Assembly: GCA_951812735.1 (NCBI GenBank)
Contig: OX638332.1
Span: 144,508-208,507 of the forward strand
From: Candidatus Dadabacteria bacterium
GTDB taxonomy: Bacteria; Desulfobacterota_D; UBA1144; Nemesobacterales; Nemesobacteraceae
Reading direction: 5' to 3'
Length of the DNA stretch: 64,000 bases
Every line of letters starts with the position of its first letter. Within the stretch, counting starts at the first letter, position 1. The notes under the pieces were generated by a model. It had not been told where the DNA came from and searched no databases. It saw only the letters and a program-made list of their open reading frames with translations. Both the position numbers and the translations under genes were made by a program. Shown in pieces: positions 1 through 64,000 of this stretch.

Positions 1-944
1 GCCAGTGTCTGATATTGCGGGTAGCAGGCGGCAGCGACAAGATCATAGCAGGGTGCGAGGCGCAATCCGCTTTCTGTGTGCTCCATAGCGAAGTTTTTAA
101 GATGCGCATCCGTGTTTCCCGTGAGAATACAGGCCATTACCCGGCGAAACAGGGTATCGCACTCTGCCCGCAGGCATATGTCACCGTTTTGGATGATAAA
201 ATCGGCCATGTGCTCGTAGCAGGCCTCGTATTTGTCCTCCGGGCGCTTGCCGAGCAACTGGTTAAATTCCTCGAAGTGAATTCGCTTGCCGTCTTCAGTC
301 CTGTCAAACCGTTTGACGAGCAGAGATCTCTCCGAAACGCCCCGAAGCGGCGCCAAAGCCATCTCCGCAACGGCGTCTTCCTTAAGAAGGGCCGCGCACG
401 CCTTCGTAGTTATGTACTCAAGTCCCAGAATATCAGGCAGCACAGGGGAGGGAAGCTTGGCTATATAGGTTGCCCGCTCACCACGCCCTACAGGGCGGAA
501 CACACGGCCTTCCTTTATTGCACCCAGTTTTGGCTGAACCCCGGAAAGAGACGCCCTTGCTGACAGCGCCGCAATGTTTTCCGGGTCGTCGTGGTCGATT
601 TTAATGTCCTCGGCAGGGTCCGGGTCAATGACGCTTACGGCGCCGGCGAGGTCTGCGCCGAAGGCAAGCAGCAGCGGGAAACGGTCGTCTCTTCGAAGGC
701 CGAGTGCGCGTGCCTGCGCATCCTTAAGCCAGCCCTCAGCACATAGATTGTCAAAGAAAGGGTGCAGTCCATATTCGCTTAAACGAGGCTCGGCCCGAAG
801 CGGCAGCGTGTAGGAAATAGGGGGCAAAGAGCTTTGCAGATAGCTCTCGTCGTAGGTGAATACGCATCGGCCTCCGGCCTCCTGCGAGAGAATGCCGGCG
901 AAAGTATCCTTGTAATATACGTTACCCCAGAGATTAGTTGCCAT
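1..944 (-). CDS. hipA: HipA-family serine/threonine kinase toxin (3' end beyond window)
   Basis: Translating the minus strand from an ATG at 944 gives an uninterrupted 314-residue reading frame that runs off the left edge. HipA proteins are kinases of type II toxin-antitoxin modules that phosphorylate targets such as GltX and cause growth arrest. The N-terminal part (about 1-110) resembles the HipA N1 subdomain. Visible kinase features are the Gly/Ser loop SGVQPKLG (134-141), a candidate ATP-binding Lys in YIAKLP (163), RFDR (212-215), the catalytic-loop motif GNTDAHLKNF (276-285, Asp279/Asn284) and the metal-binding Asp in CYDL (301). All expected catalytic residues are present, so the kinase should be active. 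No hipB lies upstream; an antitoxin could lie downstream outside the window or be absent. The family call is strong; the target is unknown. Confidence 0.88.
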   Translation of the reverse strand, partial: MATNLWGNVYYKDTFAGILSQEAGGRCVFTYDESYLQSSLPPISYTLPLRAEPRLSEYGLHPFFDNLCAEGWLKDAQARALGLRRDDRFPLLLAFGADLAGAVSVIDPDPAEDIKIDHDDPENIAALSARASLSGVQPKLGAIKEGRVFRPVGRGERATYIAKLPSPVLPDILGLEYITTKACAALLKEDAVAEMALAPLRGVSERSLLVKRFDRTEDGKRIHFEEFNQLLGKRPEDKYEACYEHMADFIIQNGDICLRAECDTLFRRVMACILTGNTDAHLKNFAMEHTESGLRLAPCYDLVAAACYPQYQTL

Positions 945-977
945 TGATTCAATCCGCCTGGTTGTTTTGTTAACAGT

Positions 978-1023
978 ATTAGATGTTATAAAATATTTTT
1001 TGTCAAATATAGGTTTTATGACA
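978..1023 (-). promoter_or_regulatory. Probable hipA promoter with overlapping TGTCA palindrome
   Basis: On the minus strand a TTGACA -35 box (1001-1006) is separated by exactly 17 bp from TCTAAT (978-983), 34 bp before the hipA ATG. The -35 lies in an inverted repeat, TGTCA (1001-1005) and TGACA (1019-1023), the position expected for an autoregulatory operator. Its use as an operator is inferred. Confidence 0.6.
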
Positions 1024-1055
1024 TCTTAATAAAATAAAATTGATCAAATAAGCGC

Positions 1056-1085
1056 TCAGATAATTTGACAATCAAATATATCTGA
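1056..1085. repeat. Inverted repeat, candidate operator
   Basis: TCAGATAATTT (1056-1066) and AAATATATCTGA (1074-1085) form an imperfect inverted repeat with a 7-bp spacer. It lies between two divergently transcribed toxin-antitoxin genes. AbiEi-type antitoxins are known to bind inverted repeats upstream of their own genes, so this may be its site, but it is about 150 bp from the candidate abiEi promoter. Confidence 0.35.
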
Positions 1086-1320
1086 TCGTTTTCCTGAATG
1101 ATTCCTACAAGTGAGAATTTCTAAACCTGAAGAGACAAAACCACTCTTTTTAGTTGAGAGATTTCGGAAAATAGATTAAATATATATTTATTTATAAATG
1201 AATATTTAAACATCTTCAGAAAATCATTTTTGTATTTGCTTACAAATATATTATAATTTTATTTATGTTTTAAATTCTAAATTGAAGTGGCTGAATTAAA
1301 TACCAACCAAGGATATTGAG

Positions 1321-2118
1321 ATGAACTATGGAAACACACAAAACGAGATGCTTCGGGGAACCAGAATCAACCACATACTTGCCCAAAATCCCCCTGGCGT
1401 GCCGATGACCAGCAATTGGCTCGCTTCGCGACGGGTTTCTCCCCAACTTTTGCAAGGCTATAAAAGCAGCGGCTGGCTGAGCCCTCTGGGCAGAGGGGCC
1501 TGGATACGGGCAGGCACGGAACCTACTTTACCGGGGTCGATCTTTGCTTTGCAGCGACAAGGGTCGGTAATGGTTTACCCCGCGGCATGTACGGCGTTGG
1601 GGTATCAGGGGCGCTTGCATTATCTGCCGCTTGGAACAAGCCCGGTTTTGCAGCTCAGCGTCGGGTCTAATAAAAAGTTGCCCTCGTGGTTTACGCGCCA
1701 GCCGTTTGCCAAAAACCTGCGCGCATTCAACGCCGACGCGTTGTTTGATCCGGTCTCCGCGGGCCTGACCGATTGGCGTGCTGGGGAATTCTCGTTGAAA
1801 ATAAGTTCGCCCGAACGAGCTATGCTAGAGTACTGCTACCTGCTGCCGAACTACGCGGACTTCGAGGAAGCCAGGCAACTTATGGAAGGTCTGCCGACAT
1901 TACGCCCCGGACTTCTGCAAAGCACCCTGCGCGCCTGCAGGTCGATAAAAGCCAAACGGCTGTTTCTTGCTTTAGCCGATATTGTCGGTCACGAGTGGTA
2001 CGGTGAACTGAATCTGGAATCCGTCGAACTCGGTTCGGGAGGCCGCCATGTTGTCGACGATGGATTGTGGAACTCGAGATTCAAGATAACGGTTCCTGAA
2101 ATCTGGGTGGATTCATGA
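1321..2118 (+). CDS. AbiEi-family antitoxin (type IV TA, transcriptional regulator)
   Basis: This 265-aa protein resembles AbiEi antitoxins: an N-terminal winged-helix segment (about 12-60, including the GWLSPLGRGAW wing-like stretch) followed by the AbiEi C-terminal region with a FSLKISSPERAMLEYCYLLP motif (about 156-175). In type IV systems AbiEi represses the operon and counteracts the AbiEii nucleotidyltransferase toxin without binding it. The ATG is preceded by AAGGA at about 1309-1313. The stop overlaps the ATG of a downstream remnant of the toxin gene (ATGA), the usual abiEi-abiEii junction. With the toxin deleted, this antitoxin may be an orphan or still act in trans. Family confidence is good; activity is not shown. 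Confidence 0.8.
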   Translation: MNYGNTQNEMLRGTRINHILAQNPPGVPMTSNWLASRRVSPQLLQGYKSSGWLSPLGRGAWIRAGTEPTLPGSIFALQRQGSVMVYPAACTALGYQGRLHYLPLGTSPVLQLSVGSNKKLPSWFTRQPFAKNLRAFNADALFDPVSAGLTDWRAGEFSLKISSPERAMLEYCYLLPNYADFEEARQLMEGLPTLRPGLLQSTLRACRSIKAKRLFLALADIVGHEWYGELNLESVELGSGGRHVVDDGLWNSRFKITVPEIWVDS

Positions 2119-2216
2119 CGGTAACCTGCCTTTCAGAAGCGGAGTTGTACGCAAGCAAATTCTGCGCGGCTCTGCAAAGGCGGCATTTCTTCATAATGCT
2201 TTCCGGTAGAACATAA
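2115..2216 (+). pseudogene. AbiEii toxin remnant (internal deletion)
   Basis: A 33-codon ORF starts in the ATGA overlap with the AbiEi gene. Its sequence LSEAELYASKFCAALQRRH matches the conserved central AbiEii segment, usually of the form L-x-x-E-[DE]-L-Y-A-x-K-L-x-A-L-x-R-x-H-P-R-D-L-F-D. The expected nucleotidyltransferase GS motif and the C-terminal half are missing; after RRH the frame diverges and stops. The simplest reading is a deletion that joined the native start region to an internal fragment and then removed the rest. The product should not be an active toxin. Confidence 0.65.
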
Positions 2217-2228
2217 AGAGAGAACAGA

Positions 2229-3104
2229 ATGAGTTTATTGGAAACGGAGAGCTGGGAGTCGGGGAAGGTTTATCGTACAGATTCCGGCGATATGGTTCGG
2301 AGCAAGCAAGAGAGGTTTGTTGCCAATCTTCTTACTTCGGAGGGCATTTCCTTTGAATATGAAAGGAAACTGTCTAGCTGGGATGGTTCTTTCCGCTACC
2401 CGGACTTTACTCTCCTTATTAACGGTGAACAGTATTACTGGGAACACTGGGGGATGGTTGATGATTACTCTTACCGGCAAGACATTGCCAGGAGAATCAG
2501 ATGGTATCGTGAGCATGGCTACTATGATTACTTGATTCAGACATGGGGAGGGGGCGACAGAGACTTGAGAGGGCAGGTTCTGGCCGAGTTGTACAAGTTG
2601 AGGAAACCCAAACGCGGGAAAAGAGAATACAAGCCTGTTTCCGATTCCCATGTTGACCGGAAGACGGGACATGAACGCCTGACGGAAAAGCTAGAGCAGA
2701 CGGTTAGACATAAAATGTCTCGGTCCGGGGCCGCGAAGAAACCTAGGAACAGAAAAACACCACAGTCTTCCCGCGGCCAACAACCCAAAACAGCCTATAG
2801 GTCTGAAGAAAAGGACTCTGTTGTATTTATTAGTCAGGATAGCGGACAGAACATGCGGGGATGGGTCATACCCCTTGCCATAATCTTAACGCTTTTTCTT
2901 CTCGGTGCTTTCTTTAGTTCCCTACAGGTACCCGCACCTGTTACTAAGTCGGAAGCACTGAAAGCTGTTTCGCAGAAGCCAGAACTGGAAAAAGAATTAC
3001 AAACAGTAAAAAACCCTCATTTAACCGCCCAAGAGGCTCAGGCTGGGAAGTCAACAACGGAAAAGAAGGAAATGTTTTATATGGGAATCAAGATATCTCG
3101 ATGA
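2229..3104 (+). CDS. Membrane-anchored PD-(D/E)XK nuclease-like protein
   Basis: The 291-aa product has an N-terminal domain (about 15-125) with a nuclease-like signature: Glu28 in VRSKQERFVANLL, Asp59 in YPDFTLL and Glu72 in YYWEHWG, followed by WYREHGYYDYLIQTWGGG (about 96-113). This layout matches the restriction-endonuclease-like domain found inserted in some UvrD/HelD helicases, including one in this window near 27 kb. A basic, low-complexity linker (about 125-205) leads to one hydrophobic helix (about 212-232, WVIPLAIILTLFLLGAFF) and a charged tail. The nuclease would be cytoplasmic if the tail is outside. It sits 12 bp after the AbiEii remnant. Its role in defence is inferred from context only; I do not recognise a named family for the whole protein. 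Confidence 0.6.
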   Translation: MSLLETESWESGKVYRTDSGDMVRSKQERFVANLLTSEGISFEYERKLSSWDGSFRYPDFTLLINGEQYYWEHWGMVDDYSYRQDIARRIRWYREHGYYDYLIQTWGGGDRDLRGQVLAELYKLRKPKRGKREYKPVSDSHVDRKTGHERLTEKLEQTVRHKMSRSGAAKKPRNRKTPQSSRGQQPKTAYRSEEKDSVVFISQDSGQNMRGWVIPLAIILTLFLLGAFFSSLQVPAPVTKSEALKAVSQKPELEKELQTVKNPHLTAQEAQAGKSTTEKKEMFYMGIKISR

Positions 3105-3451
3105 AGATCTAAGTGTTTTTCCCTCTCCAATCCAAAAACTCCCATTTTCGCCGTTTTTCCCGCTTCCTTTCACGAAATTCTTGGCTAGCATTGTATGTTA
3201 TTCCCCTTTTAAAGGGTAAAAATTCAAGCTGATTTGTATTATACTATTTACTAATAAGGTCGTTGTTTTCCTGTGTTGTAAAATGTTGTAGTCACTTATA
3301 TTATAATACAAACAGCGGCTTTTCCTCTATCACTTTATGAGAATTTCAGGCTAGGGATGATATTGACGCAATAGGTCCAAAGAGAAAAAATTAGGTATAT
3401 TTACAACCACACTTTGGCACGGGCAAGTATCACTTAGCATAGGATTGTAAC
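3105..3451. other. Intergenic region upstream of the DUF5131-TcmP pair
   Basis: No coding signal is seen. It contains a small perfect palindrome CCCTTTTAAAGGG (3204-3216) and a promoter-like -10 TATACT (3240-3245) without a good -35 box. Either could serve the downstream two-gene unit. Confidence 0.4.
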
Positions 3452-4174
3452 ATGGCCGACAGATCTGGGATCGAATGGACTGACGCGACATGGAATCCGG
3501 TGACGGGTTGCACCAAAATCACACGTGGTTGTGAGAACTGCTACGCGGCGCGGTTTGCCGAACGATGGCGTGGAATCAAGGGCCATCCCTACGAACAAGG
3601 TTTCGACCTGCGTTTATGGCCATCGCGACTTGATCAGCCATCACGATGGCGAAAACCTCGCATGATTTTTGTCAATTCGATGAGTGATCTGTTTCATAAA
3701 CGTGTACCGCGCCGGTTCATTGACGAAGTTTTCCAGCAGATGGAAAATGTGGATCACCACATCTATCAGATATTGACGAAGCGGAGTTCACTCATGCGGG
3801 ATTATCTGAAGCACAGGTACTCGGATGGTGCGGTTCCGAAGCATATCTGGTGCGGTGTTTCAGTCGAAGACCAACCGGCTACGGCCAGAATTCTGCATCT
3901 TCAAACAACACCGGCTACGGTTCGTTTTTTATCTATTGAGCCGCTGTTAGGTCCACTAGGTGACATTGACTTGGAAGGGATTTCGTGGGTTATTGTCGGC
4001 GGAGAAAGCGGTCCAAATGCTCGTTATTTGCATCTTGATTGGGTTTGCGATATCCGTGACCAATGTGCTTCCACAGGCGTACCTTTCTTCTTCAAGCAAT
4101 GGGGAGGGCGAACTCCCAAGGCGGGTGGACGCGAACTTGAAGGGGTAGAACATAACGCTATGCCTAGCTATTAA
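3452..4174 (+). CDS. DUF5131 / phage Gp37-Gp68-like three-Cys-motif protein
   Basis: The 240-aa protein opens with GIEWTDATWNPVTGCTKITR and carries the three-cysteine motif CTKITRGCENC (about 20-30), the hallmark of DUF5131 (phage Gp37/Gp68) proteins, which resemble radical-SAM enzymes by spacing CxxxxxxCxxC. Other family segments are visible: FVNSMSDLFH (about 73-82), IYQILTKR (about 104-111), WCGVSVEDQ (about 130-138), FLSIEPLLGP (about 154-163) and WVIVGGESGPNAR (about 173-185), ending in PFFFKQWGG. The reaction is unknown. It is 15 bp upstream of a TcmP gene, its known genomic partner family. The name Gp37/Gp68 reflects a phage homologue and does not imply a prophage here. Confidence 0.85.
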   Translation: MADRSGIEWTDATWNPVTGCTKITRGCENCYAARFAERWRGIKGHPYEQGFDLRLWPSRLDQPSRWRKPRMIFVNSMSDLFHKRVPRRFIDEVFQQMENVDHHIYQILTKRSSLMRDYLKHRYSDGAVPKHIWCGVSVEDQPATARILHLQTTPATVRFLSIEPLLGPLGDIDLEGISWVIVGGESGPNARYLHLDWVCDIRDQCASTGVPFFFKQWGGRTPKAGGRELEGVEHNAMPSY

Positions 4175-4189
4175 ACGAAGGAGTTATCC

Positions 4190-5446
4190 ATGTCTTCTTT
4201 CAAGTGGCATCCTAATGAGCCGCCGCCTGAGATTGAAACACACAGCAAGGCGAAACTGGATGTATTGCGCAGGTACATTCAGGAGTATTTCGACAGGTTG
4301 AATGTCAATCCCCATCGGGAGGAATTCAAGCTTGATCTAGTCGACGGTTTTGCCGGGGGCGGCACTTTTCGTGACGGAAACACTGATCTCTCGGGTACGC
4401 CGTTGCTCATGTTAGAGGAAGCGGAAAAAGCGGAGAAGCGTTTAAACGAGAAGCGAACCAAGCAACTACACATTAATTGTAAATTCTATTTCATTGACAA
4501 GGAAGAAGCTCACACAGATCACCTTAAAAAGGTTCTCAAGGAACGCGGATATAGGGTTGATGAAGACAGAATTGTTGTCCGAACCGGTCTTTTCGAGGAC
4601 GAAATCGAAGGTATTCTCCGTTCAATTAAACAAAGACAGCCTCGTGCCGGGCGCGCAATTTTTCTTCTCGACCAGACCGGTTTTGCTCAGGTGGAATTGC
4701 CGCTTGTCTATAGGATTTTGAACGAGTTGGCAGCGGCCGAAGTCATACTGACATTTGCTGCAGAAACACTTGTCAATCATCTGGCAACAACACCTGAGAT
4801 AATTAAGGCGGTTTCACCGCTGCAACTGACTGAATCACAGATAAGCGATCTGATACAATACAAGGAAGGGACTGGTGGGAGGGCTCTAGTTCAGAGGACG
4901 TTGCGCAATCATATACGGATAGTGACCGGGGCGGAATACGACACTCCGTTTTTCATTCGCCCCAGAGGATCTCGCCGTGCATTATGGTTTCTCCATCTGT
5001 CGAGACATCCTACCGCGCGAGATGTCATGATTCGATTGCATTGGGATATTCAGAACAGGTTTGAGCATTATGGCCCCGGTGACTTCGGTATGCTAGGATG
5101 GGACGCATTAAGAGACTCTTCAAGTCTGCCTTTGTTTCAATTCGATGATCTTGACCAGACACATATGCGAAATCAGCTTTTGGACTCGCTTCCGGGGAAG
5201 TTATACAGTTTGGTATCTGAACAGCCTGTTACCGTAGATGCGATGCGGCATACATTTGCAAATCAGACTGCCGCTCGATTTTCCGATCTTGATGAGGTTA
5301 TCCTTCAACTTGTTGGAGAAGAAGAGTTTCAAATTCTGGATCCAGAAGGCAAGGTGCGTTCGCGTTCGCTAAAGCGTTTGAATTCTACGGATCGAATTGA
5401 TCTGCATCCAATCCCATTGCTTCCGGGATTCTCACGCAGGCGATAA
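4190..5446 (+). CDS. tcmP: Three-Cys-motif partner protein TcmP
   Basis: This 418-aa protein has the TcmP-type N-terminus, with HSKAKLDVLRRYIQEYFDRL (about 18-37) followed by LDLVDGFAGGGTF (about 48-60), a glycine-rich loop like a Rossmann methyltransferase SAM-binding motif, and a later ILTFAAETLVNHL strand-helix. TcmP is defined by its pairing with three-Cys-motif proteins such as the gene immediately before it; a GAAGGAG-type ribosome site precedes the ATG. Function is uncharacterised; the pair is common in accessory islands, so a modification or defence role is plausible but inferred. The C-terminal about 120 residues have no motif I can name. Confidence 0.82.
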   Translation: MSSFKWHPNEPPPEIETHSKAKLDVLRRYIQEYFDRLNVNPHREEFKLDLVDGFAGGGTFRDGNTDLSGTPLLMLEEAEKAEKRLNEKRTKQLHINCKFYFIDKEEAHTDHLKKVLKERGYRVDEDRIVVRTGLFEDEIEGILRSIKQRQPRAGRAIFLLDQTGFAQVELPLVYRILNELAAAEVILTFAAETLVNHLATTPEIIKAVSPLQLTESQISDLIQYKEGTGGRALVQRTLRNHIRIVTGAEYDTPFFIRPRGSRRALWFLHLSRHPTARDVMIRLHWDIQNRFEHYGPGDFGMLGWDALRDSSSLPLFQFDDLDQTHMRNQLLDSLPGKLYSLVSEQPVTVDAMRHTFANQTAARFSDLDEVILQLVGEEEFQILDPEGKVRSRSLKRLNSTDRIDLHPIPLLPGFSRRR

Positions 5447-5564
5447 ATTTCCTTTTTGGTAGCTATCCCAGACTGAATTTCCAGACGGAAATCACTTCCT
5501 TGTCAGCGCCATGCTCTGCCGCTATCTGCTTGCCCTTCTTTCAAAAGTACGCTTCGTTCTGGGG

Positions 5565-6452
5565 TTAACTTTTCTTCACCCGTGCAAGCGACGCAATTAA
5601 CTTATACGAACGCCCAGCAATTAACGAACTCTGGTTATATATAATCTCATTAATTCTTCGAATTGTATGATCTCCTGTGATTTCAGCTAGACTCTCCTTT
5701 TCCTTAGGATGAGAGTCATGGTGTGTGACAGTTATATCGTGTGCGATTGGAAGATGCCATTCAGCTCCTGGATCAGAAAGTTTTCTGTAAAACTTTGCTG
5801 TGGGATTACTTCCGATAATAAAACCCTTGTTCAGTTTACGAATTATTCCGATAATGAGACCTCTGCTCTGAAGAATTTGAAATACCTTGCTTCCGGAAGT
5901 TAATCTGGTTACCGTAGTTGCCCTAAGGTTGCGTTTTGCTCTATCTATTTGCTTGGGATCATTTACTTTCTTGATTTCTTCTTCCGTTGGAGGTCCATAT
6001 TCCTTTTCGTACTCGTCTATAATCTCTCGAATCCAATCAGGGTATTTGTTCACAATTGGATCCATGACATCCGGTGTACGAAAGGATTGAATCAGGAAAA
6101 ATACATCCCATATATCTTTTTCACGAGGAGTTAATCCGGGCAGTTTATCAGCTCTGGCCGAGTTGATTATTTTTTTAATTACAGGGGCAGCTTTTGTCTC
6201 CAACTCACGTAGGGAATATTCAACTGAAACATCCTTTTCCTCGTGATCACCATGTTGGGTGTAGAGTTCATTCTGTAGGAAGAGGTCCTTTGGAGTGGCG
6301 CTTTTAACAACTCTCTCACGGGGCTTGATAACGGCTCCTTCAGAGGAACGTAGAATGCAGAAATGTAGTTTGTTGTCGTTATCTGTAAATTCTCGTAACA
6401 ACAGTTGTGGCACGTAATGGTGCCGTTTCGGTCGGTTCTCGGATCTGCTCAT
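5565..6452 (-). CDS. DUF4238 domain-containing protein
   Basis: The 295-aa product begins KRHHYVPQLLLREFTD (9-24), the defining start of DUF4238 proteins (HHYVPQ-x-LL-x-x-F). Members are found scattered in accessory regions of bacteria; no activity is established as far as I know. Further matches are LFLQNELYTQHGDHEEKDVS and a C-terminal segment listing aligned hydrophobic helices up to RSYKLIASL. The gene faces tcmP convergently with about 118 bp between the stops and lies downstream of the FRG-TPR gene on the same strand (97 bp gap), so cotranscription is possible. No signal peptide or membrane helix is seen. Confidence 0.75.
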   Translation of the reverse strand: MSRSENRPKRHHYVPQLLLREFTDNDNKLHFCILRSSEGAVIKPRERVVKSATPKDLFLQNELYTQHGDHEEKDVSVEYSLRELETKAAPVIKKIINSARADKLPGLTPREKDIWDVFFLIQSFRTPDVMDPIVNKYPDWIREIIDEYEKEYGPPTEEEIKKVNDPKQIDRAKRNLRATTVTRLTSGSKVFQILQSRGLIIGIIRKLNKGFIIGSNPTAKFYRKLSDPGAEWHLPIAHDITVTHHDSHPKEKESLAEITGDHTIRRINEIIYNQSSLIAGRSYKLIASLARVKKS

Positions 6453-6549
6453 TAGATTTACCTATTGGCAATGCTTCATGCCATTACAAAGGGATAATTC
6501 CCAAAAAGATTTGACTTTTTCCCTTGGTAGTGTTTAAACGACAATCTCC

Positions 6550-8046
6550 TTATGCATCGTAATCTCTCTTTAATTTTTCCGCTTTAGCAATGTCCTCCGC
6601 TGATTGTTTTGTGTTGCCTAATTTTTTGTTGGATTCCCCTCGATAGGAATAGAGTTTTGCGTCATCGGGTTTTAATTCTATGGCTTTACTGAAGTCCTCT
6701 ACGGCTTCTTCGTGCTTACCTGATCTGCCTTTTGCGATACCTCGATTGGAATAGAATCCTGCGTCATCGGGTTTTAATTCTATGGCTTTATTGTAGTCTT
6801 CTACGGCTTCTTCGTGCTTACCTGATCTGGCTTTTGCGATACCCCGGTTGAAATAGGATTCTGCATAATCGGGTTTTAATTCTATGGCTTTATTGTAGTC
6901 CTCTACGGCTTCTTCGTATTTACCTGATCTGGCTTTTGCGATACCCCGGTTGATATAAGCATAGACGTCATCGGGTTTTAATTCTATGGCTTTATTGTAG
7001 TCTTCTACGGCTTCTTCGTGCTTACTTGATCTGGCTTTTGCGATACCCCGGTTGAAATAGGATTCTGCGTCATCGGGTTTTAATTCTATAACTTTATTGA
7101 AGTCTTCTATGGCTTCTTGAGATTCTTTTAGATGAATCTTCGCAACACCTCTGTTGTAGTATGCATTGATAAAATTCCGATCAAGTGCTATTACTTTGTC
7201 ATAAGCTTTAATAGCCTCTTTATATTCCCCCTGTTTGGCCATCTCGTTGGCTTGAATATACGTAGAGATCTTAACCGAATCAGATGTTTCGTGTAGCAAC
7301 TGATCTTGGTTGTTGGCAAAGGCAAAGCCCATGAAATCCCTGTAAACGCTTTTATTGTCCAATCCGTAGTAAAGCTTCAACGCTAGCTTAATACTCGGTT
7401 TGTCCTCTTCCTTGATTGTTATTTCTGTATAGATTCTGGCAGATATTTCTTCGGAAGAAAAGATAAAGCAACTGTGTTGTACGATAATTCTGTTGTTCTG
7501 AGTAGGTGGTTGCCAATAAAGCACTTTTTCCTGGGAAGGGACTCTATCTTTTTCATTTGTGCTAAGAATTTTTTCAATTGAGTCTTTAGATCTTTCCGGC
7601 GTAATATCTTCAAACAGGCTAGGGTCCCCACTGTTGACAATAAAAACTTTGCCGTCTTTATCATTGTTGGACATACAGGCAAACCAGAGTGCGACGTGAA
7701 AATTGCGAGTGAAATCTATAAGGCAGGTAGCCGCTTGGTGATGCCGGAGTTCGGCGAGAAGTTCTAAATCTGAAAGTTCCTTTCCGTTTTGATGGCCATA
7801 ACCTTCTTTTTTTGCGGGGTCAATTAACTCTTCTCGCAGGTAGGTCAACAATACATCCCTGTTAAATTCACTGCCTGAGTCTCTCAGTCGCCGCTCCGCA
7901 CTGCTATCGAGAAGCCAATCTTTGTTGCTCTGACCACGAAAAATAAGGGGAGTCAGGCCATTTCCAAAACGCTTTTGCGCAACTTCTTCCGTTTTTAATT
8001 CATAGCGGGTGAGCGTGCTCATTAAGCTTTCTTCAGTTCCACTCAT
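6550..8046 (-). CDS. FRG-domain protein with C-terminal TPR array
   Basis: The 498-aa protein has an N-terminal FRG domain: the naming motif FRGQ at 36-39 and the second block ELRHHQAATCLIDFTRNFHVAL (first H about 101). The second half (about 270-490) is made of 34-residue tetratricopeptide repeats of the form AIELKPDDAESYFNRGIAKA, suited to protein binding. FRG proteins have unknown biochemistry but recur in defence islands. The five central repeats are almost identical at the DNA level (period 102 bp), which points to recent expansion. The gene is in an island with a second FRG protein that uses pentapeptide repeats instead. A sensor-effector architecture is my inference. Confidence 0.8.
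   Translation of the reverse strand: MSGTEESLMSTLTRYELKTEEVAQKRFGNGLTPLIFRGQSNKDWLLDSSAERRLRDSGSEFNRDVLLTYLREELIDPAKKEGYGHQNGKELSDLELLAELRHHQAATCLIDFTRNFHVALWFACMSNNDKDGKVFIVNSGDPSLFEDITPERSKDSIEKILSTNEKDRVPSQEKVLYWQPPTQNNRIIVQHSCFIFSSEEISARIYTEITIKEEDKPSIKLALKLYYGLDNKSVYRDFMGFAFANNQDQLLHETSDSVKISTYIQANEMAKQGEYKEAIKAYDKVIALDRNFINAYYNRGVAKIHLKESQEAIEDFNKVIELKPDDAESYFNRGIAKARSSKHEEAVEDYNKAIELKPDDVYAYINRGIAKARSGKYEEAVEDYNKAIELKPDYAESYFNRGIAKARSGKHEEAVEDYNKAIELKPDDAGFYSNRGIAKGRSGKHEEAVEDFSKAIELKPDDAKLYSYRGESNKKLGNTKQSAEDIAKAEKLKRDYDA
6640..7170. repeat. 102-bp tandem repeats encoding TPRs
   Basis: At least five units begin at 6661, 6763, 6865, 6967 and 7069, exactly 102 bp (34 codons) apart, with only a few differences between copies. 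They lie in frame inside the FRG-TPR gene and encode its central TPR motifs. Copy number could vary by slippage or recombination. Confidence 0.9.
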
Positions 8047-8254
8047 AACTTATTTATAAGAATAGCTCCTCTTTTGCCATGAAATTATTTGAGCGAGCGG
8101 GTGCAGTTCTCCCGCAACCTAATGCCGTTTATTGTAACCTGCGCTGTTTAGACAAACCAAACATGATAAGATTCACAACCTGACCGAAGAAACTCCCCGT
8201 ATTAAGGTCCTAAGCAATGCCGTTTTTCCCGTCAGTCGTAAGCCCCTGAAGTCT

Positions 8255-8455
8255 TTAGCCAAGCTTTGATGACTTACGGGAAGGCATTTGTTTCTTCTTG
8301 CTTTTCTTGGACAACTTCTTAGGTTTTGGGTCTTTGGCAAAGAACGACTTAACGACCTGCTTTATCGTTGCGGGAATTGGTTCTATGGCTTGCCCCAATG
8401 ATCTTTTATCCATTTTGATATATCTTTCTCCCCGCTCGGTCCATAAGTTGCCCAA
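8255..8455 (-). CDS. Small basic hypothetical protein
   Basis: A 66-codon ORF whose likely start is the internal methionine (MDKRSLGQ), with GGGGAGAAAG upstream, giving about 52 residues. The C-terminal half is very lysine rich (KPKKLSKKSKKKQ). No known domain is recognised and nothing ties it to its neighbours beyond being in the island. It may be a real small gene or chance. Confidence 0.3.
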   Translation of the reverse strand: MGNLWTERGERYIKMDKRSLGQAIEPIPATIKQVVKSFFAKDPKPKKLSKKSKKKQMPSRKSSKLG

Positions 8456-8574
8456 GTAACAGACTTTACTTCAATCACCACTACTGTCTTATTTTCACTG
8501 AGGTCTCTAAACCTGTCCCAATTCTTTAGCTGTTATCTGGCTATTATATGTCGTCAGTAGCCATACATTAGATA

Positions 8575-8748
8575 GAAGTGGACCCCAAAAACTGGACAGC
8601 GTCTTAAGTGTATTCCTTCGGTAGAGTAAAATCATATACTGGAGGTTCATTATGAGACGTAAGAGGCGTAATCATTGTGTACCTCCTATAGATTAATATA
8701 CTAGAGAAATACACTTAACGAGTTGTCTGAAATTCCGGGTCCACTTCT
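8575..8748. mobile_element. Internally deleted IS3-family element (MITE-like)
   Basis: About 174 bp bounded by imperfect terminal inverted repeats of nearly 40 bp: the left end reads GAAGTGGACCCCAAAAACTG and the complement of the right end GAAGTGGACCCGGAATTTCA, both ending in TTAAGTGTATT. The left end resembles IS3-family ends (CCCCAAAAACTGGACA). Inside are a ribosome site GGAGG and a short ORF starting MRRKRRNH, like the start of IS3-family OrfA. The transposase body is gone, so it could move only with help from a full relative elsewhere. Confidence 0.7.
8652..8696 (+). pseudogene. Remnant of IS3-family orfA start
   Basis: Fourteen codons starting MRRKRRNHC after a GGAGG site (8641-8645). 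The first eight residues look like the N-terminus of IS3-family OrfA (typically M-[RK]-R-K-R-R-N-H-S). The frame then diverges and stops, consistent with the internal deletion of the element. Confidence 0.55.
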
Positions 8749-8873
8749 TATGGATGGGGAACCCACAACAAACCTTTTTCAACAACCATTTGCTGAATCA
8801 TTAAGGAACTGATCTCTAAGCCGGAGTTCTAGGCAACTTACCATGCTCAGACAATATACCGCTCCTGCGGTAG

Positions 8874-9566
8874 TCAAGATTGATTGAGTGAACGTAGAAT
8901 GGTGGCCGTCAAGTTTTGACAAAAATTCTCTTCGTCTCCTTTAGACCAAGTAATAGTTGTACAATGGTTTGTGTCAAAGTGGGTTTTTACGGCCTCAAAT
9001 TTTCCTTTTTCACAGATATAGATTACCGGCTTGCCTAATCCCTCAGCGTAACCTGCCTCCCAATATGCTCCTGGGTTGTCGTGTGTAAGATCGGCGATAA
9101 CAAATTCTGCACCCTTAATCTCCTCACGCATTATGTTGTCGATGATACCGGCACGCCTGACATCGTCCATGTCTACGAGATCACAACCTATACTCTCTCT
9201 CACTGCAGGCTTTACAATTTCTTTTACGAAAAGGTCAAGGTTGGGATCGTTAAACTGCATGGCTATAAACCCATAATTTCCGCCAAACTGCTCACTTTCT
9301 TCCTCATTCTCATTATACAAATTCCATCCATCCCCGGTTAAATTGACCCTTAGAAATGTCGTTCCATCGCTAAGAGTTCTTGCAGGTTCAAGCATTTTTA
9401 CGAAACCACGCTCCCATAATTCCTCAAGCAAGTCATCAGCCAATTCTTCACTCGGAGCACCAATATTTTCGGCGAATCGGTATAGGTCAATCGGTCCGCC
9501 TGATTCTGTTACCTTATCCCCTATATACCGAATTAGGTTTATTGCTTGTTCGTCAAAACTGCTCAT
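8874..9566 (-). CDS. Winged-helix/NDT-like domain protein
   Basis: The 230-aa protein has an N-terminal helical, winged-helix-like part (about 5-80, with an LLEELWERGFV segment) and a C-terminal nucleoside 2-deoxyribosyltransferase-like domain (about 98-225): GFIAMQF (99-105), then EFVIADLT (154-161), then the signature NPGAYWEAGYAEG (164-176) with Glu170 as candidate nucleophile, and KPVIYIC. True NDTs act on nucleosides; this branch has only predicted function, possibly nucleotide sensing or cleavage. It is isolated between a MITE and the pentapeptide-FRG gene, and a GGAGGAAA ribosome site precedes the ATG. Involvement in defence is inferred from location. Confidence 0.7.
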   Translation of the reverse strand: MSSFDEQAINLIRYIGDKVTESGGPIDLYRFAENIGAPSEELADDLLEELWERGFVKMLEPARTLSDGTTFLRVNLTGDGWNLYNENEEESEQFGGNYGFIAMQFNDPNLDLFVKEIVKPAVRESIGCDLVDMDDVRRAGIIDNIMREEIKGAEFVIADLTHDNPGAYWEAGYAEGLGKPVIYICEKGKFEAVKTHFDTNHCTTITWSKGDEENFCQNLTATILRSLNQS

Positions 9567-9799
9567 AATATTTCCTCCTTCTCAGACCAATTTAGATATA
9601 CCAACCTGTCACGTTAAGCTCTAACAATTTCTTCAACGTGGAGTCATTATACAAGACTCAAGGAAAAACTTGCAGAGTTCATTTTATATCTACTACAGAA
9701 ATGATACAAAAAGTTGCTAGACAAGTTGTAGAAAAGGAATTCATACTTTCAAAAAGGCATAATACTTGAGTTTTTCGTGAACAAGATCGTGAAAAATCT

Positions 9800-11287
9800 T
9801 TACTCCATCTTTCGAGAATTGCGCTCTTCGCAGCGCTCCACAATCGCTTCGGCAGACTCATCAAGACCTGGGAAAAGAACTTCACGTGTTACGTTCAGAA
9901 ATTTTAACTCGTCTAAAATCCCATCTTTGCTATCAGTGGGCACAGTTAATTTGTAGTGATGGTACACCGGTGTATTTTTGTTTAATTCTAGGATTTTCTT
10001 TGTTTCAAATCGCTTGTGGAACGCGGAAATTAAGAAAGCACCAGACTGTGCTCTGATTCGTTCAAATGATTGTTGGGCTTCCACAACGAAAACACGGAAA
10101 AAATCTCTTATGTCAATTCGTTCTTTGAAGTGCGGTTTTTCCTGCCAAATATGATTATAAAGGCGGTCCATAATAGGGAGATATTCATTCCCTTCGTAAA
10201 GAGGTATAGAATCTTCTTCATCTTCTTCCAAATTACCACCCATGAGTATGTCTTGCTCAGAACGCGGAAGCTTCGCCAAATTCGCAATAATGCTGACCGC
10301 GTCGCTGTCAAATGTCTTTACAATATCTTTAGGTACCACAAAAACATGTAATGTGCCGTTATTTGAACCTTGAGGACGTTCACAAGCGTGGAATAGGGCT
10401 ACAAGAGGGTTTCGCGTAATGTCAAGGAGTCGAGTTTTGAGTCCATGATGTTGCGCTATAACCCACTGCGAAAGAGCCGAGGTTGCTCCGATAAAATCCT
10501 CTGGTCTTTGCGACATCAGATCAAGCAGCATCTCACCTTCCTTGTCGCGTAAGGTTGCTTTCCCCTCTGGTGAATTTCGCATTACAGAGGGACAAAGTTC
10601 CCAAGAATCGTCGCCTTCTCCACGGAAATAAAACATGTAGTTGTCATTGAAAGAAGTTCCCTCCAACTTGTTTTCGTAATACTTCTCGAAAGATTGACGG
10701 ATCCTAATCAAGTCTCCAACTTTTTTGACTCGATTACGAAACTTACGGGTTTTTGTTACTAAGACTTTCGGGTCGGGAAAGAGAATAGATGTCCAGGGTT
10801 TCGTATAAGCAATATCCGCACCAATTAGAATTGCATCTTTAAGGTTAGTGCCATTAAGCTCTGCTCTTCCAAGGTTGGCACGAGTGAAGTCAGCACCGGC
10901 AAGTTCAGCACCTCGCACATCCGCATGGGAAAGGTCCGCACCGGTAAGTTTAGCACCAGTAAGGCTTGCCTTGCGAAGGTCACTATCGAAGAGCGAAGCT
11001 CTTTCAAAGTTGGAATATCTCAAGTCAGCTTTCCTGAAACTAAAGTGTGGTAGTTCCGCATCTTGAAAAAGTCCGTAGCTTAGATTGATGCCGTCAAGGA
11101 AAAAACCTTCAACCCAAAGCCCTCGTCTTTTCTTGTGAACTGATCCTAGAAGTTCACTAGAGAGATCTGCTTCAGTGAAATCAGGCCGAAAAAAAGCGGG
11201 ATCAAAAGTATCTCTTGCTTCCAAGCGTTTAGCATTCCAAGAGTCAACACTTTCGCAAAGCCATTGTATGTGTTTTTGTTTAGCCAT
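9800..11287 (-). CDS. Pentapeptide-repeat FRG-domain protein
   Basis: The 495-aa product starts with a helical leader, then pentapeptide repeats from about 65 to 160 of the A-[DEN]-L-x-x type (for example LTGADLSHADVRGAELAGAD), which form a right-handed quadrilateral beta-helix. An FRG domain follows: YFRGEGD (220-226), and WVIAQHHGLKTRLLDITRNP (275-294), the best conserved FRG block. The C-terminal part (about 300-495) contains acidic and mixed segments without a known motif. Pentapeptide helices can mimic DNA or bind proteins; no function is established for the fusion. It is the second FRG protein within 5 kb, with no shared partner domain with the first. Confidence 0.8.
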   Translation of the reverse strand: MAKQKHIQWLCESVDSWNAKRLEARDTFDPAFFRPDFTEADLSSELLGSVHKKRRGLWVEGFFLDGINLSYGLFQDAELPHFSFRKADLRYSNFERASLFDSDLRKASLTGAKLTGADLSHADVRGAELAGADFTRANLGRAELNGTNLKDAILIGADIAYTKPWTSILFPDPKVLVTKTRKFRNRVKKVGDLIRIRQSFEKYYENKLEGTSFNDNYMFYFRGEGDDSWELCPSVMRNSPEGKATLRDKEGEMLLDLMSQRPEDFIGATSALSQWVIAQHHGLKTRLLDITRNPLVALFHACERPQGSNNGTLHVFVVPKDIVKTFDSDAVSIIANLAKLPRSEQDILMGGNLEEDEEDSIPLYEGNEYLPIMDRLYNHIWQEKPHFKERIDIRDFFRVFVVEAQQSFERIRAQSGAFLISAFHKRFETKKILELNKNTPVYHHYKLTVPTDSKDGILDELKFLNVTREVLFPGLDESAEAIVERCEERNSRKME

Positions 11288-11832
11288 AAAATTTTTTTGT
11301 GCATCTGATCAAGTTCGATTTTTAAAGGAAACTTGTAAAACGGGCTAATGAACGCTTTATTTATCTTGACATTTTACGTGAATTTAACCCCGAAACACAA
11401 TAGAGAAAAAGCCTAGCTGTGATAATACTGGTACAAGGCAAAGAAAAAAAATGAAAAATCATGAAGAGCTTTTCCTTGCAAGTATTACTGTAGATATTGC
11501 TCCATCTAGCTAAGCAGGAATAGTTTTTTCCCTACGTTCGCGACTCAATTATCGCTTCAGAATAGTGACGTTCCTCAGTAGACCGCAATAGGTATCCTTT
11601 TTCGTTGTTTTTACATCATTAGTAACCATAAAGAAGCACGAAATAGTTCCGCTGAAGTAGTGATATTTTTTCCCCTGCGGTTAAAATGATTTTCCGAATC
11701 TGGGCTTCCGCTCCGGGTCCAAAGCACCTTTTTTGAGCGTCTGAGGCCGGGTTCCGGATTACAAGGACGACATGGTTTTTCCATGTTGCAAATTTTCCCC
11801 GCGGCCCCGCTTCGCCGCGTTTTGTACGGACA
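11288..11832. other. Island-core boundary, intergenic
   Basis: About 545 bp with no supported gene. The left half is AT-rich like the island; composition rises to GC-rich close to aceE, where a small hairpin (CGCGG 11800-11804, CCGCG 11815-11819, then TTTT) precedes the start. A TTGACA near 11368 lacks a matching -10. No tRNA or direct repeat marking an integration site is visible. Confidence 0.45.
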
Positions 11833-14502
11833 ATGGAAGAAGACCCTCAAATATCGGAAGAAGAAGCAGAAGACCGGGAATGGATCGAATCGCTTGAATA
11901 CGTGATCGAGAATTCCGGGCGCGAGAGGGCGAGTGATCTGCTCAGGAAGCTCCGGATTTATTCCCAGAAGAAAGGCGTCGAGATCCCCTACGCCGCGAAC
12001 ACCCCTTACGTGAACACCATTTCCCTTGAGGATCAGCCACCTTACCCCGGCAACTACGAGATAGAGCGCAACATCAGAAGCATAATAAGGTGGAACGCCA
12101 TGGCCCTGGTCGTGCGCGCAAACAGGATAAGTGAGGGCATCGGCGGACACATCTCCACCTACGCCTCAGCCGCCACGCTCTACGAGATAGGTTTCCACCA
12201 TTTCTTCAGGGCCGGCGGTGAGAACAGGGAAGGGGACATAATCTACTTCCAGGGACACGCCTCGCCGGGCATATACGCAAGGGCGTTTCTCGAAGGCACG
12301 GTATCTATCGAGCAGATGCGCAATTTCAGAAGGGAGATCGGCGGAGAAGGCCTTTCTTCTTATCCTCACCCCTGGCTCATGCCGGACTTCTGGGAGTTCC
12401 CGACGGTCTCAATGGGACTCTCCCCCATAATGGCGATTTACCAGGCCCGTTTCAACAGGTACCTCGAGGACAGGGGGCTTAAGCCCCGCACCGACGCCAA
12501 GGTGTGGGCCTTTATCGGGGACGGGGAAACGGACGAGCCTGAAACCCTGGGAGCCATCACCCTAGCGTCAAGAGAGAAACTCGACAACCTCATATTCGTC
12601 ATTAACTGCAACCTCCAGCGCCTAGACGGCCCCGTGAGGGGAAACGGCAAGATAATACAGGAGCTCGAAAGAATCTTCAGGGGGGCAGGGTGGAACGTGA
12701 TAAAGGTTGTCTGGGGAGGAACCTGGGACCCGCTTCTGGCGCAGGACAAAGACGGCTTTCTGGTCGAGAGGATGGAGGCGGCCCTTGACGGAGATTACCA
12801 GAAGTACACCATATCTCCCGGAAAATACATAAGGGAGCATTTTTTCGGTACCCGCCCTGAAATCCTCGAGATGGTCGAGGGGCACTCAGACGAGCAGCTT
12901 GAGAAACTCGCAAGGGGCGGCCATGACTCAGAGAAGGTCTACGCCGCCTACAAGGCCGCGGTTGAGAACACGGGCTCTCCCACCGTGATTCTAGCTAAGA
13001 CCATAAAGGGTTACGGCCTTGGGGAAGCTGGGGAGGGCAAGAACATTACCCACCAGCAGAAAAAGCTAAACGAAGAAGAACTCAAACGTTTTCGGACCCG
13101 CTTTTACATCCCTATTACGGACCAGGAAATCAGAAGAGCCCCATTCTACAGACCCGCTCCCGAGAGCCCCGAGATGAACTATCTCCGCGAAAAAAGGGAA
13201 GCTCTCGGCGGAACCATCCCCAAGCGGACCGTACGGGCTAAGCCCTTGGAGAAAATTCCGGAAAAAGTTTTTGAAGAGTTCAAAAAGGCATCTGGGTCCA
13301 AAAGAAAAGTGGCCACGACCATGGTGATAGTCCACATGCTCTCAAGGCTCATGCGCGACAAGGATATAGGAGATCTGATAGTCCCCATAGTCCCGGACGA
13401 GGCGAGAACCTTCGGGATGGAGGCGCTTTTCCGCCAGGTGGGCATCTACTCAAGCGTGGGGCAGCTCTACGAACCGGTTGACGCGGACACCCTCCTTTAC
13501 TACAAGGAGGCAAAGGACGGACAGATTCTCGAAGAAGGCATAACCGAGGCGGGAAGCATGTCTTCCTTTATAGCGGCCGGAACGGCCTACTCGACCCACG
13601 GCATAAACACCATCCCCTTTTTCATTTACTACTCGATGTTCGGCTTTCAGAGAATAGGAGACCTTATCTGGGCCGCCGCCGACATGAAATGCCGGGGCTT
13701 TATGGTGGGAGGCACCGCGGGGCGGACCACCCTTGCGGGCGAGGGTCTTCAGCATCAGGATGGAAACAGCCATCATTTCGCCTACGCGTATCCGAACCTG
13801 CGGGCCTATGATCCGGCTTTTTCCTACGAGATAGCGGTGATAGTAAGGGACGGGATAAAAAGGATGTACCAGGACGGGGAGGAGATATTCTACTACATAA
13901 CAGTGATGAACGAGCGCTACGTGCAGCCCGCCATGCCTGAGGGGGTAGAGGAAGGTATAATAAAAGGGATGTACAGGTTCGCCCCTTCGCAGATCGAGGA
14001 CTCGGGGAAAAAGGTCCATCTTTTCGGAAGCGGGGCCATAATGAACGAGGTTCTCTGGGCAAAGGAAGTGCTTGAGACTGCCTACGGCGTCCCGACCGAC
14101 GTCTGGAGCGTAACGAGCTACAAGGCGCTTTACGATGACGCGAAGGAGACAGAAAGGCGAAACCGCCTCAATCCCGGGGAGAAGAGAAGAAGAAACTACA
14201 TCTCGGAGTGCATGGAAGGGGAAGACGGGGTGTTTATCGCCGCGACCGATTACTTAAAAAGCCTTCCCGATTCTGTTTCCGCCCACTTCCCCAAGCCCCT
14301 TGTTTCCCTGGGAACTGACGGGTTCGGAAGAAGCGACACCCGCGAGGCGCTTCGCGACTTTTTCGAGGTCGACTACCGTCACATCGCGATTGCGGCCCTT
14401 TATGAGCTTTGCAGGGAAGGCAGGATCGATGAGGGAACCGTTAACGAAGCTATAAGCGAATTTGGAATTGACCGGGGAAAGCCAAGCCCCTCGGTCTCGT
14501 GA
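11833..14502 (+). CDS. aceE: Pyruvate dehydrogenase E1 component, homodimeric type
   Basis: The 889-aa length and collinear motifs match gammaproteobacterial AceE (E. coli 887 aa). It decarboxylates pyruvate with thiamine diphosphate and transfers the acetyl group to lipoyl-E2. Visible are GGHISTYASAATLYE, the ThDP/Mg motif GDGETDEPE (about 236-244) through INCNLQRLDGPV, and conserved blocks EAGSMSSFIAAGTAYSTHG and GTAGRTTLAGEGLQHQDGNS. It heads the operon aceE-E2-E3. The ATG start has no strong ribosome site, but upstream no alternative extends it sensibly. The E2 start lies 13 bp after the stop. Confidence 0.97.
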   Translation: MEEDPQISEEEAEDREWIESLEYVIENSGRERASDLLRKLRIYSQKKGVEIPYAANTPYVNTISLEDQPPYPGNYEIERNIRSIIRWNAMALVVRANRISEGIGGHISTYASAATLYEIGFHHFFRAGGENREGDIIYFQGHASPGIYARAFLEGTVSIEQMRNFRREIGGEGLSSYPHPWLMPDFWEFPTVSMGLSPIMAIYQARFNRYLEDRGLKPRTDAKVWAFIGDGETDEPETLGAITLASREKLDNLIFVINCNLQRLDGPVRGNGKIIQELERIFRGAGWNVIKVVWGGTWDPLLAQDKDGFLVERMEAALDGDYQKYTISPGKYIREHFFGTRPEILEMVEGHSDEQLEKLARGGHDSEKVYAAYKAAVENTGSPTVILAKTIKGYGLGEAGEGKNITHQQKKLNEEELKRFRTRFYIPITDQEIRRAPFYRPAPESPEMNYLREKREALGGTIPKRTVRAKPLEKIPEKVFEEFKKASGSKRKVATTMVIVHMLSRLMRDKDIGDLIVPIVPDEARTFGMEALFRQVGIYSSVGQLYEPVDADTLLYYKEAKDGQILEEGITEAGSMSSFIAAGTAYSTHGINTIPFFIYYSMFGFQRIGDLIWAAADMKCRGFMVGGTAGRTTLAGEGLQHQDGNSHHFAYAYPNLRAYDPAFSYEIAVIVRDGIKRMYQDGEEIFYYITVMNERYVQPAMPEGVEEGIIKGMYRFAPSQIEDSGKKVHLFGSGAIMNEVLWAKEVLETAYGVPTDVWSVTSYKALYDDAKETERRNRLNPGEKRRRNYISECMEGEDGVFIAATDYLKSLPDSVSAHFPKPLVSLGTDGFGRSDTREALRDFFEVDYRHIAIAALYELCREGRIDEGTVNEAISEFGIDRGKPSPSVS

Positions 14503-14515
14503 CGAGGAACACAAA

Positions 14516-15832
14516 TTGATAGAGTTCAGGCTTCCCGAACTTGGAGAAGGAATTGAATCCGGGCAGGTGATAGAGGTTCTTGTCGCGCCCGGAGACAGGG
14601 TCTCGCTTGAGCAGCCCCTGCTTGAAGTGGAAACTGACAAAGCCGCGGTTGAGATCCCTTCCCCCACCGACGGAACGGTTGTCGACGTTCTCGTAAGCGC
14701 CGGGGACACCGTAGCGATAAACGAAGTCCTTGTAAGGATAGACGGCGACTCAGAGGACAAAGAGCCTGCTTCAGCGGAACCCGACGCCTCGGCTGCGGTG
14801 GATGAGGCAGAAGAGGAAAGCCCCGCCACAGCTGAAAAACCCGCCGCAAAGAAAAAACCCCCGGAAGAAGAAAAAAAACAGTCCCCAGCATCCAAAAGCG
14901 CACGCCCGGATGATATTGCCCCGGCAGGACCTCTTGGAGTTGCTGCGGCACCTTCGGTGAGACGTCTAGCGAGGGAACTTGGCGTTGAGCTTTCATCTGT
15001 CTCTGGAACGGGTCCCCGAGGGAGGATACTTGAGCGGGATGTAAAGACCCACGCCAAGGCCATAATAAGGTCCGCGTCTTCAGCTCCTGCTGTGCCCGAA
15101 GAGCCCGAGCTTCCTGATTTTTCAAGATGGGGAGAGACGGTTACCGAGAATTTTTCTACGGTGAGAAAGCTTACGGCCGAGCGCCTCACCCAGGCGTGGA
15201 CGGCCCCGCACGTAACGCAGTTTGACAAGACAGACGCCACACGGCTTGAGGAATTGAGAAAACTCAACAAGGAGAAGGTGACCGAGGCCGGTGGGAGCCT
15301 GACCGTAACCGCGATTCTGGTAAAGGCGCTTTCCCGGGCGCTTCTCGAGTTTCCGAAGTTCAATTCAAGCATCCACATGGGAAGCCGTACTATCGTTTAC
15401 AAAAAATACGTAAACATAGGGGTCGCGGTGGATACGGAGAGGGGACTTCTTGTTCCGGTGATAAGGGGCGTAGATAAAAAAGACATAACGCAGATATCGG
15501 TTGAACTTACAGATATATCATCCAGGGCGAGGGCGAAGAAGCTCTCGGCGGACAGGCTCCAGGGAGGCAGCTTCACGATAACTAACCTGGGAGGGATAGG
15601 GGGGACCTTTTTCACTCCGATTCTCAACCCGCCTGAAGTTGCCATACTGGGAGTCTCAAGATCTTCCGTTGAGCCCGTGTATGTTGACGGGGAGTTTATG
15701 CCGAAACTCATGCTTCCGCTCTCGCTTTCCTACGATCACAGAATTATAGACGGGGCGGAGGCGGCCAGGTTTCTCAGGTGGCTTTGCGAGATGCTCGAAG
15801 GCTCTCCCGAGAGTTTATTCGAGGGGGTGTAG
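14516..15832 (+). CDS. aceF: Pyruvate dehydrogenase E2, dihydrolipoamide acetyltransferase
   Basis: E2 accepts acetyl groups on a swinging lipoyl lysine and passes them to CoA. From a TTG at 14516 (GAGGAA site just upstream) the protein is 438 aa: a single lipoyl domain with EVETDKAAVEIPSP (Lys42), an Ala/Pro/Lys/Glu-rich linker (about 85-140), an E3/E1-binding domain (APSVRRLARELGVELSSVSG) and the catalytic domain ending SYDHRIIDGAEAARFL with the His-x-x-x-Asp active site. An upstream in-frame TTG at 14462 would overlap aceE by 41 bp and add a non-homologous extension, so 14516 is preferred. Only one lipoyl domain is present, compared with three in E. coli AceF. Confidence 0.95.
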   Translation: MIEFRLPELGEGIESGQVIEVLVAPGDRVSLEQPLLEVETDKAAVEIPSPTDGTVVDVLVSAGDTVAINEVLVRIDGDSEDKEPASAEPDASAAVDEAEEESPATAEKPAAKKKPPEEEKKQSPASKSARPDDIAPAGPLGVAAAPSVRRLARELGVELSSVSGTGPRGRILERDVKTHAKAIIRSASSAPAVPEEPELPDFSRWGETVTENFSTVRKLTAERLTQAWTAPHVTQFDKTDATRLEELRKLNKEKVTEAGGSLTVTAILVKALSRALLEFPKFNSSIHMGSRTIVYKKYVNIGVAVDTERGLLVPVIRGVDKKDITQISVELTDISSRARAKKLSADRLQGGSFTITNLGGIGGTFFTPILNPPEVAILGVSRSSVEPVYVDGEFMPKLMLPLSLSYDHRIIDGAEAARFLRWLCEMLEGSPESLFEGV

Positions 15833-15838
15833 ACGGCT

Positions 15839-17272
15839 ATGGAAAAAATAATAACGGAAGTGGCGGTTATAGGGGCGGGCCCGGGGGGATACCCCGCGGC
15901 GTTTGCCCTGGCTGACAAGGGGAAGAAAGTTGTGCTTATAGATCCCGAGGCAAACCCCGGAGGGGTATGTCTCTACAGGGGATGCATACCTTCAAAGGCT
16001 CTTTTGCACGCGGCGAAGGTGGCCGAGGAGGCAAGGGACGCAGAGGATTTCGGTCTCAGCTACGGCGAACCGAAAGTGGATCCCGAAAAGCTCTTTTCGT
16101 GGAAAGACGGGGTGGTGGCGAAGCTAACTGGCGGGCTTCGGTCGCTTACCAAGGCAAGAAAAATAAATTACGTGCGGGGAAGGGCGTCTTTTACCTCGTC
16201 TGGGGCTCTTCGCGTCGTAACAAATTCGGGGGAGGAGCGGGAAATCGTGTTTCAAAATGCCATTATCTCAACTGGTTCTGTTTCAGGAAAAATTCCGGGA
16301 GTGGACTCTGGTTCCCGAAACGTGGTCGATTCTGACGGCGCTCTCTCGATGGGGGAGATTCCAAGTAGCCTGCTCGTGGTAGGCGGAGGTTACATAGGCC
16401 TTGAACTTGGAACGTTTTTTTCCTCTCTGGGTACGGAGGTAACGGTAGTCGAGATGCTCCCGGGGCTCCTGCAGGGGATTGACAGGGACCTTGCGGGCGT
16501 GCTTAAAAAGAGGCTTGATGAGAAATTCAAGTCTATAATGCTCGAAACAAAACTAGTTTCTATCAATGAATTAGATAACGAAGTTCAAGTATCATTTGAA
16601 GCCGATGGAAAAAGCTTCGAAGAGAAATATGAGAAGGTTCTTATTTCGGTAGGAAGGGTGCCGTACACAGAAGGTCTCGGCCTTGAGAACACCCGGGTCA
16701 CGCTCGACGGGAAGGGCTTTATAGAGACGGATACGCAGAGAAAAACGGCCGACCCGACGATTTTTGCCATCGGAGACGTTGCCGGGGAGCCCATGCTTGC
16801 CCACAAGGCAACGTATGAAGCCAAGATCGTGGCCGAGGTCATAACCGGAGCCAAGACCCATTACGACCCCCGGGCTGTTCCTGCGGTCATATTTACCGAC
16901 CCGGAAATCGCCTGGTGCGGCATGACTGAGAGTGAGGCCAAAGAGACCGGAGTGGAAATAGAGGTATCAAAATTTCCATGGGCGGCATCGGGAAGAGCAC
17001 TTACACTTAACAGGACTGATGGTCTTACGAAGATCATAACCCACAGGGGGACCGGGAGGGTTGTCGGAGTCGGAATCGTCGGACCGCAGGCGGGGGAGCT
17101 CATATCGGAATCCGTTCTGGCGATTGAAATGGGTGCGACCGCGGAGGACATGGCTTTTTCAATACATCCTCACCCGACTCTTACGGAAACCCTAATGGAA
17201 GCCGCAGAAGGTATATACGGGGCAAGCACACATATTATGAAAAGGCGCTCGGGCAGGGCTCCGCGCAAGTGA
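15839..17272 (+). CDS. lpdA: Dihydrolipoyl dehydrogenase (E3)
   Basis: The 477-aa flavoprotein reoxidises dihydrolipoamide with NAD. Motifs seen: FAD-binding GAGPGG (12-17), redox-active disulfide CLYRGC (44-49) followed by IPSK, NAD-binding VVGGGYIGLELG, FAD site TIFAIGDVAGEPMLAHKA and the C-terminal HPHPTLTE with the catalytic His. The first cysteine block is CLYRGC in place of the usual CLNxGC, as in several lipoamide dehydrogenases. It starts 6 bp after E2 and completes the PDH operon. Confidence 0.96.
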   Translation: MEKIITEVAVIGAGPGGYPAAFALADKGKKVVLIDPEANPGGVCLYRGCIPSKALLHAAKVAEEARDAEDFGLSYGEPKVDPEKLFSWKDGVVAKLTGGLRSLTKARKINYVRGRASFTSSGALRVVTNSGEEREIVFQNAIISTGSVSGKIPGVDSGSRNVVDSDGALSMGEIPSSLLVVGGGYIGLELGTFFSSLGTEVTVVEMLPGLLQGIDRDLAGVLKKRLDEKFKSIMLETKLVSINELDNEVQVSFEADGKSFEEKYEKVLISVGRVPYTEGLGLENTRVTLDGKGFIETDTQRKTADPTIFAIGDVAGEPMLAHKATYEAKIVAEVITGAKTHYDPRAVPAVIFTDPEIAWCGMTESEAKETGVEIEVSKFPWAASGRALTLNRTDGLTKIITHRGTGRVVGVGIVGPQAGELISESVLAIEMGATAEDMAFSIHPHPTLTETLMEAAEGIYGASTHIMKRRSGRAPRK

Positions 17273-17360
17273 CGGTGGAGTGTTTGTGGCGGCCCGTGAG
17301 GAACTGGGAGGTCAATCCAAGCCTTCGCGGTGAAATAAAGCGCCTATATTTGATACCCGG

Positions 17361-17388
17361 TTGACAACAAACCTAGAAGATGTAGAAT
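17361..17388 (+). promoter_or_regulatory. Sigma-70 promoter for rpsT
   Basis: TTGACA (17361-17366), 16 bp, TAGAAT (17383-17388), about 35 bp before the rpsT ATG. The TTG of the -35 box would otherwise read as an in-frame upstream start, which is why a longer ORF is misleading. Confidence 0.75.
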
Positions 17389-17423
17389 TTGACCTTCAAT
17401 TTGCAAACCCTTGGAGGATTTTA

Positions 17424-17705
17424 ATGGGTCTCAGAACGAAATCGGCGCAGAAACAACATCGCCAGAGTCTGAAAAGACGGGAGAGAAACAGGTTCGTAAC
17501 GTCCACTCTCAAGACCAAGATAAAGCGTTACTCAGAAGCTATTGAGAGCGAGGATACGGAAAAATCACAGGCTCTCCTCAAAGAACTGGTCTCCCTTACC
17601 GACAAGGCCGCCACAAAAGGAGTTATCCACAAGAAAAAAGCCTCAAGATACATATCGAGGTTCTCAAAGAAGCTCTCTGACCTAAGCCAGGGCGCCGGTT
17701 CCTAG
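17424..17705 (+). CDS. rpsT: 30S ribosomal protein S20
   Basis: From the ATG at 17424 (GGAGG at 17413-17417) the protein is 93 aa, the usual S20 length, starting MGLRTKSAQKQHRQSLKRRE. The basic helical pattern and the KRRERNRFVTSTLKTKIKR and ATKGVIHKKKASRYISRFSK (about 65-84) blocks are typical. S20 binds 16S rRNA early in 30S assembly. Its stop overlaps the holA stop on the other strand by 4 bp. Confidence 0.95.
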   Translation: MGLRTKSAQKQHRQSLKRRERNRFVTSTLKTKIKRYSEAIESEDTEKSQALLKELVSLTDKAATKGVIHKKKASRYISRFSKKLSDLSQGAGS

Positions 17706-18664
17706 GTTCTCCGCGCGCAGATTCCCAGAAGAAGTTTCTCAAGAAGTATGTAATTGTTCCCGGAACTGTTTTTGATTCCGTAGTCCGTTTCCTCTATAAG
17801 ACCCAGTATCCTGCCCAAGTCATTTTCCCTGAAATTACGCACGCTTTTTTTAAGGTAAAAAACCGCCCCTCGGGACGTCTTGATGGCCTTCGCGATCCCC
17901 TCGTCTGATTTTCCTTCCCGAAGAAACTGCGAGACCTTGAATATCTGGCGGAATCTCCAGGCTATCATGTAGAGTATGGAGAGGGGGTCTTCCCTGTTTC
18001 TCTCAAGTTCCCGCAGTATCCTGAGAGAACCCCGCAGGTCCCTGTTTGAAAGCGCAGTTGAGAGGGAAAACACGTTCTCAGTGCTCCGTTTTTCCATAAG
18101 TCCCCTTAAATCCTCCTCGCCTATGGATTTTTTCCCGTCAACATAGAGGGATATCTTCTCGAGTTCGTTCCTTATGAGGTTCATGTCTTCGCCGAGCATG
18201 GTTTTTATGAAACCGACAGCTCCCGGGGCAATAGACATCCCTAGTTTTTCGGCCAGGCGTCTTATTTCCCGGTCGGCGTTGCCGCCTTTGTCAAGGTCAA
18301 CGAGCCTGATGCTCTTTGCGGGTTTCGCCTTGCTCTTTCGGGACCCCCCGGAGAGCAGTACCAGAACGGAAAAAGAAGCGGGAGCCGCCACGTAATTGTT
18401 TAGGAGATCAAGATCATCTTTTCCCAGGCCGTCGTATCCCTTGACCACGATCAGCTTCTTCTCGTGGAACATGGGCAGGGTACGCGCGTCCTCGAGTATT
18501 TCTGAGAGGGATATGTCATCGAGGTTCCTGCTTTCAAAAAGAAGCTTAGGGGAAGTGGCCGAGAGGTCTTCTTTAAGCTTTTCAATGAACTCTTCGGCCA
18601 GAAGATGCTGTGAGCTTTTAAGTACGGTAACCGGGTGGGCGTCAGTGTTTTTCTCTCGAGACAC
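17702..18664 (-). CDS. holA: DNA polymerase III delta subunit
   Basis: The 320-aa product belongs to the HolA family, the wrench subunit of the clamp loader that opens the beta ring. Conserved features are LFESRNLDDISLSEILEDAR, LPMFHEKKLIVVKG (about 63-76), the TENVFSLSTALSNRD block and the helical C-terminal domain with ILYMIAWRFRQIFK. No ATP-binding motif is present, as expected for delta. The start is GTG. rpsT and holA are convergent, a common arrangement in many bacteria. Confidence 0.92.
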   Translation of the reverse strand: MSREKNTDAHPVTVLKSSQHLLAEEFIEKLKEDLSATSPKLLFESRNLDDISLSEILEDARTLPMFHEKKLIVVKGYDGLGKDDLDLLNNYVAAPASFSVLVLLSGGSRKSKAKPAKSIRLVDLDKGGNADREIRRLAEKLGMSIAPGAVGFIKTMLGEDMNLIRNELEKISLYVDGKKSIGEEDLRGLMEKRSTENVFSLSTALSNRDLRGSLRILRELERNREDPLSILYMIAWRFRQIFKVSQFLREGKSDEGIAKAIKTSRGAVFYLKKSVRNFRENDLGRILGLIEETDYGIKNSSGNNYILLEKLLLGICARRT

Positions 18665-18708
18665 GACCTGCTTTTCCTCCTCGGCCGAAACGGCTCGCGG
18701 TCAGAGCC

Positions 18709-19128
18709 TTACCGGCTGTTTATTTCAAGCTCGCTGAAGAAATATCCTATTTCGTAGGCGGCCGATTCTGGCGAATCTGACCCGTGCACTATGTTTTTTT
18801 CTATGCCAGAAGCGAAATCCTTTCTTATGGTCCCCGCCTCCGCTTCCTCGGGGTTCGTGGCGCCCATGATGGCTCTTACCCTTGAGATGGCCCCATCTCC
18901 TTCAAGGACCATCACTACGCACGGTCCCGAGGACATGAAGTCCGTGAGGCTTCCGAAAAAAGGCCTTTCCCTGTGTACGTGGTAGAACCCCTCGGCCTGT
19001 TGTTTTGAAAGGTGTATCATCTTTAGGGCAACTACACTTATAGAGTTCTCCTCGAACCTCCTGAGAACCTCGCCGACGAGGTTTGCTCCGACTCCGTCAG
19101 GTTTTACTATTGATAATGTTCTTTCCAT
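18709..19128 (-). CDS. ndk: Nucleoside diphosphate kinase
   Basis: The 139-aa protein equalises nucleoside triphosphate pools by a ping-pong mechanism via phosphohistidine. It starts [20 protein letters not shown], and the active site is [20 protein letters not shown] with the catalytic His in IVHGSD. A GGAGG site precedes the ATG. It lies 44 bp upstream of holA and may be cotranscribed with it. Confidence 0.97.
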
Positions 19129-19234
19129 TTTTCTGCCTCCGTTTGTGTGCGATTGGAAATAACTGCTTGATTCTTAACTTCGCGGCGGGGTTTAAAACGG
19201 GTTTCGCCGCTTCGGGGGGAATTGGATCCCGTAT

Positions 19235-19672
19235 CTAGTATTCCTTTTCAAGTTTCTCTACAAGGTTCTTTCTTCTTCTGACGCTTTTTATTCTCAGATA
19301 TACATTGTGCTTGAGATCCAGAGTGATCGGCAGGCCAAATTCCCTGCTTACCATTTCACAGAGCTTTTTCCCTTTAATACACGGTTCCCGGGAGATTGCG
19401 TCTGTTATGAAAGATCTGATTTTCCTTTTCTGACTGCCTTCTGCACTGTCCAGAATCTTGTCTCTCTGAGAAGCGGTGAGCTTTTTAAGATACGCGACCA
19501 CCTCGCCCCGTGCAGGCTCGCTGTCTCCGGGTTCCTTCCGGGTCTTTTCTATCGCTATTCTTATAAATTCACTTATGTTTATCGCTTTTCGCTTAGCGGT
19601 GGAACGTACGTAGCTGTAATCACTCTCGGGGATTCTGAAACTCAGAAGCTTGCCTTTGCGGGCGGAAGCCAT
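19235..19672 (-). CDS. Hypothetical protein with RHH-like N-terminus
   Basis: The 145-aa protein is basic and cytoplasmic. Residues 8-45 read as a ribbon-helix-helix-like unit: a short strand LLSFRIPESD followed by two helices and INISEFIRIAIEKTRK. The remainder (about 55-145) is a helical region with KRKIRSFITDAISREP and a very basic tail SVRRRKNLVEKLEKEY. A DNA-binding role is plausible; the partner and target are unknown. It lies 106 bp upstream of ndk, with a GC-rich hairpin in the gap (GCGGCG 19182-19187 and CGCCGC 19205-19210). Confidence 0.6.
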   Translation of the reverse strand: MASARKGKLLSFRIPESDYSYVRSTAKRKAINISEFIRIAIEKTRKEPGDSEPARGEVVAYLKKLTASQRDKILDSAEGSQKRKIRSFITDAISREPCIKGKKLCEMVSREFGLPITLDLKHNVYLRIKSVRRRKNLVEKLEKEY

Positions 19673-19961
19673 AAATCACTCCGGAAAACCAGATTCCGAT
19701 TATCAGGCGGGGTCTGCATCAGAGAATCCCGCAACCGGTCTTAAAACTAGATTTTAATTATTACAGTATCAAGAATCAAGGGTTTGTTATATAATGTCCG
19801 TAACGAATTGCGAAGAGGGTGATCTAGGATGCACTCTGTGCGCGGCGGCCGTAATTGCGCTTAAAACAGCAGTCGCACGCCTCTTCCCATAACAGAATCT
19901 CGCTTCAGTGGTGGGTATCTGAACTTCTTTGGGGGGCAGGGTTCGAAGCGGTTTTGCTAGG

Positions 19962-21534
19962 ATGGATAAATTCAGATTGTCTTTTAAAGAGCCCCGCAGA
20001 GTGGATGTATTCTCGGCCGGATTCCTTTTTTTTCTCCTGACCCTCCTCTCCGCGGTTCCCCAGTCCACCGCGGTCACGATCCAGTTTCTCTACACCGACG
20101 CTGCGGGAATCGGGTTTAACGATCCGACCGAACTGGCGCAGGAACAGAAGGACCTGCTCGGAAGCGACGGCAATAACGCAAGTGCTCTCGGAGAAGCGAG
20201 AAAAAACGCTCTTGATCAGGCTGCCCGGAGCGACTGTCATCCGGGTTGAGGCGTTATTTAAATCCTATGAAGATAGAAACGTAATTGCGACTACGCGTAT
20301 GCGGCAGATTCTAAGTTTCGGTCCTCGGGAACTGATTCACATAGGATACCCTCCGGCGCTTGCGGAGAGAATCAAAGGAGAAAAACTCCTGGAGGAATCG
20401 TTGCCTCATTTCATAGTGGAGTTCTCCAAATATCCAGATTTTTATTACGGTTTTACCGGAGAACCTCCCCCATCTTCCATAGGTTTTGTCACTCTCGCCA
20501 TACATGAGATTATTCACGGGCTTGGATTTCATTCTTCTCTTAGGGAAGACGGTTCCTTTCCCGCGGTGACGCTTGATGTGACGGATGGAACTCGAAATTT
20601 CTCGCTCGACGTAGAGCAGTGGCAGAGAATTTACGATGTGCAGATGTATTCTGAGGAAGACGGTGAATTTATCGTCGATCTTGAACCGTCGCGGAGAATG
20701 CAGGCCGCCACTTCTGAGACCGGTCTTCTTTGGGATGGGACAGTGCGGCCCGGAGAAGAGGGTTCCTGCAGTTACGGCCAGCGCATGGCCGAGCTTAAAT
20801 CCCCCGGCATAGATTCAGACGGCCGCCCGCGGCTTCACGCCCCCTCGAGCTTTGATAATGGCAGTTCCATAACCCATGTCCATATGGATACGGATGATAT
20901 CATGGAATATCTTTACCCGTTTCCAAGGGATATGGATCTGAGTCTCGGCATGCTGAGGGACATGGGCTGGGAAATTAACGACGACGGCTTTCCGCCGTCC
21001 TGCGTGCCGACTGGAATATCTGTCACGCCTACTTCGGGGCTTTTGACCACCGAAGATGGCGAGACGGCGACATTTTCGGTGAAGCTTCAGTCAGAGCCGA
21101 TAAGCAACGTCAGAATTCCTCTTCGCAGTAGCGACCCCGGTGAGGGGGCAGCCGATACCCGGGCGCTTGAATTCACCCCCGGTAACTGGACCATGGCGCA
21201 GACGGTCACGGTAACAGGTGTCAATGATGACGGCGAAGAAGACGGGCCGAAGCGCTACGTTATCGCACTTGAGAGGGCCCAGAGCCGGGACAGGTTCTAT
21301 GACGGTTTTGATCCGGATGACGTTTCGGTAACGAACCAGGATAATGATCCGGAGCCTGAGGAACTGGAACCGCCGCAGATGGAGCAGTCATCCGGGGACG
21401 GTGGTGGTGGATGCGCTCTCGCTTCAAGAGCCAAGGTTAAAAACATTCCTAAAAGCGGGGCGCTTGTTCTGTTTCTTTCAGCTTTGCTTCTGCTCTTCGC
21501 GGTTCAGTGGAAAAGTCTCCTGAGAGAGGGTTGA
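19962..21534 (+). pseudogene. Secreted zincin-like protease with C-terminal sorting tail, frameshifted
   Basis: Two overlapping frames form one gene. From ATG 19962 the first encodes a signal peptide (FLFFLLTLLSAVPQSTAV) and a mature start TIQFLYTDAAGIGFNDP, stopping at 20249. The next frame (from about 20210) continues with LPGATVIRVEALFKS, so a length change occurred around 20205-20225 between DQAA and LPGATV. Downstream are HEIIHGLGFHS (a zincin HExxH with the expected GLGF), a Calx-beta-like region (about TGISVTPTSGLL on) and a tail with GGGGCALAS, a hydrophobic helix (ALVLFLSALLLLFAVQW) and basic residues. The tail resembles JDVT/MYXO-CTERM-type sorting signals. The break may be a real mutation or a sequence error. 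Confidence 0.7.
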
Positions 21535-21587
21535 TATTCTCTCCGGATGTATCGCCACGGTTTCTTGATCACCCGGCCTTTTTAATG

Positions 21588-21617
21588 TGGACAATCCCTG
21601 TTTTCGTCCTGTATAAT
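21588..21617 (+). promoter_or_regulatory. Promoter upstream of cysC
   Basis: TGGACA (21588-21593), an 18-bp spacer and a perfect TATAAT (21612-21617), 120 bp before cysC. A long leader results. Confidence 0.55.
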
Positions 21618-21656
21618 GTTGCCCCGAGGGCTTTTAGAGGAAAAAGGAATTAACGT

Positions 21657-21699
21657 GAAAAGCTTAACCTCATTGGGTTGCTTTTCCTTATCTTTTTTT
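21657..21699 (+). terminator. Hairpin plus T-run in the cysC leader (possible attenuator)
   Basis: GAAAAGC (21657-21663) pairs with GCTTTTC (21680-21686), with AACC (21666-21669) pairing GGTT (21676-21679) inside the stem. A run of seven T follows at 21693-21699. Lying between the promoter and the cysC ribosome site, it could end transcription early, giving either attenuation or a short RNA of about 75 nt. Confidence 0.5.
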
Positions 21700-21737
21700 A
21701 ATCATATCCGAATCTTACAATCTTGGAGGCAGCATAA

Positions 21738-22340
21738 ATGGAAAGGTTTGTTATTCCCCATCAGCATGAAATAACTAAAGAGGACAGAAGAAGGCTAAAC
21801 GGTCACGGTTCTTTGATTCTCTGGTTCACGGGACTACCGAGTTCCGGGAAATCCACTCTTGCAAACGAACTTGAAAAGGAACTTATACAGCGCAACCATC
21901 GCACCTACATACTGGACGGAGATAACGTGAGAATGGGTCTCTGCAAGGACCTTGGTTTTTCCGCCGAGGACCGCGAGGAGAATATAAGGAGAATAGGGGA
22001 AGTGTCTAAGCTTTTCATGGACGCGGGAGTTTTGGTGCTCTCCGCTTTCGTTTCTCCCTACCGCGCCGACCGTGACGCCATAAGGGAGCTTGTGGAAGAG
22101 GGAGAGTTCATTGAGGTGTTTGTCGACTGCTCCGTTGAGCAGTGCGAGCAGCGGGACGTAAAGGGGCTTTACAAAAAAGCCAGAGAGGGAGTCATAAAGG
22201 GATTTACGGGAATTGACGACCCGTATGAGGAGCCTTCGAACCCCGAAATCGTGGTCGACACGGAGAAACACTCGATCGAGGAGTGCAAGCAGCAGATACT
22301 CGATTACCTGATCGCGCGCGACGCGGTGAACATGGGATAA
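21738..22340 (+). CDS. cysC: Adenylyl-sulfate kinase
   Basis: The 200-aa enzyme phosphorylates APS to PAPS for sulfate assimilation or sulfation. The P-loop GLPSSGKST is at 32-40; [20 protein letters not shown] (about 60-79), [12 protein letters not shown] (about 100-111) and [13 protein letters not shown] are the family blocks. GGAGG lies at about 21724-21728. It is a stand-alone cysC with no cysDN or sat gene nearby, so APS must come from another locus. Confidence 0.95.
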
Positions 22341-22437
22341 GGGAAACCTCGGCGCCGTATCTCCGTAGCCGCTTCCGTTATTTGCGGTTATAGATCATAA
22401 TAATAAGATTCCATTGAGGTTTTTCTGAGAAACACAG

Positions 22438-23733
22438 ATGTCTCTTTCAAACGATGAATCGGGGTCTTCTGACTCGATGAGCCCCGCGGAGCTGATCAGC
22501 GGTATCGCGGAGAATTCAAGAAAAGCCTCAAGGACTCTGGCTTCCGCCCCGTCTTCCCAGAAAAACGACTTTCTCCTGCGCTTCGCGGAACTTCTGGTAG
22601 GGGAAACCGAGAATCTGCTCCGAGAAAACGCAAAAGACGTTTCCGATGCCGAAGAAAAAGGTCTCTCAGCCGCCCTTGTCGACCGCCTGAGGCTTAACCC
22701 TTCGAGGATAGCCGCGCTGGCCGACGGGCTTCGGGAGATAGCCAAGCTTCCAGACCCCGTGGGCAAGATATCGGCTAAGTGGGACAGACCAAACGGGATT
22801 TCGGTCGAGAAAAAAAGGATTCCCCTTGGCGTTATAGGAATCATTTACGAGTCAAGACCCGGGGTGACGGCCGATGCCGCGGGACTCTGCGTCAAATCGG
22901 GCAACTCTGTGATCCTCCGCGGCGGTTCTGAAACGATAAGATCCAACTTGGCCATCTCCCGGCTTATGGCCGATTCACTCTCCCAAAGCGGTCTTTCTCC
23001 CTACACGGCACAGGTCGTTCCGGTTGCCGACAGGGAGGTCGTGACCGAGATGCTTAAGCTTGAAGACAAAATAGATCTCATTATCCCCAGGGGAGGGGAG
23101 GGACTCATACGGTTTGTCGCGGAGAACTCCCGTATACCGGTGCTAAAGCACTACAAGGGTGTCTGCCACGTCTACGTGGATGAGCACGCCGATCTGGCGA
23201 TGGCCGAAGAGATCTGCCGAAACGCGAAGGTCCAGAGACCCGGTGTGTGCAATTCGATGGAGACCATGCTTGTGCACTCCTCTGTGGCCGGCGACTTTCT
23301 GCCTGCCGCCATAGAGAAACTCGAGTCAGAAGGAGTCACGATAAAGGGCTGTGAGAACACAAGAGATATTCTTCCCCAGGTAGCCCCGGCGGCAGAAGAG
23401 GACTGGTATGAGGAGTATCTTGACCTTGTCCTAAACGTAAGGGTTGTTCCCACGATTGATGAGGCTATAAACCATATACAGACTTACGGTTCCATGCACA
23501 CAGACGCAATAGTTACGGAGAACCCTGAAAACTCTGAGAAATTCGTAAAAGAGGTGGATTCCTCCGCGGTCATGGTCAATACATCGACCAGGTTCAATGA
23601 CGGCTTTCAGCTGGGCCTTGGCGCTGAAATAGGCATAAGCACCTCAAAACTGCACGCGTTTGGTCCCATGGGACTTGAGGAACTCACGACTTCTAAGTTC
23701 GTGGTAAGAGGGGACGGCCAGGTAAGAACCTGA
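22438..23733 (+). CDS. proA: Gamma-glutamyl phosphate reductase
   Basis: The 431-aa enzyme makes glutamate-5-semialdehyde for proline synthesis. Typical ProA features: PLGVIGIIYESRPGVTADAA, SGNSVILRGGSE, the catalytic cysteine in QRPGVCNSMETML (about 262-274) and SSAVMVNTSTRFNDGFQLG near the C-terminus. The N-terminal about 15 residues are extra and the ATG lacks a strong ribosome site, so the true start could be slightly internal. No proB is adjacent. Confidence 0.96.
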   Translation: MSLSNDESGSSDSMSPAELISGIAENSRKASRTLASAPSSQKNDFLLRFAELLVGETENLLRENAKDVSDAEEKGLSAALVDRLRLNPSRIAALADGLREIAKLPDPVGKISAKWDRPNGISVEKKRIPLGVIGIIYESRPGVTADAAGLCVKSGNSVILRGGSETIRSNLAISRLMADSLSQSGLSPYTAQVVPVADREVVTEMLKLEDKIDLIIPRGGEGLIRFVAENSRIPVLKHYKGVCHVYVDEHADLAMAEEICRNAKVQRPGVCNSMETMLVHSSVAGDFLPAAIEKLESEGVTIKGCENTRDILPQVAPAAEEDWYEEYLDLVLNVRVVPTIDEAINHIQTYGSMHTDAIVTENPENSEKFVKEVDSSAVMVNTSTRFNDGFQLGLGAEIGISTSKLHAFGPMGLEELTTSKFVVRGDGQVRT

Positions 23734-23809
23734 ACCCCGGGGCGGCCCGGGAGAATTTTCGCGGAGCGCCCCGGTTCCGCAAAGGCCCTTCGGGGGGCCG
23801 GAAAGACAT

Positions 23810-25471
23810 ATGCTTGTTGAGCTCAGGCTTAAGAATTTCGCCATAATAGACGATATTTCCATTAATTTTGGGGACAACCTTAACATAATCACCGGAGAGA
23901 CAGGCACGGGTAAATCCCTGATCGTTGACGCGATAAACATAATCCTCGGCGACAAGTTTACTGCCGATCAGGTGAAATCAGGCGATAAACAGGCATCCGT
24001 GGAAGCGCTTTTCGAGGTTCCAGGTAATTCCAGTATCGGTGAGAAACTTGAGCGCTTCGGCATTGAGGAGGGAGAAGGGGAGCTTGTCATAAAAAGGGTC
24101 TTTAATCCGGGCGGGAAGAACAGGATATATATAAACGGTTCGATAGTAACGCTCGGAACCCTTTCGGAAATGACCGATGGCCTGGTTAACATGTTCGGTC
24201 AGCATGAACACCAGAGCCTTCTTAAGAAGAGCAATTATTTAAGTTATATAGACGCTTTTTCTAAACTTGAACATGAAGTCTCTGGATACAAGGCCGCATA
24301 CGCAGAACTTGTGCGTGTGGAGAGTGAGCTTGAGGCTCTCAGAGAAAAAGAGCGTGTGGGGGCGGAAAAAGAGGATTACCTCAGGTTCCAGGCGGAGGAG
24401 ATAAAAAAGGTCTCCCCCGCGCCGAATGAAGACTCCGAGCTTGAAGCGGAGAGAGTGAGGCTTGAGAACTCAGAGAGATTTTCATCTTCGCTCACAAGCG
24501 CTACCGGGCTTGTGTACGAGGGAGATAGTTCGGCGATAGGTTTTCTCAAGCAGGCACTCTCGCATCTTGAGCGGGTTTCTGACCTCGATTCCTCTTTAGG
24601 GGAGCTTCGCGACAGAATCGCGGCCGTACTTATAGAAACCGAGGATGTTTTCTACGGTCTTAGCGAGTTTGCCGGAAAAATCGAGCACAATCCCCAAAGG
24701 CTTGAAGATGTGCTCTCGAGGCTTGAGGAAATAGGCAGGCTTAAGAGAAAACACGGGGATTCGATCGAGGAAATAATAAAAAAGCAGCAGCAGATCGAAT
24801 CCGAGCTCGAGGGTCTTGAGAACTCGGCTGAGATGATGGGGGAAATCGAGCGGAAAAGAGATTTACTGAAAAAAGAGGTCTCCGCTGCCGCATCTTCGAT
24901 ATCGGTTAAGAGAAAAGCGGGGGCCAAGCGTCTCGAGGAGCTTTTCTGCGAACAGGCAGAATCTGTGGGGCTTAAAAACGCCCGTTTTGAAGTGGGATTT
25001 ACAGAAAAAAACCTCTCTGCAGACGGCACAGACAGTCTGCAGTTTCTTTTCTCAGCTAACCCGGGGCAGATTCCGAGGCCCGTTAACAGGGTCGCTTCAG
25101 GCGGGGAACTCTCAAGAATAATGCTTCTGCTTAAAAGCTTTGTCTCCACGGGCGACGCCGGCTCGATCTTCATATTTGACGAGGTGGATGCGGGGATAGG
25201 GGGAGTCGTGGCTGAGAGCATAGGGAAGAAAATAAAGAACCTATCAGACCGGAGCCAGGTTGTGTGCATAACCCACCTTCCTCAGGTCGCCAAGTTCGCA
25301 AACACCCACCTGCTCGTAGCAAAGGAGTTTGACGAGGGCGAAACGGATGTTTCGGTGGACGCCCTCGGTGAGGAGGAGAGGGTAATTGAAATCGGCAGAA
25401 TGCTTGCCGGAAAAAGCGTGTCCGAGAAGACTTTTGAAGTTGCCCGCGAGCTTATAAAAGGAGCTAGCTGA
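23810..25471 (+). CDS. recN: DNA repair protein RecN
   Basis: The 553-aa SMC-like ATPase acts in recombinational repair of double-strand breaks. It begins [20 protein letters not shown], with Walker [11 protein letters not shown] (27-36), a coiled-coil middle (about 150-390), the ABC signature in [16 protein letters not shown], Walker [14 protein letters not shown] and the His-containing [11 protein letters not shown]. Its stop overlaps the convergent pdaD gene by 8 bp. Confidence 0.96.
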
Positions 25472-26027
25472 ACGCTTTTGCCTGATACGAGCAGAAAACC
25501 ACCGCGGTGAGAACAGTTGTCCAGAGTCCGTTTTTATCCCCCACGGCCGTCTGCGTTATGTTCCTGCTTTTTACCTTGTGCCCGCTTATCTCCCATATGT
25601 CTTTCTGTTCGTCGTAGCTTTTATCGGGGTCAAAGGGAGCGCCTAGTGTGGTAGCGAGCATGTAGGCGGCCAGATCCTCGGCGTATTCTCCCGCGAGGGC
25701 TTCCTTTTGCCCGTAACTGTGATGCTCCGAAATGTATCCGTAGCGTGTCTTGTCCTTCGGAATGGCAAGGCCGGTTGAGGCGGCGATCAGCCTGCTGGGC
25801 TCGTTTGTGGAATTTTCACTCATTACCACAAACGCTATCTGTCCAGGGGAGAGCATGGTGAGTCCTTGTTTTCTGCTTATGAGCTGGCAGCCCGGGGGAA
25901 ATATGCTTGAGACCTTGACTAAGTTGAACTGGGCGATGCCGGCGTCTCTTAAGGCAAGCTCAAAGCTTGAGAGCCTTTCCTTGTGCTTACCCACGCCCTT
26001 TGTGACAAAAGCTTTTGTAGGGGTCAA
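25464..26027 (-). CDS. pdaD: Pyruvoyl-dependent arginine decarboxylase
   Basis: The 187-aa proenzyme is of the PvlArgDC family, which converts arginine to agmatine for polyamine synthesis using a pyruvoyl group made by self-cleavage. The cleavage site is the pair Ser40-Ser41 in [13 protein letters not shown]. Other family segments are [23 protein letters not shown] (short blocks) and [12 protein letters not shown]. The start is TTG with AAGGAG 7 bp upstream. The enzyme is best known from archaea and some bacteria such as Chlamydia. Confidence 0.93.
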
Positions 26028-26104
26028 CTACCCACTCCTTCTAAGACTGCATTCAAGTTATATTTACGGGGTGAATTTGTCAAACGAGGGGGAATTATAA
26101 CGGA

Positions 26105-28618
26105 TTGTCCAGCCTTTTTCTGTTGCTGCTCTTGACGGTTGTATTCATATTAGTTGTAGGGTTCCGGAAAAAATCCATCCCACCGATGAACGTGGCGAAA
26201 CCGGAATCTCTGCTGCTTAAGTACAAGGAGTTTTTCGATAGTCTCTTTCCAAATTCCCTTACCCAAGAACAGAGATTGTGCATAGTCGATGATTCCCGAA
26301 GGACGCTGGTAATAGCGTCCGCAGGTTCGGGGAAGACCACCACGCTTTTGGGTAAATACGTCTTTCTGCTGAAAGAAGGGCTTGCTACCCAGCGGGAAAT
26401 TCTGGTCCTAGCTTTTAACAAGGCCATAGAGCAGGAGCTCGGGGAAAAGATAAAGAAGCTTGTCCCTGGGGACGCCCGCCCCGAGGTCTACACTTTTCAT
26501 GGATTTGGCCTTGAACTACTTAAGAGGGCCGAAGGTAGAAGAAAAATGGTAGATCCTATTGCGGAATCATCTTCTGACGGTCTTTTGGACACTGCAAACG
26601 TGCTTACGATAATCGAGAGAGCAAAGAGCAGATACCCGAAGATAGAGGAGTGGATTTCCGAGTTCAGGGCGGAGTGTCCGTACCACCAGATAGAGGAGTT
26701 CGCCCGGGATGAAAGGGAATACAAAGAGGCTGTTGCGAGCTACCCCTATAAGAGGGAATCATTCCGCTCCGGTGGAAAGTTCCAGGCGCAGCGCATACCG
26801 AGTCTTGACGCAGAGTGCTGGGTGAGGTCCCAGCAGGAGCTTGCGATCATAAACAGCCTGATAATAAGGGGAGTCAAGGTCGAGTATGAGAAGCCTCATC
26901 CCGAGGGAGAAATAACCCCGGATTTTTATTACCCGGAAATAGATCTCTGGCACGAGCATTTCGCGATTCGAAGGGATGGCACTTCACCCTTTCCGGGCTA
27001 TGTTGAAACATATCAGCGCAAAAAGAAGTTCTATGAGGAGCGGGGCGGGAACTTTCTTTTTACCTACAGCTACGAGTACTACGAGGGTACTGTGCTCGAT
27101 AAGATTTTCCGGAAGCTTGAGGAGAAGGGCGTTTCCTATGATCCCCCCTCGAAGGAATATATTGAAAGGCGCCTTGAGGAGCTTTACTCAGACGACACTT
27201 ATAATCTGGTAGCGAGGTGTATAAAGCTTGCCAAGGCGAACGATCTTTCCCCGAGAGGTCTGTCGGTACGCCTTGATTCCCTCAGCGACAAGACAAGAAG
27301 CGGACTTTTTAAAAGGTTTTTCCTGCCGGTCCTCGAGACCTACGAGGAGATTCTCAGTGAAAACGGTACAATAGATTTTGAGGACATGATCCTCGGGTCG
27401 GCCCGCTATCTGGGCGGGGCGGAAAAAGAGAGGCTGCTTCCAGAGCGGTACAAGTATGTCCTTGTGGATGAATTCCAGGACATATCCGATTCTAGAAAGA
27501 ATTTCCTTGTCCGGATACTTGATCAGGATTCCCGTCTTTTCGCGGTGGGGGACGACTGGCAGTCGATCTACAGATTCACTGGTTCAAACAGCATGGTGAT
27601 GAAAGAGTTTGTTGAGTCTGAGAGTCCGCTAGTTGACGAGAACGGGCTGTCCGGGCGGGAAACTCGTTTGTTTAGGCCCCAGGTTTACAGGATTCAGGAA
27701 ACGTTTCGGACCTGCAGACCGATCTCCGACATAGCTTCCGAATTTATCCAGAAAAACCCCGCCCAGATCAGAAAATCTGTCCGTTCCCGACCGCCGGATG
27801 ACGACACTCCCGCAGTCAACATATGCTCCGTTGACCGTTACGACAACGAAAATCTGAAGAAGGTTCTGGACCTCATTCCAAGATCAGAGAAGGGAAAGGG
27901 GGTTTTCATACTGGGGCGGAAGAACAAGGAAATCGAGACCATAAGCCCCAAGGGCCTTATGGCTTACAGAGAAGACCTCAAGATATCCAAGGGAACAATT
28001 CACAAATCAAAGGGTCTTGAGGACGATATTGTCATAGTAGTGGGAATGGATTCGGGAATGAGGGGGTTTCCTAACTACGGAGGGGAAGATTTCTTGATTT
28101 CTGTTTTCCTGCCTCCGGGTGACGACTACGCTAACTCAGAAGAGAGACGCGTCATGTACGTGGCTATAACCCGGGCTAGGGAGAAGGTGTTTCTCGTTAG
28201 CCAGTCCGTTCAGCCGTCATCCTTTATCGTGGAAATAGAGGAAATATGCAGGAGTCTGGGCATCAAATTCAACAATGTTGTGTTGAGGGGAGATGTTGTT
28301 GGGCCATGTCTTGAATGTCTCAGCAAGGGATTGGTTGAAGGAAGATGGAGAGGAGCTCTTGTAAGGAGGGTAAGAAGTAACCCTCCTCCGTATTCCATAT
28401 TTCTGGGATGTACCAACTTTGGGAGAGGACTTTGCAATTACACCAGCAATGAAGCACCCTGTCCAGCATGTTTAATGAAAGGCGAAACCGATCGGTGGTT
28501 AAATGTGCGATTCGATGAAGGCTTGCAAAAGCATGAAGTATTTTGTTCAAATTGTGATTACAGTAAGGATTATGATTTGTTCAGGTGGGAAAGTGGAGCG
28601 GATAGACTCAAACAATAG
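26105..28618 (+). CDS. HelD-like UvrD-superfamily helicase with inserted nuclease-like domain
   Basis: The 837-aa superfamily 1A helicase resembles DNA helicase IV: KYKEFFDSLFPNSLTQEQR, Walker A ASAGSGKTTT (71-80), LVDEFQDISDSRKNF, VGDDWQSIYRFTGSN, an IHKSKGLEDDIVIVVG motif and VMYVAITRAREKV. Between motifs Ia and II lies a PD-(D/E)XK-like insert with Glu245 (QQELAII), Asp273 (TPDFYYP) and Glu284 (WHEHF). The C-terminal about 100 residues have CxxC pairs (CLEC, CPAC, CSNC), a topoisomerase-like zinc finger region. A hydrophobic N-terminal helix (about 4-20) follows the TTG start; if the true start is Met28, the helix disappears. Strand exchange, repair or RNA polymerase links are unproven. 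Confidence 0.85.
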   Translation: MSSLFLLLLLTVVFILVVGFRKKSIPPMNVAKPESLLLKYKEFFDSLFPNSLTQEQRLCIVDDSRRTLVIASAGSGKTTTLLGKYVFLLKEGLATQREILVLAFNKAIEQELGEKIKKLVPGDARPEVYTFHGFGLELLKRAEGRRKMVDPIAESSSDGLLDTANVLTIIERAKSRYPKIEEWISEFRAECPYHQIEEFARDEREYKEAVASYPYKRESFRSGGKFQAQRIPSLDAECWVRSQQELAIINSLIIRGVKVEYEKPHPEGEITPDFYYPEIDLWHEHFAIRRDGTSPFPGYVETYQRKKKFYEERGGNFLFTYSYEYYEGTVLDKIFRKLEEKGVSYDPPSKEYIERRLEELYSDDTYNLVARCIKLAKANDLSPRGLSVRLDSLSDKTRSGLFKRFFLPVLETYEEILSENGTIDFEDMILGSARYLGGAEKERLLPERYKYVLVDEFQDISDSRKNFLVRILDQDSRLFAVGDDWQSIYRFTGSNSMVMKEFVESESPLVDENGLSGRETRLFRPQVYRIQETFRTCRPISDIASEFIQKNPAQIRKSVRSRPPDDDTPAVNICSVDRYDNENLKKVLDLIPRSEKGKGVFILGRKNKEIETISPKGLMAYREDLKISKGTIHKSKGLEDDIVIVVGMDSGMRGFPNYGGEDFLISVFLPPGDDYANSEERRVMYVAITRAREKVFLVSQSVQPSSFIVEIEEICRSLGIKFNNVVLRGDVVGPCLECLSKGLVEGRWRGALVRRVRSNPPPYSIFLGCTNFGRGLCNYTSNEAPCPACLMKGETDRWLNVRFDEGLQKHEVFCSNCDYSKDYDLFRWESGADRLKQ

Positions 28619-28677
28619 GTTTCATATGCGGAGTTGTCAAATTTGCTGTAAAAGTTCCTAAACGAGGGTTAATCGAG

Positions 28678-29514
28678 ATGAAATTCGGAGCACATGTTTC
28701 AATAGCTGGCGGGATCGAGAACGCTCCGCTTAGGGCTAAGGAGCTTGGATGCGAATGCTTTCAGATGTTTACTCGCTCCCCAAGGGGCGGCAGGCCCCCT
28801 GAGCTTGAAAAGAGCCTGCTTGAGAGCTTTTTTCTTAACTGCTCCGAGGTCGCTATAAGCGATTACTATGTTCACACTCCCTATTTCATAAACCTGGCCT
28901 CCGGGAAGGAGGATCTGAGGGAAAAAAGTGTGGCTCTGGTAAGAGAGGAGCTTGAGAGATCAAGCGCTTTGGGGGTTAAGTACATGATGACCCATATAGG
29001 AAGCTCAAAGGGGCTTCAGAGAGAGGAGGCTGTAAGCAACGTGGTTGACTCCATTCTGAGAGCTCTTGAGGGCTATAGCGGCACGACGCAGCTTCTGCTT
29101 GAGAACACGGCGGGCCAGGGTGATACCATAGGGGCGAGTTTCGAGGAGATCTCATTCATACTCAAGCGCGTGGCATATGACAGCCTGGGGGTCTGCATAG
29201 ATACCGCCCACATGTTTGCCTCCGGATACGATATAAGAACCCGGGAGGGCGTGGAAGAGCTCGTAGAGCGGATCAACGCCGAATTCGCACCCCAGACGGT
29301 AAAACTTGTTCACGCGAACGATTCCAAGGTCGAGTTTAACTCCAGCAAGGATCGCCATGAGCATCCGGGAGAAGGAAAGATAGGGATCGACTGCTTCCGG
29401 GCGATGATCGAGAACCCGTTTTTTGAGAATCTTGACATGATAGTGGAAATGCCACCTCCCGATGTGGCAAAGGACGTTGAACTTCTTAAAAAATTGAGGG
29501 AGGGAAACGCCTGA
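28678..29514 (+). CDS. nfo: Endonuclease IV (AP endonuclease)
   Basis: The 278-aa TIM-barrel zinc enzyme cuts 5' of abasic sites in base excision repair. It starts MKFGAHVSIAGGIENAPLRA; zinc-binding signatures GVCIDTAHMFASGYD, LVHANDSKVEFNSSKDRHEH with PGEGKIG, and the Glu in LLLENTAGQG are present. It ends 2 bp before a convergent gene. Confidence 0.96.
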   Translation: MKFGAHVSIAGGIENAPLRAKELGCECFQMFTRSPRGGRPPELEKSLLESFFLNCSEVAISDYYVHTPYFINLASGKEDLREKSVALVREELERSSALGVKYMMTHIGSSKGLQREEAVSNVVDSILRALEGYSGTTQLLLENTAGQGDTIGASFEEISFILKRVAYDSLGVCIDTAHMFASGYDIRTREGVEELVERINAEFAPQTVKLVHANDSKVEFNSSKDRHEHPGEGKIGIDCFRAMIENPFFENLDMIVEMPPPDVAKDVELLKKLREGNA

Positions 29515-29516
29515 TT

Positions 29517-30278
29517 TCAAGGCAAAAGCGAAAATCCGCTTTCCCCGGTCTTCCGACTGTCGACATAGATGTTGTTTTTCCCGTCAATAGCGACCCTCCC
29601 GTTTGCGATCAGATCATGGACAACGAAGGGAAACAGCTTCCACTCGCCCTGTTCTCTGATTTTCTCTTCCATCGCTGCCACGTCCCCGATGCCGAAGCCC
29701 TCAAGCGATATGTCGGCCGACTGGGCTATCACGGTTCCGAACCTTGTTTCAGGGTCGTTTTCAAGATAGACGGTGCATCTTATGGCCTTCTCTCCATTCT
29801 CCAGTGCCTGGACGCACGCGGTTTTGCCTCTTACAAGGTAATCCCTGGTCGGGTCCCCCGGGTAGAGGTTTAGGATCCTGTTTGGAAACCTTTCGGTAAA
29901 CAGGCGGCTCAGCCTTCTCCTGTAACCTGCCAGTACCACGAGATCGGGTTCAAAAAGCCCTTCAATATGCGAAATAACAGCCGAATCGTAAAGAACTCGT
30001 CCATCCTCGTCGGAGGGATGTTTCCCCAAGTCGGCGAAGAACTTCTCGGAACTTATGGAGGAGGTTTCGATCCCCAGCGCTTCTGCCTTTTCGAGAACCG
30101 CGGCCTCGGGGCTGTTTGAAAAAACCTGCTCTACGGCCCCGTAGTTTTTTCCTCCACCGTCTTGTTCAAGTTCAATCTGCCTTGAGTGTATTTTCTCGAA
30201 ATTTGTCCCTCTGCCCGAGGCAAGCACGAGAATTTTCATCGGTCGGTCGGTATCTGAGTAAAGCGGCGTTATTTGCAT
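29517..30278 (-). CDS. Formyltransferase-fold protein (PurN-like, divergent active site)
   Basis: The protein has the GART/PurN fold start MKILVLASGRGTNFEKI, then DLVVLAGYRRRLS and ILNLYPGDPTRDYLVRG. In PurN the catalytic triad is Asn-His-Asp in NIHPS and D-G-G-P. Here NLYP keeps the Asn but has Tyr for His, and the aligned segment ENDPETRFGTVIAQS lacks the Asp-Gly-Gly-Pro signature. The role is therefore unclear: not a standard GAR transformylase on sequence alone. Three starts are in frame; 30278 has AGAGG just upstream, 30293 is longer, 30239 begins at the family N-terminus. It diverges from cdsA. Confidence 0.65.
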   Translation of the reverse strand: MQITPLYSDTDRPMKILVLASGRGTNFEKIHSRQIELEQDGGGKNYGAVEQVFSNSPEAAVLEKAEALGIETSSISSEKFFADLGKHPSDEDGRVLYDSAVISHIEGLFEPDLVVLAGYRRRLSRLFTERFPNRILNLYPGDPTRDYLVRGKTACVQALENGEKAIRCTVYLENDPETRFGTVIAQSADISLEGFGIGDVAAMEEKIREQGEWKLFPFVVHDLIANGRVAIDGKNNIYVDSRKTGESGFSLLP

Positions 30279-30330
30279 TGATCCTCTTATCATTTAATTT
30301 TTATGCGATTCAACCCAAGGGTGACTCGGT

Positions 30331-31212
30331 ATGGAGGAAAACAGAAACCTGATCACGAGAATCGCGACTGCCGTCGTGGCGGTACCGATACTTCTCCTTA
30401 TATTCTACCACGGGGGAGTGTACTATCTCACTTTCATGTGCGTGCTCGGAGCCTTGTGCTCTCTTGAGTTTTTCGCGCTTGCGGGCCCCGATATACGGGA
30501 GACGAGAAAGATTTACATCACGGCCATTTCCCTGCTTCTGATCATAAGCGCGTTTTTTGACTTCATGCTTATGAGCCTTTTTTTCACCTTTCTGATATTT
30601 CTCTCCATAATTCTCGAATTCCGTAAAAAGGATTTCAGCGACTGCCTGCAGGATCTGGGCATGACCCTTCTGCCGCTTATATATTTCGGCTGGATGCTGG
30701 CCCACGGAGTGCTGCTTAGAAATATCTCGGGCGACGCAAATGCGGGGAACTACGGTCTTCTCTACGAGGGTCCCGGGGACATAGGCTTTTTCCTTGTGGT
30801 ACTTGCCGTTTCCTGCACTTTTCTTAACGACGCCGGGGCGTATTTCTTCGGAAAAAGTTTCGGGAGAAAGAAGCTTGCACGTCACATAAGTTCAGGCAAG
30901 ACCGTTGTGGGACTCATCGGGGGCTTGGTTGTTTCGGTCATAGGTGCCTTCGTGGTGAATCTCATATTCAGCAACCCTCTTCCCGCGGCCTGGGTAGTTC
31001 TTTACGCCGTAGTAATAGTCGTGGCTGCGGTTGCGGGCGATCTTTTCGAATCCACCATAAAAAGGGGGGCGGGGGTAAAGGACTCGGGCTCCCTGATCCC
31101 GGGACACGGCGGGGTGCTTGACAGGTTCGACAGCCTGATATTCGTTTTCCCCTGTACATACTACATTTCCCTGGTTTTCTATCGTCTCGCCGAGACAGGC
31201 GCCGCCATATAA
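30331..31212 (+). CDS. cdsA: Phosphatidate cytidylyltransferase
   Basis: The 293-aa integral membrane enzyme makes CDP-diacylglycerol from phosphatidate and CTP for phospholipid synthesis. The CdsA signature [20 protein letters not shown] and the following GVLDRFD are at the C-terminus; about eight hydrophobic helices precede it. It is followed 9 bp later by ybeY. Confidence 0.96.
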
Positions 31213-31221
31213 GAGATAAAG

Positions 31222-31671
31222 ATGGAAATATCCATAGTGGACAGGGAGAAGTTCATTGACGGCCCCGCCAGGGAAAACCTGATCCGCTTGGTTGAAAAAA
31301 TACTCTTATACCTTGATCTCTCCGCCCGAAGCGAGCTCTGCGTCTCGCTTGTAAGCGACTGGGATATGAGGGCGCTTAACAGGCAATACAGACAGATTGA
31401 CACCACTACGGATGTTCTCTGCTTTCCGCAGAAAAGCGAAGTAAACCCCGATCTTCTGGGCGATATAGTGATATCCTACCAGACGGCCGTCCGTCACTCC
31501 CGAAGGCTTGAGATCACGGTTGAAGAGGAACTGCGCTTGCTTCTGGTTCACGCTGTCCTGCACTTGCTAGGGTTTGATCATAAAAAGAAAAAAGAAAGGG
31601 AGATTATGCGCGAGAAGGAAAAAGAGGTTCTTAACCACCTTGCTGATTTTGAGTTTTCTTTTCTGTGCTAA
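31222..31671 (+). CDS. ybeY: rRNA maturation endoribonuclease YbeY
   Basis: The 149-aa zinc-dependent RNase helps 16S rRNA 3' maturation and quality control. The zinc triad HAVLHLLGFDH (about 113-123) is intact, preceded by TDVLCFPQKSEVNPDLLGDI. It is probably cotranscribed with cdsA. Confidence 0.93.
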   Translation: MEISIVDREKFIDGPARENLIRLVEKILLYLDLSARSELCVSLVSDWDMRALNRQYRQIDTTTDVLCFPQKSEVNPDLLGDIVISYQTAVRHSRRLEITVEEELRLLLVHAVLHLLGFDHKKKKEREIMREKEKEVLNHLADFEFSFLC

Positions 31672-32046
31672 CTTCTTGCCCATAGTTGGGCAAATTGCTC
31701 GTGTTAACTCATCGGGGGTAGCGTCTGTCGCCTCAATTATATTATCGGCTTTATAATAAGACCGCGTAAGACAATTATATTAAACCTAATCTTTAATAAG
31801 ATCGCGTAAGACAATTATATTAAACCCAATCTTTAATATTCATTGACAGAACCATCAATATAAAAAAATCAGTAAAAGATGAGAGTTTCCGATACCCAGT
31901 CTAACACTCCAACCCGAACAATGACACGTGATCCCTTTTTTTCCAAGTTCTTTGAGTGCTTATTCAACTGTGCTAAATAAAAACTTATAGAAGGGGTACA
32001 TGATACTTCTTCGCCAAGCAGTTCGGGGCGGAGTAGGGTGCGTCGG
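31672..32046. other. Intergenic region with tandem repeats
   Basis: 375 bp between ybeY and the convergent scpB gene. It carries a 40-bp tandem repeat (see 31755-31837) but no ORF of note and no clear terminator. Confidence 0.5.
31755..31837. repeat. 40-bp tandem direct repeat
   Basis: Two copies at 31755-31794 and 31795-31834 differ at two positions; each contains CGCGTAAGACAATTATATTA. A degenerate third copy precedes them (CAATTATATTA at 31734). No known iteron or operator is recognised. Confidence 0.8.
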
Positions 32047-32598
32047 TTACTCGGGTTCCCCCAGATCTTCCTTGATTTTCTCGATTTCCTTTACGGTAGG
32101 GAGATCCTTTATGTCTTTAAGGCCGAATGTTTCGAGAAAAAGGTCGGTAGTCCTGTAGAGAAAAGGCTTTCCCGGAACGTCTTTTCTTCCGGATATCTCA
32201 ATGAATCTTCTTTCAAGGAGCATGCCTACGCTGCTTGAGCAGTCAACTCCTCTTATCTTCTCGACCTCGATTTTCGTGACGGGCTGCTTGTAGGCTACTA
32301 TCGCCAGCACTTCAAGCGCTGCCTTTGAGAGCCTGAACTTTTTTATTTCCTTGTTAAATTCGACTATGTATTCCGAATACTCGGGACGGGTTCTGAACTG
32401 GTAGCCCCCGGCGATGTTGCTTAGGATGAAACTTCTTCCCATATTGTCCCACTGCTCCTCAAGCTCGCTTAACGCGTCGGTTATTTCTTTTTTCTCAAAA
32501 TCTTTCAGAGAATCTGATATTTCTTGAACTGTTAGAGGGGCTTTAGAGACAAATATCAAGCATTCTATTATGTTTACAAGAGGGCTTCTGTCATTCAT
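32047..32598 (-). CDS. scpB: Segregation and condensation protein B
   Basis: The 183-aa winged-helix kleisin-interacting subunit of the SMC-ScpAB condensin. Seen: ECLIFVSKAPLTVQEISDSL, LAIVAYKQPVTKIEVEKIRG (about 92-111) and RFIEISGRKDVPGKPFLYRT. It begins 1 bp after scpA ends, the usual scpA-scpB pair. The C-terminus ends early after EKIKEDL. Confidence 0.94.
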   Translation of the reverse strand: MNDRSPLVNIIECLIFVSKAPLTVQEISDSLKDFEKKEITDALSELEEQWDNMGRSFILSNIAGGYQFRTRPEYSEYIVEFNKEIKKFRLSKAALEVLAIVAYKQPVTKIEVEKIRGVDCSSSVGMLLERRFIEISGRKDVPGKPFLYRTTDLFLETFGLKDIKDLPTVKEIEKIKEDLGEPE

Positions 32599-32599
32599 T

Positions 32600-33361
32600 T
32601 TATTGTTTCAGAATTATTTTTATGGGTTCTTCGAAGGTTGGCTGAAAAACATCCAGAACACCATCTTTCAGCAGTTCCAGTATCGAGATAAAGGTTACCA
32701 CGAGTTTCAACCGGTTTATATCCCCTTCGAAAAGATCCTCGAAGAACACCTCTTTTCTTCTTCTTATTATTTCAATCACCTGATTTTTTCTTTCTTCAAC
32801 CGTGTAGGTCTGTGAACTATAGAATATGTCTTCGGTTTCTGATTTCTTTCTGTCGCTGTATATCTTTGAAAAAGTATCTACCAGAGCCCAGAGGTCGAAT
32901 TTTACAAATTCCGTTTCTTCCGTGGGCTCTCCAAACTCCTCCTTGCGATCGTAACCCGCCACGAAAACGTCTTTTCCGAGAATCTCCATCCCTCCAAGCT
33001 CAGCTGCCGCGTCTCTGTACTTCTCATACTCAAGCAGGCGCCTTACAAGCTCTTCCCTGGGATCCTGCTCCTCCTCTTCACCCTCATCCTTTATCCTGGG
33101 AAGAAGCATCCGCGATTTTATGTACCCCAGTTCGGCCGCCATGGACAGGTAGTCTCCCACGACTTCGAGGTTTACCTTTTTCAGAAAGTCCAGATATTCG
33201 AGGTACTGCTCGGTTATGCGCGCGATGGGTATATCGTAGATGTCCACCTCGTCTTTTTTTATGAGGTGGAGCAGCAGGTCGAGAGGCCCGTTGAATATAT
33301 CAAGCGTTACGCTGTAAGCCGACTGCGGGTCCTCGGTTTTTCCGTTTCTCTCAGTAATCAC
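32600..33361 (-). CDS. scpA: Segregation and condensation protein A
   Basis: The 253-aa kleisin bridges SMC heads. Features: FNGPLDLLLHLIKKDEVDIY (about 24-43), SMAAELGYIKSRMLLP and the C-terminal winged helix with VVTFISILELLKDGVLDVFQ. It starts directly after the stop of the M50 protease gene. Confidence 0.95.
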   Translation of the reverse strand: MITERNGKTEDPQSAYSVTLDIFNGPLDLLLHLIKKDEVDIYDIPIARITEQYLEYLDFLKKVNLEVVGDYLSMAAELGYIKSRMLLPRIKDEGEEEEQDPREELVRRLLEYEKYRDAAAELGGMEILGKDVFVAGYDRKEEFGEPTEETEFVKFDLWALVDTFSKIYSDRKKSETEDIFYSSQTYTVEERKNQVIEIIRRRKEVFFEDLFEGDINRLKLVVTFISILELLKDGVLDVFQPTFEEPIKIILKQ

Positions 33362-34024
33362 TTATGGGTTCATCGCCCGGACGAGAATCTCGAGTTCGCT
33401 CGGGCTGAAATTGCACGTTTGTATAAAGATACCCACCGGAACGAATATAAAGTAACTCAAAAATTTTCCGCCGAACAAGAAGAGGCCGAAAAGAATGAAT
33501 ATTCCGTAAGTTTCAAATCTTGCGTACCTGTAAGCGAGGCTGTCAGGCAGGAGTCCGTAGAGCACCCGCGAGCCGTCAAGCGGCGGAACCGGGAGCATGT
33601 TGAATACGGCAAGCACTATTCCTATGTATATGAACCAAACGAGCATCCGCACGGCCACATCGACTCCGCTTCCGGGAAGTATCACCGCGAAGTTCTCAAA
33701 TACCGCCTTTAGAACCACGGCCGCGGCAATAGCGGTCAGAATGTTGGATACAGGACCCGCAATCGCGACCAGCAGCATGTCCTTTTTCGGGTTCCTGAAG
33801 TTTCTCGGGTCCACGGGAACGGGCTTTGCCCATCCGAAATGCACTATGAAAAGCAGCAGGGTTCCAAGGAGGTCGAGGTGTACAAGCGGGTTAAGGGAGA
33901 GTCGCCCCTGGTTCTTCGCGGTGTCGTCTCCGAGCCTGTGGGCCACAAGCGCGTGGGCGTACTCGTGTATGGTAAGGGAAAAAAGAATTACGGGGACCAG
34001 TATTATGTAGAAACTGTAGTTCAT
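33362..34024 (-). CDS. Site-2 protease family M50 metallopeptidase
   Basis: About 220 aa, starting MNYSFYIILVPVILFSLTIH. Two intramembrane zinc motifs are visible: HEYAH (HExxH) in helix 1, and NMLPVPPLDGSR in a later helix with the second Asp ligand. It is a small S2P-like protease (Zn-dependent, no PDZ) of unknown substrate. An upstream ATG at 34087 would overlap xerD by 53 bp; 34024 gives a 10-bp gap and is preferred. Confidence 0.85.
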   Translation of the reverse strand: MNYSFYIILVPVILFSLTIHEYAHALVAHRLGDDTAKNQGRLSLNPLVHLDLLGTLLLFIVHFGWAKPVPVDPRNFRNPKKDMLLVAIAGPVSNILTAIAAAVVLKAVFENFAVILPGSGVDVAVRMLVWFIYIGIVLAVFNMLPVPPLDGSRVLYGLLPDSLAYRYARFETYGIFILFGLFLFGGKFLSYFIFVPVGIFIQTCNFSPSELEILVRAMNP

Positions 34025-34034
34025 ATCTATAAGT

Positions 34035-34928
34035 TTACGCTCTCGGGTGAGATTTTTCGTGTATGCGTTTAAGCCTTTCCTTTTCAACGTAGGTGTATAT
34101 CTGGGTCGTGGATATGTCTGAGTGGCCGAGCATCGCCTGTATGGCCCGCAGGTCGGCTCCGCGCTCGAGCAGATGGGTGGCGAAGGAGTGGCGGAGCACG
34201 TGAGGGGTTATGTGTGAGTGGATGCCGGCTGAGAGCGCATAGTCCTTTATTATGCGCCAGAAACGCTGACGGCTCATCTTGGAACCCGTTCTCGATGTTA
34301 CGAAAAGGTACTCGGAGCTCCTGCCGCGAAGAAGCCTGGGTCTTGCGTCCGAAAGATAATCCCTTGTTTTCCTGATCGCGGCGTCGCCTATCGGAACTAT
34401 TCTCTCCTTGCTCCCCTTGCCGAGGGTGATGACGTAGCCGTGGTCAAGATTGACGCGGTTAAGTTCAAGGGCCACAAGCTCGGATACCCTGACCCCCGTG
34501 GCGTAGAGAACCTCGAGCATCGCGCGGTCCCTTAGCGCCTCGTTGGATTTGCCTTTTTCAGGTTCTTCGAGAAGCCGCTCGACTTCCCCCAGAGAAAGCG
34601 TGTGGGGAAGGGTTTTCGCGGGCTTGGGAGAGACGGTGTTCCTAAGAGGGTCTTCGGTTATGACGTTTTCTGTGAGCAGGAACCTGAAGAACTGCTTAAG
34701 GGAAACTATGTTTCTCGCCACGCTTCTTGGAGAAAGCTTTTTTTTCCTCAGGTGATCAAAAAAAGCGGCTACCTCACCTTCGCTTACCGCTGCTGGGTCC
34801 GATATGCCCCTTTTATCAAGAAAAGCCGCAAGGGACGATATGTCCCTTGAATAGGATTCAATGGTGTTTTTCGAAAGGCCCCTGTTCATCGTGAGGTATA
34901 CGAGGAACGAATCGAGGTGCTCATCCAT
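34035..34928 (-). CDS. xerD: Tyrosine recombinase XerD-like
   Basis: The 297-aa tyrosine recombinase resolves chromosome dimers with a partner Xer at dif. It has an N-terminal SAM-like core-binding domain ([18 protein letters not shown]) and the catalytic set ATGVRVSEL (Arg), [10 protein letters not shown] (Lys), [12 protein letters not shown] (His-x-x-Arg) and [15 protein letters not shown] (His and nucleophile Tyr). XerC versus XerD cannot be told from one copy; XerD is favoured by length. It lies 6 bp from ahcY, in an apparent operon. Confidence 0.9.
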
Positions 34929-34934
34929 TTAATC

Positions 34935-36191
<1,257 letters not shown>

Positions 36192-36241
36192 TTATTCCTC
36201 CGTCGTTTCTTTGCGGTCTGCGGCTCCGAACCCGTTTCGGC

Positions 36242-37390
36242 TCAGGCGCTCTCCAAAGCTTTTTTAAGTTCCGCGATCCTGTCTGTCTTCTCCCAGGAGA
36301 ATGTTTCCTCGTTTCTCCCGAAATGCCCGTAAGAGGCGGTTTTTCTGTAGATGGGTCTTCTGAGCCCAAGGCACGAAATTATTCCCTCGGGAGTAAGGTC
36401 AAAAACTTCCCTTACGGCTTCCGATATTCTCTCTTCCGGCAAAACGGCCGTGCCGAAGGTATCGATCATTACCGAAACCGGTTCCGCGACTCCGATGGCG
36501 TAGGCAATCTGCACCTCGCAGCGCGAGGCCAAGGAGGCCGCGACTATGTTTTTCGCCACGTACCTTGCCATGTAGGTCGCGCTTCTGTCGACTTTTGAAG
36601 GATCTTTCCCCGAAAACGCCCCGCCGCCGTGTCTTGACCATCCGCCGTAGGTGTCGACGATGATCTTTCTTCCCGTAAGGCCGGTGTCTCCCATCGGACC
36701 TCCGATCACGAAGTTCCCAGTGGGGTTTATATGAATTTCCGTGTCTTCAGAAACAAGCGCTCCCATACAGTGATTTATTACGCTCTCCCTTATTCCCTCG
36801 ACGAGATCCTCGCGCGAGACTTCCTCTGAGTGCTGGGATGATATCACCACGGCGTCCACTCCGACCGGTTTTCCGTCCTCATACCTGAAAGTGACCTGGC
36901 TTTTTCCGTCAGGTCTTAAAAAGGGCAGGGTGCCGTCTTTTCTTGTCTCGGAAAGACGTCTGACCAGCTTGTGGGCGTAGAGTATGGGAGAGGGCATGAG
37001 TTCTTCGGTCTCATCGCACGCGTAGCCGAACATGAGTCCCTGGTCCCCGGCTCCTTGTTTGTCAACCCCAAGCGCTATGTCCGGGGACTGCTTGTCGATC
37101 GTGAGCAGGACCGAACAGGTGTCCGCGTCAAACCCCATGTCGCTGTCCGTATAGCCGATTTCTGTTATCGTGTCCCTCACCACCTGCTGTATGTCTACTT
37201 GGCTTTTCGTCGTTATCTCGCCTGAGATAACCACAAGGCCGGTTGTGATCAGCGTTTCGCACGCAACCCTGCTCTCCGGATCCTGTTCGATCATGGCGTC
37301 GAGTATGGCGTCTGATACCTGATCCGCAATCTTGTCCGGATGGCCTTCCGTTACGGATTCTGAGGTGAATATGAAGTTTTTAGGGGGCAT
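36242..37390 (-). CDS. metK: S-adenosylmethionine synthetase
   Basis: The 382-aa enzyme makes SAM from methionine and ATP. Signatures: [20 protein letters not shown] (about 10-29), [12 protein letters not shown] and [21 protein letters not shown] lies 7 bp before the ATG. A promoter with a short leader precedes it, leaving no room for a SAM riboswitch. Confidence 0.97.
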
Positions 37391-37722
37391 TAAGCGACCT
37401 CAAAAGTCCAAGTAATATAATTATTCTGGTCTTTCTGTCAACAATTCGTTTTTGTATCGGTTTTTGAGCTAACTGGTTGTCCGGTTCTCGGGAATTTATC
37501 TTGATTGAATGCCCCCTTGCGGACTGTCTTATGTCGGGGCTTGCGGTGTTTTCTCTCAGGCATCCTTCTTTGCCTGAGTTTGAAATGCCGTTAAAAACAG
37601 CAGATAGCGCGCAAAGCGACCCTTCGGATTCCGGTCCGCGCAAGAGTCTTGATTAGGTTGCTTCTGCATGTTCACGAAACATTCCGGCAAACGCCGCGAA
37701 GCCGCTTTGAGGGGTACGGACA
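37391..37722. other. Intergenic region with hairpin
   Basis: 332 bp containing the metK promoter and an 8-bp perfect stem, CTCAGGCA (37555-37562) and TGCCTGAG (37571-37578). Neither side has a long T-run, so it is not a clear terminator for the SPFH operon that ends at 37723. Confidence 0.5.
37414..37441 (-). promoter_or_regulatory. Sigma-70 promoter for metK-ahcY
   Basis: On the minus strand TTGACA (37436-37441), 16 bp, TATATT (37414-37419). The start would fall close to 37407, giving a leader of about 17 nt before the metK ATG. Confidence 0.7.
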
Positions 37723-38214
37723 CTAGAAAAACCATACCAGCAGGACGATGCTGCACAGTCCACCGAGGATGAAACTCAGGGTGCTTATGGTGGCGGTCAC
37801 GGTGGCCAGATCTGCGAAATAGAATACCCTGCCATCAACCACGAACATGGCCTGATTGCGGTTGGTATCGCCATCGACAAACTTTTTCAATCCTTCTTCG
37901 GCTCCGTGCGCCTCTTTCACCGAGACCAGGGTAACCAGAAAGGTGGTAAGCGCGGAGGTCAGCACCCCGACACCAAACAGCGTCAGAATCAGAATGTTAA
38001 GCCAGTGGAAGGCTGAGGCTTCGCCCACCCTGGAAGACGACGCCATGAATCCGATGATCAGAGCGGCGCCGCCTCCATTGCCGAACAGCAGCATGCGAGT
38101 CGACTCCATAATCATCCTGTACATTACGTAACGTCGTCGCGCTACGACCTTGTACAATTCCCTTAACCACTCTTCGCCGACTTCTTCTGTGGAAAAATCA
38201 TCTAGTTTTTTCAA
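37723..38214 (-). CDS. Small membrane protein, last gene of SPFH operon
   Basis: The 163-aa protein has a charged cytoplasmic-type N-terminus (about 1-40), then hydrophobic helices at roughly 43-60, 72-95 and 135-160, a hydrophilic linker (EAHGAEEGLKKFVDGDTNRNQ, short block) between them. I know of no named family. The ATG overlaps the stop of the LivK-like gene by 4 bp, so it is translationally coupled to that periplasmic protein. It could be a membrane partner for the substrate-binding or SPFH proteins. Confidence 0.65.
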   Translation of the reverse strand: MKKLDDFSTEEVGEEWLRELYKVVARRRYVMYRMIMESTRMLLFGNGGGAALIIGFMASSSRVGEASAFHWLNILILTLFGVGVLTSALTTFLVTLVSVKEAHGAEEGLKKFVDGDTNRNQAMFVVDGRVFYFADLATVTATISTLSFILGGLCSIVLLVWFF

Positions 38215-39416
38215 GGTTCCCCTCTCTCTGTCTTGGAATCCTGACTACCGAAGTTTACAAGCCTGACATAGCTGGATCCGCTGTTTGACCCAGGCTTGAA
38301 TTCAATCAACCAGTCGTCAATAGCGATGGGGCCAGCTGAAAGCGCCTGCTTCATGAAGTTCTCCCGCGTAAGGTCGTCTCCCATGCGTTCGAGCATGGAT
38401 ATTACGAAGCGACCAAGAATATAACCCTCCAGAGATACTGTCTCGAAGACAACAGAATCTTTCTTTTCCTGTAGTTCCGCCTCTGCTCTGAGCGCGCGTC
38501 TGTAATTCTGAACGATTAAGCGGCTGGTGTCATCCGCACTGGGAACCACCTCCGTAACCAGAACCCTTTCTTTTGGTTTGTTGACCATTTTCCTGAGTTC
38601 GTGCGGCAGGGCAAAGGACAGATTGGCCATGAAGATATTCCCATATCCCAGATCACGGGCAAGGTTGATGATTTTGTAATTGGTCTCGCTGGTTCCGACT
38701 ATCAGTATGGAGTCGAGATCAGCTTTCATCATTGGGAAAAAACTGGCGTAAACTGCGTGCGTGTTACGTGAAAAAGTTGTTTTCGCCAGGATGGGAATAT
38801 CGTGATTCTCCTTGAGTACCTTTTCGTAGTCCCTTAACACGGAACGTCCAAATACATCCTCCTGATAGATGATGCCAAAACGTCTCTTGCCCTTAACGCG
38901 AACTATGTGATCAAGCAGCACTTCGATTTCCTGTATGTAGCTTGCCCTGAGATTGAGAACATTGGGAAACTTTTTCGAGTCATGCAGAAAATTGGCGCCC
39001 GTGACATGTCCGACGAAGGGTATTCCAGCGCTCAGCAGTACGGGTGCTATCTGCCTTGCCGTCGGGGTTCCCACACCGCCGATAACGGCCAGGACATCGT
39101 TTTCCGAAGCGAATCTCTTCGCGTTAGCAATAGCTTTTTTCGGTTCATACCCGTCGTCATGCGAAACCAGTTCCAGCATTCTGCCGTTTACTCCCCCGAG
39201 CCTGTTGCGCTCCGCAAACGCCGCCAGGATGCCCTGACGGTAGCGGAGGCCAAGCAGCTTGTTGTGTCCCGAGAAACAGGCACTCTGTCCGAAGACAATT
39301 TTTTTGCCGCTCACGCCGGGTGCTGCCACCGCTGAAGACAGCGGGAAAAGCGCCATAAGGCAGGCAAGCAGCAGGCCCACGAGTATCCGTTCCGTCTTTG
39401 TCCGCTGAACAACCAT
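38211..39416 (-). CDS. LivK-like periplasmic substrate-binding protein
   Basis: From ATG 39416 (AAGGA just upstream) the protein is about 401 aa with a signal peptide (RILVGLLLACLMALFPLSSA) and a type 1 periplasmic-binding fold: KIVFGQSACFSGHNK, RLGGVNGRMLELVSHDDGYE, VLAVIGGVGTPTARQIAPVL, FGIIYQEDVFGRSV and ILIVGTSETNYKII. The branched-chain amino acid binding family is clear; the ligand is not. No LivHMGF permease or ATPase is near. Its place in an operon of SPFH proteins suggests sensing or scaffold use rather than ABC import. Confidence 0.82.
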   Translation of the reverse strand: MVVQRTKTERILVGLLLACLMALFPLSSAVAAPGVSGKKIVFGQSACFSGHNKLLGLRYRQGILAAFAERNRLGGVNGRMLELVSHDDGYEPKKAIANAKRFASENDVLAVIGGVGTPTARQIAPVLLSAGIPFVGHVTGANFLHDSKKFPNVLNLRASYIQEIEVLLDHIVRVKGKRRFGIIYQEDVFGRSVLRDYEKVLKENHDIPILAKTTFSRNTHAVYASFFPMMKADLDSILIVGTSETNYKIINLARDLGYGNIFMANLSFALPHELRKMVNKPKERVLVTEVVPSADDTSRLIVQNYRRALRAEAELQEKKDSVVFETVSLEGYILGRFVISMLERMGDDLTRENFMKQALSAGPIAIDDWLIEFKPGSNSGSSYVRLVNFGSQDSKTERGEP

Positions 39417-39420
39417 GTCC

Positions 39421-40791
39421 TTATTCTTTTTTCCCTTTGTTTTCATGTTCTTTGCCGACGCTCTCTTTTTCATTCTGTCCGGCTTTGCCGTCGAGGCCTT
39501 CTTTGTTTTCTTTCTTCTCGCTCTCTTTTTCGCCAGGCACGCTGGACAGTTGTTTCTGGACGGTCCCGCTTACGACGGACGAAATCTTCTGCTCCAGGTG
39601 GGAATGGGAAAAGGACGGAAGGTCGAATATAAGAGAGCGGGGTCCGACAGAGAGGATATGATCGCGCTCGGTCCGTGACTTGTGATACTGACTGCTCACA
39701 GTTGCTTTGTCCGCTTCGGCGCTCTCCAGCCTGTGCAGGTCCGGAATGGCAGTCGACATAAGCGGTCTCCTGTCGCCGTCGGGGGCCGGTCCAGAAGACG
39801 GCTGACCCGTGAGAACTTCAACGGGCAGAGGCGCGAATTCCTGCCTATCTTCAATCATGTTGATGTCTATGGTCGCGTCTTTGTCCAGCTGCAGTACCGA
39901 AAGGCTGGCATCGGCGAAAATCGTGTTCATACGTTCCCAGTAGCGCGTGACGGCCACGTGCTTCGGGGCTTTCCTGTATTCGGCGAGCAGTTCCCTGAAA
40001 ACATTGGCACTGCTTTTCGCGGTAACGATTCTCTCATGAGCGTTTGCCTTCGCGCTCATTATCAGCGCGTCGGCCTGTCCATTGCTGTGGGCAAGCAGAT
40101 GTTCTTTCCTGGTGTTTGCGTTGCTTATGGTTTTCAGGCGTTCCGCGATGGCATCGTTAACGTCCCGAAACGCAAAAACCGCCTCCTCAACCGGACGCAC
40201 ATCGACGATGTTTAGCGAGACGACCTCAATGCCGGAATCTATGGCTTCAAGGCCTTCGATAAGTCCGTTCAGCAGGGTTTCGTGGACGAGGTCGCGGTTT
40301 GAAGTGAATATCAGGTCAATGAAGTTGCGCGAGAACACTTCTACCAGCTCCTTGCGCAAGAGCATGGTCATTGTCATCACCGGGTCTGAATTTCTGAACA
40401 GGTAGTTTTCCAGGTTCTTGATTTTGTACTGAACGGAAAAATCGACTTCAACAAGGTTCATGTCTCCGGACAGCAGCGTAAAGTTGGTGGCGCCGTTTTC
40501 CATGCTCGACACCTGATGCGTGACAACTCTTTTGACCTTGCGAACATAAAATTTTTGAATGAAAGGAATGCGGTAGCGTATTCCAGGGGCAACTTCCGCG
40601 TTGACGACCCTTCCAAACTGGGTAAGAACTCCCCGCTCTTCCTTCTTGATCACTTGAATGCCCGTGGCCGCAACACCCAGTACCACAACCGCGGCCAGCA
40701 GCGCCAGAAAGCGTTTTCTTCTGTAAAAGAAAAAATCAAATACGGAGTATATTATTCGCGTACTTTTCGGTAGCGGGGTTTTTTCACTCAT
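39421..40791 (-). CDS. SPFH/Band 7 protein, HflK-like
   Basis: The 456-aa protein has a single N-terminal membrane helix (about 26-50) and an SPFH domain: KKEERGVLTQFGRVVNAEVA, NFTLLSGDMNLVEVDFSVQY, VVSLNIVDVRPVEEAVFAFR and RDVNDAIAERLKT. HflK-type proteins form large cages around FtsH and regulate proteolysis. A long coiled helix region (about 215-275) is followed by an unusual polar, charged C-terminal tail of Glu/Lys (SEKKENKEGLDGKAGQNEKE). Its start overlaps the upstream HflC-like gene by 4 bp. Confidence 0.85.
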   Translation of the reverse strand: MSEKTPLPKSTRIIYSVFDFFFYRRKRFLALLAAVVVLGVAATGIQVIKKEERGVLTQFGRVVNAEVAPGIRYRIPFIQKFYVRKVKRVVTHQVSSMENGATNFTLLSGDMNLVEVDFSVQYKIKNLENYLFRNSDPVMTMTMLLRKELVEVFSRNFIDLIFTSNRDLVHETLLNGLIEGLEAIDSGIEVVSLNIVDVRPVEEAVFAFRDVNDAIAERLKTISNANTRKEHLLAHSNGQADALIMSAKANAHERIVTAKSSANVFRELLAEYRKAPKHVAVTRYWERMNTIFADASLSVLQLDKDATIDINMIEDRQEFAPLPVEVLTGQPSSGPAPDGDRRPLMSTAIPDLHRLESAEADKATVSSQYHKSRTERDHILSVGPRSLIFDLPSFSHSHLEQKISSVVSGTVQKQLSSVPGEKESEKKENKEGLDGKAGQNEKESVGKEHENKGKKE

Positions 40792-41702
40792 TGCCGATCC
40801 TTGCTGCCCGGCACTTCTTTGTTGTTCAGATATCTGAACAGTTCGTTGTCCGCCGGCAACATAAGAGTAGTGTTTCTGTCAATGATAAGATCATAGCTGT
40901 CAAGAGCCCGGATAAAATTGTAGAAATCCGGATCCTCCTTGTATGCCTCGCCCAGAAGCGACATCGCCTTGGCTTCCGCGTCGCCCAGAATGACAGCGGC
41001 TTCCGCGTGAGCGTCAGCCATGACTTTCTCATGCTTGTTGATGGCAAGAGCTTCAATACGAAGAGCCATTTCTTCTCCCTCGCTTCTATAGCGGGAGGCG
41101 ATACGGGCGCGTTCCGAGATCATCCGCTGGATCACGCTCGCCCGGTTCTCGACAGGCAGCGTGTATTCGACGATTCCTGTGCTGATCACCTCAATGCCGT
41201 AATCTTTTCTCGCGGTGGGCGCAACCATGGCAAGAATCCTGTTATTGGTCACGTTATGAAAATCTTCATGCTCCAGACCCAGTGTGATGAAAGAGTCCCG
41301 CGCTTCGTTGCTTATGACTATTCCGCTGCTGGAAATATAAAGGTCCCGCAGTCGGTTTATGGCGTTATCGTTGGTCCGTATCGCTTTTACAAACAGCATG
41401 GGATCGACTATGCGCCACAGAAGGTATCCTTCAACCAGAACATTCTTCTTATCCTCTGTGACGAGTTCCTGGCTGAGGCCGCCCAGAGTGTTAATGCGAC
41501 GGTCAACCTTGTAGACCTTCGATACGGGTCGAGGCCACTTCATGTGGAGCCCCGGCTGTTTCACGGGAGGAGATATCTTGCCGAAATGGGTCAGAACTCC
41601 CTGCTGGGTTTCGTTGATTATGTAGAAAATATCCGAAATCATTACGGAAATTACGATTACGGAAATAACGACCGCAACAATCTTTTTTGCTTTCTTTGTC
41701 AT
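40788..41702 (-). CDS. SPFH/Band 7 protein, HflC-like
   Basis: The 304-aa protein starts with a transmembrane helix (about 7-28, VAVVISVIVISVMISDIFYI), then the SPFH domain with NETQQGVLTHFGKISPPVKQ, LVTEDKKNVLVEGYLLWRIV and GIEVISTGIVEYTLPVENRA, and the helical region SERARIASRYRSEGEE and ILGDAEAKAMSLLGEAY typical of HflC. The 4-bp overlap ATGA with the permease-SPFH gene and the similar overlap with the next gene show tight coupling. It is not next to any hflX or FtsH gene here. Confidence 0.88.
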   Translation of the reverse strand: MTKKAKKIVAVVISVIVISVMISDIFYIINETQQGVLTHFGKISPPVKQPGLHMKWPRPVSKVYKVDRRINTLGGLSQELVTEDKKNVLVEGYLLWRIVDPMLFVKAIRTNDNAINRLRDLYISSSGIVISNEARDSFITLGLEHEDFHNVTNNRILAMVAPTARKDYGIEVISTGIVEYTLPVENRASVIQRMISERARIASRYRSEGEEMALRIEALAINKHEKVMADAHAEAAVILGDAEAKAMSLLGEAYKEDPDFYNFIRALDSYDLIIDRNTTLMLPADNELFRYLNNKEVPGSKDRQ

Positions 41703-43993
41703 TTTTCCTTCCTCTCAGAGTTATGTCGGGCAGCGTCGTCGACACCGGATCCCGACGGTTTTTTCTTCCAGAGCGCCACTCTGTCAAGAACATCCTCGCT
41801 GGGCACAATTATCTTGGGCTTGTCGGAAAGCGCCGTTTCGAGCTTCTCCCGCCAGAGCATGTTGCGAAGCACGTTAGGGGCGCTCCGTACGGCTCTTGCC
41901 ACACGGCGGATAGCGCCCGCCTCAGCGCCGGCGATTTTCTCCTTGCTATAGGCCTTCCCTTCGGCCTGTTTCGTTTCGTAATAGGCGTTGCCGTGTACCT
42001 GGCTAGCCACTGACACAAGAAATCTGTGGGCGTTGACAATGGTCCGCTCCTTATCGTCCTGCGCGTTTGAAACCTCCCGGAAAGCGTTGAACGTTTCGGG
42101 CAAGGGGATTACTGACAGCAGGTTTATCTTAATCAGTTCAACGCTGTCAAACACTTCAGACCCCGCAGCGGGTTTCTGCTTGCCTTCAAACAGCGAGGCG
42201 ACCGATTCTTCCAGAACCCTGCGCTCGACGTTAAACAGATGATCCATTTCCCTGCTGGATACAAAGTCCCGTATCTCTTCCTTTATGAAATTCTCGATGA
42301 CGGATTCCGCGTTGGTTATCCCGTAGTGATAGACATAGGGATCCTTTACGCGATATTGTACGTCAAGATCGATCGAGAATAAGTTCAGGTCGCCGGACAC
42401 ATACTCCCCGGATGCGGCAGCAATCGATTTTACTTCCCGGACAGGCCATTTATCAACCTTGACGAATGGCCAGGGAGCAAGATAGTGAAGACCGGGTTCC
42501 AGATCTTTCCAGTACACCTGGCCAAACAGACGACCATAGCCGACTGTGCCGGGATGCACGGTCGTGAAACCGCTGCTGAGCAGCAGCGCGAGGACAAGAA
42601 CGCAGAGTATGCCTATGCCTCGGAAAGAACCATGACTCCCCGCCGTCGACCATCTCCACAAGCTTCTCAAGTGCTTAAACAGGGGACGCAGGTTAGACAT
42701 GAGATCTTCGTAGCCGCTCTTCATGGCGCCGGCGCGGAATCTCCAGACTATCAGCGCGAACAAGGCGATTGCGCTCGCCCACTGCAGTATCTGGATAGCT
42801 GGGGAACTCGACATCTGTAGGGTGACGGGAATCGTCATACCGATGGCGAGAAGCAGCGCGTCGGCCGCGATCCCGATCAGGACGGTTACCACGATGACGG
42901 AACCTACGTAGATGGATGTAAATCGGCTTCCGAACTGACTGGCTATAATTGCGATGGTGGCAGTATTGGTTGCCGGGCCGGTCATGAGGAAAACGAGCGC
43001 CGCCCCGGGACTGAATCCCTTGGCGACCAGAGCGGCGGCAATCGGGGTGCTCGCGGACGCGCAGATGTACAGAGGAACTCCCAGAAGAACCATGACCGGA
43101 TAGGCTGCCCAGCGCGTGTACTCGCTTGATGTCAGATCGCCGGGTATGACTAGGAAAAGCAACGCGCCGAGAAAAATTCCAACCAGCAGGGAAAAGAGAA
43201 TGTCATCCGCTATTTCTACGAAACCGTAGTGGAGAATGTGCTTTGTTACTTTCTTGAAGTCCAGGCTCTCACTGTCGGCAGTCGCTGTCCCCCGGGGGGA
43301 TTCGAAGGAGGTTTTTTCGCTGTTCTCGCGGGACGAGAGCATGTCAAGATAGAATTTGGGCTTGACCCAGGATACCAGTTTTTTCTCCGAAAGCACCTTC
43401 GAGATTTTCCTGAACCAGTTGACAAAAGCGCCCCTGAACTGCGAAAAGCTTATATAGCAGTCATCTTGGTCGGGTACCATAGGCTCGTGCGTTCCGTGGT
43501 CGTGGTCGTCATGGCAGTGGGTGTGACAGCTATGGTCATCATCATGTTCGTGATGCTCATGTTCGGCGTTTTTCTTTTCGTCATGGTCGTCCCTAATGCT
43601 TCCTATGCAGAATATGCCGGCGACGACAGCGGTGATGAAGCTGACGATGGGTCGGGCAATCGCTACAATCGGTCCGAAGAAAGCGTTTGTAACGAGAATT
43701 GAGTCCGCACCTGTTTCCGGCGCGGTTATCAGAAACGACATGCAGGCTGAACGGGACGCTCCCTTTCTTCGCATCTCGGCAACCACAGGTACCACTGAAC
43801 AGCTGCAAAGCGGCATAGGCACGCCGACAGCTGCACTGGTACTTACCGATTTCAGGCTGTCGTCGTGGAGCCATCTGAGAATCGCCTTGCGGGAGATGAA
43901 CACATGAATTACACCCGAAAGGAACAGGCCGAGCAACAGCATTGGCGCCAAGAGGATGAAGGACAACCACAGAAAATCAAAGAAACTAAACAT
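41699..43993 (-). CDS. DUF318-type permease fused to an SPFH domain
   Basis: The 764-aa fusion joins two families. Residues 1-450 are a permease of the SO_0444 Cu/Zn efflux type: VPMPLCSCSVVPVVAEMRRK with Cys63/Cys65, a cytoplasmic or external His/Asp-rich loop (about 135-170, EHEHHEHDDDHSCHTHCHDD), and a second half with LYICASASTPIAAALVAKGF and FLMTGPATNTATIAII. After a short loop, a further helix (about 458-475) leads to an SPFH domain (about 475-735, TVHPGTVGYGRLFGQVYW, IDLDVQYRVKDPYVYHYGI, INLLSVIPLPETFNAFREVS). The His-rich loop suggests metal binding. SPFH is normally separate, so this is a physical link between a transporter and a scaffold. Confidence 0.85.
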   Translation of the reverse strand: MFSFFDFLWLSFILLAPMLLLGLFLSGVIHVFISRKAILRWLHDDSLKSVSTSAAVGVPMPLCSCSVVPVVAEMRRKGASRSACMSFLITAPETGADSILVTNAFFGPIVAIARPIVSFITAVVAGIFCIGSIRDDHDEKKNAEHEHHEHDDDHSCHTHCHDDHDHGTHEPMVPDQDDCYISFSQFRGAFVNWFRKISKVLSEKKLVSWVKPKFYLDMLSSRENSEKTSFESPRGTATADSESLDFKKVTKHILHYGFVEIADDILFSLLVGIFLGALLFLVIPGDLTSSEYTRWAAYPVMVLLGVPLYICASASTPIAAALVAKGFSPGAALVFLMTGPATNTATIAIIASQFGSRFTSIYVGSVIVVTVLIGIAADALLLAIGMTIPVTLQMSSSPAIQILQWASAIALFALIVWRFRAGAMKSGYEDLMSNLRPLFKHLRSLWRWSTAGSHGSFRGIGILCVLVLALLLSSGFTTVHPGTVGYGRLFGQVYWKDLEPGLHYLAPWPFVKVDKWPVREVKSIAAASGEYVSGDLNLFSIDLDVQYRVKDPYVYHYGITNAESVIENFIKEEIRDFVSSREMDHLFNVERRVLEESVASLFEGKQKPAAGSEVFDSVELIKINLLSVIPLPETFNAFREVSNAQDDKERTIVNAHRFLVSVASQVHGNAYYETKQAEGKAYSKEKIAGAEAGAIRRVARAVRSAPNVLRNMLWREKLETALSDKPKIIVPSEDVLDRVALWKKKPSGSGVDDAARHNSERKEK

Positions 43994-44458
43994 AGGCTAA
44001 AAAAGAGAGTAAAAACCCGGCTTCAAACCGTACTTTTCCATTGTTCCGAGATTACGAAAGAACCGACGCAACGACATGCCCTGACAGAACGAAAAAAAAA
44101 ACCGCTCAGACGTTTTATGACCGTCGCTCGCTTTTTACGAAATATATATCCGTATACCTAAGCACATAGTTCGGAAAAAATCAAACGAATAGCGGCTTTG
44201 TATCTGTACCTCCGCTTGCCTGTATTGCTGTTTTTCCGAATGACTGATGTAGAGTGATGACATCCGGGTTCCCGCCAATTCCACCACTATGTGAAGAGGC
44301 CCTTGATTGAAAAAAATTTTGAAAAACATTATGTTATTAGTTTTGCCCATGGTGTGATTCTCTTTGTGGTGCTGGGGGGATGTCAATTCCTTGCCCCCTT
44401 TATGTGAATGAGAGGGGGTAGTGAGAGTCACTGTAAGAAGTCCTAGGATCTTGCGCAC
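43994..44458. other. Divergent intergenic region upstream of SPFH operon and Na/Pi gene
   Basis: 465 bp with no credible ORF. A run of ten A near 44093-44102 reads as T on the operon strand; a GGGGG/CCCCC hairpin (about 44374-44398) precedes the Na/Pi gene. Promoters for both sides must lie here but I cannot pick one with confidence. Confidence 0.4.
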
Positions 44459-45607
44459 ATGGCACCGATAAAACAGACAGACATCCGATCAAGGTTCGTT
44501 CCGTGGCTCATCGTCATAGTGGCCTTATACGTGCTGCTCGTGGCAGTTGGCTTGATCGGCGCGGGTTTTCGTCAAGCGTTCGGCGGTACAGAAGGCGTCA
44601 AATCTTTGTTCGTATTTGCGACGAACCCGTTTATCGGACTGATTCTCGGCATACTGATGACCGCCTTGGTCCAATCTTCCAGCACTGTTACATCCGTCAT
44701 CGTCGGTCTTGTGGCGGGGGGAATGCCTATTGCCGTAGCAATACCGATGGTCATGGGTGCCAATGTCGGAACTACGGTAACCAACACGATTGTTAGCCTC
44801 GGTCATATCAGGCAGCCGGGGGAGTTCAGAAAGGCATTTGCGGCTGCCACTATACACGACTTTTTCAATATTCTTAGTATCGCGATATTCCTGCCATTGG
44901 AACTCGGGTTTGGTATCCTTGAAAAACTTAGCGGCGCGGCGACGCACATAATTGAGAACATGGGAACCGTTGATGCTTCGGGAAAAGGCATAGTGAAGGT
45001 CATCATCGGTTCCGGCACCGATTTCGTAGAGTCCTTGGTATCTGGTCTGCCTGACCAGTTGGCAGGTTCGGTACTGATTGTCGCAGGAATCGCGTTCATC
45101 CTCCTGTCAATAATGTATCTCGGAAAAGCGCTGAAAACTGTATTCGCAGGCAGGTCCCAGAAGTTTCTGCAGGGGGCCGTTGGTAAGGGGCCGGTAACCG
45201 GCATATTTTCCGGTACTGTGGTTACAGTGCTGGTGCAGTCGTCCTCGACTACCACAAGCCTCATCGTGCCTTTGGCGGGTAGCGGTGTTATAGGTCTTCG
45301 TCATGTCTATCCGTTCACGCTTGGAGCCAATATCGGGACGACGATCACTGCGCTTCTCGCGGCAACTGCGATAACAGGCCCCACTCATGCCATCGCACAT
45401 CAAATCGCAATTGCGCACTTATTCTACAATTTGTTGGGTGTTATCGTAATCTACAGCATTCCTTGGCTGCGAGACATTCCGATGGCGGGAGCCGAGTGGA
45501 TCGCGCGGCTCGCGAGTGAGTGGAAAGGGTTGGCCGTCGCATACATCCTCCTTGTATTTTTCGGTGTTCCAGCAGGGTTGGTGTTTTCTTATGCTTGGCT
45601 GTTCTGA
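44459..45607 (+). CDS. Na/Pi cotransporter family protein
   Basis: The 382-aa membrane protein has the two inverted QSSS repeats of the SLC34/NptA family: ALVQSSSTVTSVIVG (about 74-88) and VLVQSSSTTTSLIVPLAGSG (about 258-277), each followed by GANVGTTVTN and GANIGTTITA. Sodium-driven phosphate import is the family role. It stands alone on the plus strand beside metal genes; metal phosphate handling is speculative. Confidence 0.9.
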   Translation: MAPIKQTDIRSRFVPWLIVIVALYVLLVAVGLIGAGFRQAFGGTEGVKSLFVFATNPFIGLILGILMTALVQSSSTVTSVIVGLVAGGMPIAVAIPMVMGANVGTTVTNTIVSLGHIRQPGEFRKAFAAATIHDFFNILSIAIFLPLELGFGILEKLSGAATHIIENMGTVDASGKGIVKVIIGSGTDFVESLVSGLPDQLAGSVLIVAGIAFILLSIMYLGKALKTVFAGRSQKFLQGAVGKGPVTGIFSGTVVTVLVQSSSTTTSLIVPLAGSGVIGLRHVYPFTLGANIGTTITALLAATAITGPTHAIAHQIAIAHLFYNLLGVIVIYSIPWLRDIPMAGAEWIARLASEWKGLAVAYILLVFFGVPAGLVFSYAWLF

Positions 45608-45961
45608 ATGCCGCGCGTATAACCACGATCACGTCTTTTGATCTGGGGATGGTGTTCAGCCCTCATCTCCGAGATCCTGCTTCTGTCTTCAATTTCCTCC
45701 GGGCGTTTGCTTTTATGTCCACTCTGCCCGGGACAGCCAACCGTCTTGACTAAGCTTGTATATCAGGAATCTTTTTTTCCTAGGCCAAGTGCGTATATGG
45801 ATCGGATAACCTCCTTTGTTTGCTGACTTGATTGTCTTTGCGCGCTCGGTTCTTTCAGTCGAGGTGTAACGCCTCAAAATGGTTTAAACCTGTTTTCAGG
45901 AGTAGTGCACTTCAAGGTCCCACGGGCGTAATTTTTTCGCTTGTAAAAAGGTGCTGGACAA
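45608..45961. other. Intergenic region before the CzcC-like gene
   Basis: 354 bp. Several short ORFs are present but lack ribosome sites and family resemblance. AAGGTG at about 45947 serves the next gene. I see no convincing promoter pair. Confidence 0.4.
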
Positions 45962-47266
45962 ATGCGGGAAACATCATTGCTATGTGCCTTTTGTGTAGCA
46001 GTTGCTTTGCTGGCAGGAGTCTTTCCACAGCCGCTAAGAGCGGACGAGCCGCACCTGCTGGAAGTCCATAAACACGAGAAGTGTATTTATAGTAGCGGTT
46101 CCATGCTTACTCTGTCAGATGCTATCCAGAATGCTCTGGATAACTCGCCGCGCATCAAATCGGCTGCTGCCGTTGCCGAAGCCGCGAAGGGTACGGAAAA
46201 CCAGGCGGGACATCGCCCGAATCCGGAAATTGCATTTGAGATGGAAAATGTTGCCGGCAGTGGAAGCTTCGGCGGGACGGACTCGGCTGAATTTACCTAC
46301 AGCTTAACGCAGACCGTTGAGATTGGCGGCAAGCGCGCCGCGCGCATCAACGCTGCAAAGGCGGCCCGAGGGGCGGCCGCTAAGGCATTGGCGGCTGAAA
46401 GACTAAACCTTGAGCGCGATGTTCGTATAGCGTACTTGAATATTCTGGCTGAAGACGAGGCAGTCAGTCTTGCCGTGCGACAGGAGCAGTTAGCCAGGCA
46501 TGTTCTAGACACCGTGTCCGAACAGGTGCGTGCCGCCGCGAAACCGGAAATTCAGCTGAGCAAAGCGGAAGTGGCTTACGTAACAAGCGTTATTGCGCGC
46601 GAGCGAAAAGAACATGAACTGGAAATCGCCAAAGAGAGACTCGCAAAACTGTTAGGAGTTTCCGCGTTGAACAGTTCACTTGACCGCGCTGATTTCTTTG
46701 AGTTTAAAGCCCCGGATTCCATAGAAGGCTATCGCGCGAATCTCGCTCGTATTCCCGATATGCGAAGATTTTCCTATATGAAAACGGAAAAGGAATCGCT
46801 GCTGGATCTGGAGCGCGCGCTGGCTATTCCAGACCCGGACTTCAGCCTCGGCGTAAGGGATTTCAGGGAAAGCGGCGATCAGTCCCTTGTTTTCTCCGTC
46901 TCGTTTCCCATACCGATTTTTAATCAGAACAAGGGAAATGTCACCAGAGCTCGCGCGGAAGTCGTACAGGCGGCAAGCGATGCCCGGCAGGCCGAACTGA
47001 TTCTGGAGTTGCAGCTTATGCAGAACTGGACACAATGGAACACTTCTTACTCAGAAGCGCAAAGATTGAAAACGGAGCTGCTGCCATCTGCGAAGAAAGC
47101 GTTTGAGCTGGCGCGCGCGAGATACGCCAAAGGCAGGTTTTCCTATTACGAAATGCTTGACGCGCAACGCACCCTGTTTGATGCCATGTCCCAATATTAC
47201 GATTCGTTAAAGCTCTATCACACCGCCCGTGCCAATGTGAAGCGGTTAACGGCCGTAGCGCAATAA
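45962..47266 (+). CDS. czcC: CzcC/TolC-type outer-membrane efflux protein
   Basis: The 434-aa protein has a signal peptide (CAFCVAVALLAGVFPQPLRA), a short His-containing stretch and then the OEP repeats: LTLSDAIQNALDNSPRIKSA, AGHRPNPEIAFEMENVAGSG, QTVEIGGKRAARINAAKAAR, and in the second half SFPIPIFNQNKGNVTRARAE and YAKGRFSYYEMLDAQRTLFD. This is the CzcC/CusC outer membrane channel for heavy metal RND export. The czcB and czcA genes are 3.8 kb away, separated by the znu/porin genes on the other strand. Confidence 0.92.
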   Translation: MRETSLLCAFCVAVALLAGVFPQPLRADEPHLLEVHKHEKCIYSSGSMLTLSDAIQNALDNSPRIKSAAAVAEAAKGTENQAGHRPNPEIAFEMENVAGSGSFGGTDSAEFTYSLTQTVEIGGKRAARINAAKAARGAAAKALAAERLNLERDVRIAYLNILAEDEAVSLAVRQEQLARHVLDTVSEQVRAAAKPEIQLSKAEVAYVTSVIARERKEHELEIAKERLAKLLGVSALNSSLDRADFFEFKAPDSIEGYRANLARIPDMRRFSYMKTEKESLLDLERALAIPDPDFSLGVRDFRESGDQSLVFSVSFPIPIFNQNKGNVTRARAEVVQAASDARQAELILELQLMQNWTQWNTSYSEAQRLKTELLPSAKKAFELARARYAKGRFSYYEMLDAQRTLFDAMSQYYDSLKLYHTARANVKRLTAVAQ

Positions 47267-47450
47267 AGGTATGATGCCTTGGGGAAGCGACGGCAAGTCA
47301 GGCTGAGGAAAATCGGGTGGTTGAAGAAAAGCAACTCTTTTTGCTTGGAAAACGCTTCCTATCAGGTCTGATTACAAAATTTTTTCTGACCTCAGGGTCT
47401 CCGTCCGCCTCAGCGTATACCGCGAGGAATGAACCTCTCCTGCCCGCATC

Positions 47451-48227
47451 TTATCCCTCCACTCCGCGAACATTTCTGCCGTTGCTTTTCGTAACCGTCC
47501 GTATGATTATCGCGGACAGCGCATACGCGAGGACGATTACAGGGCCCACGGGCTGATCAAATACCGTTGCGATCGTTATTCCTGAAAGCAGGGCTGTGAT
47601 TCCGCAGAACCATGCCGTGACATGTGGTCGTTCTGAGTGTACCGCGGCCAGAGCCGGGAGTATAAGGCTTGCGAAGACCACGTAAACGCCGACCAGCTGG
47701 ACCGATGAAGTGATGGCGAGAGCAAAGAGCAGGTAAAACCCCATGTTGTTTCGCACCCCAGGCTTGGAAAACCAGGCCAGCAGTATCAACGCGTAAACGG
47801 GCGCGTGTTTAGCTACGTCTGTCCATGTTACAAACAGCATCTGTCCCGAAAGCAGGTACTTTACCTCATCTCCGCCGTGAGGATGGTCTGCGAGCAGCAG
47901 AAGCGCCAGCGATGCGGCAAGCACAAAAGCGCATCCTATGATAGCTTCTTGGTGCCTGGGCATCGTCTTTTCTATTTTTCTGAAAACAAGTCCGGCCGCG
48001 ATCGCGTGGCCAAGCGCTATGAACTGGATCAGCCAAGGAGACGGATCATGGATGAACATGTTTCCGACCACAAGCCCAAGCCCCGCGATTTGCGCCACGG
48101 CAAGATCAATAAAGATGATGCCGCGACGGAGCACCTCGATTCCCAGAGGAGCGTGAGTGAGTGCGATCATGAGGCCGGCTACTATGGCAGGCCCGACGAT
48201 TTCCAGAAGTTCATTGCTGAACATCAT
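47451..48227 (-). CDS. znuB: ABC metal transporter permease (ZnuB-like)
   Basis: The 258-aa membrane protein has the ABC-3 permease pattern: PLGIEVLRRGIIFIDLAVAQ and IAGLGLVVGNM at the start, AIIGCAFVLAASLALLLLAD mid-way, and QLVGVYVVFASLILPALAAV with the EAA-like loop. It forms a zinc or manganese importer with the adjacent ZnuA, which it overlaps by 17 bp. No ATPase gene follows. Confidence 0.9.
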   Translation of the reverse strand: MMFSNELLEIVGPAIVAGLMIALTHAPLGIEVLRRGIIFIDLAVAQIAGLGLVVGNMFIHDPSPWLIQFIALGHAIAAGLVFRKIEKTMPRHQEAIIGCAFVLAASLALLLLADHPHGGDEVKYLLSGQMLFVTWTDVAKHAPVYALILLAWFSKPGVRNNMGFYLLFALAITSSVQLVGVYVVFASLILPALAAVHSERPHVTAWFCGITALLSGITIATVFDQPVGPVIVLAYALSAIIIRTVTKSNGRNVRGVEG

Positions 48228-49131
48228 AGGTCTCCCTCAACAAATCTATGATTCTGTCAAACAGTGCGAACAGGTCGCCGCTTTGCTCGTCACCGCCGAC
48301 GGTGTAAGGAAGAACTACTGCCCTTGTCCCGGTTTTCTCCGACAACCATTCACTCGAGTCATCCGGATCGGAATGGGCGCGGATAATCACGTCCGCAGGG
48401 CCGTTTCTTAACTTTTGCAGCAGATTTTTCAGATGGGAAGTTGTCGGCGGAATGCCGGGTTTTGGCTCAAGTGTCCCTACTTGTTTCATCCCGAGCCAGT
48501 CAATCAGATAAGTAAACGATTTGTGATGAACCACAACGGGTTTTCCTTTGAGTACGGCAGCCTCTGATTCCCATCGGGAAATTGCAGCGCGAAAGCGTGA
48601 GGAGAAATCCCGGTAGCTGTTTTTATAAAAAGAGGCGTTTTCAGCGTCGATTCCCGAAAGCCGTTCCGCAAGCACTTTGCCCACCGTCATCAGGTTGTAC
48701 GGATTCAGGTGCACATGGGGGTTGCCTTCCGGATGTACGTCTCCCATGCTGCGGTCAACCACGACCGGAACTTCGAGCATCGTAACCACATCCGCTGCCA
48801 TAAGGTAACCGATGGAACCGGGCTGGAGGTCGGAGCTTGCTTTCTGAAGCAGAATCGGAAGCCAGCCTATCTCAAGACTCGCGCCCGAGCAGAGCAGCAG
48901 ATCGGCTTTGCGCGCTCTGGATATTAGGCTTGGACGCGCCCGTATGTAATGGGGGTCCTGTGTCGCCGAAGTGGCCGAAACCGCTTCCACCTTGTCACCG
49001 CCGATTTCCTGGGCCAGCGCCGCCCATTCCGGTTCACAGGCAAATACTTTTACCTTTGCGAAAGAAAATGCCGGGGCCACGAAAAGCAGCCCCGGCAGGA
49101 GGATGGAAAGGAGAGTCAGGAGATGTTTCAT
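48211..49131 (-). CDS. znuA: Zinc/manganese-type solute-binding protein (ZnuA-like)
   Basis: The 306-aa periplasmic protein has a signal peptide (LLSILLPGLLFVAPAFS) and the TroA-family metal site: DPHYIRARPS (His about 61), a His-containing HPEGNPHVHLNPYN loop and GKPVVVHHKSFTYLIDWLG, with a C-terminal Asp in RAHSDPDDSSEW. Zinc or manganese is the likely ligand. It lies 9 bp after the porin gene, suggesting a porin-znuA-znuB operon. Confidence 0.92.
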   Translation of the reverse strand: MKHLLTLLSILLPGLLFVAPAFSFAKVKVFACEPEWAALAQEIGGDKVEAVSATSATQDPHYIRARPSLISRARKADLLLCSGASLEIGWLPILLQKASSDLQPGSIGYLMAADVVTMLEVPVVVDRSMGDVHPEGNPHVHLNPYNLMTVGKVLAERLSGIDAENASFYKNSYRDFSSRFRAAISRWESEAAVLKGKPVVVHHKSFTYLIDWLGMKQVGTLEPKPGIPPTTSHLKNLLQKLRNGPADVIIRAHSDPDDSSEWLSEKTGTRAVVLPYTVGGDEQSGDLFALFDRIIDLLRETYDVQQ

Positions 49132-49140
49132 AGGTTGCTC

Positions 49141-50547
49141 TTAGAATTTATGCGCGGCGTGGGCACCTATGCCCATTATGTACTGGAGCAGGATCTGGTT
49201 GTCGGTTAGATCCTCTCCTACTTTTTCGTGGTTGTACTGAAGGCGTATGCGGGAAAACTCGCTGTTTGACCAGTCGCCCATGACCGCTACCGCGTAGGGG
49301 TCGTGTTCTATCCCTGAATCCTCGGGAGAGTAAATCTGGGAATAACGCGCGCCTATTCTCCATTTCGGCGAGAACTTGAAAACCCCTTGCGCATACCAGC
49401 CTTGGCTTCCCCCGTCGAGGCGCTCTTCGCTAACCTCGTCTCCTTCCACAAGGGTGTAGACGCCTTCTTCATCACGCCAGAAATATTCACCCTGGAAAAG
49501 CAGTTCCTTATCGTGGGCGTTTCCGGTCGGCACCCACACGTAGCGGAGATCGAGCGTGTAGAGCCTCGTGTCGCCCGTGAACATGCCGGCGGTGAAAAGT
49601 TCCTCAAATCCTTCCTCCATCTCTTCTTCTTCTTCACTCTCACCGTTTTCTTCATCTCCGTGTTCACCTCCCCCGCCGCGGCCGCTTGCCTCTCCGTCAA
49701 GCAGATAGCCTCCGATTCTCCAGGCTGAATTCCGGCCTATGTCACCACCTACCCGCAGGAAGGCGCTGAATGAGTTTATGTCGCTCCCCTCGGCTCCGGC
49801 GAAGGGGAGGTCATCTCCCCTGAAGATTCCGCCTCCCGCCTCAACATAGAACTCAGTTGGAAGCACATATGAAATCTGTGCTCCGGTATCATTAAACGCC
49901 TTGTTGAGAAATACCCTGTAAGGCAGGGGACGATCGGCGAAGTCATCAGAGTGGGAGTGATGTTCGTTCAGGTATCCCATAGTCCAGAACGCGCGTCCCA
50001 TCCTTATGGTAGCTCCTGTCGGAAGCCCGAAGCCGGGGAGGGTCTCCACGTATGCTTCTTCAACCTCGACTTCAACTCCGTCTTCCCCGTCCACAAGGGC
50101 CGTGGTTATGTGAGCGTAGAATTTATCGTCAACGCTTGTCGAAAAATTAAGTTCGGTTTCCCCAAGGGAAATTCCTTCCGCCCCACGTTCTCCCTCATGC
50201 CCCAGGGGGAACCCGGGAATTTCGTCCTCATCCGAAGAAAAGGCGGCGAATCGTCCGCCCAGTATTACTCCGATTGAAGGGTTAAGATTCCTGTTGTAAA
50301 TAGCCCTGCTGGGGTAGGCCCTATCCTTGCTTTTTGAGTAGGTAGTTTCCGCCTGAGATGCTTCGGACTCCATCCCTGCGAGTTTTTCTTCCATTTTTAA
50401 AATCCGGTTTTCATATTCCGATCTCATATCCTGTATCTCCTTCTTTAAAGCCTCTATCTCCTGATCTGAAGCGGCAGAAGCGGAGATGTGGGAGAACGGC
50501 AAGACGGCAAAAAACACGGTTATGACCGCGAAACGTAATATATTCAT
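49141..50547 (-). CDS. Outer-membrane porin-like protein, Zn-associated
   Basis: The 468-aa protein has a signal peptide (about 1-24), a coiled-coil segment (about 27-67, EIEALKKEIQDMRSEYENRI), then alternating beta-strands ending in HAAHKF with a C-terminal Phe, typical of outer membrane beta-barrels. Loops contain HHSHSDDF and an acidic/His GGGGEHGDEENGESEEEEEM block, consistent with cation binding. I recognise no exact family; the operon with znuAB suggests Zn passage. The ATG is preceded by GGAGG. Confidence 0.75.
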   Translation of the reverse strand: MNILRFAVITVFFAVLPFSHISASAASDQEIEALKKEIQDMRSEYENRILKMEEKLAGMESEASQAETTYSKSKDRAYPSRAIYNRNLNPSIGVILGGRFAAFSSDEDEIPGFPLGHEGERGAEGISLGETELNFSTSVDDKFYAHITTALVDGEDGVEVEVEEAYVETLPGFGLPTGATIRMGRAFWTMGYLNEHHSHSDDFADRPLPYRVFLNKAFNDTGAQISYVLPTEFYVEAGGGIFRGDDLPFAGAEGSDINSFSAFLRVGGDIGRNSAWRIGGYLLDGEASGRGGGGEHGDEENGESEEEEEMEEGFEELFTAGMFTGDTRLYTLDLRYVWVPTGNAHDKELLFQGEYFWRDEEGVYTLVEGDEVSEERLDGGSQGWYAQGVFKFSPKWRIGARYSQIYSPEDSGIEHDPYAVAVMGDWSNSEFSRIRLQYNHEKVGEDLTDNQILLQYIMGIGAHAAHKF

Positions 50548-50571
50548 TTTTTCCTCCTTTAAGTTTGAACT

Positions 50572-50597
50572 GTTTCCCGATTGTATGCTCGGGAAAC
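50572..50597. other. Intercistronic perfect hairpin
   Basis: GTTTCCCGA (50572-50580) and TCGGGAAAC (50589-50597) pair over 9 bp with an 8-nt loop, between the small exported protein and the porin. Next to it CCTAAAA and TTTTAGG (about 50598-50624) form a second short stem. There is no T-run, so they may tune readthrough or protect the mRNA. Confidence 0.55.
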
Positions 50598-50619
50598 CCT
50601 AAAAAACCTCTTTACCGTT

Positions 50620-50910
50620 TTAGGAGGAAAGGGGAGGTCCGCGGGTAATTCCCGCCTTGTAAGCGTCCCGAACTATGATAATGCCAGTGGATGGCTGCGC
50701 AACGTACTCCGCGTGGCGAAGAAGAGAGGCTTCACTGTCAGCACCGGGACTTGAGCAGTCCTGATGTTTGGCGCTCAGGCATATCTCGCAGGCAGTTCCC
50801 TCATGCTCGTGTTCCGAGGAACCGTACTCGGCCGCATGGGGAAAGGAAAGCGTCTGCACCCCCAGAAAGGCGATTGTCAGTAGTAAGGAAAGTGTCTTGC
50901 TCATCTGCAT
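50620..50910 (-). CDS. Small exported His/Cys protein (DUF2946-like)
   Basis: The 96-aa precursor has a signal peptide (MSKTLSLLLTIAFLGVQTLS, then FPHAAEYG). The mature part holds HEHEGTACEICLSAKHQDC, a compact His/Cys cluster like those of DUF2946-type proteins often linked to metal transport. The first ATG is at 50910, and a second at 50904 is equally likely. It sits just before the porin and directly below a Fur-like box. Metal binding is inferred. Confidence 0.65.
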   Translation of the reverse strand: MQMSKTLSLLLTIAFLGVQTLSFPHAAEYGSSEHEHEGTACEICLSAKHQDCSSPGADSEASLLRHAEYVAQPSTGIIIVRDAYKAGITRGPPLSS

Positions 50911-50914
50911 TGTT

Positions 50915-50935
50915 AAATGAGAAATGTTTTCATTT
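50915..50935. promoter_or_regulatory. Fur/Zur-type palindromic operator
   Basis: A 21-bp imperfect palindrome centred at 50925, left arm AAATGAGAAA and right arm GTTTTCATTT. It matches 17 of 21 positions with the site before the Fur-family gene. It lies 5 bp upstream of the small exported protein start and between it and the divergent czcB gene. Confidence 0.65.
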
Positions 50936-51120
50936 ACTCTAGCATACGGGAAAGTTTGGTGTCAAGGGAGTGGTTCAGGTTGTCGTTTTACAATGTCAAA
51001 ATGCCTTGGTATTCTTTCCTTTGCGGCAACGCTGACCGTCTAAGTAATTGTCGCTATAGTCTAATCTTGGTTGTCGTTCAATTGGACCATACACATGAGC
51101 GGTTCTCACCACCCTGGATA

Positions 51121-52095
51121 ATGCGTATATTGGTTCTGACATTATTGTTAAGCAATGCTGGTTACGCTGTTATACATGACGGGTTCCCGAAGGAGGCTTA
51201 CGCGGTTGATAATCAACATAAGAATGAATACGAGGAACTCGAGCACGACAGTGGTAAAGAACAGGAAAAGACAAGAATCTCTTCGGACTTCGCGGAGCTT
51301 TCCGGTATTGAAGTGATGGAGGCTTCGCCCATGAAAGTGACGACGACAAAACTGCTGACGGGGCGCGTCACTTTGAACAAAAACAATACCGCCAATGTCC
51401 GCGCCCGTTTTCCGGGCCCTGTTCATGCGGTGCACGTCAGACTTGGGGAAAAGGTCAAAAAAGGCCAGAATCTTGCCACGGTTGAAAGCAACGAAAGTCT
51501 GATAACCTACGAAGTTGTTTCGCCTATAGATGGCGTGGTTATCAAACGCGGAACAAATGTCGGGGATGTTGCGGGCGGCAAGGAGATATTTGTGATTGCT
51601 GACTTATCAACGGTATGGGCAAGATATCATATCTTTCCGCGCGACATGAAGTACATCAAAAAAGGCCAGACGGTAGATATCCATTCACTGGACGAGACTC
51701 ACTCTGAGGATGAGAGACTACGGCAGACGGCCAGAATATCCATGCTTTTTCCTACCGCCGATGTCTCAAGCCAGACAGTTATAGCCATCGCGGAATTATC
51801 CAATGAAGACGGTATATGGCGTCCAGGCATGGTAATTCAGGGCATTATCAATATAGCTGAGAAACAGGCTTCAATAGCCGTGCCGAAAACAGCCCTTCAA
51901 CATATGGGAGATCAGCAAGTCGTCTTCATAAGGAACGGCGATACCTATGAATCGCGCCCTGTTAAGGTCGGCATGATGGGCACAACTAACGTTGAGATCG
52001 TCTCCGGGCTTGAGCGCGGAGAAACTTACGTGAGCCGTGGAAGCTTCGTCGTTAAGGCCGATCTTTTAAAATCAACAACCGTACATACACACTGA
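51121..52095 (+). CDS. czcB: HlyD-family periplasmic adaptor (CzcB-like)
   Basis: From ATG 51121 the protein is 324 aa, with signal-like start MRILVLTLLLSNAGYAVIHD. It has an N-terminal acidic/His-rich stretch, FPGPVHAVHVRLGEKVKKGQ and VVSPIDGVVIKRGTNVGDVA as the barrel-sandwich hybrid, and beta-barrel segment IAELSNEDGIWRPGMVIQGI. This is the membrane fusion subunit of a metal RND system. A 5' extension to 50917 has no ribosome site and no homology, so the inner start is used. czcA follows 17 bp later. Confidence 0.88.
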   Translation: MRILVLTLLLSNAGYAVIHDGFPKEAYAVDNQHKNEYEELEHDSGKEQEKTRISSDFAELSGIEVMEASPMKVTTTKLLTGRVTLNKNNTANVRARFPGPVHAVHVRLGEKVKKGQNLATVESNESLITYEVVSPIDGVVIKRGTNVGDVAGGKEIFVIADLSTVWARYHIFPRDMKYIKKGQTVDIHSLDETHSEDERLRQTARISMLFPTADVSSQTVIAIAELSNEDGIWRPGMVIQGIINIAEKQASIAVPKTALQHMGDQQVVFIRNGDTYESRPVKVGMMGTTNVEIVSGLERGETYVSRGSFVVKADLLKSTTVHTH

Positions 52096-52109
52096 GCCAA
52101 GAGTGCTGA

Positions 52110-55256
<3,147 letters not shown>

Positions 55257-55371
55257 TATATGACGTCATTTTTGTGTTGACGGGTACAATGACTTGAGCT
55301 TGATTCTCGCATCATCCGTCGTGAAACGCCACCCCTCAACCTGACAGAAAAAATTTAAATTTCTTTGGGAA

Positions 55372-55767
55372 TCAGTGATCGCAGGAGCCGTCTTGCCTGC
55401 AGAACCTGAAATTGCGCAGGTGGCCGAGAATCATGATGAAAGCGCCGATAAAAGCAAGGACGTATTCCATGTAGCCCGTAGTTGCGAAGATTCCTACCAA
55501 GATAAAACAAAGCCCCAGAACTACCAGCACGATAACGCTCAAATCCTTATGGCGTCTGCAGCCGAGAAGTACGGCGATCGTACTTACGGGAATAACCGCA
55601 AAAAGCATCATCTCGTGAAAAACCTCTTCAAACTCAAACGCAACCGCCGAACCCACGACCGGGAACAGTATGAGCGCCACCGGTACCGCAAAGCAGTGGA
55701 CAGCACAGACGCCCGCAAAGAATAGCGAGGTATAATCGGTGAGTTTCTGAATTCTTGTCTGGTCCAT
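55372..55767 (-). CDS. MerC-like membrane protein
   Basis: The 131-aa protein has four hydrophobic segments and a Cys-x-x-His-Cys motif (GVCAVHCFAVPVALI) as in MerC-family mercury/metal uptake proteins, with a terminal CRQDGSCDH. It follows the Fur-family gene by 6 bp on the same strand, so it is in the regulator's operon and could carry zinc. The MerC name reflects the domain; mercury transport is not supported by mer genes here. Confidence 0.8.
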   Translation of the reverse strand: MDQTRIQKLTDYTSLFFAGVCAVHCFAVPVALILFPVVGSAVAFEFEEVFHEMMLFAVIPVSTIAVLLGCRRHKDLSVIVLVVLGLCFILVGIFATTGYMEYVLAFIGAFIMILGHLRNFRFCRQDGSCDH

Positions 55768-55773
55768 ATGTTG

Positions 55774-56220
55774 TCAGGCCGCCTCCACACACTTTCCGCA
55801 CTGACCGAAAAGCTGTATAAAATGATCCTTCACGCGGAACCCCTGTTTTTCAACCGAAGCGTAATCAAAGTTCTCCGCCGGACACTCGGAGAAATCGAAA
55901 ACCCCCCTGCAGTCAACGCACACCATGTGATGAACGTGCTCGCCCTGGGAAAACGCGTAGCCGTGACCGCCGTCGGGGAAATGAAGGCGCTTAACGATGC
56001 CCAGATCTTCGAACATCTCAAGTGTTCTGTAGATAGTGGCAAGTCCCGTGTTACCCAGCATATCCTTCACCCCGCCGTGTATTTCGCCGATTGAAAGCAA
56101 TTTCTCGCTCATGTGAAGAATATGAACGACGGCGAGGCGCTGCGTAGTTGACTTAAGTCCCTTTTCCCGCAGAACCTCCTTGGCATACGATTCCTGCATG
56201 CATTCAAAATCTTTCGTCAT
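55774..56220 (-). CDS. Fur-family transcriptional regulator (Zur-like)
   Basis: The 148-aa metal-responsive repressor has the winged helix (LKSTTQRLAVVHILHMSEKL, ATIYRTLEMFEDLGIV), the HVHHMVCVDC block with Cys101-x-x-Cys104 and the second pair CGKC (141-144). Both Cys pairs bind a structural zinc in the family. Its neighbours (znu, MerC, small exported protein) favour Zur over Fur, but metal choice cannot be decided by sequence. Met8 (ATG 56199) is an alternate start. It is autoregulated if the adjacent palindrome is its site. Confidence 0.9.
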   Translation of the reverse strand: MTKDFECMQESYAKEVLREKGLKSTTQRLAVVHILHMSEKLLSIGEIHGGVKDMLGNTGLATIYRTLEMFEDLGIVKRLHFPDGGHGYAFSQGEHVHHMVCVDCRGVFDFSECPAENFDYASVEKQGFRVKDHFIQLFGQCGKCVEAA

Positions 56221-56227
56221 CAGAATT

Positions 56228-56254
56228 ATTAAATGAGAATAATTTTCAATTAAT
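56228..56254. promoter_or_regulatory. Fur/Zur-type palindrome upstream of the Fur-family gene
   Basis: ATTAAATGAGAAT, one centre base, then ATTTTCAATTAAT: 11 of 13 arm positions complement. It lies 8 bp before the fur start codon and ahead of the short plus-strand ORF at 56363, so it could control both directions. Confidence 0.7.
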
Positions 56255-56362
56255 CCTTATTGTAATCAGTTATTGCTAACCGTCAAGGGCAAAAATCGGA
56301 CATGCAACTTATTCTCTACACGCGTTCTGACAAAAAACGAATTCTTCAGGAGGAGTAGGTTT

Positions 56363-56431
56363 ATGAATCGGTTTTTCTCGGCTGTAGCTATAGTTCTGGC
56401 AAGTGGTTTTATCGCTGCATATTCCGATTGA
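56363..56431 (+). pseudogene. Short signal-peptide-like ORF, probable truncated gene
   Basis: Twenty-two codons, MNRFFSAVAIVLASGFIAAY, preceded by AGGAGGAG. The product is a single hydrophobic helix with a positive N-terminus, like an export signal, and stops at TGA directly after. It is probably the remnant of a secreted protein gene under the nearby Fur/Zur palindrome, or a real tiny membrane peptide. Confidence 0.4.
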
Positions 56432-56631
56432 ATTCTAATAAGAAATCGCTGTTCCGTCTTTTGCGCATGGCGGGGATCGTGAAAGCACGATCCTAGTCAG
56501 TATTGTTTCTGCCCTGCTATCGTCTCGGAATTCGCTTTCTAGTATGGAATGGCCTTGGGCTCCGCGTAGGTTTTTGCCGTTGTTCGGGTAAAATACCAAG
56601 TAATCCCACTGCACTCTGCGGAGAAATTGAA

Positions 56632-57306
56632 ATGAAAAAACTCCTGGCTCCTTCAATACTATCGTGTGACTATCTTCGCCTTGAAGATGAGGTAAACGCC
56701 GTCTGCCAGGCGGGTGCCGACTTCATACACGTGGACGTTATGGACGGGCATTTCGTTCCGAACATAAGCATAGGAATACCCATAGTGGAGGCGATTTCGC
56801 GGATGGAATCGCCGCCCCAGATGGATATACACCTGATGATTGATAATCCCGAGAAATTCACGGAAAAATTCATAGACGCGGGCGCTCCTCACGTGAAGAT
56901 CGTCACTGTCCAGATGGAGGCCTGCAACCTTCTCTATAGCGCTCTCTCATCCATCAGGTGGAGAGGGATTATGACCGGGGTGGCGCTTAACCCCGCGACT
57001 CCCATCGGCGTTATAGAAGAAAAGCTGATGGAGCTTATAGACGTGATAGTGATAATGACCGTGGAGCCGGGGTTCGGGGGTCAGAAGTTCATTCCCGAGA
57101 TGCTGTCCAAAATAAGAGACCTCAGGTCTCTTCTTGACGGAATGGACGGGAAGAGGCCGCTTATTGAAGCTGACGGCGGAATAAATCTCGGGAATATAAA
57201 GGAAGTGGTTGAGGCCGGAGCGGACATAGTGGTTACGGGCTCGGGCATATACAAGACAGAGAGTTACGCCGATACGATGTCGGCCATGCGCGAGATCATG
57301 GGGTAG
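56632..57306 (+). CDS. rpe: Ribulose-phosphate 3-epimerase
   Basis: The 224-aa TIM barrel interconverts ribulose-5-P and xylulose-5-P. From ATG 56632 (GGAG upstream) it reads MKKLLAPSILSCDYLRLEDE, with HVDVMDGHFVPNISIG, MDIHLMIDNPEKF, VEPGFGGQKF and EADGGINLGNI. An upstream in-frame ATG at 56503 adds unrelated residues and is rejected. Confidence 0.96.
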   Translation: MKKLLAPSILSCDYLRLEDEVNAVCQAGADFIHVDVMDGHFVPNISIGIPIVEAISRMESPPQMDIHLMIDNPEKFTEKFIDAGAPHVKIVTVQMEACNLLYSALSSIRWRGIMTGVALNPATPIGVIEEKLMELIDVIVIMTVEPGFGGQKFIPEMLSKIRDLRSLLDGMDGKRPLIEADGGINLGNIKEVVEAGADIVVTGSGIYKTESYADTMSAMREIMG

Positions 57307-57343
57307 GGGAGATGTCGGGGTTGCGTGTTTTTCCAGGGGGAAG

Positions 57344-58000
57344 ATGAAGTCCGAAGAGCCAAACTACATAGCCGACATAGAGCGGTATTTTCTCGGGCTT
57401 GCGGGAAAGGGTCTTATGCTTTCGGCAAGAGATTACGGTTTTATAAGGGAGCTTGGCGAGAGGTCCGTTTCTAAGGAGATGGTGATTAAGGCCATAGCCT
57501 ACGGTTTCGAGAAAAAAAGGCAGAGGGGAGCCCAGGACCCAAGAGGGCTTTTCAACATAAAACAGGAAGTTGAAGAATACCTTAAAACCCAGTTGGCGGA
57601 ACCGGAGCCTGAGCAGACGGAACCGCCAACCGCTGCTTTTGTCAGAAGCAGTATAATAGAACAGGCTCTTAAGAGGCTTGATGAGATCATAATCGAAGAA
57701 AAAGAAGAGGGTATAAAGGAGAAATACAAAACACTGAGACAGAGGGTCTGTGAGACTGACAGCGCGGGTTCCGCCAACATATACAAGCAACTCGACTCTT
57801 TGTGGCAGGGCTTCGTTGAGAATGTTTTCTCGGGTCTTTCCGCTGAGAGACAGAAGCAGATACTGGCTGCCGCACAAAGCAGACTTCCCAGCGAGGCGAA
57901 ACTCTATGATGAGGACGCGAGGGGGAGGACCCTTAAAGCTTTCAGGGACGAGATTGTGTGTGAGACCCTTGGTATGAGTAATGTTTTCACGATGAAGTAA
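57344..58000 (+). CDS. Hypothetical protein, likely partner of the DnaC-like loader
   Basis: The 218-aa cytoplasmic protein begins YIADIERYFLGLAGKGLMLS and ARDYGFIRELGERSVSKEMV, an arrangement resembling proteins that sit beside DnaC-like loaders in several bacteria. The middle (about 85-130) is helical and acidic; the last 60 residues end GRTLKAFRDEIVCETLGM. No enzyme motif is seen. Its stop lies 1 bp before the dnaC-like start, so the two are cotranscribed. Confidence 0.65.
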   Translation: MKSEEPNYIADIERYFLGLAGKGLMLSARDYGFIRELGERSVSKEMVIKAIAYGFEKKRQRGAQDPRGLFNIKQEVEEYLKTQLAEPEPEQTEPPTAAFVRSSIIEQALKRLDEIIIEEKEEGIKEKYKTLRQRVCETDSAGSANIYKQLDSLWQGFVENVFSGLSAERQKQILAAAQSRLPSEAKLYDEDARGRTLKAFRDEIVCETLGMSNVFTMK

Positions 58001-58001
58001 T

Positions 58002-58844
58002 ATGGCCACAAGAAAACAGATAGCGACCGGTTGCCGGGAATGCTCAGGCAGGGGATACATGATTTCCTCTGAGAACGGCCAGTACGCACGCGCCGAGATC
58101 TGCGGCTGCATTTCCGAATGCAGTGACTGCGGGGGGTCCGGAACGGTGTTTTTGGAGAACGAAAGGGGTTACAGGTATCTTGAGCGTTGCGGGCTCTGTG
58201 GAATAACAAGGCTTAAAGTCAGACGATACAACAACGCGAAAATTCCATCTAAATACGCAGGTGTTCTGCGGTCAGACGATATGGATCCCTGCGACTTGGA
58301 CCCAAGGAGCCAACAAAAGAGCCAGTATGTGGCAATGGATTACGTGAAATCGTTTGTTGATAAATACCCGGAGAAAAAAGGATTTTTGCTTATGGGAGGT
58401 CCTGGGCTTGGCAAAACGCGCCTTGCCATAGGAGCTATAGCGCAGCTCACTCTCCAGAAGGCCGTTGAGTGTGTGTTTACCGATTTTTTCTTTCTGCTTG
58501 CGGACCTGCGGAAAGCCTATTCCGAGGGGATTCCTGAAAACGAAATAATAGGGCCGCTTATAAACGCGGAAATTCTGGTGATAGACGAAATGGGGAAAGG
58601 CAAAAGTTCCGAATGGGAGCAGAACATCCTCGACCAACTTATCTCCAAGCGCTATAACTCATCAAAGAAAACCCTTGTTACCACCAATTACGTGGCCAGG
58701 GCATCGCTACCAAAAAAATCCAAGAATAAAACGGAAATACTTGAGGACAGGGTGGGGGAGAGGATAATTTCAAGGCTTTATGAGATGTGCACCCCGCTTT
58801 TCATTGAGGGAAGTGACTACAGGAAAAGCGAAATCTCTTCCTAA
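58002..58844 (+). CDS. DnaC-like helicase loader ATPase with zinc fingers
   Basis: The 280-aa protein starts with a zinc-rich region (about 10-70) of DnaJ-like CxxC pairs (CREC, CGC, CSDCGGSG, CGLC), then an AAA+ ATPase of the DnaC/IstB type: Walker A MGGPGLGKTRLA (131-142), Walker B ILVIDEMGKG and VTTNYVARASLP sensor region. It should load the replicative helicase DnaB. It forms an operon with the preceding gene. No transposase for an IstB role is adjacent, so replication restart is favoured. Confidence 0.82.
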   Translation: MATRKQIATGCRECSGRGYMISSENGQYARAEICGCISECSDCGGSGTVFLENERGYRYLERCGLCGITRLKVRRYNNAKIPSKYAGVLRSDDMDPCDLDPRSQQKSQYVAMDYVKSFVDKYPEKKGFLLMGGPGLGKTRLAIGAIAQLTLQKAVECVFTDFFFLLADLRKAYSEGIPENEIIGPLINAEILVIDEMGKGKSSEWEQNILDQLISKRYNSSKKTLVTTNYVARASLPKKSKNKTEILEDRVGERIISRLYEMCTPLFIEGSDYRKSEISS

Positions 58845-58864
58845 GACATCACGGGATTTGACTA

Positions 58865-58920
58865 AGATCTGAAGCTGATGCACCAGCGACAGAGCGGCTG
58901 CCTCTGATCTTCCTTTATTT
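58865..58920 (+). terminator. Possible terminator after the dnaC-like gene
   Basis: AAGATC and GATCTT enclose an inner stem CAGAG (58890-58894) and CTCTG (58902-58906), followed by CCTTTATTTT. The inner stem is short; the call is tentative. Confidence 0.3.
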
Positions 58921-58985
58921 TGACTTTTTCTGCAATTTCTTATCTTAGACAATTTTCAGTAAGAATTAATAAAACTATTAAAAGA

Positions 58986-59014
58986 TTGTAATAATTATTA
59001 ATATTTGCTATTCT
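58986..59014 (+). promoter_or_regulatory. Promoter and palindrome upstream of the RelBE-type pair
   Basis: TTGTAA (58986-58991), 17 bp, TATTCT (59009-59014). A perfect 12-bp palindrome TAATAATTATTA (58989-59000) overlaps it, a plausible operator for an RHH antitoxin. Confidence 0.5.
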
Positions 59015-59034
59015 TTAGTGCTGGAGGTGATGTC

Positions 59035-59301
59035 ATGGCTAAGGAGAGAAGTGGATCATCTGACATGGTAAATATTTCCGCACAGATTCCTGCTGAAATC
59101 GCCGAAATATTAGGCAAGGTATCGAGAGCGGAGGAAAGGTCAAAAAGCTATTATGTAAGAAAGGGATTAGAACTGTTTTTAATGGCTAGGCTGGAAGATC
59201 TTGAGGATTATGAAGATGCTGCCAAGGCTTATAAGGAATTTCTGGCCTCCGGAGAAAAAACGGTTTCCTTTTCTGAACTCAAAAAAGAACTGAACCTTTA
59301 G
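59035..59301 (+). CDS. RHH-type antitoxin (RelB/ParD-like)
   Basis: From ATG 59035 (GGAGG 7 bp upstream) the protein is 88 aa. The N-terminus MVNISAQIPAEIAEILGKVS (from Met11) and RSKSYYVRKGLELFLMAR form a ribbon-helix-helix DNA-binding fold; the C-terminal helix DLEDYEDAAKAYKEFLASGE should neutralise the toxin encoded 4 bp later. Confidence 0.85.
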   Translation: MAKERSGSSDMVNISAQIPAEIAEILGKVSRAEERSKSYYVRKGLELFLMARLEDLEDYEDAAKAYKEFLASGEKTVSFSELKKELNL

Positions 59302-59305
59302 AATC

Positions 59306-59584
59306 ATGTGGAAGGTAGAGTTCAGCGAGAAAGCTGCAAAGCAGTTCGCCAAATTGCCTAGAAATATTCAGCAAAGCATTGTTAAAGCTATAGACGAGAA
59401 ACTGTTGGTTGATCCCGATTTTTATCTTTCCCGGCTGTCGGGTCATATGGGAAGCTTTTATAGATTCAGGGTCGGCAACTACAGGTTGTTGTGCCTGAGG
59501 CGAAATCAAGAGATATTTATCATAGCAGTTGGGCACAGAAAAGATATCTATAAGAGCATGCCGACTACCACGGCATCACAATAG
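59306..59584 (+). CDS. RelE/ParE-superfamily toxin
   Basis: The 92-aa protein has the RelE fold pattern: WKVEFSEKAAKQFAKLPRNI, SGHMGSFYRFRVGNYRLLCL (about 44-63) and IIAVGHRKDIYK. The basic residues and the C-terminal HRKDIY are typical of ribosome-dependent mRNA interferases of the RelE type. The gene follows its antitoxin in the standard order. Confidence 0.87.
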   Translation: MWKVEFSEKAAKQFAKLPRNIQQSIVKAIDEKLLVDPDFYLSRLSGHMGSFYRFRVGNYRLLCLRRNQEIFIIAVGHRKDIYKSMPTTTASQ

Positions 59585-59616
59585 TCTTAACTTCCGGAAC
59601 TATATGACTTGTCGAT

Positions 59617-60651
59617 CTAGAAATCCCAGAATTTCGAGTAAATTCTTCTGATTTCCGTGACCGTGTGTTCGCAGGTCGTCCGCTTAGGATCAAAACCTGT
59701 GTCTGAAACCTTAAGATCAAGGATTTCCTCTATGACTGAGCGCATAATCGGTCCCATCTCCGCCGTGTTGTAGCCGCCTTCGAGCAAAAAGGCGATATTT
59801 CCCCCGCAGTGCTTCTCGGCAAGCTGCATAACGAATCTGGTAAGTCTGGCAAACCCCTCGGAGGTGACCAGCATCCCCCCAAGCGGATCGACCTGATAAG
59901 CATCGAAGCCCGCCGATATGAGAATGAATTCCGGGGCGTACTGCTCCGCCACTGGTCCGAGTATCTCGGTGAATATTCTGAGGTAATCCTCATCGCCAAG
60001 CATCGCGGGGCAGGGGACGTTAACCGTGTACCCGAGCCCGCCTTTGTATCCAAGTTCTTTAAGGCTTCCGGTGCCAGGGTAAAACGGAAACTGATGTATT
60101 GAAAAATAGAGCACCTTGTCTGAATCGTAAAAGATGTGCTGGGTGCCGTTTCCGTGATGTACGTCCCAGTCTATGATCAGGACCCTTTCAAGACCGCGGT
60201 TGGCCAGCAGATGAGCCGCCGCGACCGCCACGTGGTTAAACAGGCAGAATCCCATGACCCTGTCGTGTTCCGCATGGTGTCCGGGGGGTCGGGCGAGTAC
60301 GAACGCGGTATCGATTTTCTCAGAAAGAATATCGTCTACCGAGCATATAAGTCCCCCGGAGCCTGCAAGCGCCGCGTCAAACGAAACTTCGCACGTCGAC
60401 GTGTCGGCATCGAGCTGCGAGAACTCCTTGCCCGAGGTGTTTTTCACCATATCGAAATGGGGTTTGCTGTGTGCGAGGGTGATTTCTTCCTCAGTCGCGG
60501 GCCTTGTATCCGTAGGAATCGTTTTTTCCATAAGGCCCGAACTGTCAAGCGCTCCCAGAATGCTGAGCAGTCTTTCCGGACACTCGGGGTGCCCTGGAGG
60601 GTTCTGGTGAGCTAGGAAAAGGTCGTCAGTTACTATCGAGAGTTTTTTCAT
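59617..60651 (-). CDS. Histone deacetylase-family deacetylase
   Basis: The 344-aa zinc hydrolase is of the HDAC/AcuC superfamily. It shows ARPPGHHAEHDRVMGFCLFN and ILIDWDVHHGNGTQHIFYD-type blocks (seen as VLIIDWDVHHGNGTQ), FILISAGFDAYQVDPLGGM and EGGYNTAEMG. Family members deacetylate polyamines or acetyl-lysine; the substrate is not determined. The 5' end overlaps folC by 26 bp, so the two are probably cotranscribed. Confidence 0.92.
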   Translation of the reverse strand: MKKLSIVTDDLFLAHQNPPGHPECPERLLSILGALDSSGLMEKTIPTDTRPATEEEITLAHSKPHFDMVKNTSGKEFSQLDADTSTCEVSFDAALAGSGGLICSVDDILSEKIDTAFVLARPPGHHAEHDRVMGFCLFNHVAVAAAHLLANRGLERVLIIDWDVHHGNGTQHIFYDSDKVLYFSIHQFPFYPGTGSLKELGYKGGLGYTVNVPCPAMLGDEDYLRIFTEILGPVAEQYAPEFILISAGFDAYQVDPLGGMLVTSEGFARLTRFVMQLAEKHCGGNIAFLLEGGYNTAEMGPIMRSVIEEILDLKVSDTGFDPKRTTCEHTVTEIRRIYSKFWDF

Positions 60652-61900
60652 TTTCGATTGCCTCTTTAAGATAACCTATGAGATAAAAGGAACCACACAC
60701 GCACGCGGCTTCTCCGTAATCAAGAAGCCTCTCATATGCCCTCAGAGGATCTTTAACCGTTTCGATAGAGTCAAACTGTCCACGGACAAGCTCCAGGATT
60801 TTTTCCGTCCCCAAAGATTTCTTTACCGCGGCAAGTTCCGTTATGATCAGTTTTCCCGAAACGCGGGAGAGTATTTCGGTGAAACCCGAGACGTCTTTGT
60901 TACCAAGCATTGTTAGAAGGAAATTGAATTTTACCCCCGGATGATAAAACTCAAGTGATTCGACAAGGTTTTCCCCCGCTGCGGTGTTGTGAGCGCCGTC
61001 AATTATGATGGGAATTTCTCTGTTTAAATATTCCATCCGCCCCCCCAGACTGACTCCCGAAAGAGCTTCCTTTATTTTTTCAGGGTCCATTTTGTAGCGT
61101 GTGTGCATTGTCAGCAGCTCGGCTGTCGCTACGGATATTGCAGCGTTTTCCACTTGGTGGGTTCCCGAAAGGAAAATCTTAAGTCCCGGAAGGTTCCACC
61201 TCGGTCCAATGTAATCGAAACCCAGATCTTCTTTTTTCTTGTAATTGAACTCTGTTCCGACCCTGTGGCAGTTTGCCGAGTTTTCCTGAGACTTCTGTTC
61301 AATTACTGAAAGGGCTTCTCCTGTACATCCAGTTATCACAAGAGCGTTTTTCTTGATTATTCCGGCTTTTTCCGCCGCTATCTCGCTCAGGGTGTTTCCC
61401 AGGTATTCGGTGTGGTCAAAAGACACGTTCGTTATAACGCTTGCCATGTGATCGCATACGTTTGTCGAGTCCCATCTCCCGCCCATTCCCACTTCAAGCA
61501 CGCCTATGTCTATCGACTTCTGGTTGAAATGAAGAAATGCGGCCACGGTGAGCAGTTCAAAGTAACTGAGTTCCACGCCGATTCTCGCACAGGCGGTAAA
61601 GACCGTGCCGAGGTTCTCTTCAAGTTCCTCGCTGGTTATTTCCTCTCCGCCCACCTTTATCCTTTCCGTTACATCGATTAGGTGAGGTGAGGTAAACAGC
61701 CCGACGCGGTAGCCGTTTGCTTCCAGTATTGATGCGATGCAGGCCGCTACGGAACCTTTGCCGTTAGTTCCGGCAACGGTTATGTAATCCTTTTTTTTCT
61801 GAGGATAGTCCAGTTCTCCCAGAACCGCTGTGATTCTCTCCAGCCCCGGTTTTACGCTGTCCACTCCTTTGGTGTCAAGTTTCTTCAGATTCTGAAACAT
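60626..61900 (-). CDS. folC: Bifunctional folylpolyglutamate/dihydrofolate synthase
   Basis: The 424-aa Mur-ligase-like enzyme adds glutamate to folates. Seen: ATP-binding TVAGTNGKGSVAACIASILE (about 42-61), FTSPHLIDVTERIKVGGEEI, LEVGMGGRWDSTNV, SVITNVSFDHTEYLGNT and IIDGAHNTAAGENLVESL. Whether it also acts as dihydrofolate synthase is not visible. Confidence 0.94.
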   Translation of the reverse strand: MFQNLKKLDTKGVDSVKPGLERITAVLGELDYPQKKKDYITVAGTNGKGSVAACIASILEANGYRVGLFTSPHLIDVTERIKVGGEEITSEELEENLGTVFTACARIGVELSYFELLTVAAFLHFNQKSIDIGVLEVGMGGRWDSTNVCDHMASVITNVSFDHTEYLGNTLSEIAAEKAGIIKKNALVITGCTGEALSVIEQKSQENSANCHRVGTEFNYKKKEDLGFDYIGPRWNLPGLKIFLSGTHQVENAAISVATAELLTMHTRYKMDPEKIKEALSGVSLGGRMEYLNREIPIIIDGAHNTAAGENLVESLEFYHPGVKFNFLLTMLGNKDVSGFTEILSRVSGKLIITELAAVKKSLGTEKILELVRGQFDSIETVKDPLRAYERLLDYGEAACVCGSFYLIGYLKEAIENEKTLDSN

Positions 61901-62008
61901 TCCGGATTCCCCAAGTAAAGATATTACACGCTGATTCGGTATTTCCGCCCGGCTTGCAATAGGTTCTTTTGATTCGTACGGGCAGGGCGGAGAACTGAAT
62001 TGAAGGAC

Positions 62009-62386
62009 TCAGTCCTCAAGTATAACTACGGCGACTGAGTATTCCCCGTCGTGTGATATGGTGGTGTGAATTCTGCTAAGGCCCTTCTGCTCGGCGATTT
62101 CTTTTGTGCTTCCCCGTAGGTCTATGAAGGGTTTTCCGAGTTCGTTTCGCTTGACCGCTATGTTGTGAAACTTTATGCCCCGCCTGAACCCGGTTCCAAG
62201 CGCTTTGACGAAAGCTTCTTTGACCGCGTAGTTGGCGGCGTAACTTATGTTCCTGTTTTTACCGTTACTGTTCTGAGCGAGCTCGTCATCGGTGAAGATT
62301 TTCCGGAGGAATTTCTCTCCCCATTTCTCAATAAGTTCCTCTATCCGGCTGTTGCGAACCATGTCGATGCCTATGCCTGAAACCAT
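62009..62386 (-). CDS. acpS: Holo-[acyl-carrier-protein] synthase
   Basis: The 125-aa AcpS transfers 4'-phosphopantetheine to acyl carrier protein. It reads GIGIDMVRNSRIEELIEKWG with Asp8, and AANYAVKEAFVKALGTGFR with the Glu of the metal site. It lies between pdxJ and folC. Confidence 0.94.
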   Translation of the reverse strand: MVSGIGIDMVRNSRIEELIEKWGEKFLRKIFTDDELAQNSNGKNRNISYAANYAVKEAFVKALGTGFRRGIKFHNIAVKRNELGKPFIDLRGSTKEIAEQKGLSRIHTTISHDGEYSVAVVILED

Positions 62387-62420
62387 ATCTTCGTGTCCCG
62401 TGACTCCTTATAGAAAAATG

Positions 62421-63134
62421 CTATAGCAGGTCAATCATGTCTCTTAGGGCCTTTTCCATTCCCGAGAAAATCGCCCGTGAAACTATGCTGTGGCCGATGT
62501 TTAGTTCCTCAATCCCATCTACCCTTGAAACCGCTGTCACGTTAACGTAGTTGAGTCCGTGACCGGCGGATACCCTGAGTCGGTGGGAGAGGGCGTCTTC
62601 CGTTGATTTTCTGATCTTATCAAGTTCCATCATCATTTCGGTTTCGCCGCGGGCATTTGCGTAGCTTCCGGTGTGAAGTTCAACCATGTCGGCGCCGGTC
62701 TGCGCGGAGGCGCTTATCTGGTCGGGGTCGGGGTCTATGAAAATGCTTACGAACAGCCCGGAGCTCTTCAGTTTTTCTATCCCCGCGGCGATTCTCTCCG
62801 TATCCCCGCAGACGTCAAGCCCTCCTTCTGTAGTTATCTCCTGTCTTTTTTCCGGAACCAAGGTTACGACGTCGGGGAGCGTCTCGCCCGCAATCTTAAT
62901 CATTTCGTCCGTTACGGCCATTTCCATGTTGAGTTTGGTCCGCACCGTCTGCCTCAGCAAGGCAAGATCTCTTTCCTGAATGTGCCGGCGGTCCTCGCGC
63001 AGGTGAACCACCACTCCGCTCGCTCCGGCGAGTTCGGCCGCCACGGCGGCGGCAACCGGGTCCGGTTCTCCTCCCATCCTCGCCTGTCTAAGCGTCGCCA
63101 CGTGGTCAATGTTTACGTTAAGCCTGGTCTTCAT
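62421..63134 (-). CDS. pdxJ: Pyridoxine 5'-phosphate synthase
   Basis: The 237-aa enzyme closes the pyridoxine ring of vitamin B6. It starts [20 protein letters not shown] with [20 protein letters not shown], and has [14 protein letters not shown] and [11 protein letters not shown]. Its start abuts the glmM stop (no gap), and acpS follows by 34 bp, as in many genomes. Confidence 0.96.
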
Positions 63135-64000
63135 CTACGGGTTGCCCGCTCCTATGTTTTCACTTATTACCGAAGATACGCGGGAGGCGATTCCGTTTAT
63201 AAGGGTTTCGTCCTCTCCTTCCACCATTACGCGCGCAAGCAGTTCGGTCCCTGAATATCTGAGATTTATTCTCCCTTTTCCCGCAAGGATTTTCTCCGAT
63301 TCCCTGACCAGTTCGACAAGTCCCGGGATCTGCTCAAAGGGCCTCTTCTCCTTGATCTCAAGACTGTTAAGTATTTGCGGGAACATGTCTATTATCCCGG
63401 CGAGCTCGGAAAGGGGCTTCCCCTTTTTCCTCATTATGCTTAGAATCTGAAGCGAGGCGAGCAGACCGTCTCCCGTGGTCGAGTGATCCAGAAACAGCAG
63501 GTGGCCCGATTTTTCACCTCCGAGGTTAGCTCCAAGCTTTCTCATCGCTTCTACCACGTACCTGTCCCCCACGCGGGTTCTTTCAAGCTTGAGTCCCATT
63601 TCGCTTAAGTAGTTCTCAAGGGCCATGTTGCTCATCTGAGTGGCCACCACGGTGTCCGTCGACAGGGTTCCCGTTTCCATCATCTCGGATGAGCAGATCG
63701 CGAGAACATGGTCGCCGTCGACTTCGTTTCCGTTTTCATCGCAGAAAACGACCCTGTCCGCGTCTCCGTCAAGCGCTATTCCTATGTCGGAGCCGCTTCG
63801 CACGACTTCTTCAGAAAGTATCTCGGGCCGAAGGCTTCCGCAGTCAACGTTTATGTTTGTTCCGTTCGGCTCCGTGCCGATTGTGATTACCTGGGCTCCG
63901 AGTTCCTGAAAAATTATGGGCGCGACCTTGTACGCTGCCCCGTTGGCGCAGTCAACCACGACCCTCAGTCCGTCAAGCGTGAGATCCTTGGGAAAAGTGT
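63135..64000 (-). CDS. glmM: Phosphoglucosamine mutase (5' end beyond window)
   Basis: GlmM converts glucosamine-6-P to glucosamine-1-P for peptidoglycan and LPS. The frame runs from the right edge through DLTLDGLRVVVDCANGAAYK, IALDGDADRVVFCDENGNEV (Mg-binding DGDAD), NLGGEKSGHLLFLDHSTTGD with the glycine-rich loop and GRINLRYSGTELLARVMVEG. The phosphoserine segment (TGTRG-type) is upstream of the window, so active-site Ser cannot be checked. pdxJ follows directly. Confidence 0.94.
   Translation of the reverse strand, partial: TFPKDLTLDGLRVVVDCANGAAYKVAPIIFQELGAQVITIGTEPNGTNINVDCGSLRPEILSEEVVRSGSDIGIALDGDADRVVFCDENGNEVDGDHVLAICSSEMMETGTLSTDTVVATQMSNMALENYLSEMGLKLERTRVGDRYVVEAMRKLGANLGGEKSGHLLFLDHSTTGDGLLASLQILSIMRKKGKPLSELAGIIDMFPQILNSLEIKEKRPFEQIPGLVELVRESEKILAGKGRINLRYSGTELLARVMVEGEDETLINGIASRVSSVISENIGAGNP

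Follow-up and report, generated by a model that had tools for sequence, protein, structure and literature searches.

HflK and HflC are known modulators of FtsH, and the roles of SPFH assemblies beyond this modulation are a standing question. SPFH domes corral membrane proteins: stomatin surrounds AQP1 and UT-B, and HflK/C surrounds FtsH (PMC12407830). In Pseudomonas aeruginosa, SPFH genes form a Zn-controlled cluster with the Zn/Cu P-type ATPase gene hmtA (PA2434-PA2439), and the counterpart in strain PA14 is the three-SPFH operon PaFlo5-7 (PMC4542158, PMC13086221). Among metal exporters, SO_0444 is required for growth under Zn or Cu stress, and its operon also encodes a ZntR-like regulator (PMC3219624). 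The SO_0444 transporters carry a CxC motif, of which UxC is a listed variant (PMC13188914).

A five-gene operon encoding a permease-SPFH fusion

The window analyzed here is a stretch of 64,000 nucleotides from a Dadabacteria genome that is probably sponge-associated. Positions 37723-43993 contain five ORFs on the minus strand:

gA, 41699..43993, minus strand, 764 aa: SO_0444-type Cu/Zn efflux permease with an HflK-like SPFH domain
gB, 40788..41702, minus strand, 304 aa: HflC-type SPFH protein with a single N-terminal TM helix
gC, 39421..40791, minus strand, 456 aa: HflK-like SPFH protein with a C-terminal extension
gD, 38211..39416, minus strand, 401 aa: Peripla_BP_6 binding protein with a signal peptide
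gE, 37723..38214, minus strand, 163 aa: three-helix membrane protein with a TTG start

The gA/gB, gB/gC, and gD/gE pairs overlap by 4 bp. The gC/gD junction is a 4-bp gap if gD begins at the ATG at 39416, which is the start of a typical signal peptide; an alternative in-frame ATG at 39473 would give an overlap with gC. These coordinates agree with the initial annotation, which had described three 4-bp overlaps, a 4-bp gap at the fourth junction, and translational coupling. Its account of the gene products was also borne out: three SPFH proteins, one fused to a metal-type permease (Pfam detects Band_7 in gA, gB, and gC, and ArsP_1 in gA), a LivK-like binding protein lacking an ABC partner (gD), and a small membrane protein (gE). 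The order of the genes is conserved across two phyla, and dN/dS is 0.14-0.49 between this genome (G000) and a second carrier of the genus (G025), indicating that the operon is not a product of chance.

In gA, the permease (aa 12-417) is followed by a K/R-rich linker (418-458), a TM helix (459-477), and the SPFH domain (about 480-734). The Pfam scores are 159.6 bits for PF03773 (ArsP_1) and 45.5 bits for PF01145 (Band_7). The N-terminal 417 aa place gA in the SO_0444 family of Cu/Zn efflux permeases, with 342.9 bits against NF033936, above the curated cut-off of 300. The permease has a His-rich loop (aa 134-264) and retains the CxC motif as C63-S-C65 (PLC63SC65SVVP), which is invariant among the aligned sequences. 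From these family features, we infer that gA is a Cu/Zn exporter. It differs from SO_0444 itself in that, instead of being encoded with a ZntR-like regulator, it is fused to an HflK-type SPFH domain and lies alongside HflC, HflK, a binding protein, and gE. An AlphaFold2 model of gA built from four sequences had a pLDDT of 31 and was discarded; it gives the assembly no structural support.

The permease-SPFH fusion is also found in two other genomes of the genus and in six Latescibacterota. In genome G066, gA is present as two ORFs. We rejected this form as an ancestral unfused state because the split results from a frameshift within the linker, and a frameshift also affects gB in this genome; thus, it is no evidence of fission. 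The N-terminal break of gA in G027 (locus L018) is likewise a frameshift. Scans of viral contigs using gA and gE gave no matches.

The SPFH proteins are of the HflK/HflC type

Both gB and gC belong to the Band_7 family of Pfam. gB scores 164.4 against TIGR01932 (HflC), above the cut-off of 134.4, and falls inside the HflC clade of the tree (100/98). Against TIGR01933 (HflK; cut-off 159.4), gC narrowly misses the cut-off with 152.7 and the SPFH domain of gA is below it with 116.9, and in the tree both lie with HflK rather than HflC (99/96 for gC). The order of the genes is therefore HflK-type (gA), HflC-type (gB), and HflK-type (gC), and the scores and the tree together led us to conclude that this K-C-K trio is derived from hflKC. 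The initial annotation had stated that the operon does not match hflKC, which does not hold for the SPFH domains.

The linker of gA ahead of the SPFH helix contains eight K/R residues, and the N-termini of gB and gC are basic, as judged from TM segments and charge counts. By the positive-inside rule, an N-in orientation with HflK-like periplasmic SPFH domains is predicted. The predicted topology equals that of E. coli HflK/HflC (PDB 7vhp, 7wi3), whereas the operon differs from the E. coli pair in having a second HflK-type subunit, in the fusion of one of the two to a transporter, and in the long C-terminal tail of gC (about 130 aa), which has the conserved block TERDH...PRSLIFD.PS.FSH.H. No NfeD partner, as in the NfeD-linked stomatin/flotillin type of operon, was found in the operon. 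The genome has a stomatin-like gene with an NfeD/ClpP-like neighbor, named from the sequence by eye, at a separate locus (L001).

The binding protein and the small membrane protein

gD matches PF13458 (Peripla_BP_6) with 136.1 bits, and its nearest solved structure is 4kv7 (E 4e-39). With its signal peptide, it resembles the LivK-type ABC substrate-binding proteins and the TorT-type sensors. It differs from those systems in that the operon has no ABC permease or ATPase beside gD and no kinase. The gD family is of the amino-acid-binding rather than the metal-binding type, which counts against the metal-efflux unit proposed below. gE has no match in Pfam or NCBIfam and no sequence match in the PDB. 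Its AlphaFold2 model shows three helices (pLDDT 64), and a fold search of the model against the PDB returned nothing with an E value below 0.19; no fold is therefore claimed.

The block recurs in a second phylum

The order gA-gB-gC-gD-gE is conserved in seven Latescibacterota and three Dadabacteria genomes. The Latescibacterota blocks are 47-71% identical to this operon (about 70% for gB, 56-63% for gD, and 58-62% for gE). The four neighbors of the fusion, whose recurrence the initial annotation had left to be checked, thus do not vary freely. A third phylum suggested by locus L021, which is titled Gemmatimonadetes, was not counted, as this locus is syntenic with L020 and belongs to the same phylum set. 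The occurrence of the same five-gene set in a distant phylum suggests a cage built around the pump.

In four relatives, the permease occurs alone; the SPFH-gD-gE block is present or absent as a unit. The permease-alone loci are not a single clade (AU p 8e-16, in a tree that leaves out Aureibacter, an aberrant row as outgroup), which fits the SPFH part being an accessory.

The operon lies in a metal island

The operon is located in an island of approximately 19 kb (37391..56502) between metK (36242-37390) and rpe (56503-57306). The other genes of the island are as follows:

44459..45607, plus strand: Na/Pi-symporter family protein, divergent from gA (NF037997, PF02690)
45962..47266, plus strand: CzcC/IhpA-like outer-membrane efflux protein (NF045679, PF02321)
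47451..48227, minus strand: ZnuB-like ABC-3 permease (PF00950)
48211..49131, minus strand: ZnuA/AztC-like metal-binding protein (PF01297, 132.8; NF040870)
49141..50547, minus strand: 468 aa protein with an N-terminal signal-like stretch, no NCBIfam or Pfam match
50917..52095, plus strand: CzcB/IhpB-like adaptor (NF045680, 227; TIGR00999, 126)
52113..55256, plus strand: CusA/CzcA heavy-metal RND pump (TIGR00914, 1535.7; cut-off 701)
55372..55767, minus strand: MerC-domain protein (PF03203, 87.6)
55774..56220, minus strand: Fur-family regulator (PF01475, 100.7)

The 468 aa protein might, as a guess, be an outer-membrane protein. No P-type ATPase is found in the island of the window. In Latescibacterota, ZIP and CopA-like genes lie next to the five-gene block, downstream of it. 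The metal link proposed earlier is thus upheld by the SO_0444 score, the island, and these neighbors.

In ten genus-mates the island is absent, and metK and rpe are adjacent. Between two carriers, dS is mostly 0.03-0.16 in the island, far below that of the flanking core (0.44-1.08), which is evidence of a recent movement of the island inside this genus. A Fur/Zur box was one reading of the palindrome AAAAACATTATGTTATT, located upstream of gA (44322), and no claim is made for it; the core of the palindrome is kept in G027 and was not found in G025. An Rfam search of 36000-57500 gave no match.

Related clusters of SPFH and metal-transport genes

The initial annotation knew of no matching operon, but SPFH clusters next to metal transporters do exist in Pseudomonas and on a plasmid of Aquibium. 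The seawater plasmid NZ_CP018172.1 of Aquibium oceanicum carries a K-C-K trio in which a CDF metal transporter and the first HflK form one fusion protein; a ZntA-like heavy-metal P-type ATPase comes next. The consecutive transporter-HflK fusion, HflC, and HflK and the metal context are shared with our operon, whereas the fused transporter is a CDF and a PPIase-annotated gene is present instead of gD and gE. In a test of common ancestry of the two trios, the AU p values were 0.39 and 0.35 for the matched pairs, gA with the first and gC with the second Aquibium HflK, and the joint clade had a support of 36/71; these values neither establish nor reject a common origin.

The hmtA cluster likewise combines SPFH genes with a Zn/Cu transporter, but there the transporter is an importer of the P-type ATPase class that Zn starvation induces, and an SO_0444 permease, a binding protein, or gE is not reported for it (PMC4542158, PMC13086221). 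The presence of SPFH genes in a Zn-starvation cluster with an importer implies that efflux need not be general. The stomatin dome around AQP1 and UT-B, in which a membrane transporter sits within an SPFH ring (PMC12407830), is a further parallel to the ring proposed below; it differs in being non-covalent, in transporting water and urea, and in belonging to human red cells.

Proposed function and alternatives

We propose, with about even confidence, that the operon specifies a metal-efflux unit of the inner membrane, with the exporter covalently tethered to an HflK/C-type cage facing the periplasm together with gD. The SO_0444-type Cu/Zn exporter would be bound to one subunit (gA) of a hetero-oligomeric SPFH ring like that of HflK/HflC, which gB (HflC) and gC (the second HflK) would complete. 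Because the SPFH domains and gD are periplasmic by predicted topology, the metal may be discharged into or under the SPFH dome, which would hold or recruit gD. The SPFH part, as a scaffold, microdomain, or cage, would be an accessory that corrals, stabilizes, or gates the pump, the permease being able to exist without it. A bolder version, which we regard as doubtful, is a membrane encapsulin for metals: an HflK/C dome with exporter-bearing subunits, whose periplasmic chamber traps the exported metal with a dedicated binding protein, an architecture that would have arisen more than once with different transporters (the SO_0444 permease and CDF). Since transporter-HflK fusions name their cargo directly, the corralling of transporters by SPFH domes becomes testable in bacteria. 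Together with the hmtA cluster, the CDF-HflK fusion suggests that HflK/C-like trios repeatedly serve in metal transport; if so, the uncharacterized PaFlo5-7 operon acquires a testable role.

Alternatively, the trio may be an FtsH adaptor whose SPFH tether delivers the exporter to FtsH; regulated proteolysis, and not encapsulation or gating, would then determine how much exporter is present. The modulation of FtsH by HflK/C speaks for this, as do the single full-length FtsH of the genome (G000:C1:211814-213553) and the lack of HflK/C in the rest of the genus, where the SPFH genes are only stomatin-like and prohibitin-like. We consider it unlikely, however, because neither the operon of the window nor the related loci compared include or adjoin an FtsH gene, the FtsH of ten genus-mates without any HflK/C does not need them, and a covalent pump fusion would be a costly substrate mark. 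Similarly improbable is a sensory or flux-control unit, in which gD would bind a periplasmic ligand (an amino acid or a metal chelate) and act by way of gE and the SPFH ring to gate or report on the permease in a TorT-like manner rather than take part in transport. The solitary gD is consistent with such a unit, and its paralogs in Latescibacterota (38-40% identical) overlap a kinase that bears a TorS-type sensor domain, and adjoin RsbW- and SpoIIE-type genes; however, no kinase or regulator adjoins gD in the operon, and the model and the PDB sequence and fold searches revealed no known signaling fold in gE.

The recent movement of the island within the genus and its patchy presence might also mean that unrelated membrane genes were brought together only by hitch-hiking on a mobile metal island. 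This explanation is highly improbable in view of the permease-SPFH fusion, the 4-bp couplings, the presence or absence of SPFH-gD-gE as one unit, and the identical gene order in a different neighborhood of another phylum.

SPFH types and gene families of the operon

A five-gene operon had been proposed in the initial annotation, and five minus-strand ORFs were indeed found; three of their four junctions are 4-bp overlaps, and the other is a 4-bp gap. Profile searches gave the following assignments.

43993–37723, minus strand: operon gA–gE
gA: 764 aa, ArsP_1 permease (PF03773, 159.6 bits) joined to a Band_7/SPFH domain
gB: HflC; 164.4 bits with the HflC model, above the cut-off (134.4)
gC: HflK-like; 152.7 bits with the HflK model, below the cut-off (159.4)
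gD: Peripla_BP_6 binding protein with a signal peptide
gE: predicted three-helix membrane protein, matching no family in these searches

The first 417 residues of gA scored 342.9 bits with the model of the SO_0444 Cu/Zn efflux family (cut-off 300), and the permease retains a C63-S-C65 motif and a His-rich loop. The SPFH part of gA scored 116.9 bits with the HflK model, below the same cut-off of 159.4. A tree built from 40 SPFH proteins placed gB inside the HflC clade (support 100/98). The SPFH domain of gA and gC formed separate groups (100/100 each), both on the HflK side (99/96). E. coli HflK (7vhp) is the closest solved structure for both. The initial statement that the operon does not match hflKC was thus not upheld. 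The C-terminal tail of gC carries an invariant block (TERDH, PRSLIFD) beyond the region matching E. coli HflK, which could be a docking segment. The gA linker (418–458) has eight K/R residues ahead of a helix (459–477), and the N-termini of gB and gC are basic and precede a single helix. The positive-inside rule predicts a periplasmic location for each of the three SPFH domains, as in HflK/C, and gD is predicted to be exported to the periplasm.

The genome of the window has two further SPFH genes, named by eye: one stomatin-like, adjoining an NfeD/ClpP-like gene, and one prohibitin-like. These two form the baseline of the genus (a single genome gave one match only), and five SPFH genes occur only where the full operon is present, in three genomes, which led us to conclude that canonical hflKC is absent from the genus.

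Recurrence in Latescibacterota

Two MAGs, at loci L020 (Latescibacterota) and L021, were identified by a genome scan as encoding the fused gA, with 59% identity. The L021 record (JAPOOT010000483.1) is titled Gemmatimonadetes, yet the locus is syntenic with L020 and the MAG falls in the Latescibacterota set; the record is likely mislabelled. As to whether the fused gene keeps the same four neighbours, a question raised by the initial annotation, the order gA-gB-gC-gD-gE recurs in 7 of the 16 genomes of this set (G058, G059, G063, G065, G066, G069, and G072), although G063 is readable up to an N run in gD, G066 has frameshifts, and gA of G069 spans two contigs. The identities to the window are about 63% (permease), 54% (SPFH), 71% (gB), 48% (gC), 58% (gD), and 59% (gE). 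Genes for a ZIP transporter and a CopA-like ATPase come next, where the assembly is readable. The frameshifts of G066 (locus L046) lie in the gA linker and gB, in otherwise conserved genes, and may be assembly errors or real.

In G064, G067, G070, and G071, the permease occupies the same site without SPFH, gD, or gE genes before the ZIP/ATPase genes. The permease tree rejected a single clade both for the permease-alone rows (AU test, p = 8e-16) and for the fused rows (p = 2e-11), and at least three changes between the two states are required. This distribution indicates that the SPFH block is gained or lost as a unit, loss being more likely than gain, and that the permease can manage alone.

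Parallels in other bacteria

On a conjugative plasmid of the marine Aquibium oceanicum (NZ_CP018172.1), a trio annotated hflK-hflC-hflK (locus L075, 8287–11932) is followed by a PPIase-annotated gene and a ZntA-like P-type ATPase gene. Its first "hflK" is a CDF metal transporter domain (PF01545, 89 bits, aa 8–198) joined to an SPFH domain of HflK-like type. HflK at the same position of a K-C-K trio is thus joined to a second metal-transporter family, the fused transporter being CDF there and an SO_0444 permease in the window.

The genes PA14_33070–33110 are presumably PA2437–2439, judging by the gene numbering. In P. aeruginosa, the HflK/HflC-like genes PA2437–PA2439 cluster with the Zn/Cu P-type ATPase gene hmtA (PA2435), and PA2437–PA2439 are 9- to 14-fold up in a znuA mutant (PMC4542158). 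The PA2439 promoter is bound by Zur (PMC8531726), and the protein levels are higher when Zn is depleted (PMC11761036). Deletion of the three-SPFH operon of PA14 (PaFlo5–7) had little effect; metal limitation is not evident among the tests in the available part of that report (PMC13086221).

The component parts are already known, and HflK/C-like genes next to metal transporters are on record but unexplained. Within the open-access literature of one library, we found no description of an SO_0444-HflK fusion with gD and gE, of its conservation in two phyla, or of the CDF-HflK fusion.

Possible function

SPFH rings enclose membrane proteins: FtsH in HflK/C, and AQP1 and UT-B in stomatin (PMC12407830). 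The SO_0444 exporter family functions in Cu/Zn resistance (PMC3219624), and in Nitratiruptor it is induced by Cd and Cu (PMC10092412). These precedents favor an SPFH cage around a Cu/Zn exporter, in which the transporter fused to one ring subunit would be the tethered cargo and gD would reside in the periplasmic compartment; we give this proposal an even chance. FtsH-dependent control of the pump seems unlikely, although an FtsH gene was found in the genome of the window.

As noted initially, the binding protein has no ABC partner: ABC permease and ATPase genes are absent from the operon. A Latescibacterota paralogue of gD (38–40% identity) overlaps a histidine kinase gene with a TorS-type sensor domain and adjoins RsbW-like and SpoIIE-type genes (loci L051, 12355–16977, and L052, 16135–17771), probably a TorT-like partner-switching system. 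Given this gene context, gD may plausibly have a sensory role. That the whole operon is a gD-based sensory or gating unit seems unlikely. A chance gathering of the five genes in a mobile island, to be read beside both their conserved order and the history of the island described below, appears improbable.

The metal island and other features of the window

36242–37390: metK
37391–56502: metal island, about 19 kb
47451–50547: ZnuB- and ZnuA-like genes, then a 468-aa protein gene
56503–57306: rpe

In 10 genus-mates, metK directly adjoins rpe and the whole intervening block is missing. The island is present in G025 and G027, within the stretches read; in G018, its end (gE and gD) is present and the contig stops there. 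Besides the operon, it contains genes for a Na/Pi-type symporter, CzcC-, CzcB-, and CzcA-like, ZnuA- and ZnuB-like proteins, the unassigned 468-aa protein, a MerC-domain protein, and a regulator of the Fur family. No ZnuC-type ATPase gene is found among the genes at 47451–50547. Between the window's genome and G025, dS was 0.03–0.16 for the island genes measured (0.34 for znuA) versus 0.44–1.08 for six flanking core genes; against G018, it was 0.22–0.23 for gE and gD and 0.42–0.57 for core genes. Movement of the island from lineage to lineage thus postdates the split of their core genomes, which makes it a recent transfer within the genus. In G027 (locus L091), a frameshift at the start of the otherwise conserved gA may be an assembly error or real.

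Elsewhere in the window, 3452–11287 is possibly a defence or mobile region. The G+C content is low (0.41–0.44) at 6–12 kb, and by eye one ORF resembles a Gp37/Gp68-type phage protein and another a three-Cys-motif partner-like protein; two more seem to have FRG-like segments, combined with TPR repeats in one and pentapeptide repeats in the other.
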